DNA of 64,000 nt from Proteromonas lacertae (Eukaryota > Sar > Bigyra > Opalinata > Proteromonadidae), in contig NGBS01000304.1 in assembly GCA_002245135.1 (NCBI GenBank), positions 124,001 to 188,000 of the forward strand, given 5' to 3'. Below the pieces are notes generated by a model. It had not been told where the DNA came from. It searched no databases and saw only the letters and a program-made list of their open reading frames with translations. Positions 1 to 64,000 of this stretch are shown in pieces. Position 1 is the stretch's first letter; each line of letters begins with the position of its first letter. Both the position numbers and the translations under genes were made by a program.

Positions 1-2
1 CT

Positions 3-524
3 GAAAATACAAGTGGAGTTAGTAATGAATTATCCTCAAAATTAATGCAAGATACAATATCTGGTAAAATAAGAAGATATGGTTCATTTACAAGTGCTTC
101 AATCGAATATGATAGTCCTGTAACAATAAGTAAAGCCAAGAGTTCAAGTAGTGTAGGTGCAATAGTAGGTGGAGTAGTAGGTGGTTTAGCAGCTATCTTG
201 ATAATTGCTGCAGTTGTAGTGATTTATTCTCGAAATCGTACAGTAGTAGTAAGAAAACCGTCAGCTAAATCCACATCTACAACGAAAGGTAAGAAATCTG
301 CTGGAGTTCGAATTGGTAAAACTGAGAATTATTCAAATTTGGGAGATGATGATGAAGATGATGAAGGTGAAGATGGAAAGAAAGTAGAAGAAAAGAAAGA
401 TGAAAAAGCTGTAAGTAAAAAGAGTGATGATAAGAAGAATGAAAAAGCTTTAGCTGAGAAAGAAGAAAGTGATGATGATGAAGATGAAGAAGATGAAAGT
501 GATGATGAAGAAACTGCTCTTTAA
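3..524 (+). CDS. C-terminal part of a type I membrane surface protein (5' truncated)
   Basis: The frame is open from the window edge to a TAA at 522-524, so this is the end of a longer gene. About 35 residues of ectodomain are followed by one membrane helix rich in Gly, Val, Ala and Ile (encoded at about 156-231), then roughly 95 residues of highly charged tail, with Lys in the first half and long Asp/Glu runs in the second. The layout (ectodomain, single helix, Lys/Asp/Glu tail) matches the protein at 61153-64000 at the other end of the window, so both probably belong to one family of surface proteins. The tail is low complexity and gives no function. Certain: membrane anchor and tail. Inferred: family membership. 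Confidence 0.75.
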   Translation, partial: ENTSGVSNELSSKLMQDTISGKIRRYGSFTSASIEYDSPVTISKAKSSSSVGAIVGGVVGGLAAILIIAAVVVIYSRNRTVVVRKPSAKSTSTTKGKKSAGVRIGKTENYSNLGDDDEDDEGEDGKKVEEKKDEKAVSKKSDDKKNEKALAEKEESDDDEDEEDESDDEETAL

Positions 525-634
525 AAAGAAATCATTATTACTATTGAACTATAGACAAAATATATGAATTTGTTGTTTATTGGGTTTATGAAATAGAATG
601 TTTAAAAATAAAAGAAACATATTATTCTTATTCT

Positions 635-2433
635 CTAATTATTCTCATATATCTTTATTCCATGTTCTATAGCTGCAGCTATTCTATCTAATAAATCACT
701 CAATATCATTCTATGTTCTGGTGAAATTAAATTCTCATCTCTCATCATATTTACTTCTTTTTACACATAATTAAAGAATTATTTTTATCATCAAAAGATA
801 AAAAAGATATTTCTTTCTTCAATAGAGATTCATATAATGCTTTACCTCTAACTAAATTTGGACTAATTGCATTATTAGCACTCCAATAATATTTCAATGA
901 TTCATTTATACTTTCAATATAACTAATCAAATTACTGAGTATTTGGTTTGAATTATTTACTCTTTTATTGAAATTATTATTATTACTATTATTATTTGGT
1001 TTTTGTGGATAAAGATTGATTAATATCTGTAATGGATTTACCACTGATTCAAATGTGTTTGATAGATTTGGTTTGTAGTTATTTATTTGTTCAATAAATG
1101 ATTCAATTGTATATCTAATATAATAAATCAAATAATACATACATTTGTTTTGAAGTATTATTACTCTCATTAATATCATTTACTATATTCCTATTTGGTT
1201 GTATGATACCTATATTTATTGGTATTGTTTGTAGCTTTTCTTTAGGTATTAAATCATTCTCACAGTTTTCTAATCTTCGCTTCATTAATACATCTTTATG
1301 AGGTTCTTTTTCCATTCTTTCTAACGTATTATAACTTATTTTATTAATCTCTGAGATTGCTTTATAATACTTTTGTTTTTGATTTAATAATTCTCCTTGT
1401 TCTATATATATATATTAATAATTATATACTTATATTGGAAGGTAATTCTCTATTTTCCCATTCATTCATTGGATCTGTCAACGGTTCTTTAATAATTTCA
1501 TCATCTAATGTTGATACTAAATTCACATCTGATACTACATAATCATCTATTGTTAATAAATAATATCTAATAATAATAAATTATACTAATTTCACGTTTG
1601 GTATATTTCTTTGGTGGTTCTAATACTTCACTTGTTTCAACTCGATCTCTTTTTCTATAGAAATACATTCTTGCAATTTCTTCCCAAAATTCTTTTTCTG
1701 ATTTTAATATTCCTACTTCTTTATCATGTAAATTCTTTATTTTTGGAAACATCTGGAAGATTCGTAAGATGATATCTGATGTTATTTCTATTTTTAAATT
1801 TCCCTAATTTACAGATATTATTTTTTATTTATATACACTTTCATCTTCAGTAATAAATTCATTAAAGAAAGTTATTGTTCTTTTATCTGGATTTGTAAGT
1901 TCAGTTATTTCTTTTTCTTTTAATACATCTTGATGATTATACCACCATTCAACATACGATATACTCTTTGATAATACTTCTTCATTATAAAAACTCTCTA
2001 ATTCAATATCTTGCTTTAATATACCATCTGATTTGAATTTATCTGGAGGTTCTATTCTCTATTAATGTATTTAAATATACCAAATCCAGATTTTATTATT
2101 TTTATTATATTTACTATTCGTGTAATTAATTTTTCATTTGGAAAAGTGAATATGCACATCTGAGAAGAGGTTAGAACTAATCTCACCTTGTTACTTTTAT
2201 TTTGAGCTTCTATATATTATAAATTCATTATATATGCTTTCAATATCTGATTTCGGTATTATAGATACACCTACTGTGTTGTCATAAGGAACGAACTTCA
2301 AACCTGTAATATAAAAGTAAAGTTTCCCTTCATGTGCTTTATTTTCCTTATTTGCATATATTGTTTCTGTTTCAAGGATTATTTCATTTTCTATTGACAT
2401 TAATTTCGATGAGAAAAGTTCAAGCCTATTCAA
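635..2433 (-). CDS. GTF2H1: TFIIH core subunit p62/Tfb1
   Basis: Subunit of the TFIIH core, acting in RNA polymerase II promoter opening and nucleotide excision repair. Eight exons (minus strand, given in plus coordinates) read through without a stop: 2238-2433, 2081-2209, 1837-2051, 1587-1803, 1430-1546, 1143-1401, 767-1114 and 635-740, coding 528 residues against 548 in human p62. The first two exons form the N-terminal PH domain; exon 3 and exon 4 each carry a BSD-like segment, the second with the family's EKEFW core followed by RMYFYRKRD; the last two exons match the C-terminal helical region. Introns are 26-40 nt. The first (2210-2237) begins GC rather than GT. The ATG at 2431-2433 is the first in frame. 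The assignment rests on the order and spacing of these blocks. Confidence 0.85.
2210..2237 (-). other. GC-AG intron in the TFIIH p62 gene
   Basis: Removing exactly these 28 nt, which begin GC and end AG on the coding strand, restores the PH-domain reading frame between a conserved Asp-Ile-Glu and the following beta strand. No GT in this short interval gives the right phase without also removing conserved residues. The remaining introns of the gene start with GT. Confidence 0.65.
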
Positions 2434-2523
2434 ACATAATATTAAAATATATTCGTTTCGTTATACTTGTTTGGATGTTTTTTCAGTCTATAAAGATGTA
2501 TATAGAATAAGAATAATACAGTT

Positions 2524-2896
2524 AGTTTAAAGAATACAAGCGTATTGAAAATAGCAAATACAAATCTTAAAAAGCGCTTGTTTTCTACAAATAATAACTC
2601 AGAGTGTGTAAAACTAGAAATTTGTCGAAATTTTGTAAAATTTATACTGTTTATTGGATGTATATGTGGTGTAAGTATTTTAGGGGTAATAATTTATGAA
2701 GAAGAGAGATATAAGTATATTCTTAAGTTTTATTCTTGAATTACTTGTTTTTATTGATAATAGAATAAACATAATAATCGAATATTTGATTTATTATCAG
2801 ATATTGTCAGTTGATCAACAAAATACCTCCAAAAAACAAATATATCCGTTTCTTCTTCTTTTTTCTTCTTCTTTCTTTACAGTACTCTTCTTTTAA
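2524..2896 (+). CDS. Possible small two-helix membrane protein, start unresolved
   Basis: An open frame from 2524 runs through a hydrophobic segment (encoded at about 2635-2695) to a plausible donor at 2715 (GTATATTC). Joining this to an acceptor ending at 2763 continues in frame through a second hydrophobic stretch to a TAA at 2894-2896. No ATG could be joined to the 5' end in phase. A strong polypyrimidine acceptor (CTTTACAG) near 2881 offers a different 3' exon, so the structure is ambiguous. It lies between two genes transcribed leftwards. No family was recognised. It may be untranslated sequence. Confidence 0.25.
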
Positions 2897-3055
2897 GGAG
2901 TTATTTAATCAAATAAACACCAAATATAACGTTATGGTTATGGATTAATATTAGCAAACTTTGTAATCAAGTTTATAGTTTACATTATTTTTCAAGTAAA
3001 TCTATCCCTCTATAATAGCCATAAATAAATAAAATAAAACGATTAATTAAGATTA

Positions 3056-4166
3056 TTATTTCTTCATTAACAATCCATTAAAAAAATCAAATCGATTTCC
3101 ATCAGGATATAACTCATGTTCAATACCATCATCACTGACACCAATTAAATAACCACTTTCACTAACTCCTTTTATCTTAATTTTCTCAGATTTATCATTA
3201 TCATATTTAATCTGCACTTCCTGTCCAGTATGCATCCAATATTGTAAATATTCAGGAATCAATGGACGAAATCCATTTATTTTATATTTTTCAAACATTT
3301 TATCAAACTCATTAAAAAACATTGCTAATATTTCTTCTCTAGTAACTTCAGGTTGAATTGATTGTGAAATATACTCTTCATTGATAAGATCTTGTATTGA
3401 AATTGTTGGTTTTTGATTACTTATATTAATTCCAAACCCACATGTTACATCAAATAGTAAATTACTATCATATTTTGATTGACATAATATTCCTCCAATT
3501 TTATATTTCCTTTTAGCATATATATCATTAGGCCATTTGATAGAAATGTCTAAATTCTTACAACAATCTATCTTTTGTAGAACTCTGATAAATGCGATTG
3601 ATATTAGATATTGAATTTGTGGTAGATATTCTGGTTTCTTTATTGATATTTTATAAGAGAAGGTTAAACATCCATAAGGATTCTCCCAACTGTTTCCACT
3701 CCTTCCTATACCACTTTGTTGATAATCACAAACGCAAATTACATTATCTATATTTTGAAAATATGTGTTTAACACAGTTTGAGTTCCTGGTAATATTGGA
3801 GCATAAATAATAGGACGTTTGATTGAAGGATCTAGTTTTTCATAGAATTTGATTATATCAAATGTTTTACCATTTAATGGATTTTCATTAGCATATTCTT
3901 GCCAATATGAAGATGCTACTTTTTTATATCTATTCTAGATATTGAAATAACTAATACTCCTGTAAAGTGAAATATTTTGGTATTTGTGTGAGTTTACATG
4001 CTATTAGAATTTATTATTCTATAGTATACTCTCAGAATTATCACAACATTCTTGCCATCTCTCTGATAGTGTGTCTTGAAGTGCTTTCTTCTCTATATTA
4101 TCATGTACAATCTATTATTATCTCAAATATGAATGTTTATACAAGAATAGAATCACGGACTGACAT
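3056..4166 (-). CDS. HLCS: Biotin-protein ligase (holocarboxylase synthetase), catalytic domain
   Basis: Attaches biotin to carboxylases through biotinyl-5'-AMP. The last exon (3056-3934) is secure and holds the whole catalytic domain: the biotin/ATP loop appears as SGIGRSGNSW (family GRGRxxxxW), then KWPNDIY and KIGGILCQS with the active-site lysine, then GFGINISNQKPT, and the C-terminal barrel. Upstream coding sequence on the same strand is likely to begin at the ATG at 4164-4166, with small exons separated by GTAT..ATAG introns, but I could not join them to the last exon in phase, so the N-terminus is unresolved. No long N-terminal regulatory domain like the human one is visible. The arrangement suggests a short eukaryotic enzyme. 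Confidence 0.8.
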
Positions 4167-4285
4167 ATAAAATGATAAAACAAAATTAAGAATTTTCTTA
4201 GTATTTTCAAGAATAATCCTACAAAAAAACACATTTAAAAAAATAAGTTTTAAAAATTTAAAATAAATAATTAAGCTCATCCAAG

Positions 4286-5410
4286 TTAATCAATTTTATG
4301 GCTTTCAAGACATTTAGGATTTAAAGATTCATTATTCACTAAAAATGAAATAAATAACTGCAAAACTATCTGTATAAAGACAGCAATACATAATAAAACA
4401 ACCATACAATCCCAATAATTATTTCTAATCCATGTAAGGAAAAATAAAACAACAATCAAACAAATATACATCCATTTCACAATCATTTGAGTTTTCTTAT
4501 AAAACATAAACAAAAAATAAAATCCTTTTTGTAGACCATCATCAGGAACTATTTTATTATATTTACCAATTGATTTATAATATTCTCCATTATATTCAAC
4601 TATAATATCATTGTAATAGTTAGTATTTGCTTTCCATCTTTGTATATTATGATATTTTAATATTTTAGAAGATTCTTCTTTATTTATTAATTCCCAGCTT
4701 CCGCTACATTCTAATATTGGAATTAAATAATTGGAAGTTTCTAGAATCCATTTGTAAAAAGTAATTAATAATATTATTCCAGAGAGAAATATAATATTTA
4801 TAAGTGATTGAACTGTATCTACTAAAATATCATCTTCAGAAATAAAATATGAAAATATTATCCCTTCTGTTATACCGATTGATAATTGACAGATGAATTT
4901 GATTGTGTATAATTCGTTTGGTATTAATGGGTAATATAAATATATAATAAATCTAAATTAATAATAATTAATAAAAATATACATGATTGTGATGAATACA
5001 AATGCACCTCGTGATACAGTGGTATGTAATGAGATTGGACATAACGATATTGTTAGTAACATAAAGATGAAGGTTATATTAAACATCATTTTTTCATTTG
5101 ATCTGAAAAAGCTTCTAATAAATTGAAATATTGTCATTATGAAAATCCATGAAGATACTAAAATATATTTTCTAGAAAATATCTAGAGATTATAAATTTT
5201 ATGATAAGATATAGATACATCTAAATTGATAGAATAATATGATATAGCTAAGCAGCAACAAATTGTAAATGAGTAAAAGAACTCAAACCATTCCAAAGTA
5301 ACATTATCATACTGTAAGAACTCTTTTTCTTTGTATTTAATTCCACTAACGTTTTGATTTTCATCATGACTATGTATCTGAAAGCTCTTTTTGGTTGTAT
5401 GCCTCTTCAT
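4286..5410 (-). CDS. TMEM39: TMEM39 family multi-pass membrane protein
   Basis: Three exons, 5219-5410, 4983-5182 and 4286-4952, with introns of 36 and 30 nt, code 352 residues and several membrane helices. The C-terminal third matches the TMEM39 signature block by block: YYKSIGKYN, then a Val-Pro, then FYFLF directly before two further helices; these correspond to the conserved YKAVGPYN, VPS and FHFLF of the human proteins. Human TMEM39A is about 488 residues, so this version is shorter at the N-terminus. Family members are ER proteins linked in animals to autophagy (SAC1 trafficking) and secretion of large cargo; that role here is inference. Start at the ATG at 5408-5410. Confidence 0.72.
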
Positions 5411-5529
5411 TATCAAGAAATAAAAAAATATAGAATCAAACCTTCAAGCTTGTATTATTATGTATTTTCTATTTCTTCACAAAAACATAATATACAATGT
5501 AAAATAATAAAGAACGATGAATTATATAC

Positions 5530-7303
5530 TCACTCTATATATGTTTTAAGAAAATCTAACAACTGTTTAATGTCTTTATAAGAAGATAAATAACCTAGTG
5601 ATATTCTAACAGCACCAGTAGCTTTATTCTCAATAATATCAGTTTCATCAGCACAAGATGTTCTTACTCTTGCCATTCTATTAATTAAATAGATTATATG
5701 AATAAATACCTTTTAAAAGTCTCATCAGTAACATTTAAATAATGTCTACAAGCACCAGGATTACAATTACAGCCAGTTCTAAAATGAATTTTTTGTTTTG
5801 CAGATTTCATTTGAATTCCATGATATCCTATATAAGATCCATTTTTATGTCTTAAATTCATGGCAATTATTCCACCTTGAATAGATGAGTCATTCTTATA
5901 ATGATTTCCATATATTTCACATAATGGTTTACCGTTTGAATGTTTTAATTCAATGAGTTTACTGTATAAATAGGATGTTAATGAGTAAACGTGTTTGGAG
6001 ATTTTATCAATTCCTAATTCGTTTAGTGATTGATAACCGTATCTTAATGCAGCGATATTTAAGAAATTGATTGTTCCATCTTCGAATTTGGAACATGGTT
6101 CAGCCTATATATGTATAATATAATTATAATAAAAAAGTAATAAAATAAAATAGTCAAAAATAGTGAAATAATATAATTAAAAAAGAAAAAGAAGAAAGAG
6201 TAAAATATAATAATAATAATAATAATGGATATATACATGAAACAAGCAAAACTGACTCTCTTCTGAAGCATACACTACAGTGCCACCACCAAAATATTTC
6301 TTTCTCATGAAATTGGTCATATCATTTCTCACTAATAAAGCACCTAAACCAGTAGGAAAACCAAACATTTTATAAAATGATAAAGTAACAAAATCTGGTT
6401 TGTATTTATGTAAATCTAATCTTTGAGTTGGAGCAAATGCAGCTGCATCTAATAACACTTTCCATTCATGATTCTATAGAAAATAAAAAAGATCAATACA
6501 ATTCCTCTTTCAAAATCACATTCTAACAATGTGTTATCATGTATTGCTTCAATCCATTCTAAGGGATATTTCACTCCTGCAAAATTTTCTTCTGCTGGAT
6601 AAGCAAATAAACTGTAGATTGTTGTGGTATTGAATGTTCTGTATGGATTTCGTTCCTTTTCTAGTAATTGACATTGTGATTTTGTTGGTAACATTTCTGG
6701 TGGTACACTTTTCCATTGAACACCGAATTCACTTGCAATTTCACGAATTCCTAAAACACTGTTGTGGTTTTCTCGTAAATAAAGATATCTACTTCTGTTA
6801 GTCCATGGAAATGAATCTCCTACTAACCTTAAAGCTGCTGTTGTACCACTTGTGAAAATTACTTGATATTCTGCTTGAGTTGTGTTAAAAAAATTTAGAA
6901 CTAAATCTCTTGCAGTATTTACCTATTTCATATGTATTAATACTATATAAATTAATACAGCATGACTTGTTCTTAAACTTGATGGATTTATACTATGAGT
7001 ATTACCATACAGATTATTTGATAACTCTCTCATCACAGAATCAAGCTGAGACTTACGATATACACCAGCTCCTGTGTAATCAAGATATGCATCATGCTTA
7101 GCTCTTTGAAGGTCCTTTTCCAATATTTCATCTAGTTTACCATCATACCCGTAATCTGGATAGTTTTTCATGAAATCGAAGAATTCAACATCTGTAACTT
7201 CATCGTCTGGTCTTAGAACATCTTTGATAAAGTCTTCATAGTCAAACCCCTCATCGTAACAAAACACAGATAAACATAAAAAGAAGATAACGATGAACTT
7301 CAT
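5530..7303 (-). CDS. MOCOS-type NifS-like PLP enzyme with signal peptide, no MOSC domain
   Basis: Five exons (6959-7303, 6500-6922, 6237-6473, 5710-6104, 5530-5677) code 515 residues, all in frame with GT-AG introns (one of 132 nt). The protein matches the N-terminal cysteine-desulfurase-like half of molybdenum cofactor sulfurase: an AYLDYTGAG block, FTSGTTAALRLVG, FAYPAEENFAGVKYPL, the PLP-lysine motif SFYKMFGFPTGLGALL (about K291), FGGGTVVYAS, and the catalytic-cysteine loop RTGCNCNPGAC. The MOSC domain that normally follows is absent. The first 15 residues form a clear hydrophobic signal peptide, unexpected for a cytosolic sulfurase. A secreted or vesicular sulfur-transfer enzyme or a diverged class V aminotransferase are both possible. 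Confidence 0.8.
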
Positions 7304-7682
7304 AAATCAAGAAAAAGAGTAAGTGAAATTTTATTGGTCCAAATGTTGGATTTTTATTTAACAAAAAAAGAAAGGTTTTCACACTTGTGTTGTTTACAAT
7401 AAACAATATTTTTGTAAAATTTTATAGATAAGCTTTCAATCTAGCCATACAATATAAAAAATACTTTGCTGCTATCGTATAGCAGTATATTTATTAATTT
7501 TTAGAAGATCATATTGTTCTTATATTATATTATAAAATAATGATAGTAACAATAGAATTGTGATATAAGTGATGATGTAACGAAGAGTAATCAAGCATAA
7601 TGACGAGAAAATGCAAAGAATAACTTTGAAACGGATAAATGCACAAGCCGAGCTTTTCTACAAATCATTTTTTTCTTAAAAT
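7304..7682. promoter_or_regulatory. Divergent promoter region between the MOCOS-like and first TPR genes
   Basis: This 379-bp gene-free interval separates two genes transcribed away from each other. It contains GAAACGGATA at 7628-7637, about 50 nt before the TPR gene start and close to the GAAACGAAT motif seen upstream of several other genes in the window, and a CAAGCC just after it. No RNA gene was recognised. Confidence 0.4.
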
Positions 7683-8369
7683 ATGGATGATCTTGATGCA
7701 GAAACTTTAGATGCAGCTGGATTTGAGGCTATGGGTGAAGGATCATTTGATGATGCGATTAATTATTTCTCTCAAGCTATAGAAAAGAATCCAACTAATG
7801 GAGTGTATTATACAGATAGATGTGCTGGTTATCTAGGGAAACTCAATGTAGAGAAGGCAATAGAAGATGGCAAAAAGGGAGTTGAACTTTGTCCTGATAA
7901 TGCAAGATGTAACATGCAGTTAGGAGTGATTTATGATTTTCAGAAAGAATGGTCAAAAGGATTGGAGTGTTATGAAAAAGGATTAAAGCTTGAGCCAAAC
8001 AACGAAACAATATTAGCGTTAGTGAGGCATGATAAGACGAGACTAAGCAATAGAGGTGAAAATATATTAACAGGTGTAGAATTATTAGAATTTTTAGATT
8101 CAAAGGGCGAAGAAGTAGCATATTTAACAAGATCACCAGAATTGTATTATTTTATAGATGATATAAGTGAAGATTATCAGAATGCTATAAATTACGTTGG
8201 TGATCCAATAATGGATTTATTTATAGAGTATATGAAGAGTGACATAATTCCAGAAAAAGATAAACAAAAGTGGGAAGAAGCAATGAAAGAAATTGAAAGA
8301 AAAGTTGAAGAAGAAAAGAAAAAAGAAGAAGCAGAAGCTGAAGAAGATGATGATGAAGAAAATAATTAA
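7683..8369 (+). CDS. TPR plus STI1-like co-chaperone-type protein, copy 1
   Basis: Intronless, 228 residues. Residues about 8-110 form three tetratricopeptide repeats; residues about 135-200 resemble the Pro/Asp-containing helical DP (STI1) module of Hop/Hip-like co-chaperones; the tail is Lys/Glu-rich ending in an acidic run. The residues that form the Hsp70/Hsp90 carboxylate clamp in Hop (Lys and Asn in repeat 1, Asn in repeat 2, Lys and Arg in repeat 3) are not at the expected places: the repeat-1 GN is GE/GF and the repeat-2 Asn is Asp. It is therefore unlikely to bind an EEVD tail. A tandem paralogue follows at 9011. Confidence 0.7.
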   Translation: MDDLDAETLDAAGFEAMGEGSFDDAINYFSQAIEKNPTNGVYYTDRCAGYLGKLNVEKAIEDGKKGVELCPDNARCNMQLGVIYDFQKEWSKGLECYEKGLKLEPNNETILALVRHDKTRLSNRGENILTGVELLEFLDSKGEEVAYLTRSPELYYFIDDISEDYQNAINYVGDPIMDLFIEYMKSDIIPEKDKQKWEEAMKEIERKVEEEKKKEEAEAEEDDDEENN

Positions 8370-9010
8370 ACTATTTAAATAATAAACTAAATTATACAAA
8401 GTGGTATACTATATTCGTATATTATTACTTACATTAATTTTGTTAATTTTATGATTGATCAACAACATAAAGGATTATAGAAATGAAGAATAATAAACAA
8501 TGAAACGGATATTAATTTAATAATGAATTATTGACTGAATGTATGGTAGATGATGAATGGATTAGCCTATAAAAGAGCGCAAAGCAGTATAATTAATAAT
8601 ATTAGTGAATAGTCTATTTTTAGCCTGAAAGATGGTAATGAATTTACTAGCTTTAATGAAACCAAGATTTATCATTAATATAAAATTATTACTGTCATTA
8701 TATAGGTTGATCTATGTTTATATAATCATTTAAAACGAAAACAGAAATGATATTGTGTGGTGTGATATAATACATCCATATGTTATAAGCAGACTATTAT
8801 ATGAGTAATGTAATAATTGAAGTTTTTGTAGGATAAAAATGTTCTTTGAAATTACAATATGGTATATATTCTAGAAATACAATGATTCATACTCTAGAGT
8901 CTACAGACTTACTTTATATTGTATATTTCTTCACCAATTCTGAAGAATTGAGTGAAGTATCTTTACTGTAAAATTAAAAAATTATAAAAACAAGCCAAAC
9001 ATTCTTAATA
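8370..9010. other. Gene-free spacer between the TPR paralogues
   Basis: About 640 bp of AT-rich sequence. It contains a GAAACGGATA element near 8501-8511, a CCTATAAAAG box near 8567-8576 and AAAACGAAAA near 8733, but no convincing ORF, tRNA or other RNA. The box could belong to a short non-coding transcript; I found no cloverleaf or other supporting structure. Confidence 0.35.
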
Positions 9011-9679
9011 ATGGACGATCTTGATGCTGAAATTATAGATCAACTTGGATATCAAGCTTTGAAAGCAGGAGCATTTAGTCAAGCTATTGCCTTATATACT
9101 AAAGCAATTGAAAAAGATCCTTCAAATGGTATTTATTACACTGACAGATGTGGTGCTTACCTTGGGAATGGTGAAACAGAGAAAGCAATGGAAGATGCTA
9201 AGAAAGGGGTTGAATTATCTCCAAATGATTCTCGATGTAACATGCAATTAGGTATTATATATGATGCTATGAAAGATTATGCAAAGGGGCTAGTATATCA
9301 TGAAAAAGCTTTACAACTAAATCCAAATGATGAAATGATATGGGGTTTAGTAAGACATGATAAAACAAGATTAATGAAAAGAGGTGAAGATGAATTAACG
9401 GGAGTAGAATTTCTAGAATTTCTTGATTCAAAAGGAGAAGAAGGCAAATTATTAACTAGATCACCAGCATTATATCACTTTATAGACGATATAAAGGAGA
9501 ATGTTCAACATGCAATTAACTATTTAGGTAATCCTATATTAGATTTATTCTCAGAGCATATGCTAGGAGGAATTATTCCTCCTGAAGTTGGAGCTAGAAG
9601 AGTTCCATGTGATGTAGCTAGAAGAGAATATGAAAAAACAAGAAGAGAACATCAAAAACAAGAAGATGGAAATAATTGA
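9011..9679 (+). CDS. TPR plus STI1-like co-chaperone-type protein, copy 2
   Basis: Intronless, 222 residues, collinear with the gene at 7683 over about 195 residues, from the shared start MDDLDAE through the TPRs and the STI1-like module. The C-terminal tail differs: it is basic (Arg/Lys/Gln), where copy 1 is acidic. As in copy 1, the carboxylate-clamp positions are not conserved. The pair is a tandem duplication old enough to have diverged throughout, unlike the Hsp70 pair at 27290-30888, where a central tract is nearly identical. A CAAGCC lies about 15-20 nt before the ATG. Confidence 0.7.
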   Translation: MDDLDAEIIDQLGYQALKAGAFSQAIALYTKAIEKDPSNGIYYTDRCGAYLGNGETEKAMEDAKKGVELSPNDSRCNMQLGIIYDAMKDYAKGLVYHEKALQLNPNDEMIWGLVRHDKTRLMKRGEDELTGVEFLEFLDSKGEEGKLLTRSPALYHFIDDIKENVQHAINYLGNPILDLFSEHMLGGIIPPEVGARRVPCDVARREYEKTRREHQKQEDGNN

Positions 9680-9827
9680 TGTGTTTTTAATAAACAAAAA
9701 TATATATATTAAAAAATAAATTATTACTATATATATATTACATTCTACTTGTTTTTATTTTTAAATAAGAAGAATAAAAATGAGATTATTCACACATTCA
9801 TTCATATAACATATTATTTTTCTTTTT

Positions 9828-11236
9828 TTACACAGTTTCATCACTAAAATCTTGTAGCATAGGTAATGGTGTATATGTTCTTCTTTCACTAGAAGGAGTT
9901 GTTGTTCTACAAAAATCAGGAGTTTGTAATGAATAACCAACACAACTACCACAATTTCTATTATTATTGCTACTACTGGAAGGTGAAAATAAATTTGGAA
10001 GTGGGGTTTGTATAAGCGGCGAAAATTGTGGTGAACCAAATATTGTAAATGATGTAGTACTTCGTGTATAAGGAGTAGTAGTTGGACTAACTACCATATT
10101 GTCACAATTAAATGAATTATTATTATTATTATTATTACTATTACTATTCATAATAATAATTCGACTATTTGATCGTGTTGATGATGATGATATATCATTA
10201 TTAGAAGTACAACAACAGCTTTCTATTGAATCATCACTGCTAATTATAGATCGATTATTAATGGGTGTGCTATACATGTAACTGGGAGTCTCTGATAGTG
10301 AAGATATTATTGAATCTCTATGATGATTTCCACAAGGTGTAATAATGTTATTATTCTCAATTATTGGATTTGGTGATGTAAATGGATATTGAATTGGCTT
10401 TACTATAGATGAAGGAGGTGTAATATTACTTTGTTGTTGTTGTTGTAATTGAGGTGGCTGAATATTCTCTTTTTCTTCTTTTATAGAGTTATTATTATTA
10501 CTCAAGTTTGATACAGCAATAGTTGATGTTGGTGATATTGAATCTTTCTTTAATTTTGGTACTATTATAATGATATTAATATATAAATAATGTAATTATA
10601 CATTTATAAGTCTTTTTTAAATCTTTTCGTATATATTTTATCCACTCTTCACTGTCAATTTGCTGTGCTTTTAGTTTCATTACTTTCTTTCTTATACTAC
10701 TGTTCCAATGGTTTTTTATTGCATTATCCGTTCTTCCAGGTAACATTTTAGCGATTTCTGCCCATTTATTACCAAATATATCGTGATATTGTAATATTAT
10801 TTTATCTTCTTCAATTGACCAAGCTGATTTCACAACATCTGGACATAAGTGATTATGCCATCTTTCTCTGCATTGCTTACCTATCCTTCCTGGTAATTTA
10901 GAGGCTATTGACGTCCATTTTCTTGCTCCATTTTGTAGCACAAGCTTGGTTAGTAAATCATCTTCTTCTTTTGTCCAAGGTCCTTTGTGTAAATTTGGAT
11001 TTAATACTTTTTGCCATCTGTGTAGACATTGCACATCTGTTCTATTTGTAAAGTATTCGGCTATTTTCTTCCAATTCTTTCCGCTATGAATCTTTACAGC
11101 CATACGGAGACGTTCATCCTATCAATATAATAATAAATATGATAATATACTTCTTCTTTTGTCCATCTTATTCGTTGTTTAGTTGGTCTATAAAAATTAA
11201 ATGAGAGATTCTAGAATACGTTTCTGAATCTGACAT
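9828..11236 (-). CDS. R1R2R3 (three-repeat) MYB transcription factor
   Basis: Four exons (11220-11236, 11151-11187, 10602-11118, 9828-10561) code 434 residues. Three consecutive SANT/Myb repeats occupy about residues 9-165: the first begins [12 protein letters not shown], the second [12 protein letters not shown] ending in [11 protein letters not shown], the third [12 protein letters not shown] ending in [10 protein letters not shown]. This is the arrangement of animal c-Myb and plant MYB3R. The remaining ~250 residues are low complexity (Asn, Ser, Thr, Gln) with many Ser-Pro and Thr-Pro pairs, suitable for Cdk-type phosphorylation. MYB3R proteins commonly control cell-cycle genes; target genes here are unknown. 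Introns are 32, 32 and 40 nt. Confidence 0.88.
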
Positions 11237-11496
11237 GGTTAAGTTATTTCAGTGAGTTAATTATAATTATATAGTTTATTGTGATTTAAGAAACTATTCA
11301 ATTGATTTATTAGATAAATCAAATTTGAATTTTTGAAATTTAAATTTTCAAATAAAAATGACAGTTAAAAACACACAATTCCCTCCAAACATACCCAACA
11401 GCACATAAGTATAAATAAAGAATAAATAGATGACACTTAGATATACAAAAAGCTAAAGCTGATGATAAGTTCATACAATAATACTCTGATAATCTA

Positions 11497-12748
11497 TTAT
11501 GAAGTTGGATGAATTCTATTACCCTTCTTCCCATGCAATGACGGTAGTTTTGCAATTTCCCAAAAGAATTCAGGTTCAAATAAATCATCATCATCTTCAT
11601 TATCAGGATTACCATTACTCTTAGCCGCTGATAAATGCATAGATTTCATCTTTTGTATTTTCATACTCTTTGCTCTTTGCATACCACCTGGTTGAGTTGA
11701 TATCCTAATTATCCTATTTCTATTGTTATCCTTCCTCAAATTCTTCGGACAAACAGCTCCCTGCTTAAAGAATATTGGCTTAAACGCTGTAGGAGGTTTG
11801 TAACCGTAGCTCATTCGAAATAGAGCAGTTAAGCTTTCAATTGTCATAAATGGTGAAGGCTCAAAGTTATATAAATAAGGATTTGTATTCCTATTAAATA
11901 TACGTTTAATTCTTGATTTACAACCTTCAGGAGGCAATCGTTGGTTATGTTTCATTTGATATTCTTTTATACTATTTATATGTTTATATCGATATGTTAT
12001 TAAATGCACTCTTTCTTTACCTAATGCATAGGACACTACTTTCCTTCTTACATTCAAAATTGTACCAATGATTCGAGGATTTTGTGAAAAATATGAATAT
12101 ACTGTTGGAAGAGGAATAGAACCATCTATAGACTCTATTACTGATTCAATCCATGCATTTAAAGTGTCTAAGTGTTTTTCTCTTGAATCGACTAATTTAT
12201 AAAACTCCATTAACTCTATTGGAGAGATAGATGTGTCTACGTGAATTCCTGCTACGGATAGTAGACTTGGTATTAAATGGCTACCACTAGTTATTGTGAA
12301 TAGTAACACAAACTGTAGAAATATATCGAATGATATTTCATTATCTAAGTAAATTATAAAATAAGCGTTTCTAATACTATAAATTATAAAATATCTCTGC
12401 AAAATTGATGTTTGCTTTAGATGATAGCCTTTACATAAATTATCAAAACTTAAATATGTGTCAGCTTTATTATATCTAAACCAAAGCCTTAAATATTCGG
12501 TAGATATTAGATTTATTTCAAATACATTCACTAAATATAAAATTATTCTTAATTATACAACAAAAATAACTCACAAATTCTTTTGATATACTATTGAGTG
12601 GTAAATTAAGATGTTTATAGATATCGACATATTTAAAACGTATCGAGTTACTTCTTGAGTAAGCAGTCATCTATTTGATAGAAAAACAATTTATTCATAC
12701 CAATGCTTCTGGTAGTTGTTTATTTGTCACCTGATATATTTGTGCCAT
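11497..12748 (-). CDS. Protein of unknown function, 393 residues
   Basis: Three exons (12701-12748, 12571-12670, 11497-12530) with introns of 30 and 40 nt. The second intron must use a GTTATT donor at 12570; the nearby GTGAGT donor would give a stop. The N-terminal two thirds are Leu/Ile/Phe/Tyr-rich and predicted largely helical; the spacing of the helices is faintly like paired EF-hand regions but no calcium loop is intact. The C-terminal ~110 residues are basic with an acidic patch of four Asp. No signal peptide or convincing membrane helix pair. I do not recognise the family. AACGAAACAG lies at 12791-12800, just upstream. Confidence 0.6.
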
Positions 12749-12925
12749 TTATTACTTTTAAAACATGTGTATAGAGAAATATAAAAGTGTAACGAAACAG
12801 ATTTGTTAATTCAAGCTTTTTTAAAACGATTATTTTATCTACTCTGATGTTGATCAATTCTTTTTCAAAAATTATAAATAGAACTAGCCAACACAAACAA
12901 TATCAATACATAAATAAATATTATG

Positions 12926-13673
12926 TTATGCAGAAATTTTGTTCAATATTTGTGAATGAGCAGGACTTGCTGAACTATGCTGTGATGACTGCTCTTCTGG
13001 TATTGCATATGTTGCAGTTCCAGTTTTTATATTCTGATAATAGCTCTTTCCTTTTTCATCATAATACTTAGAGTAGTTTTTATCCCCTATTTCTACTATT
13101 ATCTCCACCATAATAATTCTGATAATCCTTTTTAAAATCTTGTTTGTTATATTTCTCTTGACCATAACCATATTCACCGTAATTCCCCTTCTTATTGTCA
13201 TAATTATACCACTGATTCTGGTCAGCATAATACTGATTCCAATTATCACTGTATTTATACGGACTTACTGAACTAGTGTTGCTAATTCGACTACTTTGAT
13301 ATTCACTCTGATTATCACCATAACAAGTATCATAATCAACTTTTGCTTTAATAAAACTCTCTTTGGGTGGATAACCATAATCATCAACTGTACCAACATT
13401 TTCAAATGTTTTAGGATCATAATAATTGTTGTTTGTATAATCAAAATAATATCCAGATGATGGATCATAGAAGGATGTTTCAGTAGGACGACTTGCAACT
13501 ATTAAATACATAAATACAAAATATATATTTATATATATATACTTTGTTCTAATAATTCAGATGTTCTTCTAGGATGTGTTATTCTTGACACTCTTGAAAC
13601 TCTACTGACATTTGAATAACGATTAGGTGATGTGTTTTTAGGTGGTGGAGGTGGTAAACTATTAATAAATAAA

Positions 13674-13704
<31 letters not shown>

Positions 13705-16182
13705 TAATATATAGATACTTATCAGCACCAGTAATAAGTGCTCTTTCTTTACATCTTTTTTGTTGCAATAACACCATTTCTAAACGAATACGTCTTTCTG
13801 GATCAAATTTCTTTCTTTGCAACGATTCTCTATTAAAGAAATAATTAATATACATATATATATACGCTGCTTTTCTATCATTTTCTTCTTTATCCTTCAT
13901 CAATGCTTTAATATCTTTCATATATCTATCTTGTAATATTCTCTTCAATTCTAATTTATCTTTTCTCTTCTTTTCTTCTTCTTCTAATTTCAATCTTTCT
14001 TCTTCTTCTTTCTTTATTTGGGCTAATTTTTCTTCCTCTTTCTTTTGGGCTTCTCTTAATGCTTTTTCTTTTTCTTCTCTCTTCTTTCTCATTGCTTCAT
14101 CTTTTTCTTTTCGTTTTCTTAATATTTCTGCTTCTTCATATTGTCGTTTTTTATCTAATAAAGCTCTGTAATTATCTTCTTTCTCTTTTAATGCTTGTCT
14201 TCTTCTTCTCTCTTTCTCTAACAATTCTTTCTTCTTTTTATATTCAGATTTCTTTCTTACACAATAAAATTAAAGAAAAAAATGTCAATATAACAATCAA
14301 AAAGATATTTTCTTCTTCTAAAAATTTAATTCTTTCAATTTCTCTCTGATTTCTTTTCAGTACATATACTCTTCTACACACAAACATTTTATAAGTGGCT
14401 TGAATCTTACTAGCTGCACGATGAAATACTCTTTCTTTCCATTGAGATACTCTATCCCAGTGAAATGATAAGAAAGTCCATTTCTTCTCATTATTTTGTT
14501 TTTTAGTTGTAATTAATGGAAATCCTCTGTATATTGGACATGTTTTTGGCCTTTTCATTGTTCTTACTTGTTCAAATTCTTCTTTTTCTTTATCTATTTC
14601 TTCTTTTATTTCTTCATATTCAAATTCTAATTTTGCAGCTTCTGAAGCAGCTTGTAAACGTTCTGAAAGATCATTGGTTGAATTGAAACGTAATTTATCT
14701 GTTCTTTTCATATCTTTCGTTAATTTCTAATACAATAATAATAATAAAGTAAAATACATACTTTTTCTTTATAACTAAGTGATATTCTATGTTTATATTC
14801 TCTTTTAATACATTCCAATAGTTGATTCTGTGCTTCAATATCGTCATCTTTATATAAATGTTTAATCCTCCAATCTTCTCTTTCTACAGTCGATAAAGTG
14901 CCTAAAGTGACATGAATTCTTCTCTCAACTCTTTCAAAATCATTTTTCTCAAAATAACTCAAAGTTCCTATTGATATTAAATGTGTAACATATCTTGGAG
15001 TTAATATATCACCAACTAAACCTCTGAAGGCTTGAGGATAGGAGGAATTAGTGTCGACTATTTCAAAGATAGTAAAACGGTTGAAGCCTTTTGGTTGAAC
15101 AGGTACTATTAATAGGAAATGAGAAAATAAATGAAGAAAATAAGAAGAAAATGAAAAAAATTAACAATAAACATAAAAAAGAATTAGAAAAAGATAAAAA
15201 CAAAATATAATAGTGAGTAGAAAATAATGAAAAAAGTAGAAGAAAATATAAAAACATTATAATATATATACAGATATGACCAGTTATTAATAGAGAATCT
15301 AAACCACCTTGTAATATAAACTGTTTTAAAATATAAGGTTTCTTCACACAATGTTCAGCCAATGAAGATAATGCAATTGTACATGATAACTGTAATGCAT
15401 AATCACTTTCTGGATGATTCCAAACCTCTTCCGAGCTTAACGGAATTATTTCATTTGAGTTGATAATTCCAGCATATATACTTAATACTTCTACAACACC
15501 ATTTAAACATAGTACATCAATTGATTTTTCATCGAAACATAAATTTATCAATATATACACATATCCAGCTTTCATCCTTTCTTCTGTACTTTCATAAAAT
15601 AATTTCACAATTAATTGAAGTAAAGGACTATTGGATATTTCATTTCTTAATCGTTTTTGTGTTGATAGTTGTATTAAGTCACATATGGATGGATAGACTG
15701 AATCTACATTTTTTAACTCACTGACCATTAATTCATAATATCTGTGTGGAATTTCAAATTTTGAATAATCTACATTTGGAGGAGGTGGTGCATTGTATAA
15801 TGATCGTTTTAATGCGTTTTGTCTTACTGTTCTATTGATAAATGTTCTAGAAGCTGGTAATCTTTCTGATTCTTTTCTTTTTAAGATTAATCTTGCAGAT
15901 CTATTTTTTAATACTTTTGCTTCACGAATTTCATCTTCTCTATCTCTTTTAGTTGGAATTTGACATTGCTAAAACAATAAAAGATAATAATTAAACTGGA
16001 TCAACAATGCAACAATAACTGTTTTCAAATTTATAAGTATAAAATCGACTCTTTGGACCAACAGATTCTAAATCAATGAATAATACTATTTTCATACCCA
16101 TGCACATCTGATCAATCAATATTCTCTCCCATCGATATATTTGTCTCATAAATAAAGATCTACATGAACGAACTACTGACAT
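12926..16182 (-). CDS. Armadillo-like / IQ / coiled-coil / WW-like multidomain protein
   Basis: Nine exons (15997-16182, 15272-15968, 14762-15105, 14295-14726, 13866-14251, 13719-13829, 13543-13658, 13109-13498, 12926-13086) read in one frame to 940 residues. From the N-terminus: a ~60-residue unassigned segment; a basic linker; an alpha-helical armadillo-type region at about 130-300; an IQ calmodulin-binding motif (KIQATYKMFVCRRVY) at about 515-530; a Lys/Glu/Arg coiled coil at about 560-690; a run of five prolines near 720; then a Tyr-rich tail with two WW-like segments, the last at about 890-920, where both signature tryptophans are replaced by tyrosine. The combination suggests a cytoskeletal or ciliary scaffold, which is inference. 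No known orthologue recognised. Confidence 0.72.
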
Positions 16183-16395
16183 ACAATCAAAACGAAAATA
16201 AAATGAAACGAATATATTTTTTTATAAGTAATGGAAATTCATAGTAGAATGATAATATTTAACTAAATTACATTCTTCAACTTTAAATTCATCGAAACAA
16301 GTTGATCAACATTTTCCAATTGGATTAATTATTAATTACACAAAAAAAAAAAGAAAAACATAAATTAAAACAATAAATATAAATCTAACACTTTT

Positions 16396-17051
16396 TTATA
16401 CCTTTGATTCTTCTTCACTTTCCTTCTTCTCTCCTAAATTATATTCTTCTAATTTTTTAATCATTGGAACATCACCTCCACTCCATGATGTATTGGTAAC
16501 TTCAATTCTTTCAGACATCTTATCTAACACTGCTTTCAACATTTCTCCAAATTCATTTGTCATTTGTTCCATTCTAATCTTCATTTGTACGATTTCTTGT
16601 TCTCTTTGTGATATTATTTTATTTTTTTCTTCTTTAGTCTTTTTAAGTGTTTCTTTGGCTATTTCTAACTGATTTTGTAATTCTGTTATTGTGTTTTTTA
16701 AACCTGTTATTTGAACTATTAGAGATTCTCTTACTGCTGTGTATTCTGAAGACATATTCACTGCTATTTCTTCACACTTTTTATGAGCTTTTTCGTATTT
16801 TTTATTATATTCTTCTATTTTTTCTCGTAAATATGCATTTCTGGTTTCTGCTTCACCTGCATCGCATCCATGACTTACTATAACAATTAAACGATTTATA
16901 ATACTCATTTGTTGAAATATTACTTTGGTTGTGTTTTCTTGGATCTTAGTTAAGTCTTCTACTGAAGGACCTTCATCCTCCTCTATATATTTATAAAGCA
17001 TATGTCCTATTAATAAGTAATACTCTTTCGTGGTTTGAATTTCTTTGACAT
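16396..17051 (-). CDS. DRC12: DRC12/CCDC153-like subunit of the nexin-dynein regulatory complex
   Basis: Two exons (17024-17051 and 16396-16982, 41-nt intron) code 204 residues starting with a short Lys-rich N-terminus. The rest is one long coiled coil ending in a block with GEMLKAVLDKMSERIEVTN followed by a Trp, which is the hallmark of the small DRC12 family (FAP60 in Chlamydomonas). The complex links dyneins between outer doublets of motile cilia. Short coiled-coil proteins are easy to misassign, so the conserved C-terminal block carries the identification. The gene is divergent from eIF3a, with only 100 bp between the two start codons. Confidence 0.68.
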
Positions 17052-17151
17052 ATCTAGAGAAAAACTAATAACAAAAATAAAACGATTATTTGACTCGAGT
17101 TTAGGCTTGTGAAAGTCATTTTCATCTTTGATTTAATTTCATTTTTTCTCA

Positions 17152-19806
17152 ATGAATTATAACTTTCAAAGACCAGAAAATGCAATAACTAGAGCTAATG
17201 GTATATATCTATTGCATTTTAATATTCTTTTGATAGAACTCTTAAAAGTTGGTGAAGTTCACAATGCAGCAGTTGCTCTTTATTCAATTTTTACTTCTGG
17301 AAGACACAAGAACTGGACTCCAACTCATGAAGTAATAATGAAAAAGTTATTGGGAATTTGTTTTGATTTGAGAGATGACAATATGGTTAAAGAAGCAATA
17401 ACACAATATCGTAATATTTGTCAAAATTCTGTATATATAATATAATATAATTTATTAATAACTAGAACACTCCTTCTTCAATGTTAACTGTAATTAACGA
17501 ATTTATAGAAGAAATCTACAAGAAGATAGAAAAGTTACAAAATCAAGCTTTACCAAGTAATGATATAGATAGTTGGATATTGTTTTTATATGAAACATTA
17601 CGAAATACTTTAGAAAGTCTAAAGAACAATGGTCCAATGTCATCATTATATCATTCATTCTGTCGAGAAGCATTCAATTTCTGTAAAAAGTTCAATCGAC
17701 CAAAAGAATTCCGAAGATTATATGATTTAATCACAGCTCATTTAAAACTGATAATTCAAAGATCAAGTACTCCAAGTGAACAAGCTTATACTGAAAAATA
17801 CCGAGTTTATTGGAATTTTTCAACAGCTGAAGAACATTTAGAAACTCGATTTGAATTATTAGATATTGCATTAGAATTAAAATGTTATGAAGTTTGCTTT
17901 ATGGTAATTCAAGATATCCATAATATAATGGATGAGATGGATCAAAAATTAATAAAAGAAGATAGTCGTTTCAATAAGCAGAATTATACTTTGCAAGTAT
18001 TAAAACCATCAGTAATTTCTCGATATTATGAAAAATTGAGTGAAATCTTTTGGGTATCTAAAAACTACTTATATCATGCATTTTCTCGATTAAAATACTT
18101 TTCTCTTTATAAATCCCTCTACAAGAAGTTTAATGAAAAGAAAGAAGAAGTAAGTTCAATCGTATTACTATCTGCTATTTGTATTCCATTAATAAATCGA
18201 AATGATGGAAATGATTATCAATACAGTAGTCTACTTAACTTGAAAGAAACAATTCCAACTCGTGAAAGTTTATTTAAAGAAATTACTTCAATCAAAATCC
18301 ATAAAGATGCGATCAGTGAATTTAAAAAGTTATACGAATTATTGGAAGTTGAATTACATCCTTTAACGTTAGTGAAACAATCATTGAAAGCCTTAGAAAT
18401 GATTCGAAATAGTGATATCTACAGTCAATATGAAACTCCAATCAAAATTGTAATATTACAAAAGATCTTGAATCAATTATCAACAATCTATACAACAATG
18501 AAAATAGATCATTTCTTCAAATTGGTAAAAGATTTAAATTTAAGTGAATTTACAATTGAAAGAATCATAATCGCTAGTATAAAAAGTGACCATATTCATG
18601 TTCGAATTGATCATAAAAATGGTTGTTTATTATTCAACAACAGTGATAGTTTAGAATCAAATGATATGAAAACTCAATTACAAGTATTATGTAATAGATT
18701 AGAAAGTGTAGTAAATCACTTATATAATAATAATAATAATAATAATAATATTCGAAATAATAATAATAATAATATCGATATAAGTGAAATTCGAAAGAAT
18801 TTAGATAAAGAATATAAAGAAGCGATAGAGAGAAAGAATTTAATCGAAAAGCGAAAACAAGAAGCTGAAAATAATGAGATGGAGAGAAGAAAGAAATTAG
18901 AAGAGAAATTGAAGAAAGAAGAAGAAGAAAGATTAGAAAAAGAACGAATTCGAATGATAGAAGAACAGAGAAAACGAGAGATCGAAAAGAAAGAGAAAAT
19001 GGAGAAAGAAGCGAAGTTGAAACAAGCTCAGACAGCTGCTAAAAGACTTGGTAAAGTTGGTCCATACAGTGCAAATGATTTAGATGATGAAAAATATCGA
19101 AAATTGATCGAAGAAAGTGAAGAGAAAGATCGAAAATTGATGATTGAAATTGTATTTTATATTATTATGTTTTATTTATTTTGAATAGCAAAAACGAATG
19201 AAAGATAATGCAAAAAGATTAGATTATATAACTCGAGCAATTCGTGAAACTGAAGCTCCATTAATATCTGAACAAATCAAGAAAGATAAAGAAGAAGCCT
19301 ATAAATACATTGAAGAAGAATATAATATATATAAAGAAAAAGCTGAGAATTATATAAAGAATGTGTCAATCTGGAAAGAGATTTTACCGATAGTAGAACC
19401 TGAAATCGAAAATTATGAAGATAAAATAATCTCATTAAGATGTTCAGAGATAAAAGAAGAATTAGAGAGTCGTCAAAATGAATATTTGAAAGCTAAAGCT
19501 GAAGAAGAAGAAAAACGAAGAGTAGAAGAAGAAGAGAGACGAAAAGAACAATTAAGAATTGAACAAGAGAATAAAGCAAAGAATACCTATGTTATACCTG
19601 GCAAACGAGGAATGAGTGTAGATAATAGTAATACTGGTTTTAGTGATAGAAGATATGATAGAAATAATGCTTCTAATATGATGAGAAACTCTGGATCTTC
19701 CAGATCTTCAGGTTTAGTTGGTGAATCTTCTTCTTCTTCAAGTGGTTTAGGTGGTAGTAGTGGTAGTGGAGGTAAATATGTTCCTCCAAATCTAAGAAGA
19801 AAATAA
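17152..19806 (+). CDS. EIF3A: Translation initiation factor eIF3 subunit a
   Basis: Largest scaffold subunit of eIF3, binding the 40S ribosome. Exons 17152-17430, 17466-19151 and 19189-19806, with introns of 35 and 37 nt, give 860 residues. The N-terminus matches eIF3a (ENAITRANG, then HEVIMKKLLGICFDLR and QYRNICQ), followed by the PCI/helical region; the C-terminal third is the charged Glu/Arg/Lys helix typical of the family, ending in a Gly/Ser-rich tail. An (AAT)n run near 18724-18775 inserts an Asn tract between the PCI region and the charged helix. Length is between yeast Tif32 (about 960) and shorter protist forms. Confidence 0.88.
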
Positions 19807-19892
19807 ATATGTTAATTATTATTATATTGTTTGAAAGTATTGTATATTGTTTAACAAACACAAATATTACATTTTTCATAAAAATAATGCAA

Positions 19893-20798
19893 TTAAAATT
19901 GATCAATTTCTAAACTTTTATTTGGATGTTTATCTTTCATTCTTTTTTTAAAATCATCATAATTTGATATTTTGTTTTCTACCATCCATAATGACTTTAA
20001 TTCTTTACATTTATGAAGATTGTTTATCAATATTTCTCCTCTTTTATCTCCAATTTCATTATCATGCAAATCAAATATTTGTAACTTTTGTATTCCACTA
20101 ATATTTTCACACAAATATTCAACTCCTCTATCACCTATATTATTATTTATTCATTATTATCACCATTACATATATACTATTCAAGCATAATCTTTCTAAA
20201 TTTGGAATGTCCTTAGAATGTGAACTTAAATACTTCATATCTTCATCTACCAATTCACAACCTATTTAATAATTATGATGAAATTAATACCTACAAATAG
20301 AATATTTCTTATTTTTGGAATGAAATGAAGGTTTTCTGAAAAGAATTATTATCAAACTTATTAAAATTTAACCATATTAGCTCCAAATTTGGAAAGAATT
20401 TAAAACATTCTGAGAATATATTTAATCCACTTGAAGTTAAATCATTATCTATAAATATTATTATTCAATAATTATACACTCAATATTTATTTTTGTGATA
20501 TTATTAATTCTTGTAAGTTTTGAATATAAATATTTCATTCCTTCATCTTTCATATTAACTAATTATTATATATTTTAATATTATATTATACATACAACAA
20601 GACAAATTCAATTCATTTCCATTTCCTTTTTTACATTTATCAATTTCATCATCAATTTCATTTTCTAGTTTAAAATATATTTATATTATTTATACTCAAT
20701 CTATCATCAATCTTTATTACATCTTCTTCAAATGGAATTACTGGAAGTTCTGCTTCATTTAATTCTATTTTATTACATAACCCAGAAAATGAATTCAT
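19893..20798 (-). CDS. Leucine-rich repeat protein (ribonuclease-inhibitor-like), about seven small exons
   Basis: From an ATG at 20796-20798 the coding strand alternates short exons and 22-45-nt introns. The spliced frame gives repeats of the RI type: LNLSF..DEGMKYLYS, LELIWLNFN, GCELVDEDMKYLSSH, LERLCLNS..GDRGVEYL and LQIFDLHDNEIGDK, ending LEIDQF and TAA at 19893-19895. One junction (after LNLS) needs a GTTGTA donor and is the least certain. About 230-250 residues, no signal peptide or membrane segment. Likely a protein-interaction module; no partner can be read from the sequence. Convergent with eIF3a, 86 bp apart. Confidence 0.62.
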
Positions 20799-21161
20799 TT
20801 ATTTTAATCACCAATTACCTCTACAACAGTAATAAACTACAATTAAAAATATCAAACTTTTTAAACTTTTCTCTTAATTTCAATCAACTGAATTATAAAA
20901 AGAATAGCAAATAACATCTCTGTTAAATGTTTTATATTACAAACACTTATAAAATAGTTTTAAATTAAACAAGATGATAATTGATTTCATAATTATTGAA
21001 CATGTAATATAATATATCTAAGTAAAATAATTCACTATGTCTTAATCCATATGTAGAATGGAGATATTGTTGATTATTCTCATGAATTCTGAGATTGAAA
21101 ATATCGAAACGAATATTTTTTATTAATATTTTGGACATCATTTAAGGGAATAATCAAACAA
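20799..21161. promoter_or_regulatory. Divergent intergenic region upstream of the LRR and SDR genes
   Basis: 363 bp without a gene. The exact element CGAAACGAAT lies at 21105-21114, 48 nt before the SDR start codon, the same sequence (in reverse) seen before the TFIIH p62 and giant coiled-coil genes. Confidence 0.4.
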
Positions 21162-22036
21162 ATGTTAAAACAACCATTGAAATATTATAAAAAAGTAACA
21201 TTAATAACAGGTGGTTCTAAAGGAATAGGAGCTGGATGTGGTATAACATTTTTATATATTCTTAGTGAAAGAATTTATAAAAGCAGGATCAAATGTTATA
21301 TTTTGTGCACGAGAGCAGGAAATAGGAGAATTATTAGTACCGACTTATGTAATTATGAGAATAGGTAGAAAAAGTAAACAAAATAGGTCCAGGTAATGCA
21401 AAATTTATAAAATGTGATGTATCAAATAAAAAAGACCTTCAAAAGCTAGTAAACTTCACGGTAGATGAGTATGGAAGAATAGATTGTTTAATTAATAATG
21501 CAGGATGGCATCCACCACCTACATCATTTTTAGATACAAAAGTAGAAGATTTTGAAAGTCTACTCAATCTGAATTTAGTTTCATATTTTTATTTAACAAA
21601 GTATAATATCTATTTTTTTAATGAATTTAGAATATGTATTCCACATATGATAAAAACTAAAGGAAATATAATAAATATGTCAAGTCTAGTAGGCCATATA
21701 GGCCAATCAAATGCAGTCGCATATTGTGCAACAAAAGGAGCAATCCATTCAATGACAAAAGCAATAGCAATTGATATAGCAAAATATGAAATCAGATGTA
21801 ATTCAATTTCACCAGGCAATATAAGAACTCCATTATTCGATGATTGGTTGAATGGAACTGATGATGCTTCAAAGACATTAACGGAACAGAATAACGTGCA
21901 ACATTTACATCGTTTAGGAACAATTGAAGAATGTGGAAAATTAGCTTTGTATATTGCAAGTGATGCTACATTTACTACTGGAGCTGATTTTATAATAAGT
22001 GGTGGAGCTGAATTGGGGTATGGATCGAAGTTTTAA
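21162..22036 (+). CDS. Short-chain dehydrogenase/reductase close to HSD17B14 (DHRS10)
   Basis: Exons 21162-21240, 21266-21336, 21365-21600 and 21631-22036, introns 25, 28 and 30 nt, 263 residues. Shows the cofactor-binding TGGSKGIG, the NNAG motif, the catalytic Ser (MSSLVGHIGQ), and the Tyr-Lys pair YCATK. Distinctive blocks shared with human HSD17B14 are NNAGWHPPP, NCI/NSISPGNIRTPL and the C-terminal GGAELGYGSK. That enzyme oxidises 17-beta-hydroxysteroids and some sugars with NAD; the substrate here is unknown. An Asp/Glu after the second beta strand would favour NAD, but that region is not clear enough to call. Confidence 0.82.
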
Positions 22037-22189
22037 TTGTTATATGTTTAAATAATAAAGATTAATTCATTTGGTATATTAAACCAAAAAACAATTGACA
22101 AAACAACATAATTTTTATTAATTATTACATAAAAAAAAAAAACTTTTTCTAAAAAAATTGTGTGTATGTTACGTTTGAAAGAATTTGAT

Positions 22190-23138
22190 TTATTCTTCTG
22201 TTTCTTCAACATTCTCTTCATCTCTCTCCTCATCACCATTATCACTACTATCTCTCTTTCGTTTCAAACCTTTCATCTTTCTTGTCTGTAAATGATCGAA
22301 ATTTTGTCTATCCATATGAATAGTACCAATCTTATCCCCAAACACTGAATGTGATATATTCTTCACTTTCTTAACCATATTCTGTTTAGGTATACGACAT
22401 GCCTGCTTTCTAACATCCTCATCTGCAAATAGTGTTCTTCTTATAACCATATCAAAATTTGGACCTTGAGGAATTAAGTCTATTTTTGGATACTTTGTTC
22501 CTGTTGGAGTGGTAGTACAACAATATGTTCTAAAGTAGATTTTGTCGTCTAATACACTACAGGAGATGATTAGATCTACTCCTTCTTGGTCTATTTCTTT
22601 TTCATCTTTTATATGGAAAAAATCAATTATTAAATTCTTTATATTTTTGTATTTATCATCATTTTCAAATTCAGCTCCTTGAAAAATGAAACTTGGCTTG
22701 TGTCCAAATGGTGCTTTTAAACCTTTAATCTCAGTCATTGATACAAAATTCTCTATTCCGAATTCTACAAGGTCTAATATGTGTGAATCAAATAATCTTC
22801 CCATAACAATATTGTCTGGTCGCTTTTTTGAATTTGTTGCAAATAAAAACAGACTACAGTCATTCTTTTCTGATAAAAATTCAAAAGGTGATGGATCTTC
22901 AAAAGGTAAGTATTCATTGTTCTTTTGAAGTCTAACAACATATGGGTCTTTTAGACGTGCCTATTAGAAATAACAATAAGCAATTTTTATAACATACAAG
23001 TTCTTTTAACACATCTTTTGTAACTTGTGAAGGTTTTGTACCTTTTATTATCAAAGCTTTCTTTGGATTCTCATTGATTTTTGGTTCTCTATCTTTTAAT
23101 ATCCTCTCAATACGCGCTCTCTTGCTTTTCTTTGGCAT
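22190..23138 (-). CDS. RPF2: Ribosome production factor 2 (Brix domain), with an apparent frameshift
   Basis: RPF2 brings the 5S RNP into the pre-60S ribosome in the nucleolus. Exon 1 (22998-23138) has the family N-terminus ARIERILKDREPKINEN; a 36-nt intron (22962-22997) follows; exon 2 holds the Brix domain (DCSLFLFATNSKKRPDN, MGRLFDSHILDLVEFG, NISHSVFGDKIG, LQTRKMKGLKR) and an acidic tail. About 40 nt into exon 2 the frame of the well-matching ARLKDPYVV segment runs into a TGA, while the rest of the domain lies in the next frame; a one-base discrepancy in an A-rich run near 22918-22928 explains it. I take this as a sequence error, about 304 residues when corrected. Confidence 0.82.
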
Positions 23139-23227
23139 TTAAATGCAATTTGATAAAATACTTCTAACTATTGTTCGATGTCGATATTTGTTTGAGGTTT
23201 GAGAAATCTTTCTTTTTAGATTTAAAT
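23139..23227. promoter_or_regulatory. Compact divergent promoter, RPF2 / VPS16
   Basis: Only 89 bp separate the start codons of two genes transcribed in opposite directions, so all 5' UTR and core promoter signals of both lie here. No clear TATA box or GAAACGAAT element is visible. Confidence 0.4.
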
Positions 23228-25722
23228 ATGTCAGATCAGCCAGATAATAATAATACAGAGAACAATGCTTTGTTTGAAGATATTTTCTCAGGATTAGTTA
23301 CTCCATTTTCTTCGTCAACAACAGATTCTGCTTTTATACCAATGTCTAGTTTAAATACATTTGATTATCCTTCATTTGATGCAACTTCGTCATCAGGTTT
23401 GTCATCGAGTAATGATTATCCTTCAATGGTATTTTTATATGTTATATTTCACTAAAATATATTATAGTGTCCTACTTCACCTCCTCAAACATACAACGAT
23501 CCATTTGCACAACCGACAATGTCACCAGCACAATCGTTGAATAAAACACCAAATGTTATGTCACCTTCTTCCACACCTACTCAATCTGCCAAAAACTCAG
23601 CCGAAAACTTTTTCCTTCCCACCATCTTATCACCACCCAAAGAACAACCCATAAACTTCGATGATTTACCTAATCCTCCAAATCAAGACGATATATTCCC
23701 ACCAACTGAACCAGTACTCTCTGAAGAAGAAATCCTACGCCAAGAAGAAGAAAAACGTCTATTAGAAGAACAGAAACAACGAGAAGAAGAAGAAAGAATA
23801 AGAAAAGAAGAAGAGTATAAACAACAACAACAGGAGTTGAAAGAACTTGAAGATGGATCAGCAGCAGCTTTAGGATCATGGGAAATGTCATTAATATGTA
23901 ATATGAAATGGAAATTAACAGATTTATCCAATTATCATATCGCAATATCCTCATATGGAGGTCCAATCGCAATAATTCCACATGAAATTACAATTGGTTC
24001 AAGATTAGAAGTATATGGATCGAATGGTGTATTAATATGGAGTAGAAGTTGTCCAACGGAATCTAAAATTATTAATATTGGTTGGACAGATAGTGAAGAA
24101 TTATGTATAATTCCTGAGGATGGAAAAATTGTGATATATACGATGAATATTGAGGAAAATATAAAAGAGATTTTACCTGAGGATAATACTGAAGAGAAAG
24201 TAATTTCTGGATTTGTTAGTGGTAAAGGTGTAGCTGTTTTAACACAAAATAATTCAATTTATGCGATAGAAAATATAGAAATTAAAGATATGGCAACTTC
24301 AAAATATCCATCTATTACTTCAATATCAAGTAATATTCACTTATCTTTATTAACCGTTTTACCATCTTATCTAAATAAAACTAAAAGGATAAGACCATTA
24401 TTAACTCCTACAACAGGAGATGATATTGGAACAATATATATGGTGAGTTATAATGATATAGAAAGTAATAATATATTAAATATAAAGAATAATGTTGTTT
24501 GTGTATCTCAGCATATAACAGGAGCTTTATTAGCTATTTTATATCAAAATGGACAGCTAGTAATGGCTGATAGTGATTTAAAGAGTAAAATGATTATTAT
24601 CGATTGTGGATTTGTATTTGAAACAATTCCAATCACTATAGAATGGGCAGGAAATGATGAAAATTGTGTATGTGGATTATTAATTAAAAATCAACCTTGG
24701 AATCATCAAGATGAAAATATTTATGGGATATTGTATGTTGGTTTATATGGAGGTTATAAACGACAAGATTTTAATGAATCTCCTATACTAAAATGTGAAA
24801 TAGATGGTTTAAGGATAATTACAACAAAAACTAATAGTTTATATCGAGGACATCCCCAGACTTTGGATATAATAAATAGTGAGAATTCAAATGAATATAA
24901 ATTATTGCATATTTATGAATTGATACAAAATAAAGATCCAAATTTAAGTGAAGTGTTAAAATCAGTGAAAGAAATCCCAAGTTATGATTTGAATCAAGCC
25001 ACCTCGAACCTAATAAAAGCGTCTTTAGATAGTACAGAATGGAATCAGAAATTAGCATGTATAAAAGCTGCTAGTTATGGTAAGAAGATAGTAAGCAGTG
25101 TTATACCGAAAGTTATTAATGAATTTGTAAATTCTTGTAAAATCTTAAAGATACTGTATAATGTATCACATGGTAAATGTAATAGAACTATTACATATAA
25201 TGAGTTCACTCATTTATCACCACTTGTATTGGTTTCTAGATTGACAAAACAAGGAAGGTTTTTAGAAGCTTTATCATTGAGTAAAGAGTTGCAATTGGGA
25301 GAGAATTTTGATGAAGCAATATTGATTGATTGGACTAGAGAACAAGTATATATATATATTTACTCTATTTTTTTTCTCTTTTTCTCTTTTTCTCTTTTTC
25401 TCTTTTTCTCTTTTTCTCTTCTTCTTTATTTCTTCTTCTTATTATCTAGTTGGATGAACATGATGATATGGAAGATGACGAATTAGAAAAACTATTAATT
25501 AAAACCCTCTCTAGATATGAAGTATCTTATCCAGAAATCGCTAAAATTGTTTATTCAGAAAGACCAGAAATAGCTCATAATATATTACAATTAGAAACTG
25601 ATCCAACTAAGAAAGTATTGGTGTTATTACAGATGGAAAGATATGAAGAAGCTTTAGAAATAGCATCTAAAACATATGATACTGATTTAATATTTGTAGT
25701 GATAAAAAAACTAGAAGAAGAG

Positions 25723-25753
<31 letters not shown>

Positions 25754-26609
25754 TATTGTTTATTATTATTTATAGTTGTGATGATGATGATGATGATTTA
25801 TTCGACAGACTCAAAAACAATTTCGTTGCTAGGAACACATTATTAAAATATTACAGTGTAACTGACAAAGCTAAATATATGAAAGCTTTAAGAACATTTG
25901 GCAAGCCAAAACAGAGTGTGATGCTGTTTTATGATGAAAGTTTTATTGATGAAGAGCATTTAGAGAAGAAACAAGACTTGATACAAATGATTAAAATGAT
26001 AAATGGAATACCAGAATATGAATTTGAAAAATTAGTATAATTTTAGTTATAATTAATAGATATGTCAAATATATGCACAATGTTTAGATTTACAAAATCA
26101 AGCCAGTACCAAGCTTATAGGATTATCCTTACAAAAAACAATGGAAAATTTAATCAGTAGAAATTCACAAGATTCATTAGCTTATGTTGAAAAGTATAAT
26201 TTTAATTTTATTATATAATAATTATTTTTTTTATTAGGTTAAAAACGTTAGGTTTAGTAAGTGATAAACGATATTTAATAATTAGAATATTTAGTTATTT
26301 ACATTATGGTATGGTTGACAATCTCCGTAAATTAGCCAATGATTTTAATAGAACATTAGGTTTCGAGCCTTTTATTGAGGCTTGTATGAAATGTGGAAAA
26401 AGAAATGAAGCATTATTTTACATCAACCAATTAAAAGATCAGAATTTAGCCAATAGTTATAAACAGCAATTAGGTGTAAATCAAAAACATCCATTGAAAG
26501 AGTTCTTTAAAGAAACATTTGGATTTGAAATAAATGGAAATAATAGTGATTACAGTTATAGAAAACCTGAGAATATATTTGGTAGGAGTGATGTAGAAAT
26601 GGCTGAAAA

Positions 26610-26642
<33 letters not shown>

Positions 26643-27141
26643 AGTAGAAGAAGAAGAAGAAGTAGAAGAATCTAATCCATTTGGTAATGATGATAATGAT
26701 AATGATAATCCATTTGGTGATTCATCATCTTTATCTTCTAATAAATCATATTTAAAACCACCACCACAATCATCATCATTCAATCAGAAATCTCTTTCTT
26801 CTATTGGTGAAGTAGAAACACCATTTTCATCAAGTAATGGAAGTGTTGAAGTTAATCCATTTGGAAGTGATGATAATATTGTCAATAAAAAACAAAGTAT
26901 TGATACAAGTAATCCATTTGGCAGAGAAAGCAATGCTTCAGAAGGTAATCCATTTGGCAGGGAGAGTGTTGCATCGGAAGGTAATCCATTTGGATCAGAT
27001 TCTATTGATGAAGGTAATCCATTTGCAAAGAGGCCTTCTGTTGATACTAATCCATTTGGTGGAGGTAGTAGTGGGGGAAGAGATAGAAGATCTTCTGTAG
27101 GTAATCCGTTTGGAGGATCTTTTGGAGATTGGTTTGATTAG
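23228..27141 (+). CDS. VPS16: VPS16, HOPS/CORVET core subunit, with N-terminal DPF and C-terminal NPF-repeat extensions
   Basis: Six exons (23228-23428, 23468-25345, 25450-25721, 25776-26034, 26060-26193, 26238-27141) code 1215 residues; human VPS16 has 839. The core, about residues 203-1040, shows the N-terminal beta-propeller block (SYGGPIAIIP, ELCIIPEDGKIVIY) and the C-terminal solenoid (LGFEPFIEACMKCGKRNEA). Residues 1-200 are an added region with an NDPF motif at 77-80, Pro/Ser-rich sequence and an acidic helical stretch before the core. Residues about 1061-1209 contain nine NPF motifs, mostly followed by Gly, after an Asn run. NPF binds EH domains and DPF binds adaptor ears in endocytic proteins. 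VPS16 itself tethers endosomes, lysosomes and vacuoles with VPS33. Confidence 0.88.
25346..25449 (+). repeat. Pyrimidine-rich tandem repeat within VPS16 intron 2
   Basis: The 104-nt intron has a (TA)n start and then several tandem TTTTTCTC units at about 25371-25425. It is two to three times longer than most introns here, apparently through repeat growth. Confidence 0.6.
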
Positions 27142-27289
27142 AGAAAGGTAAATTTCTTTTATCTTTAAATATATAATATATATTCCTTTTTTTGATTGTT
27201 ATTTTGCTTGTTTTACTTTTGTTGAATCAGTTAAAATACAAATGTTTAATCACTAAAATTGGGGAATTTAACAAAAAATCAAGTAATAA

Positions 27290-29074
27290 ATGTCATTATT
27301 TACATGTGGTATAGATTTAGGAACTACTTACTCATGTATTTCCTCTAGTAGAGACGGTTTAGTTGAGGTTATTCCTCAAGATTCAGGAAAGAGGACCATT
27401 CCATCGTATGTGTCATACACTGATGAAAGAATAATAGTTGGCGAAGCAGCGAAGAATAACATTTATAAGAACGTAGAAAATACTATATATGATGCTAAAA
27501 GAATGATTGGTCACAAATTTACAGAAGCAGAAATACAAGAGGATATAAAACATTGGGGATTTAAAGTTCTTCCTGACAAGAATAATGATTGCTTAATAGA
27601 GGTTAAATACAAGAAAGTATTAAATCATCTTCATCCGCAGAATATACAAAGTCAAGTGTTAGCTTGCTTAGTAGAATCTGCTAGAAGAAGACTTGGTGAA
27701 GGAGAAGATAAGATTTGCCATGTTGTTATCACTGTTCCTGCGTATTTCAACGATAATCAAAGAAGAGCAACAATTGAAGCAGGTGAATTAGCTGGTTTGA
27801 ATGTTTTACAGATAATAAATGAGCCAACAGCAGCTGCTATTGCATATGGATATAAATACTATAAAGGAAAAGAAGATCGAACAATCTTAGTATATGATTT
27901 TGGAGGTGGAACATTTGATGTTTCAATAATCGAAATCAAAAATCAAAAGATAACTGTAAAAGCAACCGGTGGTGATACTCATTTAGGAGGTGAAGATATT
28001 AATAGAAATATAATGAATTACTATAAATTACAATTATTAAATGAAGCAGATTACGATATAGATAATAACAAGAAAAAGAAATATAGATTATTAAATGCAA
28101 TTGAAGAAGCAAAAATAAAACTAAATATTCTTACTGAAGTAGATATTGAATGTGATGTATTAGATGATAATGCAGTAAATAACAGTCTTTCAAGATCATT
28201 TTTTAATAAATTAAATGAACAAATTTTTCAAAAGACTATTACTATTGTTAAAAATGTTTTAGCTGAAAGTGAATTAAATGTAAATGATATTGATGATATT
28301 GTATTAGTTGGAGGAAGTAGTAGAATTCCTAGAGTTCAAGAATTATTATCAGAATTTTTCAATGGCAAAGAATTGAATAAAGATATTAATCCAGATGAAG
28401 CAGTTTCATTTGGTGCAGCAATTTTAGCTGAAGATATATTACAAGGAGTAAAAGAAAGAAGGAGGAAAGATGGAATAATTGAATTGATTGATACTCAAAC
28501 TGATCAAGTATTAAATCCAAATGATTCAAAAATGAAATCATATAAATGCTCAAATAGTAAAATATTATTATTATCAAAATCAATATTTAAACCAGATAGT
28601 GTAGTTGACAAAATATCATCTCCTGAATTATTACTGCCTTTATGTAAAAGCAATAATATTGTGTCTTTTAGTGAAGGAGGAAGAAAAATTCCAGTTGAAA
28701 GGAGTAAAAATAGAAAATTAATAGTTAATGATGTTTTATCGATTAGTATTGGAAAAGAGGATGCTGGAGATGTAATGTCAGTTATATTGGAGAAACAAAC
28801 ACCAATACCAGCACAAAATACGAAACTGTATTGTACAACTGAAGATAATCAATCTGAAATTGAATTAGTATTTTATCAAGGAAATAAGAAGAAAGCATCA
28901 ATGAATAAGATGTTAGATCGATATGTTATTAAAAATATTCCTAAAAGGAAGGCAGGAATGGTAGAATTAGCTGTAAATATGGATATAAATGAGAACGGAA
29001 TATTGACTATTAATGTAATACCTGTAAATAGTGATGATTTTAAGTTAGTTAAATTAACAATTCAAATTAATTAG
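27290..29074 (+). CDS. Divergent Hsp70-family chaperone lacking lid and EEVD, copy 1
   Basis: Intronless, 594 residues. Nucleotide-binding domain at 1-385 with the phosphate-1 loop GIDLGTTYSC, INEPTAAAIAYG, DFGGGTFDVSI and GGSSRIPRVQ, so ATP binding and hydrolysis are likely. An unusual insert of about 85 residues follows before a recognisable beta substrate-binding domain that starts DVLSISIG (usual form VTPLSLGIE) and ends at NGILTINVIPVNSDD. The protein stops there: the helical lid and the C-terminal EEVD are missing. It is a divergent cytosolic-type Hsp70 or Hsp110-like paralogue. Only 62 nt separate its stop from the homologous start of copy 2. Confidence 0.82.
   Translation: MSLFTCGIDLGTTYSCISSSRDGLVEVIPQDSGKRTIPSYVSYTDERIIVGEAAKNNIYKNVENTIYDAKRMIGHKFTEAEIQEDIKHWGFKVLPDKNNDCLIEVKYKKVLNHLHPQNIQSQVLACLVESARRRLGEGEDKICHVVITVPAYFNDNQRRATIEAGELAGLNVLQIINEPTAAAIAYGYKYYKGKEDRTILVYDFGGGTFDVSIIEIKNQKITVKATGGDTHLGGEDINRNIMNYYKLQLLNEADYDIDNNKKKKYRLLNAIEEAKIKLNILTEVDIECDVLDDNAVNNSLSRSFFNKLNEQIFQKTITIVKNVLAESELNVNDIDDIVLVGGSSRIPRVQELLSEFFNGKELNKDINPDEAVSFGAAILAEDILQGVKERRRKDGIIELIDTQTDQVLNPNDSKMKSYKCSNSKILLLSKSIFKPDSVVDKISSPELLLPLCKSNNIVSFSEGGRKIPVERSKNRKLIVNDVLSISIGKEDAGDVMSVILEKQTPIPAQNTKLYCTTEDNQSEIELVFYQGNKKKASMNKMLDRYVIKNIPKRKAGMVELAVNMDINENGILTINVIPVNSDDFKLVKLTIQIN
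27767..28003 (+). repeat. Near-identical tract shared by the two Hsp70 genes, copy 1
   Basis: This 237-bp tract differs from 29617-29853 at only two positions that I could see and codes 79 identical residues, while the flanking coding sequence of the two genes is strongly diverged. It covers the end of subdomain IA to the second phosphate loop. Confidence 0.8.
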
Positions 29075-29136
29075 TGTAAAGCAACATTTTTTAGTGTAAA
29101 ATGGGGTATGAAAATTTACATACACCTAATTTTAAA

Positions 29137-30888
29137 ATGTCTCTATTTACATGTGGAATTGATCTAGGTACTACATATACATGTGTATCACATAAAAAAG
29201 GGGATAAAATTGAGTTTATCGATTTTGATAATGATAAAAGAAACTTCCCATCATATGTAGCTTTTAAAGATGAAGAAATAGTAGTAGGTGAAGTTGCTAA
29301 AAATCAAATATCTAGTAATCTAAAAAATACCATATATGATGCTAAAAGAATGATTGGTCATAAATTCAACGAAGAAGGGATTCAAGAAGATATAAAACAT
29401 TGGGGATTTGCTGTGGAAGAAGACAAAAATGATGGTGGCTGTTTAATTAGAGTAGAATATAAAGGCGAAGAATATAAAGCAAAACCTCAAGAAATATCAA
29501 GTCATGTATTATCAGCTGTATCAAAAAGGTTAATCAATCGTTATGCTATAGAAGAAGGTAAAACAATTCATGCTGTAATAACTGTTCCTGCTTATTTTAA
29601 TAATGAACAAAGAAAAGCAACAATTGAAGCAGGTGAATTAGCTGGTTTGAATGTATTACAGATAATAAATGAACCAACAGCAGCTGCTATTGCATATGGA
29701 TATAAATACTATAAAGGAAAAGAAGATCGAACAATCTTAGTATATGATTTTGGAGGTGGAACATTTGATGTTTCAATAATCGAAATCAAAAATCAAAAGA
29801 TAACTGTAAAAGCAACCGGTGGTGATACTCATTTAGGAGGTGAAGATATTAATCAAAACATTTTTAATTTCATTGTTAAAAGGATAAAAGATGCTAATGT
29901 AGATGTAGATATTACTTTAAATAGAAAGACAGAGTTAATGAAAGCAATAGAAGATACAAAAATTAAATTAAGTAAATATGATGAGAGTGATATATCATCC
30001 AGCATTTTGGAAGATTATGATATAGATCAGGAATTAAGTAGAGAAGATTTTAATCAAATAAATAAAGATATATTTGAAAAGACTATGAAAACAGTCGAAA
30101 AAGTATTAAATGAAAGTGGCTTAAGAAAAAATGATGTTGATGATGCTGTTCTAATTGGAGGAAGTAGTAGAATTCCTAAAATTCATGAATTGATGGAAGA
30201 TTTTTTCAATGGAAAAGTATTAAATCAAGATATAAATCCAGATGAAGCTGTAGCTTATGGTGCAGCAGTCTTAGCTGAAGATATTTTGAATGGAGTTCGA
30301 GAAGAAAAAGACAAAGATGGAAAAATCATATTAATAGACATGAAAACTAACAAAATATTAAATCCAAAAGATAGGATGCTTAAGTGTGTTGACCCTAAAG
30401 AAATAAACTCATGTAGTAGAAAAATGATAATACCAAATCAAAGTAGTGGAAGAAAGATTTTAGTTAGTGAAGGTCTTAAAGAACCAATAGAAGAAAGTAG
30501 TCAAAGAAAACTAATAATTGAAGAAATATTAACTCATAATATTGGTATTGATGTTATTAATAATGAATTTTCACCTATTCTAAAACATGGTAATAGAATT
30601 CCATATACCAACACTGAAAACTATACAACACCTTATGATAATATGAAAGTTGTGTCCATAAAATTCAACGAGGAAATTGATTCACAAGAAAAGAAATATG
30701 TATATATATTTAAGTATTTGTTGAAAATTAAACCACTTCCTGCTGGAGAAGTAAAATGTGATATAAAAATGACTCTGAATAAGAATGGTATACTTAATGT
30801 TGAAATAATACCGAAAAATTCTAATCATTTTGAAAAATGTGATTTAGAATTTGGAAGATGTGACGGAAACATTGTTATAAGAAAATAA
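29137..30888 (+). CDS. Divergent Hsp70-family chaperone lacking lid and EEVD, copy 2
   Basis: Same layout as the gene before it: GIDLGTTYTC, INEPTAAAIAYG, DFGGGTFDVSI, GGSSRIPKIH, an inserted linker of about 85 residues, a weakly conserved beta substrate-binding domain and no lid or EEVD. I place the start at 29137 (MSLFTCG, aligned with copy 1); an in-frame ATG at 29101 would add 12 residues. 583 residues from 29137. The short sequence TTAGTGTAAA occurs twice just before it, at 29071-29080 and 29091-29100. The 3' end lies 20 bp from the end of the convergent giant gene. Confidence 0.82.
   Translation: MSLFTCGIDLGTTYTCVSHKKGDKIEFIDFDNDKRNFPSYVAFKDEEIVVGEVAKNQISSNLKNTIYDAKRMIGHKFNEEGIQEDIKHWGFAVEEDKNDGGCLIRVEYKGEEYKAKPQEISSHVLSAVSKRLINRYAIEEGKTIHAVITVPAYFNNEQRKATIEAGELAGLNVLQIINEPTAAAIAYGYKYYKGKEDRTILVYDFGGGTFDVSIIEIKNQKITVKATGGDTHLGGEDINQNIFNFIVKRIKDANVDVDITLNRKTELMKAIEDTKIKLSKYDESDISSSILEDYDIDQELSREDFNQINKDIFEKTMKTVEKVLNESGLRKNDVDDAVLIGGSSRIPKIHELMEDFFNGKVLNQDINPDEAVAYGAAVLAEDILNGVREEKDKDGKIILIDMKTNKILNPKDRMLKCVDPKEINSCSRKMIIPNQSSGRKILVSEGLKEPIEESSQRKLIIEEILTHNIGIDVINNEFSPILKHGNRIPYTNTENYTTPYDNMKVVSIKFNEEIDSQEKKYVYIFKYLLKIKPLPAGEVKCDIKMTLNKNGILNVEIIPKNSNHFEKCDLEFGRCDGNIVIRK
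29617..29853 (+). repeat. Near-identical tract shared by the two Hsp70 genes, copy 2
   Basis: Partner of 27767-28003; see that entry. The boundaries are sharp: codon usage and protein sequence differ on both sides within a few codons. Confidence 0.8.
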
Positions 30889-30908
30889 ATCTAATTAATT
30901 TCTAAGTA

Positions 30909-31163
30909 TTATTTACAATTATTACAAAATGCTTCATTATTCTCTAAATCAACAATGCCACAATTATCGCAGAATATTTTCTTACATCTTGAACAATTCT
31001 ATTAAATAATAGTAAAACAAAAATATACAATAGGTAAAGAGAATTTCTCTAATTCTATATCCTTTTTACACACAACACATTTGAAAGATTTCTTTTTAGT
31101 TGGTGATGATTCTACAACACTTTCTGAAGCAGAGTTTTCCATTCTCATTACACGACTAATTTT
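30909..31163 (-). other. FYVE-like zinc-finger exons at the end of the giant gene
   Basis: On the minus strand the Asp codon before GTATAATA near 31190 joins in phase to a coding stretch that ends at an intron at about 30999-31028 and a final exon with the stop at 30909-30911. Eight cysteines occur as CxxC, CxxC-x4-CxxC, CxxC, with IFCDNC in the middle, as in FYVE and related RUN/FYVE-like fingers. They could alternatively be a separate small gene starting at an ATG near 31149, but the splice phases and donor argue for fusion. Confidence 0.62.
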
Positions 31164-34100
31164 CTATTAAAACATATATAAACAATATATTATACATCAA
31201 ATAAACTATCAATTTTCTTTACATCTTCTTTATTGTTTAATACCTTTTCTTTTGCTGTTACTGTTACTTTGGATACTTTATGAGTTATTTTCTTAGGCGA
31301 TTCAATTGGAGGTAAAGATGACAATGAGTATGAACTGTTTGGTTTGACATTACTATTTTCAATTTCATATTCTGCAGATATTGTTAGAGGAGATATAGGA
31401 ATTGAATCGTTTGAATATCTTTCATTATATAAAGTTGACTTCAATTTGTTAATTTCTTCATTAAGTAGGGTTATTTCATTATCTTTATGTTTTAGTATTT
31501 CATTTAATTTATCCACATCGTCTTTGCATTTACTTTCATTATATGCAATTATTCCCTCTAATTCCATTAATCTTGATTCAAACACACCATTATCACCTTC
31601 ATTTTCTATAATTTTTGACTTTTCTTTATTCTTATTTTCTGAGTTATTAATGCTATTGATCTGTAGCTTATTTCTTAATTCTGCATTCTCTTCCATTAAA
31701 TCTTCGTTTTCTTTCATCAAGTGTTGATTATCATCCAATAGTATACTTATCTTTTCGTCTTTTTCATTATCTTCTTCATTATTTTTTTTCTCATTTACTT
31801 CGACATTTTCTACTTTCACTTTATTTATCATCTTAAGTTCTTCATTCTCTTCTTCTTTTTTCAACAACTCATCTTTTAATTTGGATATCTCTTCATTCAA
31901 TCTTTCTTTCTCTTCTTTATTTATCATTTCTAATTCTTCTTTTAATGATTCAAACTCTTTTAATTTCTTATTTTTTATTTCATTCTCGATTTTCATTTTT
32001 TCTATTTCTTCTATTTTATGTTTTAGTTCTTCTTTTAATTTATCCATCTCTTCTTTATGAATACCTTCCATAACTGTCATCTCACCTTCTAATGCGATTA
32101 ATTTTGATTCTAATATACTATTATCACCTTCATTCTCTATATCTTTTGACATTTCTTTTTTTCGTTTATCTTCTTCTCTCATTGATTCATTATTGTTTTT
32201 CATTATTTCTAATTCATTTCGTAATTCTTTTATCTCTTCTAATAATTCTTCTTTTTCTTTAATTATTTCCGATAACTTGGATTTATCAGCATCTATCACT
32301 TCTTCTTCATATACTTTATTCTCACATGATTCTACTTTCTCTACTTTCACTTTATTCATCATCTTAAGTTCTTCATTTTCTTCCTCTTTCTTCATTAACT
32401 CTTCTTTCAATTTATACATCTCTTCACTCAATCTTTCATTTTCTTCTTTATTTTTTATATCATTTTTTATATCTATTTCTTTTTTCTTTAAATACATTAA
32501 CTCATTCTCTAATTCATTCTTTTCTTTTATTAATTCTTCATTATATAATCTTTCATTCTTATTTTCTTCTTTCAGTTTTTCTATTTCATCAATCATATCA
32601 ACATTTTTATCTCTCATTTCATTCAACTCTTTCTCGATTGATTCTCTCTTATTAAATTCATTTCGAATCAATTCATTATTCTTAACGATTCGTAATTTTT
32701 CTTTTTCTTTCATATCATTCATTTCTTTTAATAATAGATTTATCTCTTTCTCATTATCACATTTATCTTCAGATATATCTTCTTTTTTATTATTTATATT
32801 ACACTTTTCGACATCTTCTAACTTTTTACATAATTCAACTATATCATCTCGTAATCTATCATTCTCATGATTTAATCTCATTAATTCAGTATTTTCTTCT
32901 TTTAATTTCTTCTTATTATCTTTTAATTCTTTTTCTAAACGATTATTCTTATTACGAATCTCATTCATCTTATTAACACTTTCTCTTATTTCACTTTCTT
33001 TTACATTCAAGTTCTTTTTCAATATTTCCATCTCTTTTAATAATCTTTCATTTTCATTCTTTAATAACAATTTTTCTTTTTCTTTTTCTTTTAATTCGTC
33101 AATCTCTTTACTCTTCACTTCTAATTCATTCTTGTAATCTTTCATATCTTTTAACTCATTACTCAATTTCTTATTCTTTTCTAACATATTATACATTATC
33201 TCTTTGTATTTTAAACATTTATTTTCATTTTCTTTCTTGTCATTCACATTCTTTTCTTTCAATTCACATATTTCATTCTTTAATTCTTTCTCTCTATTCA
33301 TATCTTCTTCTCTCATTTCTTTTAATAATCTATCTTTCTCTTCTCTCATTATAATCATTTCAGCTTTTTCAGTCTTTAATCTTTCATTCTCTTTCTTATA
33401 TTTATTTAATCGATTATTTATCTCACACTCATTTTCTTCTTCTAATATCTTCTTTTGTTTCTTTAATTTTTCATTTGATACTCTCATTTGCTTTAATTCT
33501 TTTTCAAATATTTCATTACTCTTTTCCATCTTCATAGTTAAATTATTTATTTCATTTATATATTTTTCATTTTCATTCGTTTTATCTTTCACTTTATTTA
33601 TCTCATCTTTTAATAACTCTTCTAATTTATTCAATCTATTCTTCAATTTATTATTCTTATTTTCCATTTCTTTTAATCTATCATTCAATTTCACATTCTC
33701 TTTATTAACATCATTATCTTCATACATTTTTAGTTTTTCTTCTTTTAACTTATTCTCACTATTCAGCTTTCGTAATAATTCATTAAATTTTTCACTCTTA
33801 TTCTTATTTTCAACTTTCATCTCTTCCAACATTTTCTCTAATTCATTTACTTTAGCATCATCTTCATTTTCTTCTTTACATTTCAATATTTTATGAAGAT
33901 TTTCGATTTCTTTTCGTAAATTATCATTCTCTTTCATCATTACATTATATTTTTCTTCATATTCATCATCATCTTGTCTTAATAATTCACTATTTTCATT
34001 TAAATTATTATTCATTTTTAATATATCTTCTTCGTTTCTATCATCATTCTCATTTATTTCACTTAAACCAAGTATATCTCCTTTATAGATTACATTCTCT

Positions 34101-37100
34101 TCCACTTTCTCTTCTTTTCTTATCTTATTTATCTCATCTTCATATTTCAATATTTCTTTATCTAAGTCTTCTATCTCTTTACTCATTTCTTTGTTTTCTT
34201 TTAATAATTTATCTATTTCTTCTTTATATTCACTTTCTTTACTTTCTTTATTTTCACTTGTCTCATTTAATTTATCACAAAGACTAGAATTCATTCTCAT
34301 CATTTCAAGTAATCCATTGTCTTTGTTATTCAATTCTTTTTCTAATTCTTTATTTTCTTTGACTTTTTTAGCTAAATCATCTTTTAATATCTTTACATCA
34401 TTATTCAGTTTATCAACTTCTTCATTCAACTTCAACTTTGATTCTTCATTTTCTTTATTTATCTTTTCGAATTCTTCTTTTAATGAGTAGAATTCTTTCA
34501 ATTTTTCATCTTTTTCTTTCAGTTTTTCAGATAGATTTAATAGAATTTCTTTTGATTTATTATTTTTCATTTCTTCTTTATTTCTCATTTCTTCTATTAC
34601 ATTTTCTAATTCTTTTATCTTTTCATCTTTATTATCTACTCTTTCATTAGTATCTTCATTTTCTTCTTCATCTAGGACTATATTACTCTCATTATTGTTT
34701 TTCATTATTTCTAATTCATTTCGTAATTCTTTTATCTCTTCTAATAATTCTTCTTTTTCTTTAATTATTTCCGATAACTTGGATTTATCAGCATCTATCA
34801 CTTCTTCTTCATATACTTTATTCTCACATGATTCTACTTTCTCTACTTTCACTTTATTCATCATCTTAAGTTCTTCATTCTCTTCCTCTTTCTTCATTAA
34901 CTCTTCTTTCAATTTATACATCTCTTCACTCAATCTTTCATTTTCTTCTTTATTTTTTATATCATTTTTTATATCTATTTCTTTTTTCTTTAAATACATT
35001 AACTCATTCTCTAATTCATTCTTTTCTTTTATTAATTCTTCATTATATAATCTTTCATTCTTATTTTCTTCTTTCAGTTTTTCTATTTCATCAATCATAT
35101 CAACATTTTTATCTCTCATTTCATTCAACTCTTTCTCGATTGATTCTCTCTTATTAAATTCATTTCGAATCAATTCATTATTCTTAACGATTCGTAATTT
35201 TTCTTTTTCTTTCATATCATTCATTTCTTTTAATAATAGATTTATCTCTTTCTCATTATCACATTTATCTTCAGATATATCTTCTTTTTTATTATTTATA
35301 TTACACTTTTCGACATCTTCTAACTTTTTACATAATTCAACTATATCATCTCGTAATCTATCATTCTCATGATTTAATCTCATTAATTCAGTATTTTCTT
35401 CTTTTAATTTCTTCTTATTATCTTTTAATTCTTTTTCTAAACGATTATTCTTATTACGAATCTCATTCATCTTATTAACACTTTCTCTTATTTCACTTTC
35501 TTTTACATTCAAGTTCTTTTTCAATATTTCCATCTCTTTTAATAATCTTTCATTTTCATTCTTTAATAACAATTTTTCTTTTTCTTTTTCTTTTAATTCG
35601 TCAATCTCTTTACTCTTCACTTCTAATTCATTCTTGTAATCTTTCATATCTTTTAACTCATTACTCAATTTCTTATTCTTTTCTAACATATTATACATTA
35701 TCTCTTTGTATTTTAAACATTTATTTTCATTTTCTTTCTTGTCATTCACATTCTTTTCTTTCAATTCACATATTTCATTCTTTAATTCTTTCTCTCTATT
35801 CATATCTTCTTCTCTCATTTCTTTTAATAATCTATCTTTCTCTTCTCTCATTATAATCATTTCAGCTTTTTCAGTCTTTAATCTTTCATTCTCTTTCTTA
35901 TATTTATTTAATCGATTATTTATCTCACACTCATTTTCTTCTTCTAATATCTTCTTTTGTTTCTTTAATTTTTCATTTGATACTCTCATTTGCTTTAATT
36001 CTTTTTCAAATATTTCATTACTCTTTTCCATCTTCATAGTTAAATTATTTATTTCATTTATATATTTTTCATTTTCATTCGTTTTATCTTTCACTTTATT
36101 TATCTCATCTTTTAATAACTCTTCTAATTTATTCAATCTATTCTTCAATTTATTATTCTTATTTTCCATTTCTTTTAATCTATCATTCAATTTCACATTC
36201 TCTTTATTAACATCATTATCTTCATACATTTTTAGTTTTTCTTCTTTTAACTTATTCTCACTATTCAGCTTTCGTAATAATTCATTAAATTTTTCACTCT
36301 TATTCTTATTTTCAACTTTCATCTCTTCCAACATTTTCTCTAATTCATTTACTTTAGCATCATCTTCATTTTCTTCTTTACATTTCAATTTTATGAAGAT
36401 TTTCGATTTCTTTTCGTAAATTATCATTCTCTTTCATCATTACATTATATTTTTTCATATTCATCATCATCTTGTCTTAATAATTCACTATTTTCATTTA
36501 AATTATTATTCATTTTTAATATATCTTCTTCGTTTCTATCATCATTCTCATTTATTTCACTTAAACCAAGTATATCTCCTTTATAGATTACATTCTCTTC
36601 CACTTTCTCTTCTTTTCTTATCTTATTTATCTCATCTTCATATTTCAATATTTCTTTATCTAAGTCTTCTATCTCTTTACTCATTTCTTTGTTTCTTTTA
36701 ATAATTTATCTATTTCTTCTTTATATTCACTTTCTTTACTTTCTTTATTTTCACTTGTCTCATTTAATTTATCACAAAGACTAGAATTCATTCTCATCAT
36801 TTCAAGTAATCCATTGTCTTTGTTATTCAATTCTTTTTCTAATTCTTTATTTTCTTTGACTTTTTTAGCTAAATCATCTTTTAATATCTTTACATCATTA
36901 TTCAGTTTATCAACTTCTTCATTCAACTTCAACTTTGATTCTTCATTTTCTTTATTTATCTTTCGAATTCTTCTTTTAATGAGTAGAATTCTTTCATTTT
37001 TCATCTTTTTCTTTCAGTTTTTCAGATAGATTTAATAGAATTTCTTTTGATTTATTATTTTTCATTTCTTCTTTATTTCTCATTTCTTCTATTACATTTC

Positions 37101-40100
37101 TAATTCTTTTATCTTTTCATCTTTATTATCTACTCTTTCATTAGTATCTTCATTTTCTTCTTCATCTAGGACTATATTACTCTCATTATTGTTTTTCATT
37201 ATTTCTAATTCATTTCGTAATTCTTTTATCTCTTCTATAATTCTTCTTTTTCTTTAATTATTTCCGATAACTTGGATTTATCAGCATCTATCACTTCTTC
37301 TTCATATACTTTATTCTCACATGATTCTACTTTCTCTACTTTCACTTTATTCATCATCTTAAGTTCTTCATTCTCTTCCTCTTTCTTCATTAACTCTTCT
37401 TTCAATTTATACATCTCTTCACTCAATCTTTCATTTTCTTCTTTATTTTTTATATCATTTTTTATATCTATTTCTTTTTTCTTTAAATACATTAACTCAT
37501 TCTCTAATTCATTCTTTTCTTTTATTAATTCTTCATTATATAATCTTTCATTCTTATTTTCTTCTTTCAGTTTTTCTATTTCATCAATCATATCAACATT
37601 TTTATCTCTCATTTCATTCAACTCTTTCTCGATTGATTCTCTCTTATTAAATTCATTTCGAATCAATTCATTATTCTTAACGATTCGTAATTTTTTCTTT
37701 TTCTTTCATATCATTCATTTCTTTTAATAATAGATTTATCTCTTTCTCATTATCACATTTATCTTCAGATATATCTTCTTTTTTATTATTTATATTACAC
37801 TTTTCGACATCTTCTAACTTTTTACATAATTCAACTATATCATCTCGTAATCTATCATTCTCATGATTTAATCTCATTAATTCAGTATTTTCTTCTTTTA
37901 ATTTCTTCTTATTATCTTTTAATTCTTTTTCTAAACGATTATTCTTATTACGAATCTCATTCATCTTATTAACACTTTCTCTTATTTCACTTTCTTTTAC
38001 ATTCAAGTTCTTTTTCAATATTTCCATCTCTTTTAATAATCTTTCATTTTCATTCTTTAATAACAATTTTTCTTTTTCTTTTTCTTTTAATTCGTCAATC
38101 TCTTTACTCTTCACTTCTAATTCATTCTTGTAATCTTTCATATCTTTTAACTCATTACTCAATTTCTTATTCTTTTCTAACATATTATACATTATCTCTT
38201 TGTATTTTAAACATTTATTTTCATTTTCTTTCTTGTCATTCACATTCTTTTCTTTCAATTCACATATTTCATTCTTTAATTCTTTCTCTCTATTCATATC
38301 TTCTTCTCTCATTTCTTTTAATAATCTATCTTTCTCTTCTCTCATTATAATCATTTCAGCTTTTTCAGTCTTTAATCTTTCATTCTCTTTCTTATATTTA
38401 TTTAATCGATTATTTATCTCACACTCATTTTCTTCTTCTAATATCTTCTTTTGTTTCTTTAATTTTTCATTTGATACTCTCATTTGCTTTAATTCTTTTC
38501 AAATATTTCATTACTCTTTTCCATCTTCATAGTTAAATTATTTATTTCATTTATATATTTTTCATTTTCATTCGTTTTATCTTTCACTTTATTTATCTCA
38601 TCTTTTAATAACTCTTCTAATTTATTCAATCTATTCTTCAATTTATTATTCTTATTTTCCATTTCTTTTAATCTATCATTCAATTTCACATTCTCTTTAT
38701 TAACATCATTATCTTCATACATTTTTAGTTTTTCTTCTTTTAACTTATTCTCACTATTCAGCTTTCGTAATAATTCATTAAATTTTTCACTCTTATTCTT
38801 ATTTTCAACTTTCATCTCTTCCAACATTTTCTCTAATTCATTTACTTTAGCATCATCTTCATTTTCTTCTTTACATTTCAATATTTTATGAAGATTTTCG
38901 ATTTCTTTTCGTAAATTATCATTCTCTTTCATCATTACATTATATTTTTCTTCATATTCATCATCATCTTGTCTTAATAATTCACTATTTTCATTTAAAT
39001 TATTATTCATTTTTAATATATCTTCTTCGTTTCTATCATCATTCTCATTTATTTCACTTAAACCAAGTATATCTCCTTTATAGATTACATTCTCTTCCAC
39101 TTTCTCTTCTTTTCTTAGTTTATTCAATTCATTTTCATATTTCAATATTTCATTATGTAATTCCTCATTCTCTTTCTTCAATTCTTTTAATTTGTTTTTC
39201 TTTTCACTACTAAACTGACTAACATTATTCTTTAATTTTTCAAATATATTACTATTTTCTTCAGTACTTTCAATTATCAATGGAAGATTAACAGAACCTC
39301 TTCTTGAGAAAAAATTATTATTATTATTATTAGTTTGTTGTTTCTGTAATTTTACATTTGCTATATCAGTTTTCATCTTTTCTATTTCCTTCAAATTGTC
39401 TTTATAACTACAAATTAACGAATTAATTATATTATCTTCTTTAGATAACTTATAAATCAAATCAATGACCTCATTACTTGGATTTGAATGAGATGCGAAA
39501 TATTCTGAAATATATATAGGTAGTATATTTTCCGACTGAATTATTGGAATTCCAAGTATTTCTATATCATTAGATATGAATTCAAAATGATTTCTATGAA
39601 GTTGTAAGATTGATGAGATATTCATTTCTGTTTCTTTCATTATTTCATATTGACTTTTAAGCTTTGCTTGTAGTTCATCATTCTCAGCTTCTAACTTCAT
39701 CATTTTTTCAATAGATTCATCCAACGCATTAGATAAATATAATACTTGATCACTATCTGCTGTTGATATTAATTCATTTTCACTGGCAGACAAATGAGAT
39801 ACACTTTCAAAGACTATTATGTCAAAATTTATCAATTCATTTGTTTGAATGGTTTTATTACTTTCATTAGTAATTTGAATATTATTAATTTGTGATCTTA
39901 AATCATCTATTTCTCTTTCAAATTGATTGTTTTCTTCAATCATTTTTGTTATTCTATTGTTCAATAATTCTTCATTTTTCTCTTTTTCATTCTTTATTCA
40001 TTCAATTGATTCTCTAATTCAGTAATTTTCTTTTTATTATCTTCTTCCATTTCTTTTACTTTGGTTGTATATTCATTTTCATTATCTTTTAGTATCTTTT

Positions 40101-43100
40101 CAACATCATTTAATTTTATTACCATATAACTCAAATTCTCCTCAAGATCTTTCTTTTCATTCTTCAAAGCAGAAATAATTATATTTTGTTTATCAATTTT
40201 TGCTTTATTATAGTCTTTTAATTTATTATATTCAATTTCTCTATCATCTTTTTCTTGGATTAAGTTTTTATTTGTTTCTTTAATACTTTCTAATTCAGTC
40301 TTTATACTTCTTATTTTCATTTCATTTTCATCATTAATATCCACTAGCATTTTTGATTTTTCATTCAATTCTTCATTTATATTCTCCAATTTTGATATTC
40401 TACTCATTAGACTATCAACTTTATTCTTCATAAACTCATATTCAACCTTTATATTACACATCTGTTGGTTCAAATCTTCAATATACATTAGACTTTTCTC
40501 CTTTTCACATTTAATATATTCAACTTTTTCTTCCATTACTTCAAATGAATTATCTAACTTACTTTCTTCTACCATACTATTATCATTACTACAACTTTCT
40601 TCAATTTTACTATTATCAAATGATTTTATAAGATTTTTGATTCTTCTATTATCTTTCTTCAATAATGAAATCGAATTGTTTTTCTTTTCAATCTCATCTT
40701 TTGATTCTGAAATAATATACCTAAATTCTGTAATATCTATTGCTAGTTTTTCATTACTATTATTCAGTTCTTCCAATTCACAATTTAATTCGTTTATTGT
40801 AAACATATTATCGTTTGAAAGAGCTTCAAATTCTTTTTCCATATTTATCTTCTTCTTTTCTAATTCATCTTTAGAGACTTTTATTTCTTCTATTTCCTTT
40901 GTTAAATTGCTTATTTCTAAATTTTTATTTTCTATTATTTCTTCTTTCTGTTTCAATATAACTTCATCATTACTCTTTATTTCATTTTTAATCTTTATTA
41001 ATTCATACTTTTCATACCTCAATGTGTCTATTTCTTCTTCTTTCATAACTATTTCTTCATTTATTATTTGTAACTCATTTTTATTCTTATCTAATAATTC
41101 ATTTAACTCAATCATTATTCTTTCATTATTATTTATTTCTGTTTCTTTAGATTGTAATATAATGTTAAGGTTATTAATACTTTCATTGATTTGTATATTT
41201 TCTTCTTCAACTTCTTTCATTCTACCTTCAATTTATTAAATGTCTCTCTCATCATATCATTTTCTTTCTTTACTTGATCTATTTCATTTGCAAATTTGTA
41301 TTATTATCACTCAACTTTGTAATTTGATTTTTCAATTCGTTATTTTCAAATTTCAAAATATTATTATATTCCATTAAAGATGTAACATCACTTGTTAACT
41401 TTTCTATATTTTCACTGAATTCTTTATTACTAATTTCTAATGCTTCTTTATCATTTTTAATTCTCACATAATCATCTTCAATACAAGCTTTATCTAAGTA
41501 TAATTTCGCAAGCTCTTCTTTAATTTCAATTATTTTTTCAGATAATATTTTGAATTATACACTTCATCATCATAGTTTTTGGTTATTCTATTTAACACAT
41601 CATTTTTACAACTAAGTTCATAATTAAGACTAGATATAACTTCATTCAATCTTCGTAATTCATCTTTCAATTTATTTAACTCATCTTCATTTATTTCAAC
41701 TTTTTCTTTTACTTTCATTTCTTCTAATTCAACTTCATTTTTTACATCTTTTACTTTACTCATTTCTTCACTTTCTTTATTCTCACTTTCTAACTTATAT
41801 CGACTTAATTCTTCTTTCAATTCTTCATTCTCTTTCAATAAATCTTCTAATCGATCAGCATCTAACACTTTTATACTTTCTTTAACTTCTTCTTTATTAC
41901 TTTCTTTATCTTTTAGTTCATCATAGTATTTCTTTTCATTCTTTACACTCTCGTTTAATAACATCTCTAATCGATTGTTTTCTTCATTCAATCTTCGTAA
42001 TTCATCTTTCAATTTATTTAACTCATCTTCATTTACTTCAACTTTTTCTTTTACTTTCATTTCTTCGAATTCAACTTCATTTTTTACATCTTTTACTTTA
42101 CTCATTTCTTCACTTTCTTTATTCTCACTTTCTAACTTATATCGACTTAATTCTTCTTTCAATTCTTCATTCTCTTTCAATAAATCTTCTAATCGATCAG
42201 CATCTAACACTTTTATACTTTCTTTAACTTCTTCTTTATTATTTTCTTTATCTTTTAGTTCATCATAGTATTTCTTTTCATTCTTTACACTCTCGTTTAA
42301 TAACATCTCTAATCGATTGTTTTCTTCATTCAATCTTCGTAATTCATCTTTCAATTTATTTAACTCATCTTCATTTACTTCAACTTTTTCTTTTACTTTC
42401 ATTTCTTCGAATTCAACTTCATTTTTTACATCTTTTACTTTACTCATTTCTTCACTTTCTTTATTCTCACTTTCTAACTTATATCGACTTAATTCTTCTT
42501 TCAATTCTTCATTCTCTTTCAATAAATCTTCTAATCGATCAGCATCTAACACTTTTATACTTTCTTTAACTTCTTCTTTATTATTTTCTTTATCTTTTAG
42601 TTCATCATAGTATTTCTTTTCATTCTTTACACTCTCGTTTAATAACATCTCTAATCGATTGTTTTCTTCATTCAATCTTCGTAATTCATCTTTCAATTTA
42701 TTTAACTCATCTTCATTTACTTCAACTTTTTCTTTTACTTTCATTTCTTCGAATTCAACTTCATTTTTTACATCTTTTACTTTACTCATTTCTTCACTTT
42801 CTTTATTCTCACTTTCTAACTTATATCGACTTAATTCTTCTTTCAATTCTTCATTCTCTTTCAATAAATCTTCTAAATCGATCAGCATCTAACACTTTTA
42901 TACTTTCTTTAACTTCTTCTTTATTATTTTCTTTATCTTTTAGTTCATCATAGTATTTCTTTTCATTCTTTACACTCTCGTTTAATAACATCTCTAATCG
43001 ATTGTTTTCTTCATTCAATCTTCGTAATTCATCTTTCAATTTATTTAACTCATCTTCATTTACTTCAACTTTTTCTTTTACTTTCATTTCATCAAGTTCT

Positions 43101-46100
43101 TTCTTCATTCTTCATTTTCTTTCAATACATTACCACTTCTTCTCGAATCTTTTCTATATCTTCTTCACTTTCATATATTTTTCTTCTATATCTTCATTCA
43201 TATTCTATCATTTCCAACATTTCTTTGTTTAATCGTAACTCTTCTTCTTCATTCAATTTTCTTTTCTATTTCATTACAAAACCAAGTTTTTCACTTTTAT
43301 AGATAAACTATATTATTCTTCTTTATTACTTTGCATTTTCATTTTCTTTAATCTTTCTTTCAATTTTCATTCTCTTTCAATAATCTTCTATCGTCAGCAT
43401 CTAACTTTTTATCTTTCTTTTATTCTTCTTTATTTATTTTCTTTATCTTTTAGTTCATCATAGTATTCTTTTCATTCTTTACACTCTCGTTTAATAACAT
43501 CTCTAATCGATTGTTTTCTTCATTCAATCTTCGTAATTCATCTTTCAATTTATTTAACTCATCTTCATTTACTTCAACTTTTCTTTTACTTTCATTTCTT
43601 CGAATTCAACTTCATTTTTTACATCTTTTACTTTACTCATTTCTTCACTTTCTTTATTCTCACTTTCTAACTTATATCGACTTAATTCTTCTTTCAATTC
43701 TTCATTCTCTTTCAATAAAATCTTCTAATCGATCAGCATCTAACACTTTTTATACTTTCTTTAACTTCTTCTTTATTATTTTCTTTATCTTTTAGTTCAT
43801 CATAGTATTCTTTTCATTCTTTTACACTCTCGTTTAATAACATCTCTAATCGATTGTTTTCTTCATTCAATCTTCGTAATTCATCTTTCAATTTATTTAA
43901 CTCATCTTCATTTACTTCACTTTTTCTTTTACTTTCATTTCTTCGAATTCAACTTCATTTTTTACATCTTTTACTTACTCATTTCTTCACTTTCTTTATT
44001 CTCACTTTCTAACTTATATCGACTTAATTCTTCTTTCAATTCTTCATTCTCTTTCAATAAATCTTCTAATCGATCAGCATCTAACACTTTTATACTTTCT
44101 TTAACTTCTTCTTTATTATTTTCTTTATCTTTTAGTTCATCATAGTATTTCTTTTCATTTTTACACTCTCGTTTAATAACATCTCTAATCGATTGTTTTC
44201 TTCATTCAATCTTCGTATTCATCTTTCAATTTATTTAACTCATCTTCATTTACTTCAACTTTTTCTACTTTTTTCATCTTTTTTCTTCATTTTCTTTCAA
44301 TAACATTACCACTTCTTCTCGAATCTTTCTATATTTCTTCACTTTCATATATTTCTTCTTCTATTCTTCATTCATTCTATCATTTCAACATTTCTTTGTT
44401 TATCTACTTTCTTTCATTCATTCTTCACTTTCTATTTCATTACTCAATTCTTCACTTTATAATCTATTATTCTTCTATTACTTTGCATTTCATTTCTTAA
44501 TCTTCTTCAATCTCATTCTCTTTCAATAAATCTTCTAATCGATCAGCATCTAACACTTTTATACTTTCTTTAACTTCTTCTTTATTATTTTCTTTATCTT
44601 TTAGTTCATCATAGTATTTCTTTTCATTCTTTACACTCTCGTTTAATAACATCTCTAATCGATTGTTTTCTTCATTCAATCTTCGTAATTCATCTTTCAA
44701 TTTATTTAACTCATCTTCATTTACTTCAACTTTTTCTTTTACTTTCATTTCTTCGAATTCAACTTCATTTTTTACATCTTTTACTTTACTCATTTCTTCA
44801 CTTTCTTTATTCTCACTTTCTAACTTATATCGACTTAATTCTTCTTTCAATTCTTCATTCTCTTTCAATAAATCTTCTAATCGATCAGCATCTAACACTT
44901 TTATACTTTCTTTAACTTCTTCTTTATTATTTTCTTTATCTTTTAGTTCATCATAGTATTTCTTTTCATTCTTTACACTCTCGTTTAATAACATCTCTAA
45001 TCGATTGTTTTCTTCATTCAATCTTCGTAATTCATCTTTCAATTTATTTAACTCATCTTCATTTACTTCAACTTTTTCTTTTACTTTCATTTCTTCGAAT
45101 TCAACTTCATTTTTTACATCTTTTACTTTACTCATTTCTTCACTTTCTTTATTCTCACTTTCTAACTTATATCGACTTAATTCTTCTTTCAATTCTTCAT
45201 TCTCTTTCAATAAATCTTCTAATCGATCAGCATCTAACACTTTTATACTTTCTTTAACTTCTTCTTTATTATTTTCTTTATCTTTTAGTTCATCATAGTA
45301 TTTCTTTTCATTCTTTACACTCTCGTTTAATAACATCTCTAATCGATTGTTTTCTTCATTCAATCTTCGTAATTCATCTTTCAATTTATTTAACTCATCT
45401 TCATTTACTTCAACTTTTTCTTTTACTTTCATTTCTTCGAATTCAACTTCATTTTTTACATCTTTTACTTTACTCATTTCTTCACTTTCTTTATTCTCAC
45501 TTTCTAACTTATATCGACTTAATTCTTCTTTCAATTCTTCATTCTCTTTCAATAAATCTTCTAATCGATCAGCATCTAACACTTTTATACTTTCTTTAAC
45601 TTCTTCTTTATTATTTTCTTTATCTTTTAGTTCATCATAGTATTTCTTTTCATTCTTTACACTCTCGTTTAATAACATCTCTAATCGATTGTTTTCTTCA
45701 TTCAATCTTCGTAATTCATCTTTCAATTTATTTAACTCATCTTCATTTACTTCAACTTTTTCTTTTACTTTCATTTCTTCGAATTCAACTTCATTTTTTA
45801 CATCTTTTACTTTACTCATTTCTTCACTTTCTTTATTCTCACTTTCTAACTTATATCGACTTAATTCTTCTTTCAATTCTTCATTCTCTTTCAATAAAAT
45901 CTTCTAATCGATCAGCATCTAACACTTTTATACTTTCTTTAACTTCTTCTTTATTATTTTCTTTATCTTTTAGTTCATCATAGTATTTCTTTTCATTCTT
46001 TACACTCTCGTTTAATAACATCTCTAATCGATTGTTTTCTTCATTCAATCTTCGTAATTCATCTTTCAATTTATTTAACTCATCTTCATTTACTTCAACT

Positions 46101-49100
46101 TTTTCTTTTACTTTCATTTCTTCGAATTCAACTTCATTTTTTACATCTTTTACTTTACTCATTTCTTCACTTTCTTTATTCTCACTTTCTAACTTATATC
46201 GACTTAATTCTTCTTTCAATTCTTCATTCTCTTTCAATAAATCTTCTAATCGATCAGCATCTAACACTTTTATACTTTCTTTAACTTCTTCTTTATTATT
46301 TTCTTTATCTTTTAGTTCATCATAGTATTTCTTTTCATTCTTTACACTCTCGTTTAATAACATCTCTAATCGATTGTTTTCTTCATTCAATCTTCGTAAT
46401 TCATCTTTCAATTTATTTAACTCATCTTCATTTACTTCAACTTTTTCTTTTACTTTCATTTCTTCGAATTCAACTTCATTTTTTACATCTTTTACTTTAC
46501 TCATTTCTTCACTTTCTTTATTCTCACTTTCTAACTTATATCGACTTAATTCTTCTTTCAATTCTTCATTCTCTTTCAATAAATCTTCTAATCGATCAGC
46601 ATCTAACACTTTTATACTTTCTTTAACTTCTTCTTTATTATTTTCTTTATCTTTTAGTTCATCATAGTATTTCTTTTCATTCTTTACACTCTCGTTTAAT
46701 AACATCTCTAATCGATTGTTTTCTTCATTCAATCTTCGTAATTCATCTTTCAATTTATTTAACTCATCTTCATTTACTTCAACTTTTTCTTTTACTTTCA
46801 TTTCTTCGAATTCAACTTCATTTTTTACATCTTTTACTTTACTCATTTCTTCACTTTCTTTATTCTCACTTTCTAACTTATATCGACTTAATTCTTCTTT
46901 CAATTCTTCATTCTCTTTCAATAAATCTTCTAATCGATCAGCATCTAACACTTTTATACTTTCTTTAACTTCTTCTTTATTATTTTCTTTATCTTTTAGT
47001 TCATCATAGTATTTCTTTTCATTCTTTACACTCTCGTTTAATAACATCTCTAATCGATTGTTTTCTTCATTCAATCTTCGTAATTCATCTTTCAATTTAT
47101 TTAACTCATCTTCATTTACTTCAACTTTTTCTTTTACTTTCATTTCTTCGAATTCAACTTCATTTTTTACATCTTTTACTTTACTCATTTCTTCACTTTC
47201 TTTATTCTCACTTTCTAACTTATATCGACTTAATTCTTCTTTCAATTCTTCATTCTCTTTCAATAAATCTTCTAATCGATCAGCATCTAACACTTTTATA
47301 CTTTCTTTAACTTCTTCTTTATTATTTTCTTTATCTTTTAGTTCATCATAGTATTTCTTTTCATTCTTTACACTCTCGTTTAATAACATCTCTAATCGAT
47401 TGTTTTCTTCATTCAATCTTCGTAATTCATCTTTCAATTTATTTAACTCATCTTCATTTACTTCAACTTTTTCTTTTACTTTCATTTCTTCTAATTCAAC
47501 TTCATTTTTTACATCTTTTACTTTACTCATTTCTTCACTTTCTTTATTCTCACTTTCTAACTTATATCGACTTAATTCTTCTTTCAATTCTTCATTCTCT
47601 TTCAATAAATCTTCTAATCGATCAGCATCTAACACTTTTATACTTTCTTTAACTTCTTCTTTATTATTTTCTTTATCTTTTAGTTCATCATAGTATTTCT
47701 TTTCATTCTTTACACTCTCGTTTAATAACATCTCTAATCGATTGTTTTCTTCATTCAATCTTCGTAATTCATCTTTCAATTTATTTAACTCATCTTCATT
47801 TACTTCAACTTTTTCTTTTACTTTCATTTCTTCGAATTCAACTTCATTTTTTACATCTTTTACTTTACTCATTTCTTCACTTTCTTTATTCTCACTTTCT
47901 AACTTATATCGACTTAATTCTTCTTTCAATTCTTCATTCTCTTTCAATAAATCTTCTAATCGATCAGCATCTAACACTTTTATACTTTCTTTAACTTCTT
48001 CTTTATTATTTTCTTTATCTTTTAGTTCATCATAGTATTTCTTTTCATTCTTTACACTCTCGTTTAATAACATCTCTAATCGATTGTTTTCTTCATTCAA
48101 TCTTCGTAATTCATCTTTCAATTTATTTAACTCATCTTCATTTACTTCAACTTTTTCTTTTACTTTCATTTCTTCGAATTCAACTTCATTTTTTACATCT
48201 TTTACTTTACTCATTTCTTCACTTTCTTTATTCTCACTTTCTAACTTATATCGACTTAATTCTTCTTTCAATTCTTCATTCTCTTTCAATAAATCTTCTA
48301 ATCGATCAGCATCTAACACTTTTATACTTTCTTTAACTTCTTCTTTATTATTTTCTTTATCTTTTAGTTCATCATAGTATTTCTTTTCATTCTTTACACT
48401 CTCGTTTAATAACATCTCTAATCGATTGTTTTCTTCATTCAATCTTCGTAATTCATCTTTCAATTTATTTAACTCATCTTCATTTACTTCAACTTTTTCT
48501 TTTACTTTCATTTCTTCGAATTCAACTTCATTTTTTACATCTTTTACTTTACTCATTTCTTCACTTTCTTTATTCTCACTTTCTAACTTATATCGACTTA
48601 ATTCTTCTTTCAATTCTTCATTCTCTTTCAATAAATCTTCTAATCGATCAGCATCTAACACTTTTATACTTTCTTTAACTTCTTCTTTATTATTTTCTTT
48701 ATCTTTTAGTTCATCATAGTATTTCTTTTCATTCTTTACACTCTCGTTTAATAACATCTCTAATCGATTGTTTTCTTCATTCAATCTTCGTAATTCATCT
48801 TTCAATTTATTTAACTCATCTTCATTTACTTCAACTTTTTCTTTTACTTTCATTTCTTCGAATTCAACTTCATTTTTTACATCTTTTACTTTACTCATTT
48901 CTTCACTTTCTTTATTCTCACTTTCTAACTTATATCGACTTAATTCTTCTTTCAATTCTTCATTCTCTTTCAATAAATCTTCTAATCGATCAGCATCTAA
49001 CACTTTTATACTTTCTTTAACTTCTTCTTTATTATTTTCTTTATCTTTTAGTTCATCATAGTATTTCTTTTCATTCTTTACACTCTCGTTTAATAACATC

Positions 49101-52100
49101 TCTAATCGATTGTTTTCTTCATTCAATCTTCGTAATTCATCTTTCAATTTATTTAACTCATCTTCATTTACTTCAACTTTTTCTTTTACTTTCATTTCAT
49201 CAAGTTCTTTCTTCATTTCTTCATTTTCTTTCAATAACATTACCACTTCTTCTCGAATCTTTTCTATATCTTCTTCACTTTCATATATTTCTTCTTCTAT
49301 ATCTTCATTCATATTCTCATCATTTCCAAACATTTCTTTGTTTAATCGTAACTCTTCTTCTTCATTCAATTCTTCATTTCTATTTCATTACACAAACCAA
49401 GTTTTTCACTTTTATAGATAACTATATTATTCTTCTTTATTACTTTGGCATTTTCCATTTTCTTTAATCTTTCTTTCAATTCTTCATTCTCTTTCAATAA
49501 ATCTTCTAATCGATCAGCATCTAACACTTTTATACTTTCTTTAACTTCTTCTTTATTATTTTCTTTATCTTTTAGTTCATCATAGTATTTCTTTTCATTC
49601 TTTACACTCTCGTTTAATAACATCTCTAATCGATTGTTTTCTTCATTCAATCTTCGTAATTCATCTTTCAATTTATTTAACTCATCTTCATTTACTTCAA
49701 CTTTTTCTTTTACTTTCATTTCTTCGAATTCAACTTCATTTTTTACATCTTTTACTTTACTCATTTCTTCACTTTCTTTATTCTCACTTTCTAACTTATA
49801 TCGACTTAATTCTTCTTTCAATTCTTCATTCTCTTTCAATAAATCTTCTAATCGATCAGCATCTAACACTTTTATACTTTCTTTAACTTCTTCTTTATTA
49901 TTTTCTTTATCTTTTAGTTCATCATAGTATTTCTTTTCATTCTTTACACTCTCGTTTAATAACATCTCTAATCGATTGTTTTCTTCATTCAATCTTCGTA
50001 ATTCATCTTTCAATTTATTTAACTCATCTTCATTTACTTCAACTTTTTCTTTTACTTTCATTTCTTCGAATTCAACTTCATTTTTTACATCTTTTACTTT
50101 ACTCATTTCTTCACTTTCTTTATTCTCACTTTCTAACTTATATCGACTTAATTCTTCTTTCAATTCTTCATTCTCTTTCAATAAATCTTCTAATCGATCA
50201 GCATCTAACACTTTTATACTTTCTTTAACTTCTTCTTTATTATTTTCTTTATCTTTTAGTTCATCATAGTATTTCTTTTCATTCTTTACACTCTCGTTTA
50301 ATAACATCTCTAATCGATTGTTTTCTTCATTCAATCTTCGTAATTCATCTTTCAATTTATTTAACTCATCTTCATTTACTTCAACTTTTTCTTTTACTTT
50401 CATTTCTTCGAATTCAACTTCATTTTTTACATCTTTTACTTTACTCATTTCTTCACTTTCTTTATTCTCACTTTCTAACTTATATCGACTTAATTCTTCT
50501 TTCAATTCTTCATTCTCTTTCAATAAATCTTCTAATCGATCAGCATCTAACACTTTTATACTTTCTTTAACTTCTTCTTTATTATTTTCTTTATCTTTTA
50601 GTTCATCATAGTATTTCTTTTCATTCTTTACACTCTCGTTTAATAACATCTCTAATCGATTGTTTTCTTCATTCAATCTTCGTAATTCATCTTTCAATTT
50701 ATTTAACTCATCTTCATTTACTTCAACTTTTTCTTTTACTTTCATTTCTTCGAATTCAACTTCATTTTTTACATCTTTTACTTTACTCATTTCTTCACTT
50801 TCTTTATTCTCACTTTCTAACTTATATCGACTTAATTCTTCTTTCAATTCTTCATTCTCTTTCAATAAATCTTCTAATCGATCAGCATCTAACACTTTTA
50901 TACTTTCTTTAACTTCTTCTTTATTATTTTCTTTATCTTTTAGTTCATCATAGTATTTCTTTTCATTCTTTACACTCTCGTTTAATAACATCTCTAATCG
51001 ATTGTTTTCTTCATTCAATCTTCGTAATTCATCTTTCAATTTATTTAACTCATCTTCATTTACTTCAACTTTTTCTTTTACTTTCATTTCTTCGAATTCA
51101 ACTTCATTTTTTACATCTTTTACTTTACTCATTTCTTCACTTTCTTTATTCTCACTTTCTAACTTATATCGACTTAATTCTTCTTTCAATTCTTCATTCT
51201 CTTTCAATAAATCTTCTAATCGATCAGCATCTAACACTTTTATACTTTCTTTAACTTCTTCTTTATTATTTTCTTTATCTTTTAGTTCATCATAGTATTT
51301 CTTTTCATTCTTTACACTCTCGTTTAATAACATCTCTAATCGATTGTTTTCTTCATTCAATCTTCGTAATTCATCTTTCAATTTATTTAACTCATCTTCA
51401 TTTACTTCAACTTTTTCTTTTACTTTCATTTCATCAAGTTCTTTCTTCATTTCTTCATTTTCTTTCAATAACATTACCACTTCTTCTCGAATCTTTTCTA
51501 TATCTTCTTCACTTTCATATATTTCTTCTTCTATATCTTCATTCATATTCTCATCATTTCCAAACATTTCTTTGTTTAATCGTAACTCTTCTTCTTCATT
51601 CAATTCTTCATTTTCTATTTCATTACACAAACCAAGTTTTTCACTTTTATAGATAACTATATTATTCTTCTTTATTACTTTGGCATTTTCCATTTTCTTT
51701 AATCTTTCTTTCAATTCTTCATTCTCTTTCAATAAATCTTCTAATCGATCATTATCATCATCGACAGTAAGTTCATTTTCACTCAATTTGTTCTTCAATA
51801 ATTCAATTTCTTCTTCCAAGTTACACTTATCTTCATTCAATTCATTGATTTCATTCTCTAAGTTTTTAATCTTTTCATTATCTATCACTATATCTCCATT
51901 ACTGTTATTATCCTTCATTTTCTTTTCTGTTTCTTTTTTATTAAACATCTCCTTTAACTCAACAAGTGTTGGAAGTTTCAATTTATTTTCACTTTTATTT
52001 TCATCTTTTTTCATTTTCAATAAACTATTCTCTTTCGCTAATTCATGATTATTTTTAGCCAAATCATTTATTTCTCTTTCTTTCTTTTCTATAATGTTAT

Positions 52101-53958
52101 TTAGATCATCAATTTTATATTCTAATTCTTTTAATTCTTTCCCATTGTTATTACTGTTGAAAAATACATTTTCTTCTTTTATTTTTTTGTCATTCATCTT
52201 TTCATCATCTAACTTCTTCTTTAACTCAATAATTGTTTTATTCAACTCGATAACTCTGTTATTTAAACTATCATTATCATCTTCTAACATTTCATTAAGT
52301 TCTTTCATTTCTTGTAGATCTTTTTCTAGTTGCTTTACTCTATCTTCTTTTTCTTCTATTTCTGTGTTATTATTATTATTTTGTTGCTTATTTTCATTTT
52401 CTAATTTAACTTTCTTTTCTTCTTCATCATCATCGTCTAATAAAATCTCTTCTTCTTCTGAATCATCACTTGAATTGCTTTGATTTTTATTCTTTTCTAC
52501 CGTTTCTTCTTCATTTTCTAATGGAATTTCTTCTTCATCATCGCTTGAATTATCATTTTCTTCTTCTATTTTTGCTACTTCTTTTTCTAATGTAGTTTCA
52601 TTAACATTCTTCATCTCTTCACTCTCTTTATTCTCTTTTTCCACTTTCAACATGTTTAGCTCTTCTTTTAAATCTTCATTCTCTGATTTTAATGTCTTTA
52701 TTTCTTCCTTTAATTCATTCATTAATTTTTCATAATTATCATCTTTATTTTCTTCTTTCATAATATCACTTTCACTGTTCAATTCATTCATCATCTCATC
52801 ACTATTTTCATTAACTATTCTCAACTTTTCTTCTAATTCACTATTAGATGGCATATTTTCAGCTTGAACACTTTCAAGCCTATGTAATTTCTCTTTCAAT
52901 TTCTTACAATTCAAACATTCATCTTCATTATCTGTTTTGTCATTATCTTCTTCATTTGAAATATAGACATCTTCATTTGTCATTTCATAATTTTCTCTGT
53001 ATTGTGACATTTTATTTTTCATATTCTCTAACTCAGTGTATAACATATGTACTACAGATTTAGACACTGTTTTCATTGTACTAAACTGTTTATCATATTG
53101 AGAATATATTAAATTCTCCTTCAATTCATACTGATGCTTATATAAATCAAATTGAAGTTGTACTTTATAGTTATCCATCTTCAATGATTCATTCTCTTTT
53201 GATATATAAGACAATTTCTTTTCATAACTACTAATAGTTTCATTAATTGTCTTTTCGTGATCTTTTATAGTCTTTTCTGATAATTTCTCTGTTTCTTTAA
53301 ATTTTGAGATAATTTCATTCAATCTTTTTATCTCACTCTCTTTATTTAACGATTCAAGTTCTAAAGCTCGAATATCGGCTTGAAGCTTTTTCACTTTTTC
53401 ATCTTTTTCTTTACATAAATCACAAGCATATGGTAAACTTTTATCATAAGTGATGGTGAATTGTAAATGATTAGCTTTATCATTCATTACTTTAACAATT
53501 GAGTCAAGGTTTGCTGTTGATATTTTCGATGGAATTTGATTCAATTCTTTCTTGTATTCTTCTAGACTTTTCTTTGTTACATCAACTTCTCCAATTCGTC
53601 CTGAAATGAAAGATAACAAGTTATCCACTTCAATAGTTTCACCTGTGTATGTAAGATCAGAATATTTGTTTGAAATAACCTCATTGTATTTCTCTTCATA
53701 AAGTTGTTTTTCTGACTCTAGACGCTTGATTGTTCTAAGGAACTTTCGTTTTTCTTGTTCGAACTGTCTTGTAACTTTTTTTAATTCCTCAGTTTGTTGA
53801 ACAACCACTAATTTGTATTGCTGTGTTTGTAAATATGGATCAGTGATGTCTGGTGATATGTATTTCACATAATCAGGAATGGCTCCAAATCCCTATAATT
53901 AAAGATAAAAAAAAATAAATACTGTATCCAGGCTAGACTTTGTCTGCTGATCACTCAT
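30909..53958 (-). CDS. Giant coiled-coil protein with C-terminal FYVE-like zinc finger (frame broken by scattered small indels)
   Basis: From the N-terminus: exon 1 at 53923-53958, a 30-nt intron, then unique coiled coil to about 51720, an array of 342-bp units to about 41640, unique coiled coil to 39115, three tandem ~2.5-kb units to 32190, a unique stretch, and two small last exons (about 31029-31163 and 30909-30998) joined in phase by GTAT..ATAG introns. The last 75 residues hold CVVC, then CSRCKKIFCDNCG, then CNNC, the eight-cysteine spacing of a FYVE finger, but without the basic RHHCR core that binds PI3P. Long intact frames are 49366-53868 (1500 residues), 45881-49369 (1162) and 31190-36427 (1745); the others are broken by one-base changes in A/T runs. 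About 7,650 residues if continuous. EEA1-type or golgin-type tethers are the closest analogues. Similarity to other coiled coils is compositional only. Confidence 0.7.
32190..39115 (-). repeat. Three tandem ~2.5-kb coding repeats in the giant gene
   Basis: In protein order the units start at about 39115, 36617 and 34119; landmark sequences recur 2,497-2,502 bp apart. The third unit is cut short at about 32190 and continues into unique sequence. Copies look identical apart from one- and two-base indels. A full unit codes 834 residues of Lys/Glu/Asn-rich coiled coil, beginning RKEEKVEENVIYKG. Confidence 0.85.
41640..51720 (-). repeat. Higher-order array of 342-bp (114-residue) coding repeats
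   Basis: Twenty-eight copies of a 342-bp unit, each coding 114 residues (start ENEELKEELSRYKLESENK), fall in groups of 6, 14, 3 and 5 in protein order. Each group is preceded by a different ~290-bp cap element (51430-51720, 49195-49480, 44270-44510, 43085-43390) coding an acidic segment with IVIYKSEKLGLCNEIE. Units 45900-49360 are almost letter-perfect copies; the main substitution seen changes one Phe to Leu (47486 and 41727). Confidence 0.88.
43085..44520 (-). other. Indel-dense stretch inside the 342-bp array
   Basis: Against neighbouring perfect units this 1.4-kb stretch has dozens of single-base losses, nearly all in A/T runs, plus a few gains, and almost no substitutions. All frames are broken, while 3.5 kb beside it (45900-49360) is clean. 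This is the pattern of uncorrected long-read sequence rather than of a decayed gene. Confidence 0.7.
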
Positions 53959-54203
53959 TTTGATTATATATTTGTATTAAAACACTCACTTACTAAGATT
54001 CAAATGAAATGAGATTTTATTACAAATCAAGCCTAATTAATTCGTTTCATTTCTTTTTTTCTATTTTTCTCATACTGCATTGTAATAATCAACATTATTT
54101 TGTGTTTATGGTTAATAACTAACTTAAATAAATATAAAAATATTTAAAAATAAAGCATAATGAGAATTATCAATAATTTTCATAATGATATAAATTCTAA
54201 TAA
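53959..54203. promoter_or_regulatory. Upstream region of the giant gene
   Basis: 245 bp to the end of the kinase gene. Contains ATTCGTTTCA at 54040-54049 (reverse of TGAAACGAAT), about 85 nt upstream of the start, with AAGCC close by. No gene seen. Confidence 0.35.
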
Positions 54204-55176
54204 TTACTTTGAAAATAATAAAGCATCTAATGAATCAGTTAGATCTTCACAATTCTTACCTTCCTCAGGAGTTTCTCTCTCTAAATCTCTAACAGTCTTC
54301 AATATCTCAGTAAATTCAGGTCGAGCATCAGGATTGTAATTCCAGCACTACAAAAATATATAAGTTTCTACTTATACTCTTTGAATTAACAAACTCAATT
54401 CTACAGGGCAGCCATGCAATTTCTTAGTGTCAGGATGTGATCCTTCGTTTAATAATTCCTTAATTCTCTTTGGATCAATACCTTCGAATGGGATTTGTCT
54501 TGCAAATATTTCCCACATAAATAATCCATAAGCGTATACATCTACTTTGTGATTGAATGGTTTTTCATTTAGTAATTCAGGTGCCATATAGCATGGAGTA
54601 CCAATCAAAGCATTAGGATTATTACATAAACCAAAATCACATAATTTCAAATGCCAATCATCTGTTAATAAGACATTTCTTGTTTTTAAATCACGATGAA
54701 TAATCTTTGGTGAAAATGAATGGAGGTACTGAAATGCTGATGCAATATCTACACAGAAATTCAATAATAATTTGGTTGAAAGTTTATCGTTGTTTGTGTA
54801 TAATATATCATATAAACTACAGTTTAACAGTTCCATTACATAACACATTTTTGGTGGTTTGATATGTGCTCCAATCAAAGAAATGCAATTAGGGTTACGT
54901 AGACGAGCCATTACATATAACTCATCTAAAAACTCCTTTTTTGCTTCTTCTGAAACCTATTACATTGTTACAAAGAGAAAATACGTGAGGATCAAAAATC
55001 AACTTGACAGCGACTGGCTTTCCTTTATATTTGCCTTCATGAACAATAGCATAACCTCCACCTCCGATTTGTTGGTTGATTTCCAACTCATTTAAATCTA
55101 TTTCAGCCCAGTTGTCTATACCATTCTATATATTTTTTAAAATACCTCCCATTGCATTCTTTGAATCGTATGACAT
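54204..55176 (-). CDS. TKL-like protein kinase
   Basis: Four exons (55146-55176, 54985-55115, 54378-54956, 54204-54347; introns 30, 28 and 30 nt) code 294 residues, a bare kinase domain. Glycine loop IGGGGYAIVHEG, VAIK-type lysine in VAVKLIFDP, HRD motif IIHRDLKTRNVLL, DFG motif KLCDFGLC, APE motif CYMAPELL and the C-lobe Arg motif NPDARPEF are all present, so it should be active. The PKMCYVMELL hinge and IIHRDLKTRN loop are typical of tyrosine-kinase-like serine/threonine kinases of amoebae and other protists. No regulatory domain. Substrate unknown. Divergent from the P2X gene, 98 bp between starts. Confidence 0.85.
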
Positions 55177-55274
55177 CTTTTATTGACAATTTAATAAAAT
55201 TGATTTTTGAAATTGAAATTTGAAACTGATCGAACTTTAGCAGATCGTGAACTTACTTTTATTTTTCGTAAAAA

Positions 55275-55760
55275 ATGGTTAGTATATTGAGTCATTTAAA
55301 ATCTTATTCTACCACAAAGATATTAACTGTGAAAAATACTAAGATTGTATGGTTATTATCCATTTTTGATGTAGGGATGGCTACATATCTTTTTTCAGCT
55401 TGCTGTCTTTGCATATATCATTGTATGGCAAGTAATCATATCGAAAGGATATCAGAGAAGAGAAGAATTTCATGGTATATGTCTAAATTACTGAAATAGG
55501 TTCCTCTGATATAAAGGTAAAGGGAAACTCACTTAATCGACAAGGTGAGCTTTATGATACTTATGAAATTGTGAATCCACCATTCGTATAACAAATTGAA
55601 ATATTACTGTTAAATAGGAAATAAACGGAGCATTTATAACAACCAACTTTATAAAAACCGGCCCACAGAGAAAAGGTGTATGTTTTGGTAATGAGACGGT
55701 ATTAGCACCTCCAGCAGAAGTAAGTGAAGCATGTATAGATCATAAATGTGAAAAAGGAAA

Positions 55761-55798
<38 letters not shown>

Positions 55799-56756
55799 AA
55801 ATAAATAAATAGAATAACAACACATGGAATAACTACAGGAATTTGTAATACAACAGAATGGGGAAATGAAATGTGTGAAATAAGAGCTTGGTGTCCTTTA
55901 GAACCACCAGAACCAAGTGGGGAAAATATATTGGATAATGTATAATATATTATAATATTATTAAAATAGACAGCTAATTTCACCTTATTAATCAGAGTAG
56001 ATGGTGTATTTCCATCCTATCCAGAACATCCAGTAAGTAATGGTGAAAGTTCAGATTTAAGATGGAATTATAATTTATTTTATCTCAGTGATTTAGTTGC
56101 TGCAGCTTGTCAACCAAATGTGAAATTAAGTCCATCTGTTCCTATTAGTTCTCAACCAAAAAGATTACCTTTGTCTTATCATAGAGATATATTGAATAAA
56201 GGAATTGTACTGTTGTTAGATGTGAATTATGATTGTAATTTAGATAGAAGATGGTCAAAGTATTATATTTAATTATTTATTTATTTAATAGATGTTTACC
56301 AACATTTGATGTGAATAGAATTGATGTTGAAGATGGTATTTCTAGTGGATTTATATCTTTTTTTTAATCATTTTATTTTTTCTTAATTTTATTTCTTTCT
56401 GTACAATTATCGATATACTAGTTATTATTATCAGAATGATACGAGAGTGAGGGATTTATTCAAACTGTTTGGAGTTCATGTATTAGTGAATATTGCTGGA
56501 GTTGGTAGACAGTATAGGTTTATTTATCCATTCATATAGTTTTGATTTAGTACAGACTATGATTACTATCAGCACAGGTGTTGGATTACTTTCTATTGCA
56601 GTAATCTTGACTGATTTTATATTGGAATATTTCCATAGTAAGAAAGATGTGTTTGAGAAACATAAATATGATTATTTAGATTATGCAGGAAATGAGTTAG
56701 AGAATAAGAAGAATAATCGTAAAAATTTGATAGAAGATGATGAAGGATATATATAA
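55275..56756 (+). CDS. P2X receptor, ATP-gated cation channel
   Basis: Nine exons (55275-55370, 55399-55474, 55500-55585, 55618-55760, 55813-55939, 55970-56259, 56292-56352, 56405-56517, 56540-56756) give 402 residues, the usual P2X length. Two membrane helices (about 24-46 and 330-352) flank a large cysteine-rich loop. The regulatory Thr-x-Lys is T18-K20; the ATP-binding residues are K63 and K65 (IKVKG), N294 and R296 (NYR) and K313 (DLFKLFG); CEIRAWCPLE matches the CEIxxWCPxE block. In animals P2X channels sit in the plasma membrane, in Dictyostelium on the contractile vacuole. One intron is AT-AC. The charged tail is short. Confidence 0.88.
56353..56404 (+). other. U12-type AT-AC intron in the P2X gene
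   Basis: These 52 nt begin ATATCTTTTT (minor-spliceosome consensus ATATCCTTTT) and end AC. TTTCTTAATT at about 56379-56388 resembles the U12 branch site TTCCTTAACT, 18 nt from the 3' end. Removing them restores the conserved Gly-Phe-Asn-Tyr-Arg that carries the ATP-binding Asn and Arg; no GT-AG pair in the interval gives the right phase. Confidence 0.75.
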
Positions 56757-57468
56757 TCTTTCATTTATAATACATATTATATTGAGTTAATAATCGATAA
56801 ATATTATTATATTGTGATTTTATAGGGTTTTTAATTATTTGGTTTTTCTAAACTTTTGACAAAATAACCCCAAATATTTAAAATTCTTTTTTTGTTTCAT
56901 GTATCACTTATTTTATAGTGCATATTATTCTCAAAATATTATGTTATTTATAGAATTTTATTAATGGTTTTACAGGAGATTTTGAGAAGATAATCAAATT
57001 ACATTGTTGTAGATTAAATTGCATTTGTGTATTTAAATACATATAGATACAATAAAATTAACTATTAATTTACAATGTAATAAACATTATATACACATCA
57101 AAATCCTCAATTATTCGAATCTATTTTGGAAAGTAACAAGTCAAAATAGATATAAAATTTACACTACTCATTATTATGCGAATAAAGCAATTATATTATC
57201 ATATTTAGTGTTTTTAATGGTGTACAACTCAGAATGAAGGGATATGAGGGTTTTGGGTCATTTTGTTGTAGAGTGATAATAGTGTGATAATATGTGGAGA
57301 GTAGATACTTATAAAATATGTTGATATAATATTTGTGGTTAAAATCTTTGTAATACATCTGTAACACCCTTAACTGAGAGAATATATAAAAATGTCGTTA
57401 TTTTGTAAAGCATTTTTATTGGATGATTTTCATAATTTCAGTTGATCACAATAAAAATTTCACAAAAT
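56757..57468. other. Gene-free AT-rich intergenic region
   Basis: 712 bp between the P2X stop and the surface-protein start. No ORF with coding character, no splice-linked exons and no recognisable RNA gene on either strand. The last ~150 bp presumably hold the promoter of the next gene. Confidence 0.4.
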
Positions 57469-59860
57469 ATGAAAACAATATTTTTGAGTATATTAGTGAA
57501 TATTTTGTACTGCAATAGTTTTGCTTATTGTTTTGAGCGTTAGTGGAAGTAGTTCAAACCATTTGAGTTTTGTTTTATAAGATTTATTTATTTTAGGAAG
57601 ATTAGCAACAACAGAAGCAGTTCCAACAGGAACTGTAATTAAGTTTACTTCAACTGATAGTAAAAGTGCAAAAACTACATATTTAGTAAGTGATGATGTA
57701 GTTGTAGCTCAAGTAGGAAGTGTAGATAAATACATTGTTTATACAGTATCTAAGAAAGATTCAACAACAAATCCAACAAAAGGAAGTGTTTATACTTTAG
57801 CATTAGAAAAAACATTAAGTGGAGAATGTAGTGGTTCTAGTAATTCCAAAACATTAAAGAAATGTAGTGATATGACTACTCCAACACATTGTCCAACTGG
57901 AAATTCAGATACTGGTATATAACATATGATTATAATAATGAATAGTAAAAACTATAACAATTATTTATACTCCACCAACATCGGCAGTAGCAAGAGATAG
58001 TATATTATCTACAACTGCAGGCATAGTAGAAGTAACAGGTGAATATGTTGATAAAACTGATAATGTATTTGTTGTTGATTCAGATAGTGCAGTAGAATTA
58101 GTTGATGATGGTATTGATAAAATATTATTAATATTTAAATAGTAAAAACAACAACAAATGCTGAATTAGTAAAATATCAAAAAGGTACTTTTTGTGAAAT
58201 AACACCACCAACAAAGCCAGTTCCAGAAGGAGCAATAATTCAGTTCAAAGTAGGAAGTGCAGGAAATGAATATACCTATTATATAAGTGACAATTCCTTA
58301 TTGATTAAGAAAGATGAAAATAATTATATTGTTTATACAGCTAGTAAAAGTGAATTAACAGATAAAACTGGAAGTAGTTATAGTTTGAAGTTAGAAAAAG
58401 AAAAGAGTGGAACATGTACAGCTGAAAAGACATTAACAGCATGTAGTTTAATAACTAAATCTCCTGATTTCTGTCCAGCTACAGGTAGTGAATGTATAAT
58501 ATATAAATAATATATAATATAAATAGTAACAAAAATCGAAGTAAAATATACAGCTGGTGCTGATGCTGCAGCTGCAGGTACAGTAGAAATAACATTTACA
58601 CCTGCTGTTTCTTTAATTGCAGATGTAAAAACAGTTACTTTAAAATCATCATCTGATGGATATACTACTTTAAAAGAGATGATAAGTAAATATGTTGATG
58701 GTAGTTACTGTAAACCAGCAACACCAACTACAACAGTAGTTCCAGAAGGAGCAATAATTCAGTTCAAAGTAGGAAGTGCAGGAAATGAATATACCTATTA
58801 TATAAGTGACAATTCCTTATTGATTAAGAAAGATGAAAATAATTATATTGTTTATACAGCTAGTAAAAGTGAATTAACAGATAAAACTGGAAGTAGTTAT
58901 AGTTTGAAGTTAGAAAAAGAAAAGAGTGGAACATGTACAGCTGAAAAGACATTAACAGCATGTAGTTTAATAACTAAATCTCCTGATTTCTGTCCAGCTA
59001 CAGGTAGTGAATGTATAATATATAAATAATATATAATATAAATAGTAACAAAAATCGAAGTAAAATATACAGCTGGTGCTGATGCTGCAGCTGCAGGTAC
59101 AGTAGAAATAACATTTACACCTGCTGTTTCTTTAATTGCAGATGTAAAAACAGTTACTTTAAAATCATCATCTGATGGATATACTACTTTAAAAGAGATG
59201 ATAAGTAAATATGTTGATGGTAGTTACTGTAAACCAGCAACACCAACTACAACTATAACTCCATCGGTTATTCCATCTGATAAAATTGTAAAAGAGAATG
59301 TAACTCTGACATCATCAACAGCTACTCATCTATTTGCTTCTGATAGAATATATGTACTAGCTGGAAATCTTCAATTGGTTGTTGAATGTGAGAGAGAAAA
59401 TAGTATAATTCTTTGAATATATTATATAATATATATAGAAGATAATAATTATACTGTTTATAAAGTTAAAAAGAATGCAGATGATAAAGTTGTAATAGAT
59501 GCAGGAAAGTCAGGTGCAATTGATGGAAGTAAATTAGCAAATGAAGAATTTGCTTGTCAATTGCCAGTTAAGTTTGTTTCATTAACTTATATTACAAGCC
59601 ATTGTGAAAGTCAAGAAGCTCAGAATGTCACTAATGATTTGAATGAAATGATTGATGATTTCTTGAAAGAAACTCAATATTCATTTACTAAAGATACAGA
59701 AACAAATGATGTGTATTTCTATAATGATAAGACAGTTGGTGATAAATATGGTGTAGTTGTTAGTGAATCTGAATCTGGAATTCATAAGCTGGAAGATGGA
59801 TCAATCAGATCAGTTCCAATTGTTATTGCTTTATTAGCAGTTATTTTACCGTTAATTTAG
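57469..59860 (+). CDS. GPI-anchor-type surface protein with internal duplication
   Basis: Eight exons (57469-57487, 57519-57542, 57597-57914, 57946-58110, 58143-58493, 58527-59012, 59046-59402, 59439-59860) code 713 residues. After splicing the first exons give a hydrophobic signal peptide. The body is Thr/Ser/Lys-rich with paired cysteines and repeated modules (VPEGAIIQFKVGS, then KDENNYIVYTASK, then CPATGSE) joined by Thr-Pro linkers. The C-terminus is a small-residue site followed by about 17 hydrophobic residues and the stop, as in GPI-anchor signals. Exons end in the same phase, which lets modules duplicate. A cell-surface coat or adhesion role is inference. Confidence 0.72.
58221..59258 (+). 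repeat. 519-bp tandem duplication including an intron
   Basis: 58221-58739 is repeated at 58740-59258. The copies appear identical, including the 33-nt intron (58494-58526 and 59013-59045), and carry 162 codons each. The second copy ends at the Thr-rich linker. Confidence 0.85.
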
Positions 59861-60030
59861 ACAGTATGAGATTTATTACTCTCAATCTACAAATTTATCT
59901 ATCTGTTTTGGGTTGAAATAAACTAAATAATTCATCCATACATAATATAATAAGCAATATTCATTATAAATATACTTATTTAGCTATACTTAATATTTCA
60001 GTTGATTGATGTTATTGTGATAAGCAAAAT

Positions 60031-61086
60031 ATGCCATCAAGATCTTTACTCACTAGAAAAGAAGAAAAATTATTTCATTATATCAAAAGGGGTAATTATG
60101 AAAAATTTACGCATTTATTATCGGAAAGACAAAATTTAGATATATTATCAATAGTAAAAAAGTATAATACCTATTTATGGCGTAGACATGGTAATACCTT
60201 ACTGCATTACAGTTGTAAGTATAATTCATCACCAATTCTGCTCTACTTACTTAAAAGAGTTAAAGATATAGATATAAAAAATGATAAAGGTGAAAATGCT
60301 CTTCAAATAGCAACTAAATATAAAAATGTGGAATTATGTAAGATTCTTTTATCCAAAGGGGCAGATTTTCGAATAACAAATAAAGAAGGTAAATGTGCTT
60401 TAGATTATGGATTAGATAAGATTGTTGGTATTTTATTTTTGTATAATTGTTAGATTTATCTCCATATTTACCACATGAAGAAAGTATTGATGAAGAATAC
60501 AATCCTTTTATATATGATAGTGATGAAGAAGGTAATGAAAACTCAGATTGGTTTTTTGAAGAAAATTATGATAGTTATAATACATGTAGAAATAAAAACG
60601 AATTTAAAAGGAAAATATTAACGGAATGGGAAGAAGAAATGAGGAGAATAGAAGAAGAAAAGAGAGAAAGAAAGATAATAGAAAAGATAAAATATAATAA
60701 TGAAAGTAAAGCAATAAATGATACTATGAATATATACAAGAATATACAAAAGAATAATGAAATGAGATGGTTGAAATTCATTAATTCTAGTCCAAAATAT
60801 TTAAGAATAGAGAATATTCCATTTCCTAGAGGTGTATCAAGTGATGAAAAGAATATATTAGGAATAAGTAAGGTAATGAATAGAAAAGAAATAAAGAAAA
60901 TAGTATTTATTGGTTTATTATTTATTTCATTAATAGATATATGAAAATCAAATAAGATGGCATCCTGATAAGTTTGAAAGAAGATTTAATGATTTATTGA
61001 ATGAAGAGAATAGAGAAGAAATAATGAATAAAGTAAAAGAAACTTCACAAATAATAAATAAACTAAAAAGTGATTATTTAAAATAA
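60031..61086 (+). CDS. NFKBIL1: NF-kappa-B inhibitor-like protein 1
   Basis: Three exons (60031-60427, 60454-60902, 60937-61086; introns 26 and 34 nt) code 331 residues. Ankyrin repeats lie at about 45-125 (GNTLLHYSCKYN, GENALQIATKY); an acidic segment and a Lys/Glu/Arg helix starting EFKRKILTEWEEEM follow; then the family's C-terminal module, IENIPFPRG and the RWHPDKF motif with LLNEENREEIMNKV. Human NFKBIL1 (381 residues) has the same order. Despite its name the family is ancient and has been linked to pre-mRNA splicing, which suits this intron-rich genome but is not shown here. Confidence 0.82.
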
Positions 61087-61152
61087 TATTTCCTTTTTTC
61101 TTTTTTTCTGTAAAAACAAAAATAAACAATAATCATGTAATTAAATATAATT

Positions 61153-64000
61153 TTAATCTTTTTTAATTTCATTTTCATGAACTTCTATTTTACTAGATTC
61201 TTCATTGTCTTGTTTTGAAGTTTCATTTTCTTTCTTTGGTTTGTCATCTTCTTTAACTTCTTCATCTTTCTTTGCACTTTCATTTTTATTCTCTTCTTCA
61301 TTTTCTTTCACTTCTTCTTTATTGGAAGTTTCATTATTATCATTTTCTTGCTTTCTATTCTCATCCTCTTTCACCTCTTCCTTCTCTTCTTCTTCTTTCT
61401 TTGGAGTAGTTTCATTTTTATTATCCTCAATTTTAGAATTATCATTCTCATTATCTTTTTCTTTCAGTTTTTCAACAGAATCATTACTATTCTCTTTCAC
61501 TAAATCATTATCTTTTACTACTTCAGATTTTTTATCATTATTATCATCATCATCTTCTTCTTCTTTATCATCATTATCTTTTGGATTAATCTTCTTCAAC
61601 TTCTTTGGAATTGGTTTAATAGGTTTAATAACTACATGTGATGGTTTTTTATTCATATTTTTATTCAGTAACAATAAAACTATTACAACTATCAAAACAA
61701 CACCAACAATCACTCCAACTATTATTCCAAATATTTCACCACCATTTAGTCCATCATTTTCACTGTTATTCTTACTATCACTTTTGTCAAATTTACCTTC
61801 ATTATTATTTTCTAATAACTTATTCTCATTCAATATTTTAATTGCTTCTGAACCAACTTCTATATCTGATACCTTATAAACATCAGTATATGGATTATTG
61901 ATCAATATTTCTTTAAACATATTCTCTTTTAACTTCAATTCAGCTTCTATTGATGATTTTATTTCTTCATTAGAATATATATAAGTATACACTCCAATAA
62001 TATCACTATTGCTACTTTTACTTTGAATATTTCTAAATCTCAAATTATTATTGATGAAATAATTAACATTTGGTGGTTTTGAATCAACAATAACAGTTAA
62101 ATTCTTATCTTTATTTTTATTAATCACTTCATTCACTGTATATAAAATACTTTTATACGTATTTAAATCATTTATATCAAAACTTTTCTTCAAGTTATAA
62201 ATCATTATTGGATAGACAGTTAAAGATACTTTCTCAATATCATTTGTTATTGAAGGAGGAATAAAATCTTCATTTATATCTAAACTTATTCTTTCACAAT
62301 AATTAATAGTTTTATTATCCCATTCACCATAATATTCCTTTTGATTATTATTCTCTATTACTTTCAATATACATTTTCTAGATATATAATATTTGTAATT
62401 CTTTGGACAACTAATGATTGATTCACTATTTACTTCAGTTTCTTCCCATATACCATCTTCTGGACAATTGATTTTGTTGACTGTTATTTCTATCTTTTCT
62501 ATATTACTTTTACCTACTTCATTTATTCCATATATTTCATAAACATGTGATGATAATATTTCTTTTCCTATACCACTAATTATTCCTGTTTTTTCATCAA
62601 ATTCTAATCCATTTGGTAACTTTGTTGGATTAATCACATATTTATCAATTTTGCCACTCACTTTATATGGTTTTATCTCTAAATTAGTAATATTCACATA
62701 TAAATTATAATATTTATCTAAGTATTGAATGGTTGGTATTTTCATTTCACATTTACCCATTACTTCACTAAAAACAGGATTAGAAACATAAGGACAATCT
62801 CTTAACACAGTTCCTTCATAATCATCAGATTTCATATAAACAGAACAATCTAAAATCGATTGAAATCCAATTGCAACACTTTCAAAGCCATCTTCAGTCT
62901 GTTTACAATATAATATATTCACTGTAAACTTCAATTCGATTATATCACTACCAAAACTACCACTAAATGCTTGTATTTTTACTGATTTTGGTTTAGAGGT
63001 TGAACTGTAGGGATTTCCTGATATTTCACCAGTTTCTTCATCCAATTCTAAACCTAATGGTAAACTACCATCAACAATCATGAATTTATCAATTTTAATA
63101 TTTCCATTTTCACTGCTAATGGATGGACTTATTGTTTCAATATCTAAATTACAACCAAATACATATTCTTTAGGATTATAATCAATTATTGGTTTTGGAG
63201 GAATACAATTCTCTTCATTTATATATTCATCCCATTTTGGCTCAATTCCATAACCACATAATCTATAAGCATAACCTTTATAACCACTTTGACATTGTAC
63301 TTTGTATTTTGTTCCTTCATTTACTTCAGGAAATCCTAAAATTGGATCTTCTGGACATTTTGGTTGAATTATTTTGATTGAGAATTTAAATGTCTTTATT
63401 ATATCATCTTTTGCTTCAATTTCTATAACAATTGATGTTGTTTGATTTGTTAATGGATCTATTGTGATTTTAGTTGGATTTCCTGATAATATTCCAGTAT
63501 TACTATCTAAAGAAAGACCATAAGATTTCAAAGATTCACTTTCATGTTTAACAGTAAAAACAGTATGAGTTAATCTTCCTTCAAACTCAGGAATAATCTC
63601 CAAATTATGACCAATATATAAGTTAAATAAAGAAGAATTATATTCAAATTTGATTGGATTAGGGAATCTACAATCATTAACCATATTTTCCCATTGAGGA
63701 GTAATTTTATCATTAGAACATTTTATATATTTATCACCAACTTGACCTTCTATTTCACATCCATAACTTATCTTTTGACCTGCATATTTCTTTGGCAAAT
63801 TATCAGTCGGTAAACAGTAAGGCATTTCTATTTGAATATTCACTTTTGTTGAGATTGAATTGAATGAATAATAGCCATAAACAGTGAATTCTATTATTTC
63901 TTTATTCAAATATTTTTCTGTATCAACTATACCATAGATTGTACCAGTTATTCTATCAAATTTTAATCCATTTATTACTGTTTCAATATTTGGTTGAATA
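61153..64000 (-). CDS. Large type I surface protein with He_PIG Ig-like and Cys-rich modules (5' truncated)
   Basis: The frame is open to the right edge, so the N-terminus lies outside the window; about 949 residues are visible with no intron. The ectodomain alternates putative-Ig (He_PIG) strands of the form LxLDxxTGxISGNP (for example LPLGLELDEETGEISGNP, LPNGLEFDEKTGIISG) with short cysteine modules resembling sushi halves. A membrane-proximal domain follows, then one helix (IIVGVIVGVVLIVVIVLLLL, encoded near 61665-61730) and a ~165-residue tail of Lys, Glu, Asp and Asn. The tail type matches the protein at 3-524. Likely adhesion or cell-coat function. Confidence 0.78.
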   Translation of the reverse strand, partial: IQPNIETVINGLKFDRITGTIYGIVDTEKYLNKEIIEFTVYGYYSFNSISTKVNIQIEMPYCLPTDNLPKKYAGQKISYGCEIEGQVGDKYIKCSNDKITPQWENMVNDCRFPNPIKFEYNSSLFNLYIGHNLEIIPEFEGRLTHTVFTVKHESESLKSYGLSLDSNTGILSGNPTKITIDPLTNQTTSIVIEIEAKDDIIKTFKFSIKIIQPKCPEDPILGFPEVNEGTKYKVQCQSGYKGYAYRLCGYGIEPKWDEYINEENCIPPKPIIDYNPKEYVFGCNLDIETISPSISSENGNIKIDKFMIVDGSLPLGLELDEETGEISGNPYSSTSKPKSVKIQAFSGSFGSDIIELKFTVNILYCKQTEDGFESVAIGFQSILDCSVYMKSDDYEGTVLRDCPYVSNPVFSEVMGKCEMKIPTIQYLDKYYNLYVNITNLEIKPYKVSGKIDKYVINPTKLPNGLEFDEKTGIISGIGKEILSSHVYEIYGINEVGKSNIEKIEITVNKINCPEDGIWEETEVNSESIISCPKNYKYYISRKCILKVIENNNQKEYYGEWDNKTINYCERISLDINEDFIPPSITNDIEKVSLTVYPIMIYNLKKSFDINDLNTYKSILYTVNEVINKNKDKNLTVIVDSKPPNVNYFINNNLRFRNIQSKSSNSDIIGVYTYIYSNEEIKSSIEAELKLKENMFKEILINNPYTDVYKVSDIEVGSEAIKILNENKLLENNNEGKFDKSDSKNNSENDGLNGGEIFGIIVGVIVGVVLIVVIVLLLLNKNMNKKPSHVVIKPIKPIPKKLKKINPKDNDDKEEEDDDDNNDKKSEVVKDNDLVKENSNDSVEKLKEKDNENDNSKIEDNKNETTPKKEEEEKEEVKEDENRKQENDNNETSNKEEVKENEEENKNESAKKDEEVKEDDKPKKENETSKQDNEESSKIEVHENEIKKD

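Follow-up and report, generated by a model that had tools for sequence, protein, structure and literature searches.

This stretch of the Proteromonas lacertae genome, a window of 64,000 nucleotides, raises the question of whether some 23 kb of its minus strand encode a single giant coiled-coil protein ending in a zinc finger, and whether such a protein would be a tether of the EEA1 type, as an earlier note on this DNA had proposed.

Extent of the gene and its interrupted frame

Judged from the sequence, positions 53958 to 30909 of the minus strand are very probably one gene, made up of a first exon of 12 residues, a giant one (53892-31196) and, at the 3′ end, two small exons that hold eight cysteines. 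The ends of this predicted gene and its three introns are supported at the following positions:

53923..53958, minus strand: exon 1, 12 codons (MSDQQTKSSLDT), starting with ATG, with a phase-0 junction
53893..53922, minus strand: intron 1, 30 nt, GTAT...TATAG
31196..53892, minus strand: giant exon 2, mostly coiled coil, interrupted by one-base indels in the window contig
31164..31195, minus strand: intron 2, 32 nt, GTATAAT...TTAATAG, the splicing of which takes out a stop at 31192-31190
31029..31163, minus strand: exon 3, the remainder of a linker and the first CxxC of the finger
30999..31028, minus strand: intron 3, 30 nt, GTATATT...TTAATAG
30909..30998, minus strand: exon 4, the finger's three remaining CxxC pairs and the stop (30911-30909)

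Over the 23 kb of coding strand, three intron-like sites were found against 0.3 expected, all at positions that the frame requires, and the 512-nt tail holds two against 0.024 expected, the intron pattern behind both expectations having been defined post hoc, once the sites of this gene were known. Intron 2 is typical of the genome in style and restores the frame exactly, and the finger very probably lies in the same reading frame as the rod. A pattern scan of the coding strand between 53892 and 31196 found no intron of this genome's style. The N-terminal exon claimed earlier was borne out, as an ATG exon at 53958-53923 followed by a 30-nt intron; of the proposal that the frames are joined by in-phase introns, the three introns near the gene ends stand, but the interior joints are mostly one-base indels without intron-style sites.

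These interior frame changes lie near 49.39, 45.89, 44.5-42.9, 41.55, 41.29-41.23, 40.0, 38.49, 37.69 and 37.23-36.4 kb of the window contig, with many falling within each of the two stretches at 44.5-42.9 and 37.2-36.4 kb. The order of rod, linker, finger and flank is preserved in C788, a second contig covering this locus, and this order, together with the fit of the intron sites to the frame, supports the reading of one giant gene. Four of the breaks fall in non-repeat coil; C788 is open at all four and passes through this coil in a frame of 1,923 codons. C788 has frame breaks of its own (518-561, 2488-2518 and 8231-8256), and the frame from ATG to finger is interrupted in both contigs, which come from one assembly. 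Between the two contigs, 6.9 kb of flank differ by 20 indels (of run length) and no substitutions, and a stretch of 2.84 kb with the non-repeat coil at its centre by four indels and one substitution. Two copies of the repeat unit described below (44834-44497 and 44023-43682) have no substitutions, with four and six one-base homopolymer indels, respectively, and a third (43681-43348) is messier, with four substitutions and 10 indels. The interior frame changes are most simply sequencing or assembly errors, and they carry a caution, as in assembled AT-rich genes with repeats such frame changes are readily mistaken for introns.

Rod, repeats and linker

Within the giant exon, the following parts can be told apart:

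52901..53892, minus strand: N-terminal part of about 330 residues, weakly structured at its start and then a long helix, with two CxxC motifs
41640..51516, minus strand: array of a 342-bp (114-residue) repeat, 27 copies with 300 or more aligned bases, in four blocks
39200..41650, minus strand: non-repeat coil of about 800 residues, with four one-base indels relative to C788, in which the frame is open
31500..39185, minus strand: three copies of a coil segment of about 2.5 kb, starting at 39185, 36688 and 34190, the first 2.0 kb or so being common to the copies
31196..31420, minus strand: first 75 or so residues of the linker between coil and finger, low-complexity and rich in S, T, P and K as read by eye

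The rod is a coiled coil, with the periodicity and the scarcity of proline and glycine that define a long rod of this kind: a hydrophobic period of 3.5 residues (heptad) was found in five of five pieces (z = 5.0 to 14.9), with 0 to 1.5% proline and 0.1 to 1.5% glycine, and the long coiled-coil frames reported on this strand are confirmed. Two repeat units are predicted to be helical save for residues 89-95 (mean pLDDT 85.9). For the N-terminal 297 residues, AlphaFold predicted a helix at 154-296 and no confident globular domain (mean pLDDT 62.3). Pfam gave no zinc-finger family at E ≤ 1 for the N-terminal 797 residues, and NCBIfam matched neither these nor the finger; as the two CxxC motifs are, by eye, not followed by a histidine pair, no C2H2 finger of the EEA1 type is evident at the N-terminus. 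DUF6026 exceeded its Pfam cut-off on the coil pieces, and no cytoskeletal domain did so in the pieces scanned. Matches below cut-off on the coil (NadN_nucleosid_C, 18.1 bits; DUF641, 15.5; SlyX, 16.3; Cas9-BH, 12.5) were treated as coil noise. The S/T/P/K-rich linker amounts to about 100 residues in all and extends into exon 3, and it is this linker, not the coil, that adjoins the finger.

The repeats that had been claimed are confirmed; they are nested and in tandem. Each block of the 342-bp array begins with a variant copy (v+5, v+13, v+2 and v+3 plus a partial copy), a looser count gives 28 units, and 19 of the 23 regular copies in the window contig show no substitution relative to the reference unit. 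In a synonymous/non-synonymous test of the 2.5-kb copies, the differences fell nearly all at the segment edge. Copy number is unequal between the contigs, with C788 holding a single 2.5-kb segment, and protein length therefore ranges, very roughly, from 5,200 residues (C788) to 7,650 (window contig). The earlier figure of about 7,650 residues fits the window contig and is one contig's figure only, whereas the accompanying proposal that the rod was lengthened by repeat expansion is supported.

The C-terminal finger and its possible relatives

Across two short introns, the finger reads CVVC-x14-CSRC-x4-CDNC-x11-CNNC-K-stop, four CxxC pairs with the CxxC-x4-CxxC spacing described earlier, and the protein ends one residue past the last cysteine. 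The designation of this finger as FYVE-type is not supported. The spliced finger scored 10.6 bits against FYVE (PF01363; cut-off 27.8, E 0.65) and 15.4 against FYVE_2 (PF02318; cut-off 27.2), while the IBR families PF01485 and PF22191 gave 17.1 (cut-off 24.3) and 20.7 bits (cut-off 27). The best Pfam score is that of IBR_1, 20.7 bits, over a match that spans 33 residues only. Among nine shuffles that kept only the cysteines in place, four were listed for FYVE_2 (20.3, 14.3, 13.6 and 11.9 bits), of which one beats the finger itself, two for IBR_1 (12.6 and 16.5 bits), both below the finger, and none for FYVE. The hallmark motifs of FYVE domains given in PMC2837644, WxxD, R(R/K)HHCR and RVC, are absent, KKKSFKCVVC, SLPINCSRC and EAFCNNC occupying their places by eye; the remark that the PI3P-binding basic core is missing is supported. 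An eight-cysteine pattern is not by itself a FYVE domain.

Among PDB sequences, 15 matches to the finger were listed at E ≤ 10, the best being a LIM domain (E 0.036), followed by RING proteins, with rabphilin (E 1.2) and RIM2 (E 4.5) far down; neither EEA1 nor another classical FYVE protein is named among the 15. In the organism's own genome, searched exon by exon, 32 of the 38 FYVE matches listed lie above the cut-off, none of them in the window, and FYVE_2 gave nine matches, none above it. One of the latter, C432, resembles PHD-type fingers by eye.

EEA1 shares with this protein a long coiled-coil rod followed by a C-terminal eight-cysteine finger. According to PMC8491906, its coil covers residues 74-1348, measures about 200 nm and is joined to a dimeric FYVE domain; relative to that description, the rod here is several times longer and a low-complexity linker precedes the finger. 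Given the FYVE score below cut-off and the absence of both the PI3P motifs and an N-terminal C2H2 finger, the suggested kinship with EEA1 is not supported. The FYVE_2, or Rab-binding, fingers of rabphilin, RIM, melanophilin and SPIRE have similar cysteine spacing and weak Pfam similarity, but the present finger falls below their cut-off and under one of its own shuffles. The SPIRE paper (PMC11231147) includes SHD2 in FYVE_2, and a protein ending one residue past its last cysteine has no space for such a flank on the C-terminal side. Among IBR and RING-type fingers, the score exceeds both listed shuffles and stays under the cut-off. IBR fingers begin with C-x4-C and have a histidine ligand; both features are absent here. 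Giant coiled-coil proteins such as giantin and CENP-E, and golgins in general, likewise have small modules at the ends of a very long helical rod, but we found no sequence kinship with them, and the recent nested tandem expansion sets this protein apart.

The rod protein is probably lineage-specific. Among relatives sharing short words, the N-terminal 320 residues gave no match at E ≤ 0.01 to proteins of about 830-2640 residues (5,400 candidates), and the finger none at E ≤ 1 to proteins of about 505-1610 residues (6 candidates). Against PDB, the N-terminal 297 residues matched two entries of one protein type at E ≤ 1 (E 0.23-0.24). Within the genome, the N-terminal protein matched at this locus only, and its DNA matched here and, in coil sequence, at two weak short stretches (72-76%). 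The finger was found only here and on C788, with two candidates scored in a search that split exons may escape. As to the affinity of the organism, a search with HSP70 gave one match at 53% over the full length, the other 119 matches listed lying at 42-51%, and no taxon stood out. The matches listed from open-access PMC contain, in their titles and the beginnings of their abstracts, no description of such a protein.

A proposed long scaffold or tether, and the alternatives

The reading that we favour, with a probability of about 0.6, is one four-exon gene whose product is a giant coiled-coil rod, helical for the most part, with a weakly structured N-terminal head, a flexible linker and an eight-cysteine, zinc-finger-like tip, serving as a long scaffold or tether. 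The eight cysteines would coordinate two zinc ions, giving a cross-brace (treble-clef-like) fold, and the rod would dimerise and act as a long spacer. The tip may bind not PI3P but a protein partner, such as a small GTPase or a further scaffold protein, and a spacer with such a tip would work as a scaffold or tether. Unequal exchange between near-identical repeats would readily alter its length. A more speculative reading, of low probability, is a scaffold or tether whose rod is about 0.75 to 1.1 micrometres long, a multiple of the 200 nm of EEA1, and allele-variable in length by recent unequal exchange of near-identical modules of 114 and about 830 residues, and a tip that represents a zinc-finger type not in Pfam. 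Of the "oversized endosomal or Golgi tether" first envisaged, the giant repeat-lengthened rod remains and the EEA1 kinship is not supported, the tethering role itself being a proposal.

The most serious competitor, somewhat less probable than our reading, is a role as structural filament or scaffold of the cytoskeleton, in the manner of cortical or centrosomal fibres, in which the protein would tether no membrane and the finger would be an assembly or protein-docking module. The absent PI3P-binding motif agrees with it, as does another, longer coiled-coil locus on C1051, whose open frames extend from 173 kb, where the examined region begins, to 210.75 kb, with no finger at or within about 2.2 kb past the last frame, which indicates that giant coils in this genome are independent of such a tip. 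Nevertheless, there is no tie to a known fibre protein, and the pieces scanned contain no cytoskeletal Pfam domain above a cut-off. A true tether of the EEA1/FYVE family with a divergent FYVE domain is very unlikely: the arrangement of four CxxC pairs after a long coil resembles FYVE, both profiles are listed and no shuffle is listed for FYVE itself, but both scores are far under their cut-offs, FYVE_2 also lists shuffles, the same genome has FYVE domains that score readily, and the hallmark motifs and C2H2 finger are missing.

Two further alternatives concern the gene itself. The finger exons might form a gene of their own, of 69 residues, directly downstream of the one for the rod, since exon 3 has two ATGs before the finger and the rod would stop at 31190 if intron 2 were unspliced; only about 40 nt from that stop to the first ATG would then have to accommodate a 3′ end and a promoter, and with intron 2 so exactly placed we consider this improbable. 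Real frame breaks in a decayed pseudogene, which the at least nine break sites in the window contig and three in C788 might suggest, are less probable still, given that the breaks are mostly one-base indels, that two unit copies and the flank show indels and no substitutions, and that C788 is open at the four non-repeat breaks.

If its length holds, the scaffold or tether proposed here would be a coiled-coil rod of great length, nearly all of it encoded by a single exon. As its repeat copies are so alike, its length may differ between individuals, and the protein would be a natural system in which to test how the length of a rod determines its reach.

Gene ends, introns and interior frame breaks

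On the minus strand, long open frames follow one another in a chain from 53958 to 30909, and it is well supported that they represent one real gene encoding a giant coiled-coil rod whose eight-cysteine tip is unclassified. After the exon with the ATG come a 30-nt intron and then a frame beginning GFGAIPDYVKY. At the 3′ end, the rod frame stops at 31192-31190 if a 32-nt intron is kept; once this is removed, the frame reads on into exon 3 and, beyond a further intron of 30 nt, into exon 4, where it stops at 30911-30909, and the spliced C-terminus reads CVVC-x14-CSRC-x4-CDNC-x11-CNNC-K. A strict intron-like pattern (GTAT start, 27-41 nt in total, at least 85% A+T, ending in AATAG, TTTAG, TATAG or ATTAG) has three matches on the coding strand of this 23-kb span (53922, 31195 and 31028) and none on the opposite strand, against a mean of 0.3 in second-order Markov copies, and two in the 512-nt tail, where such copies predict 0.024, figures that are somewhat flattering because the pattern was drawn up after these sites were known. 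Across the whole window, it is found 12 times on the plus strand and 20 times on the minus strand. Under a looser pattern, several sites join frames at other genes in the window, and both 3′ introns of the giant gene connect open frames; intron 1 is unable to pass, because the test used 60 nt and the first exon does not reach that length. Given the three strict sites against 0.3 expected, both ends of the gene as modelled in the earlier note are well supported, but the in-phase interior introns also proposed there are not, as the coding strand has no site of the strict pattern between the two ends.

In three-frame translation, identical protein text picks up in another frame at each interior joint. 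The nature of these breaks can be judged from C788, a redundant contig of the same assembly (C788:1-18111; 18,111 bp) in which the 3′ half of the gene and its flank were assembled a second time. Over 6.9 kb of flank, the two contigs differ by 0 substitutions and 20 indels, namely one TA unit and 19 single bases, each of which, by eye, makes a run longer or shorter. A 2.84-kb stretch centred on the non-repeat coil has one substitution and four one-base indels; the C788 frame (1,923 codons, C788 2488-8256) is open at all four of these, so the window contig appears to be the one in error. C788 itself has frame breaks at 518-561, 2488-2518 and 8231-8256, and the window segment corresponding to the last is open. 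Among copies of a 342-bp repeat, those at 44834-44497 and 44023-43682 show 0 substitutions and, respectively, 4 and 6 one-base homopolymer indels, while that at 43681-43348 shows 4 substitutions and 10 indels. The C788 evidence that the breaks are errors is strong but not independent, as both contigs belong to one assembly. In this assembly (50.2 Mb in 1,181 contigs; the window is C266:124001-188000), which its introns and genes mark as eukaryotic, several other contig pairs gave identical-score matches in a FYVE search (C756/C390, C284/C954, C242/C620 and C680/C995), so it probably holds unmerged duplicates.

Repeats, rod and protein length

The 342-bp array of the window comprises 27 copies with at least 300 aligned bases (28 by a looser count), arranged in blocks of one variant copy each plus 5, 13, 2 and 3 regular copies, with a partial copy after the last. 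C788 has 14 copies in three blocks, where one variant copy each is joined by 6, 2 and 3 regular ones; the last two blocks match and the preceding one differs (13 versus 6). The window has three copies of a segment of about 2.5 kb (starts 39185, 36688 and 34190) and C788 a single one, which resembles the first window copy at its start and the last at its end, as expected from either a shorter allele or assembly collapse. Consequently, the protein's length is uncertain: the roughly 7,650 residues originally proposed fit the window, but the C788 copy numbers would give shorter lengths, by arithmetic near 6,000 residues with one segment and near 5,200 with the shorter block as well. At a rise of 0.1485 nm per residue, the rod would measure roughly 0.75-1.1 micrometres, compared with about 200 nm for EEA1 (PMC8491906).

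The 3.5-residue period of a coiled coil is seen in the hydrophobic residues of 5/5 rod pieces (best period 3.46-3.54; z of 5.0, 5.3, 8.2, 14.5 and 14.9, 200 shuffles each). AlphaFold, run without an alignment, predicted two repeat units as helix except at residues 89-95 (mean pLDDT 85.9). For the N-terminal 297 residues, AlphaFold gave no confident globular fold (mean pLDDT 62.3). In the C788 frame, DUF6026 matches eight stretches (61.5 bits, cut-off 26.6), the best of them within repeated coil; this is taken as probable coil composition. Two CxxC motifs, CDLC (53424-53413) and CLNC (52917-52906), lie in or beside the N-terminal coil and could conceivably form a putative zinc-mediated dimer contact.

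The C-terminal finger

The finger scored 20.7 bits for IBR_1, 17.1 for IBR, 15.7 for Cript, 15.4 for FYVE_2 and 10.6 for FYVE, and none of the 11 Pfam families listed at E ≤ 1 reached its cut-off. When every residue except the cysteines was permuted (n = 9), FYVE_2 was still listed for four shuffles (20.3, 14.3, 13.6 and 11.9 bits), so cysteine spacing alone can carry this likeness; IBR_1 was listed for two (16.5 and 12.6 bits), and FYVE (PF01363) and Cript for none. On IBR_1, IBR, Cript and FYVE, the real finger scored above every shuffle; some residues besides the cysteines do look cross-brace-like, although no family is reached. The FYVE-type finger of the earlier note is not upheld, its 10.6 bits being below the cut-off and the three hallmark motifs (PMC2837644) being absent; a FYVE protein is unsupported. 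Genuine FYVE domains do occur elsewhere in the genome: 38 FYVE matches were listed, 32 over the cut-off and some on duplicated contigs, and the profile search of the host contigs gave none at the giant gene.

Relatives, neighbours and possible role

Within the protein length limits searched, no homologue was found for the N-terminal part or the finger, and the genome holds no clear paralogue other than the C788 copy. It does hold another giant coil:

C1051:173,002-210,750, plus strand, open frames of a different giant coiled-coil locus, its start outside the stretch examined (173001-213000)

Its frames span 789, 4291, 1103, 1855, 707 and 3809 codons, with a stop after 210,750, frame breaks, and internal repeats whose matches recur about every 6.7-8 kb; reading unspliced frames, we found no finger at its end or within the next ~2.2 kb. 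This genome thus has at least two repeat-grown giant coils.

Two divergent HSP70-like genes lie in tandem at 27290-30888 on the plus strand (the homology search covered the first), and the second converges with the giant gene, ending about 20 nt from its stop. A predicted gene contains a 519-bp direct duplication (58139-59413), whose frames 58139-58507 and 58523-59026 share their end text by eye. Also by eye, a large membrane-type protein occupies 61156-63999 and continues past the window end; one stretch of it is transmembrane-like, and its tail is acidic and K/E/N-rich.

FYVE_2 domains in proteins such as SPIRE bind Rab GTPases (PMC11231147), which might serve as a model for the finger's partner rather than as a claim of membership. 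The main rival for the function of the giant protein is a structural role without a membrane; our best guess is that it acts as a scaffold or tether with a putative protein-binding tip.
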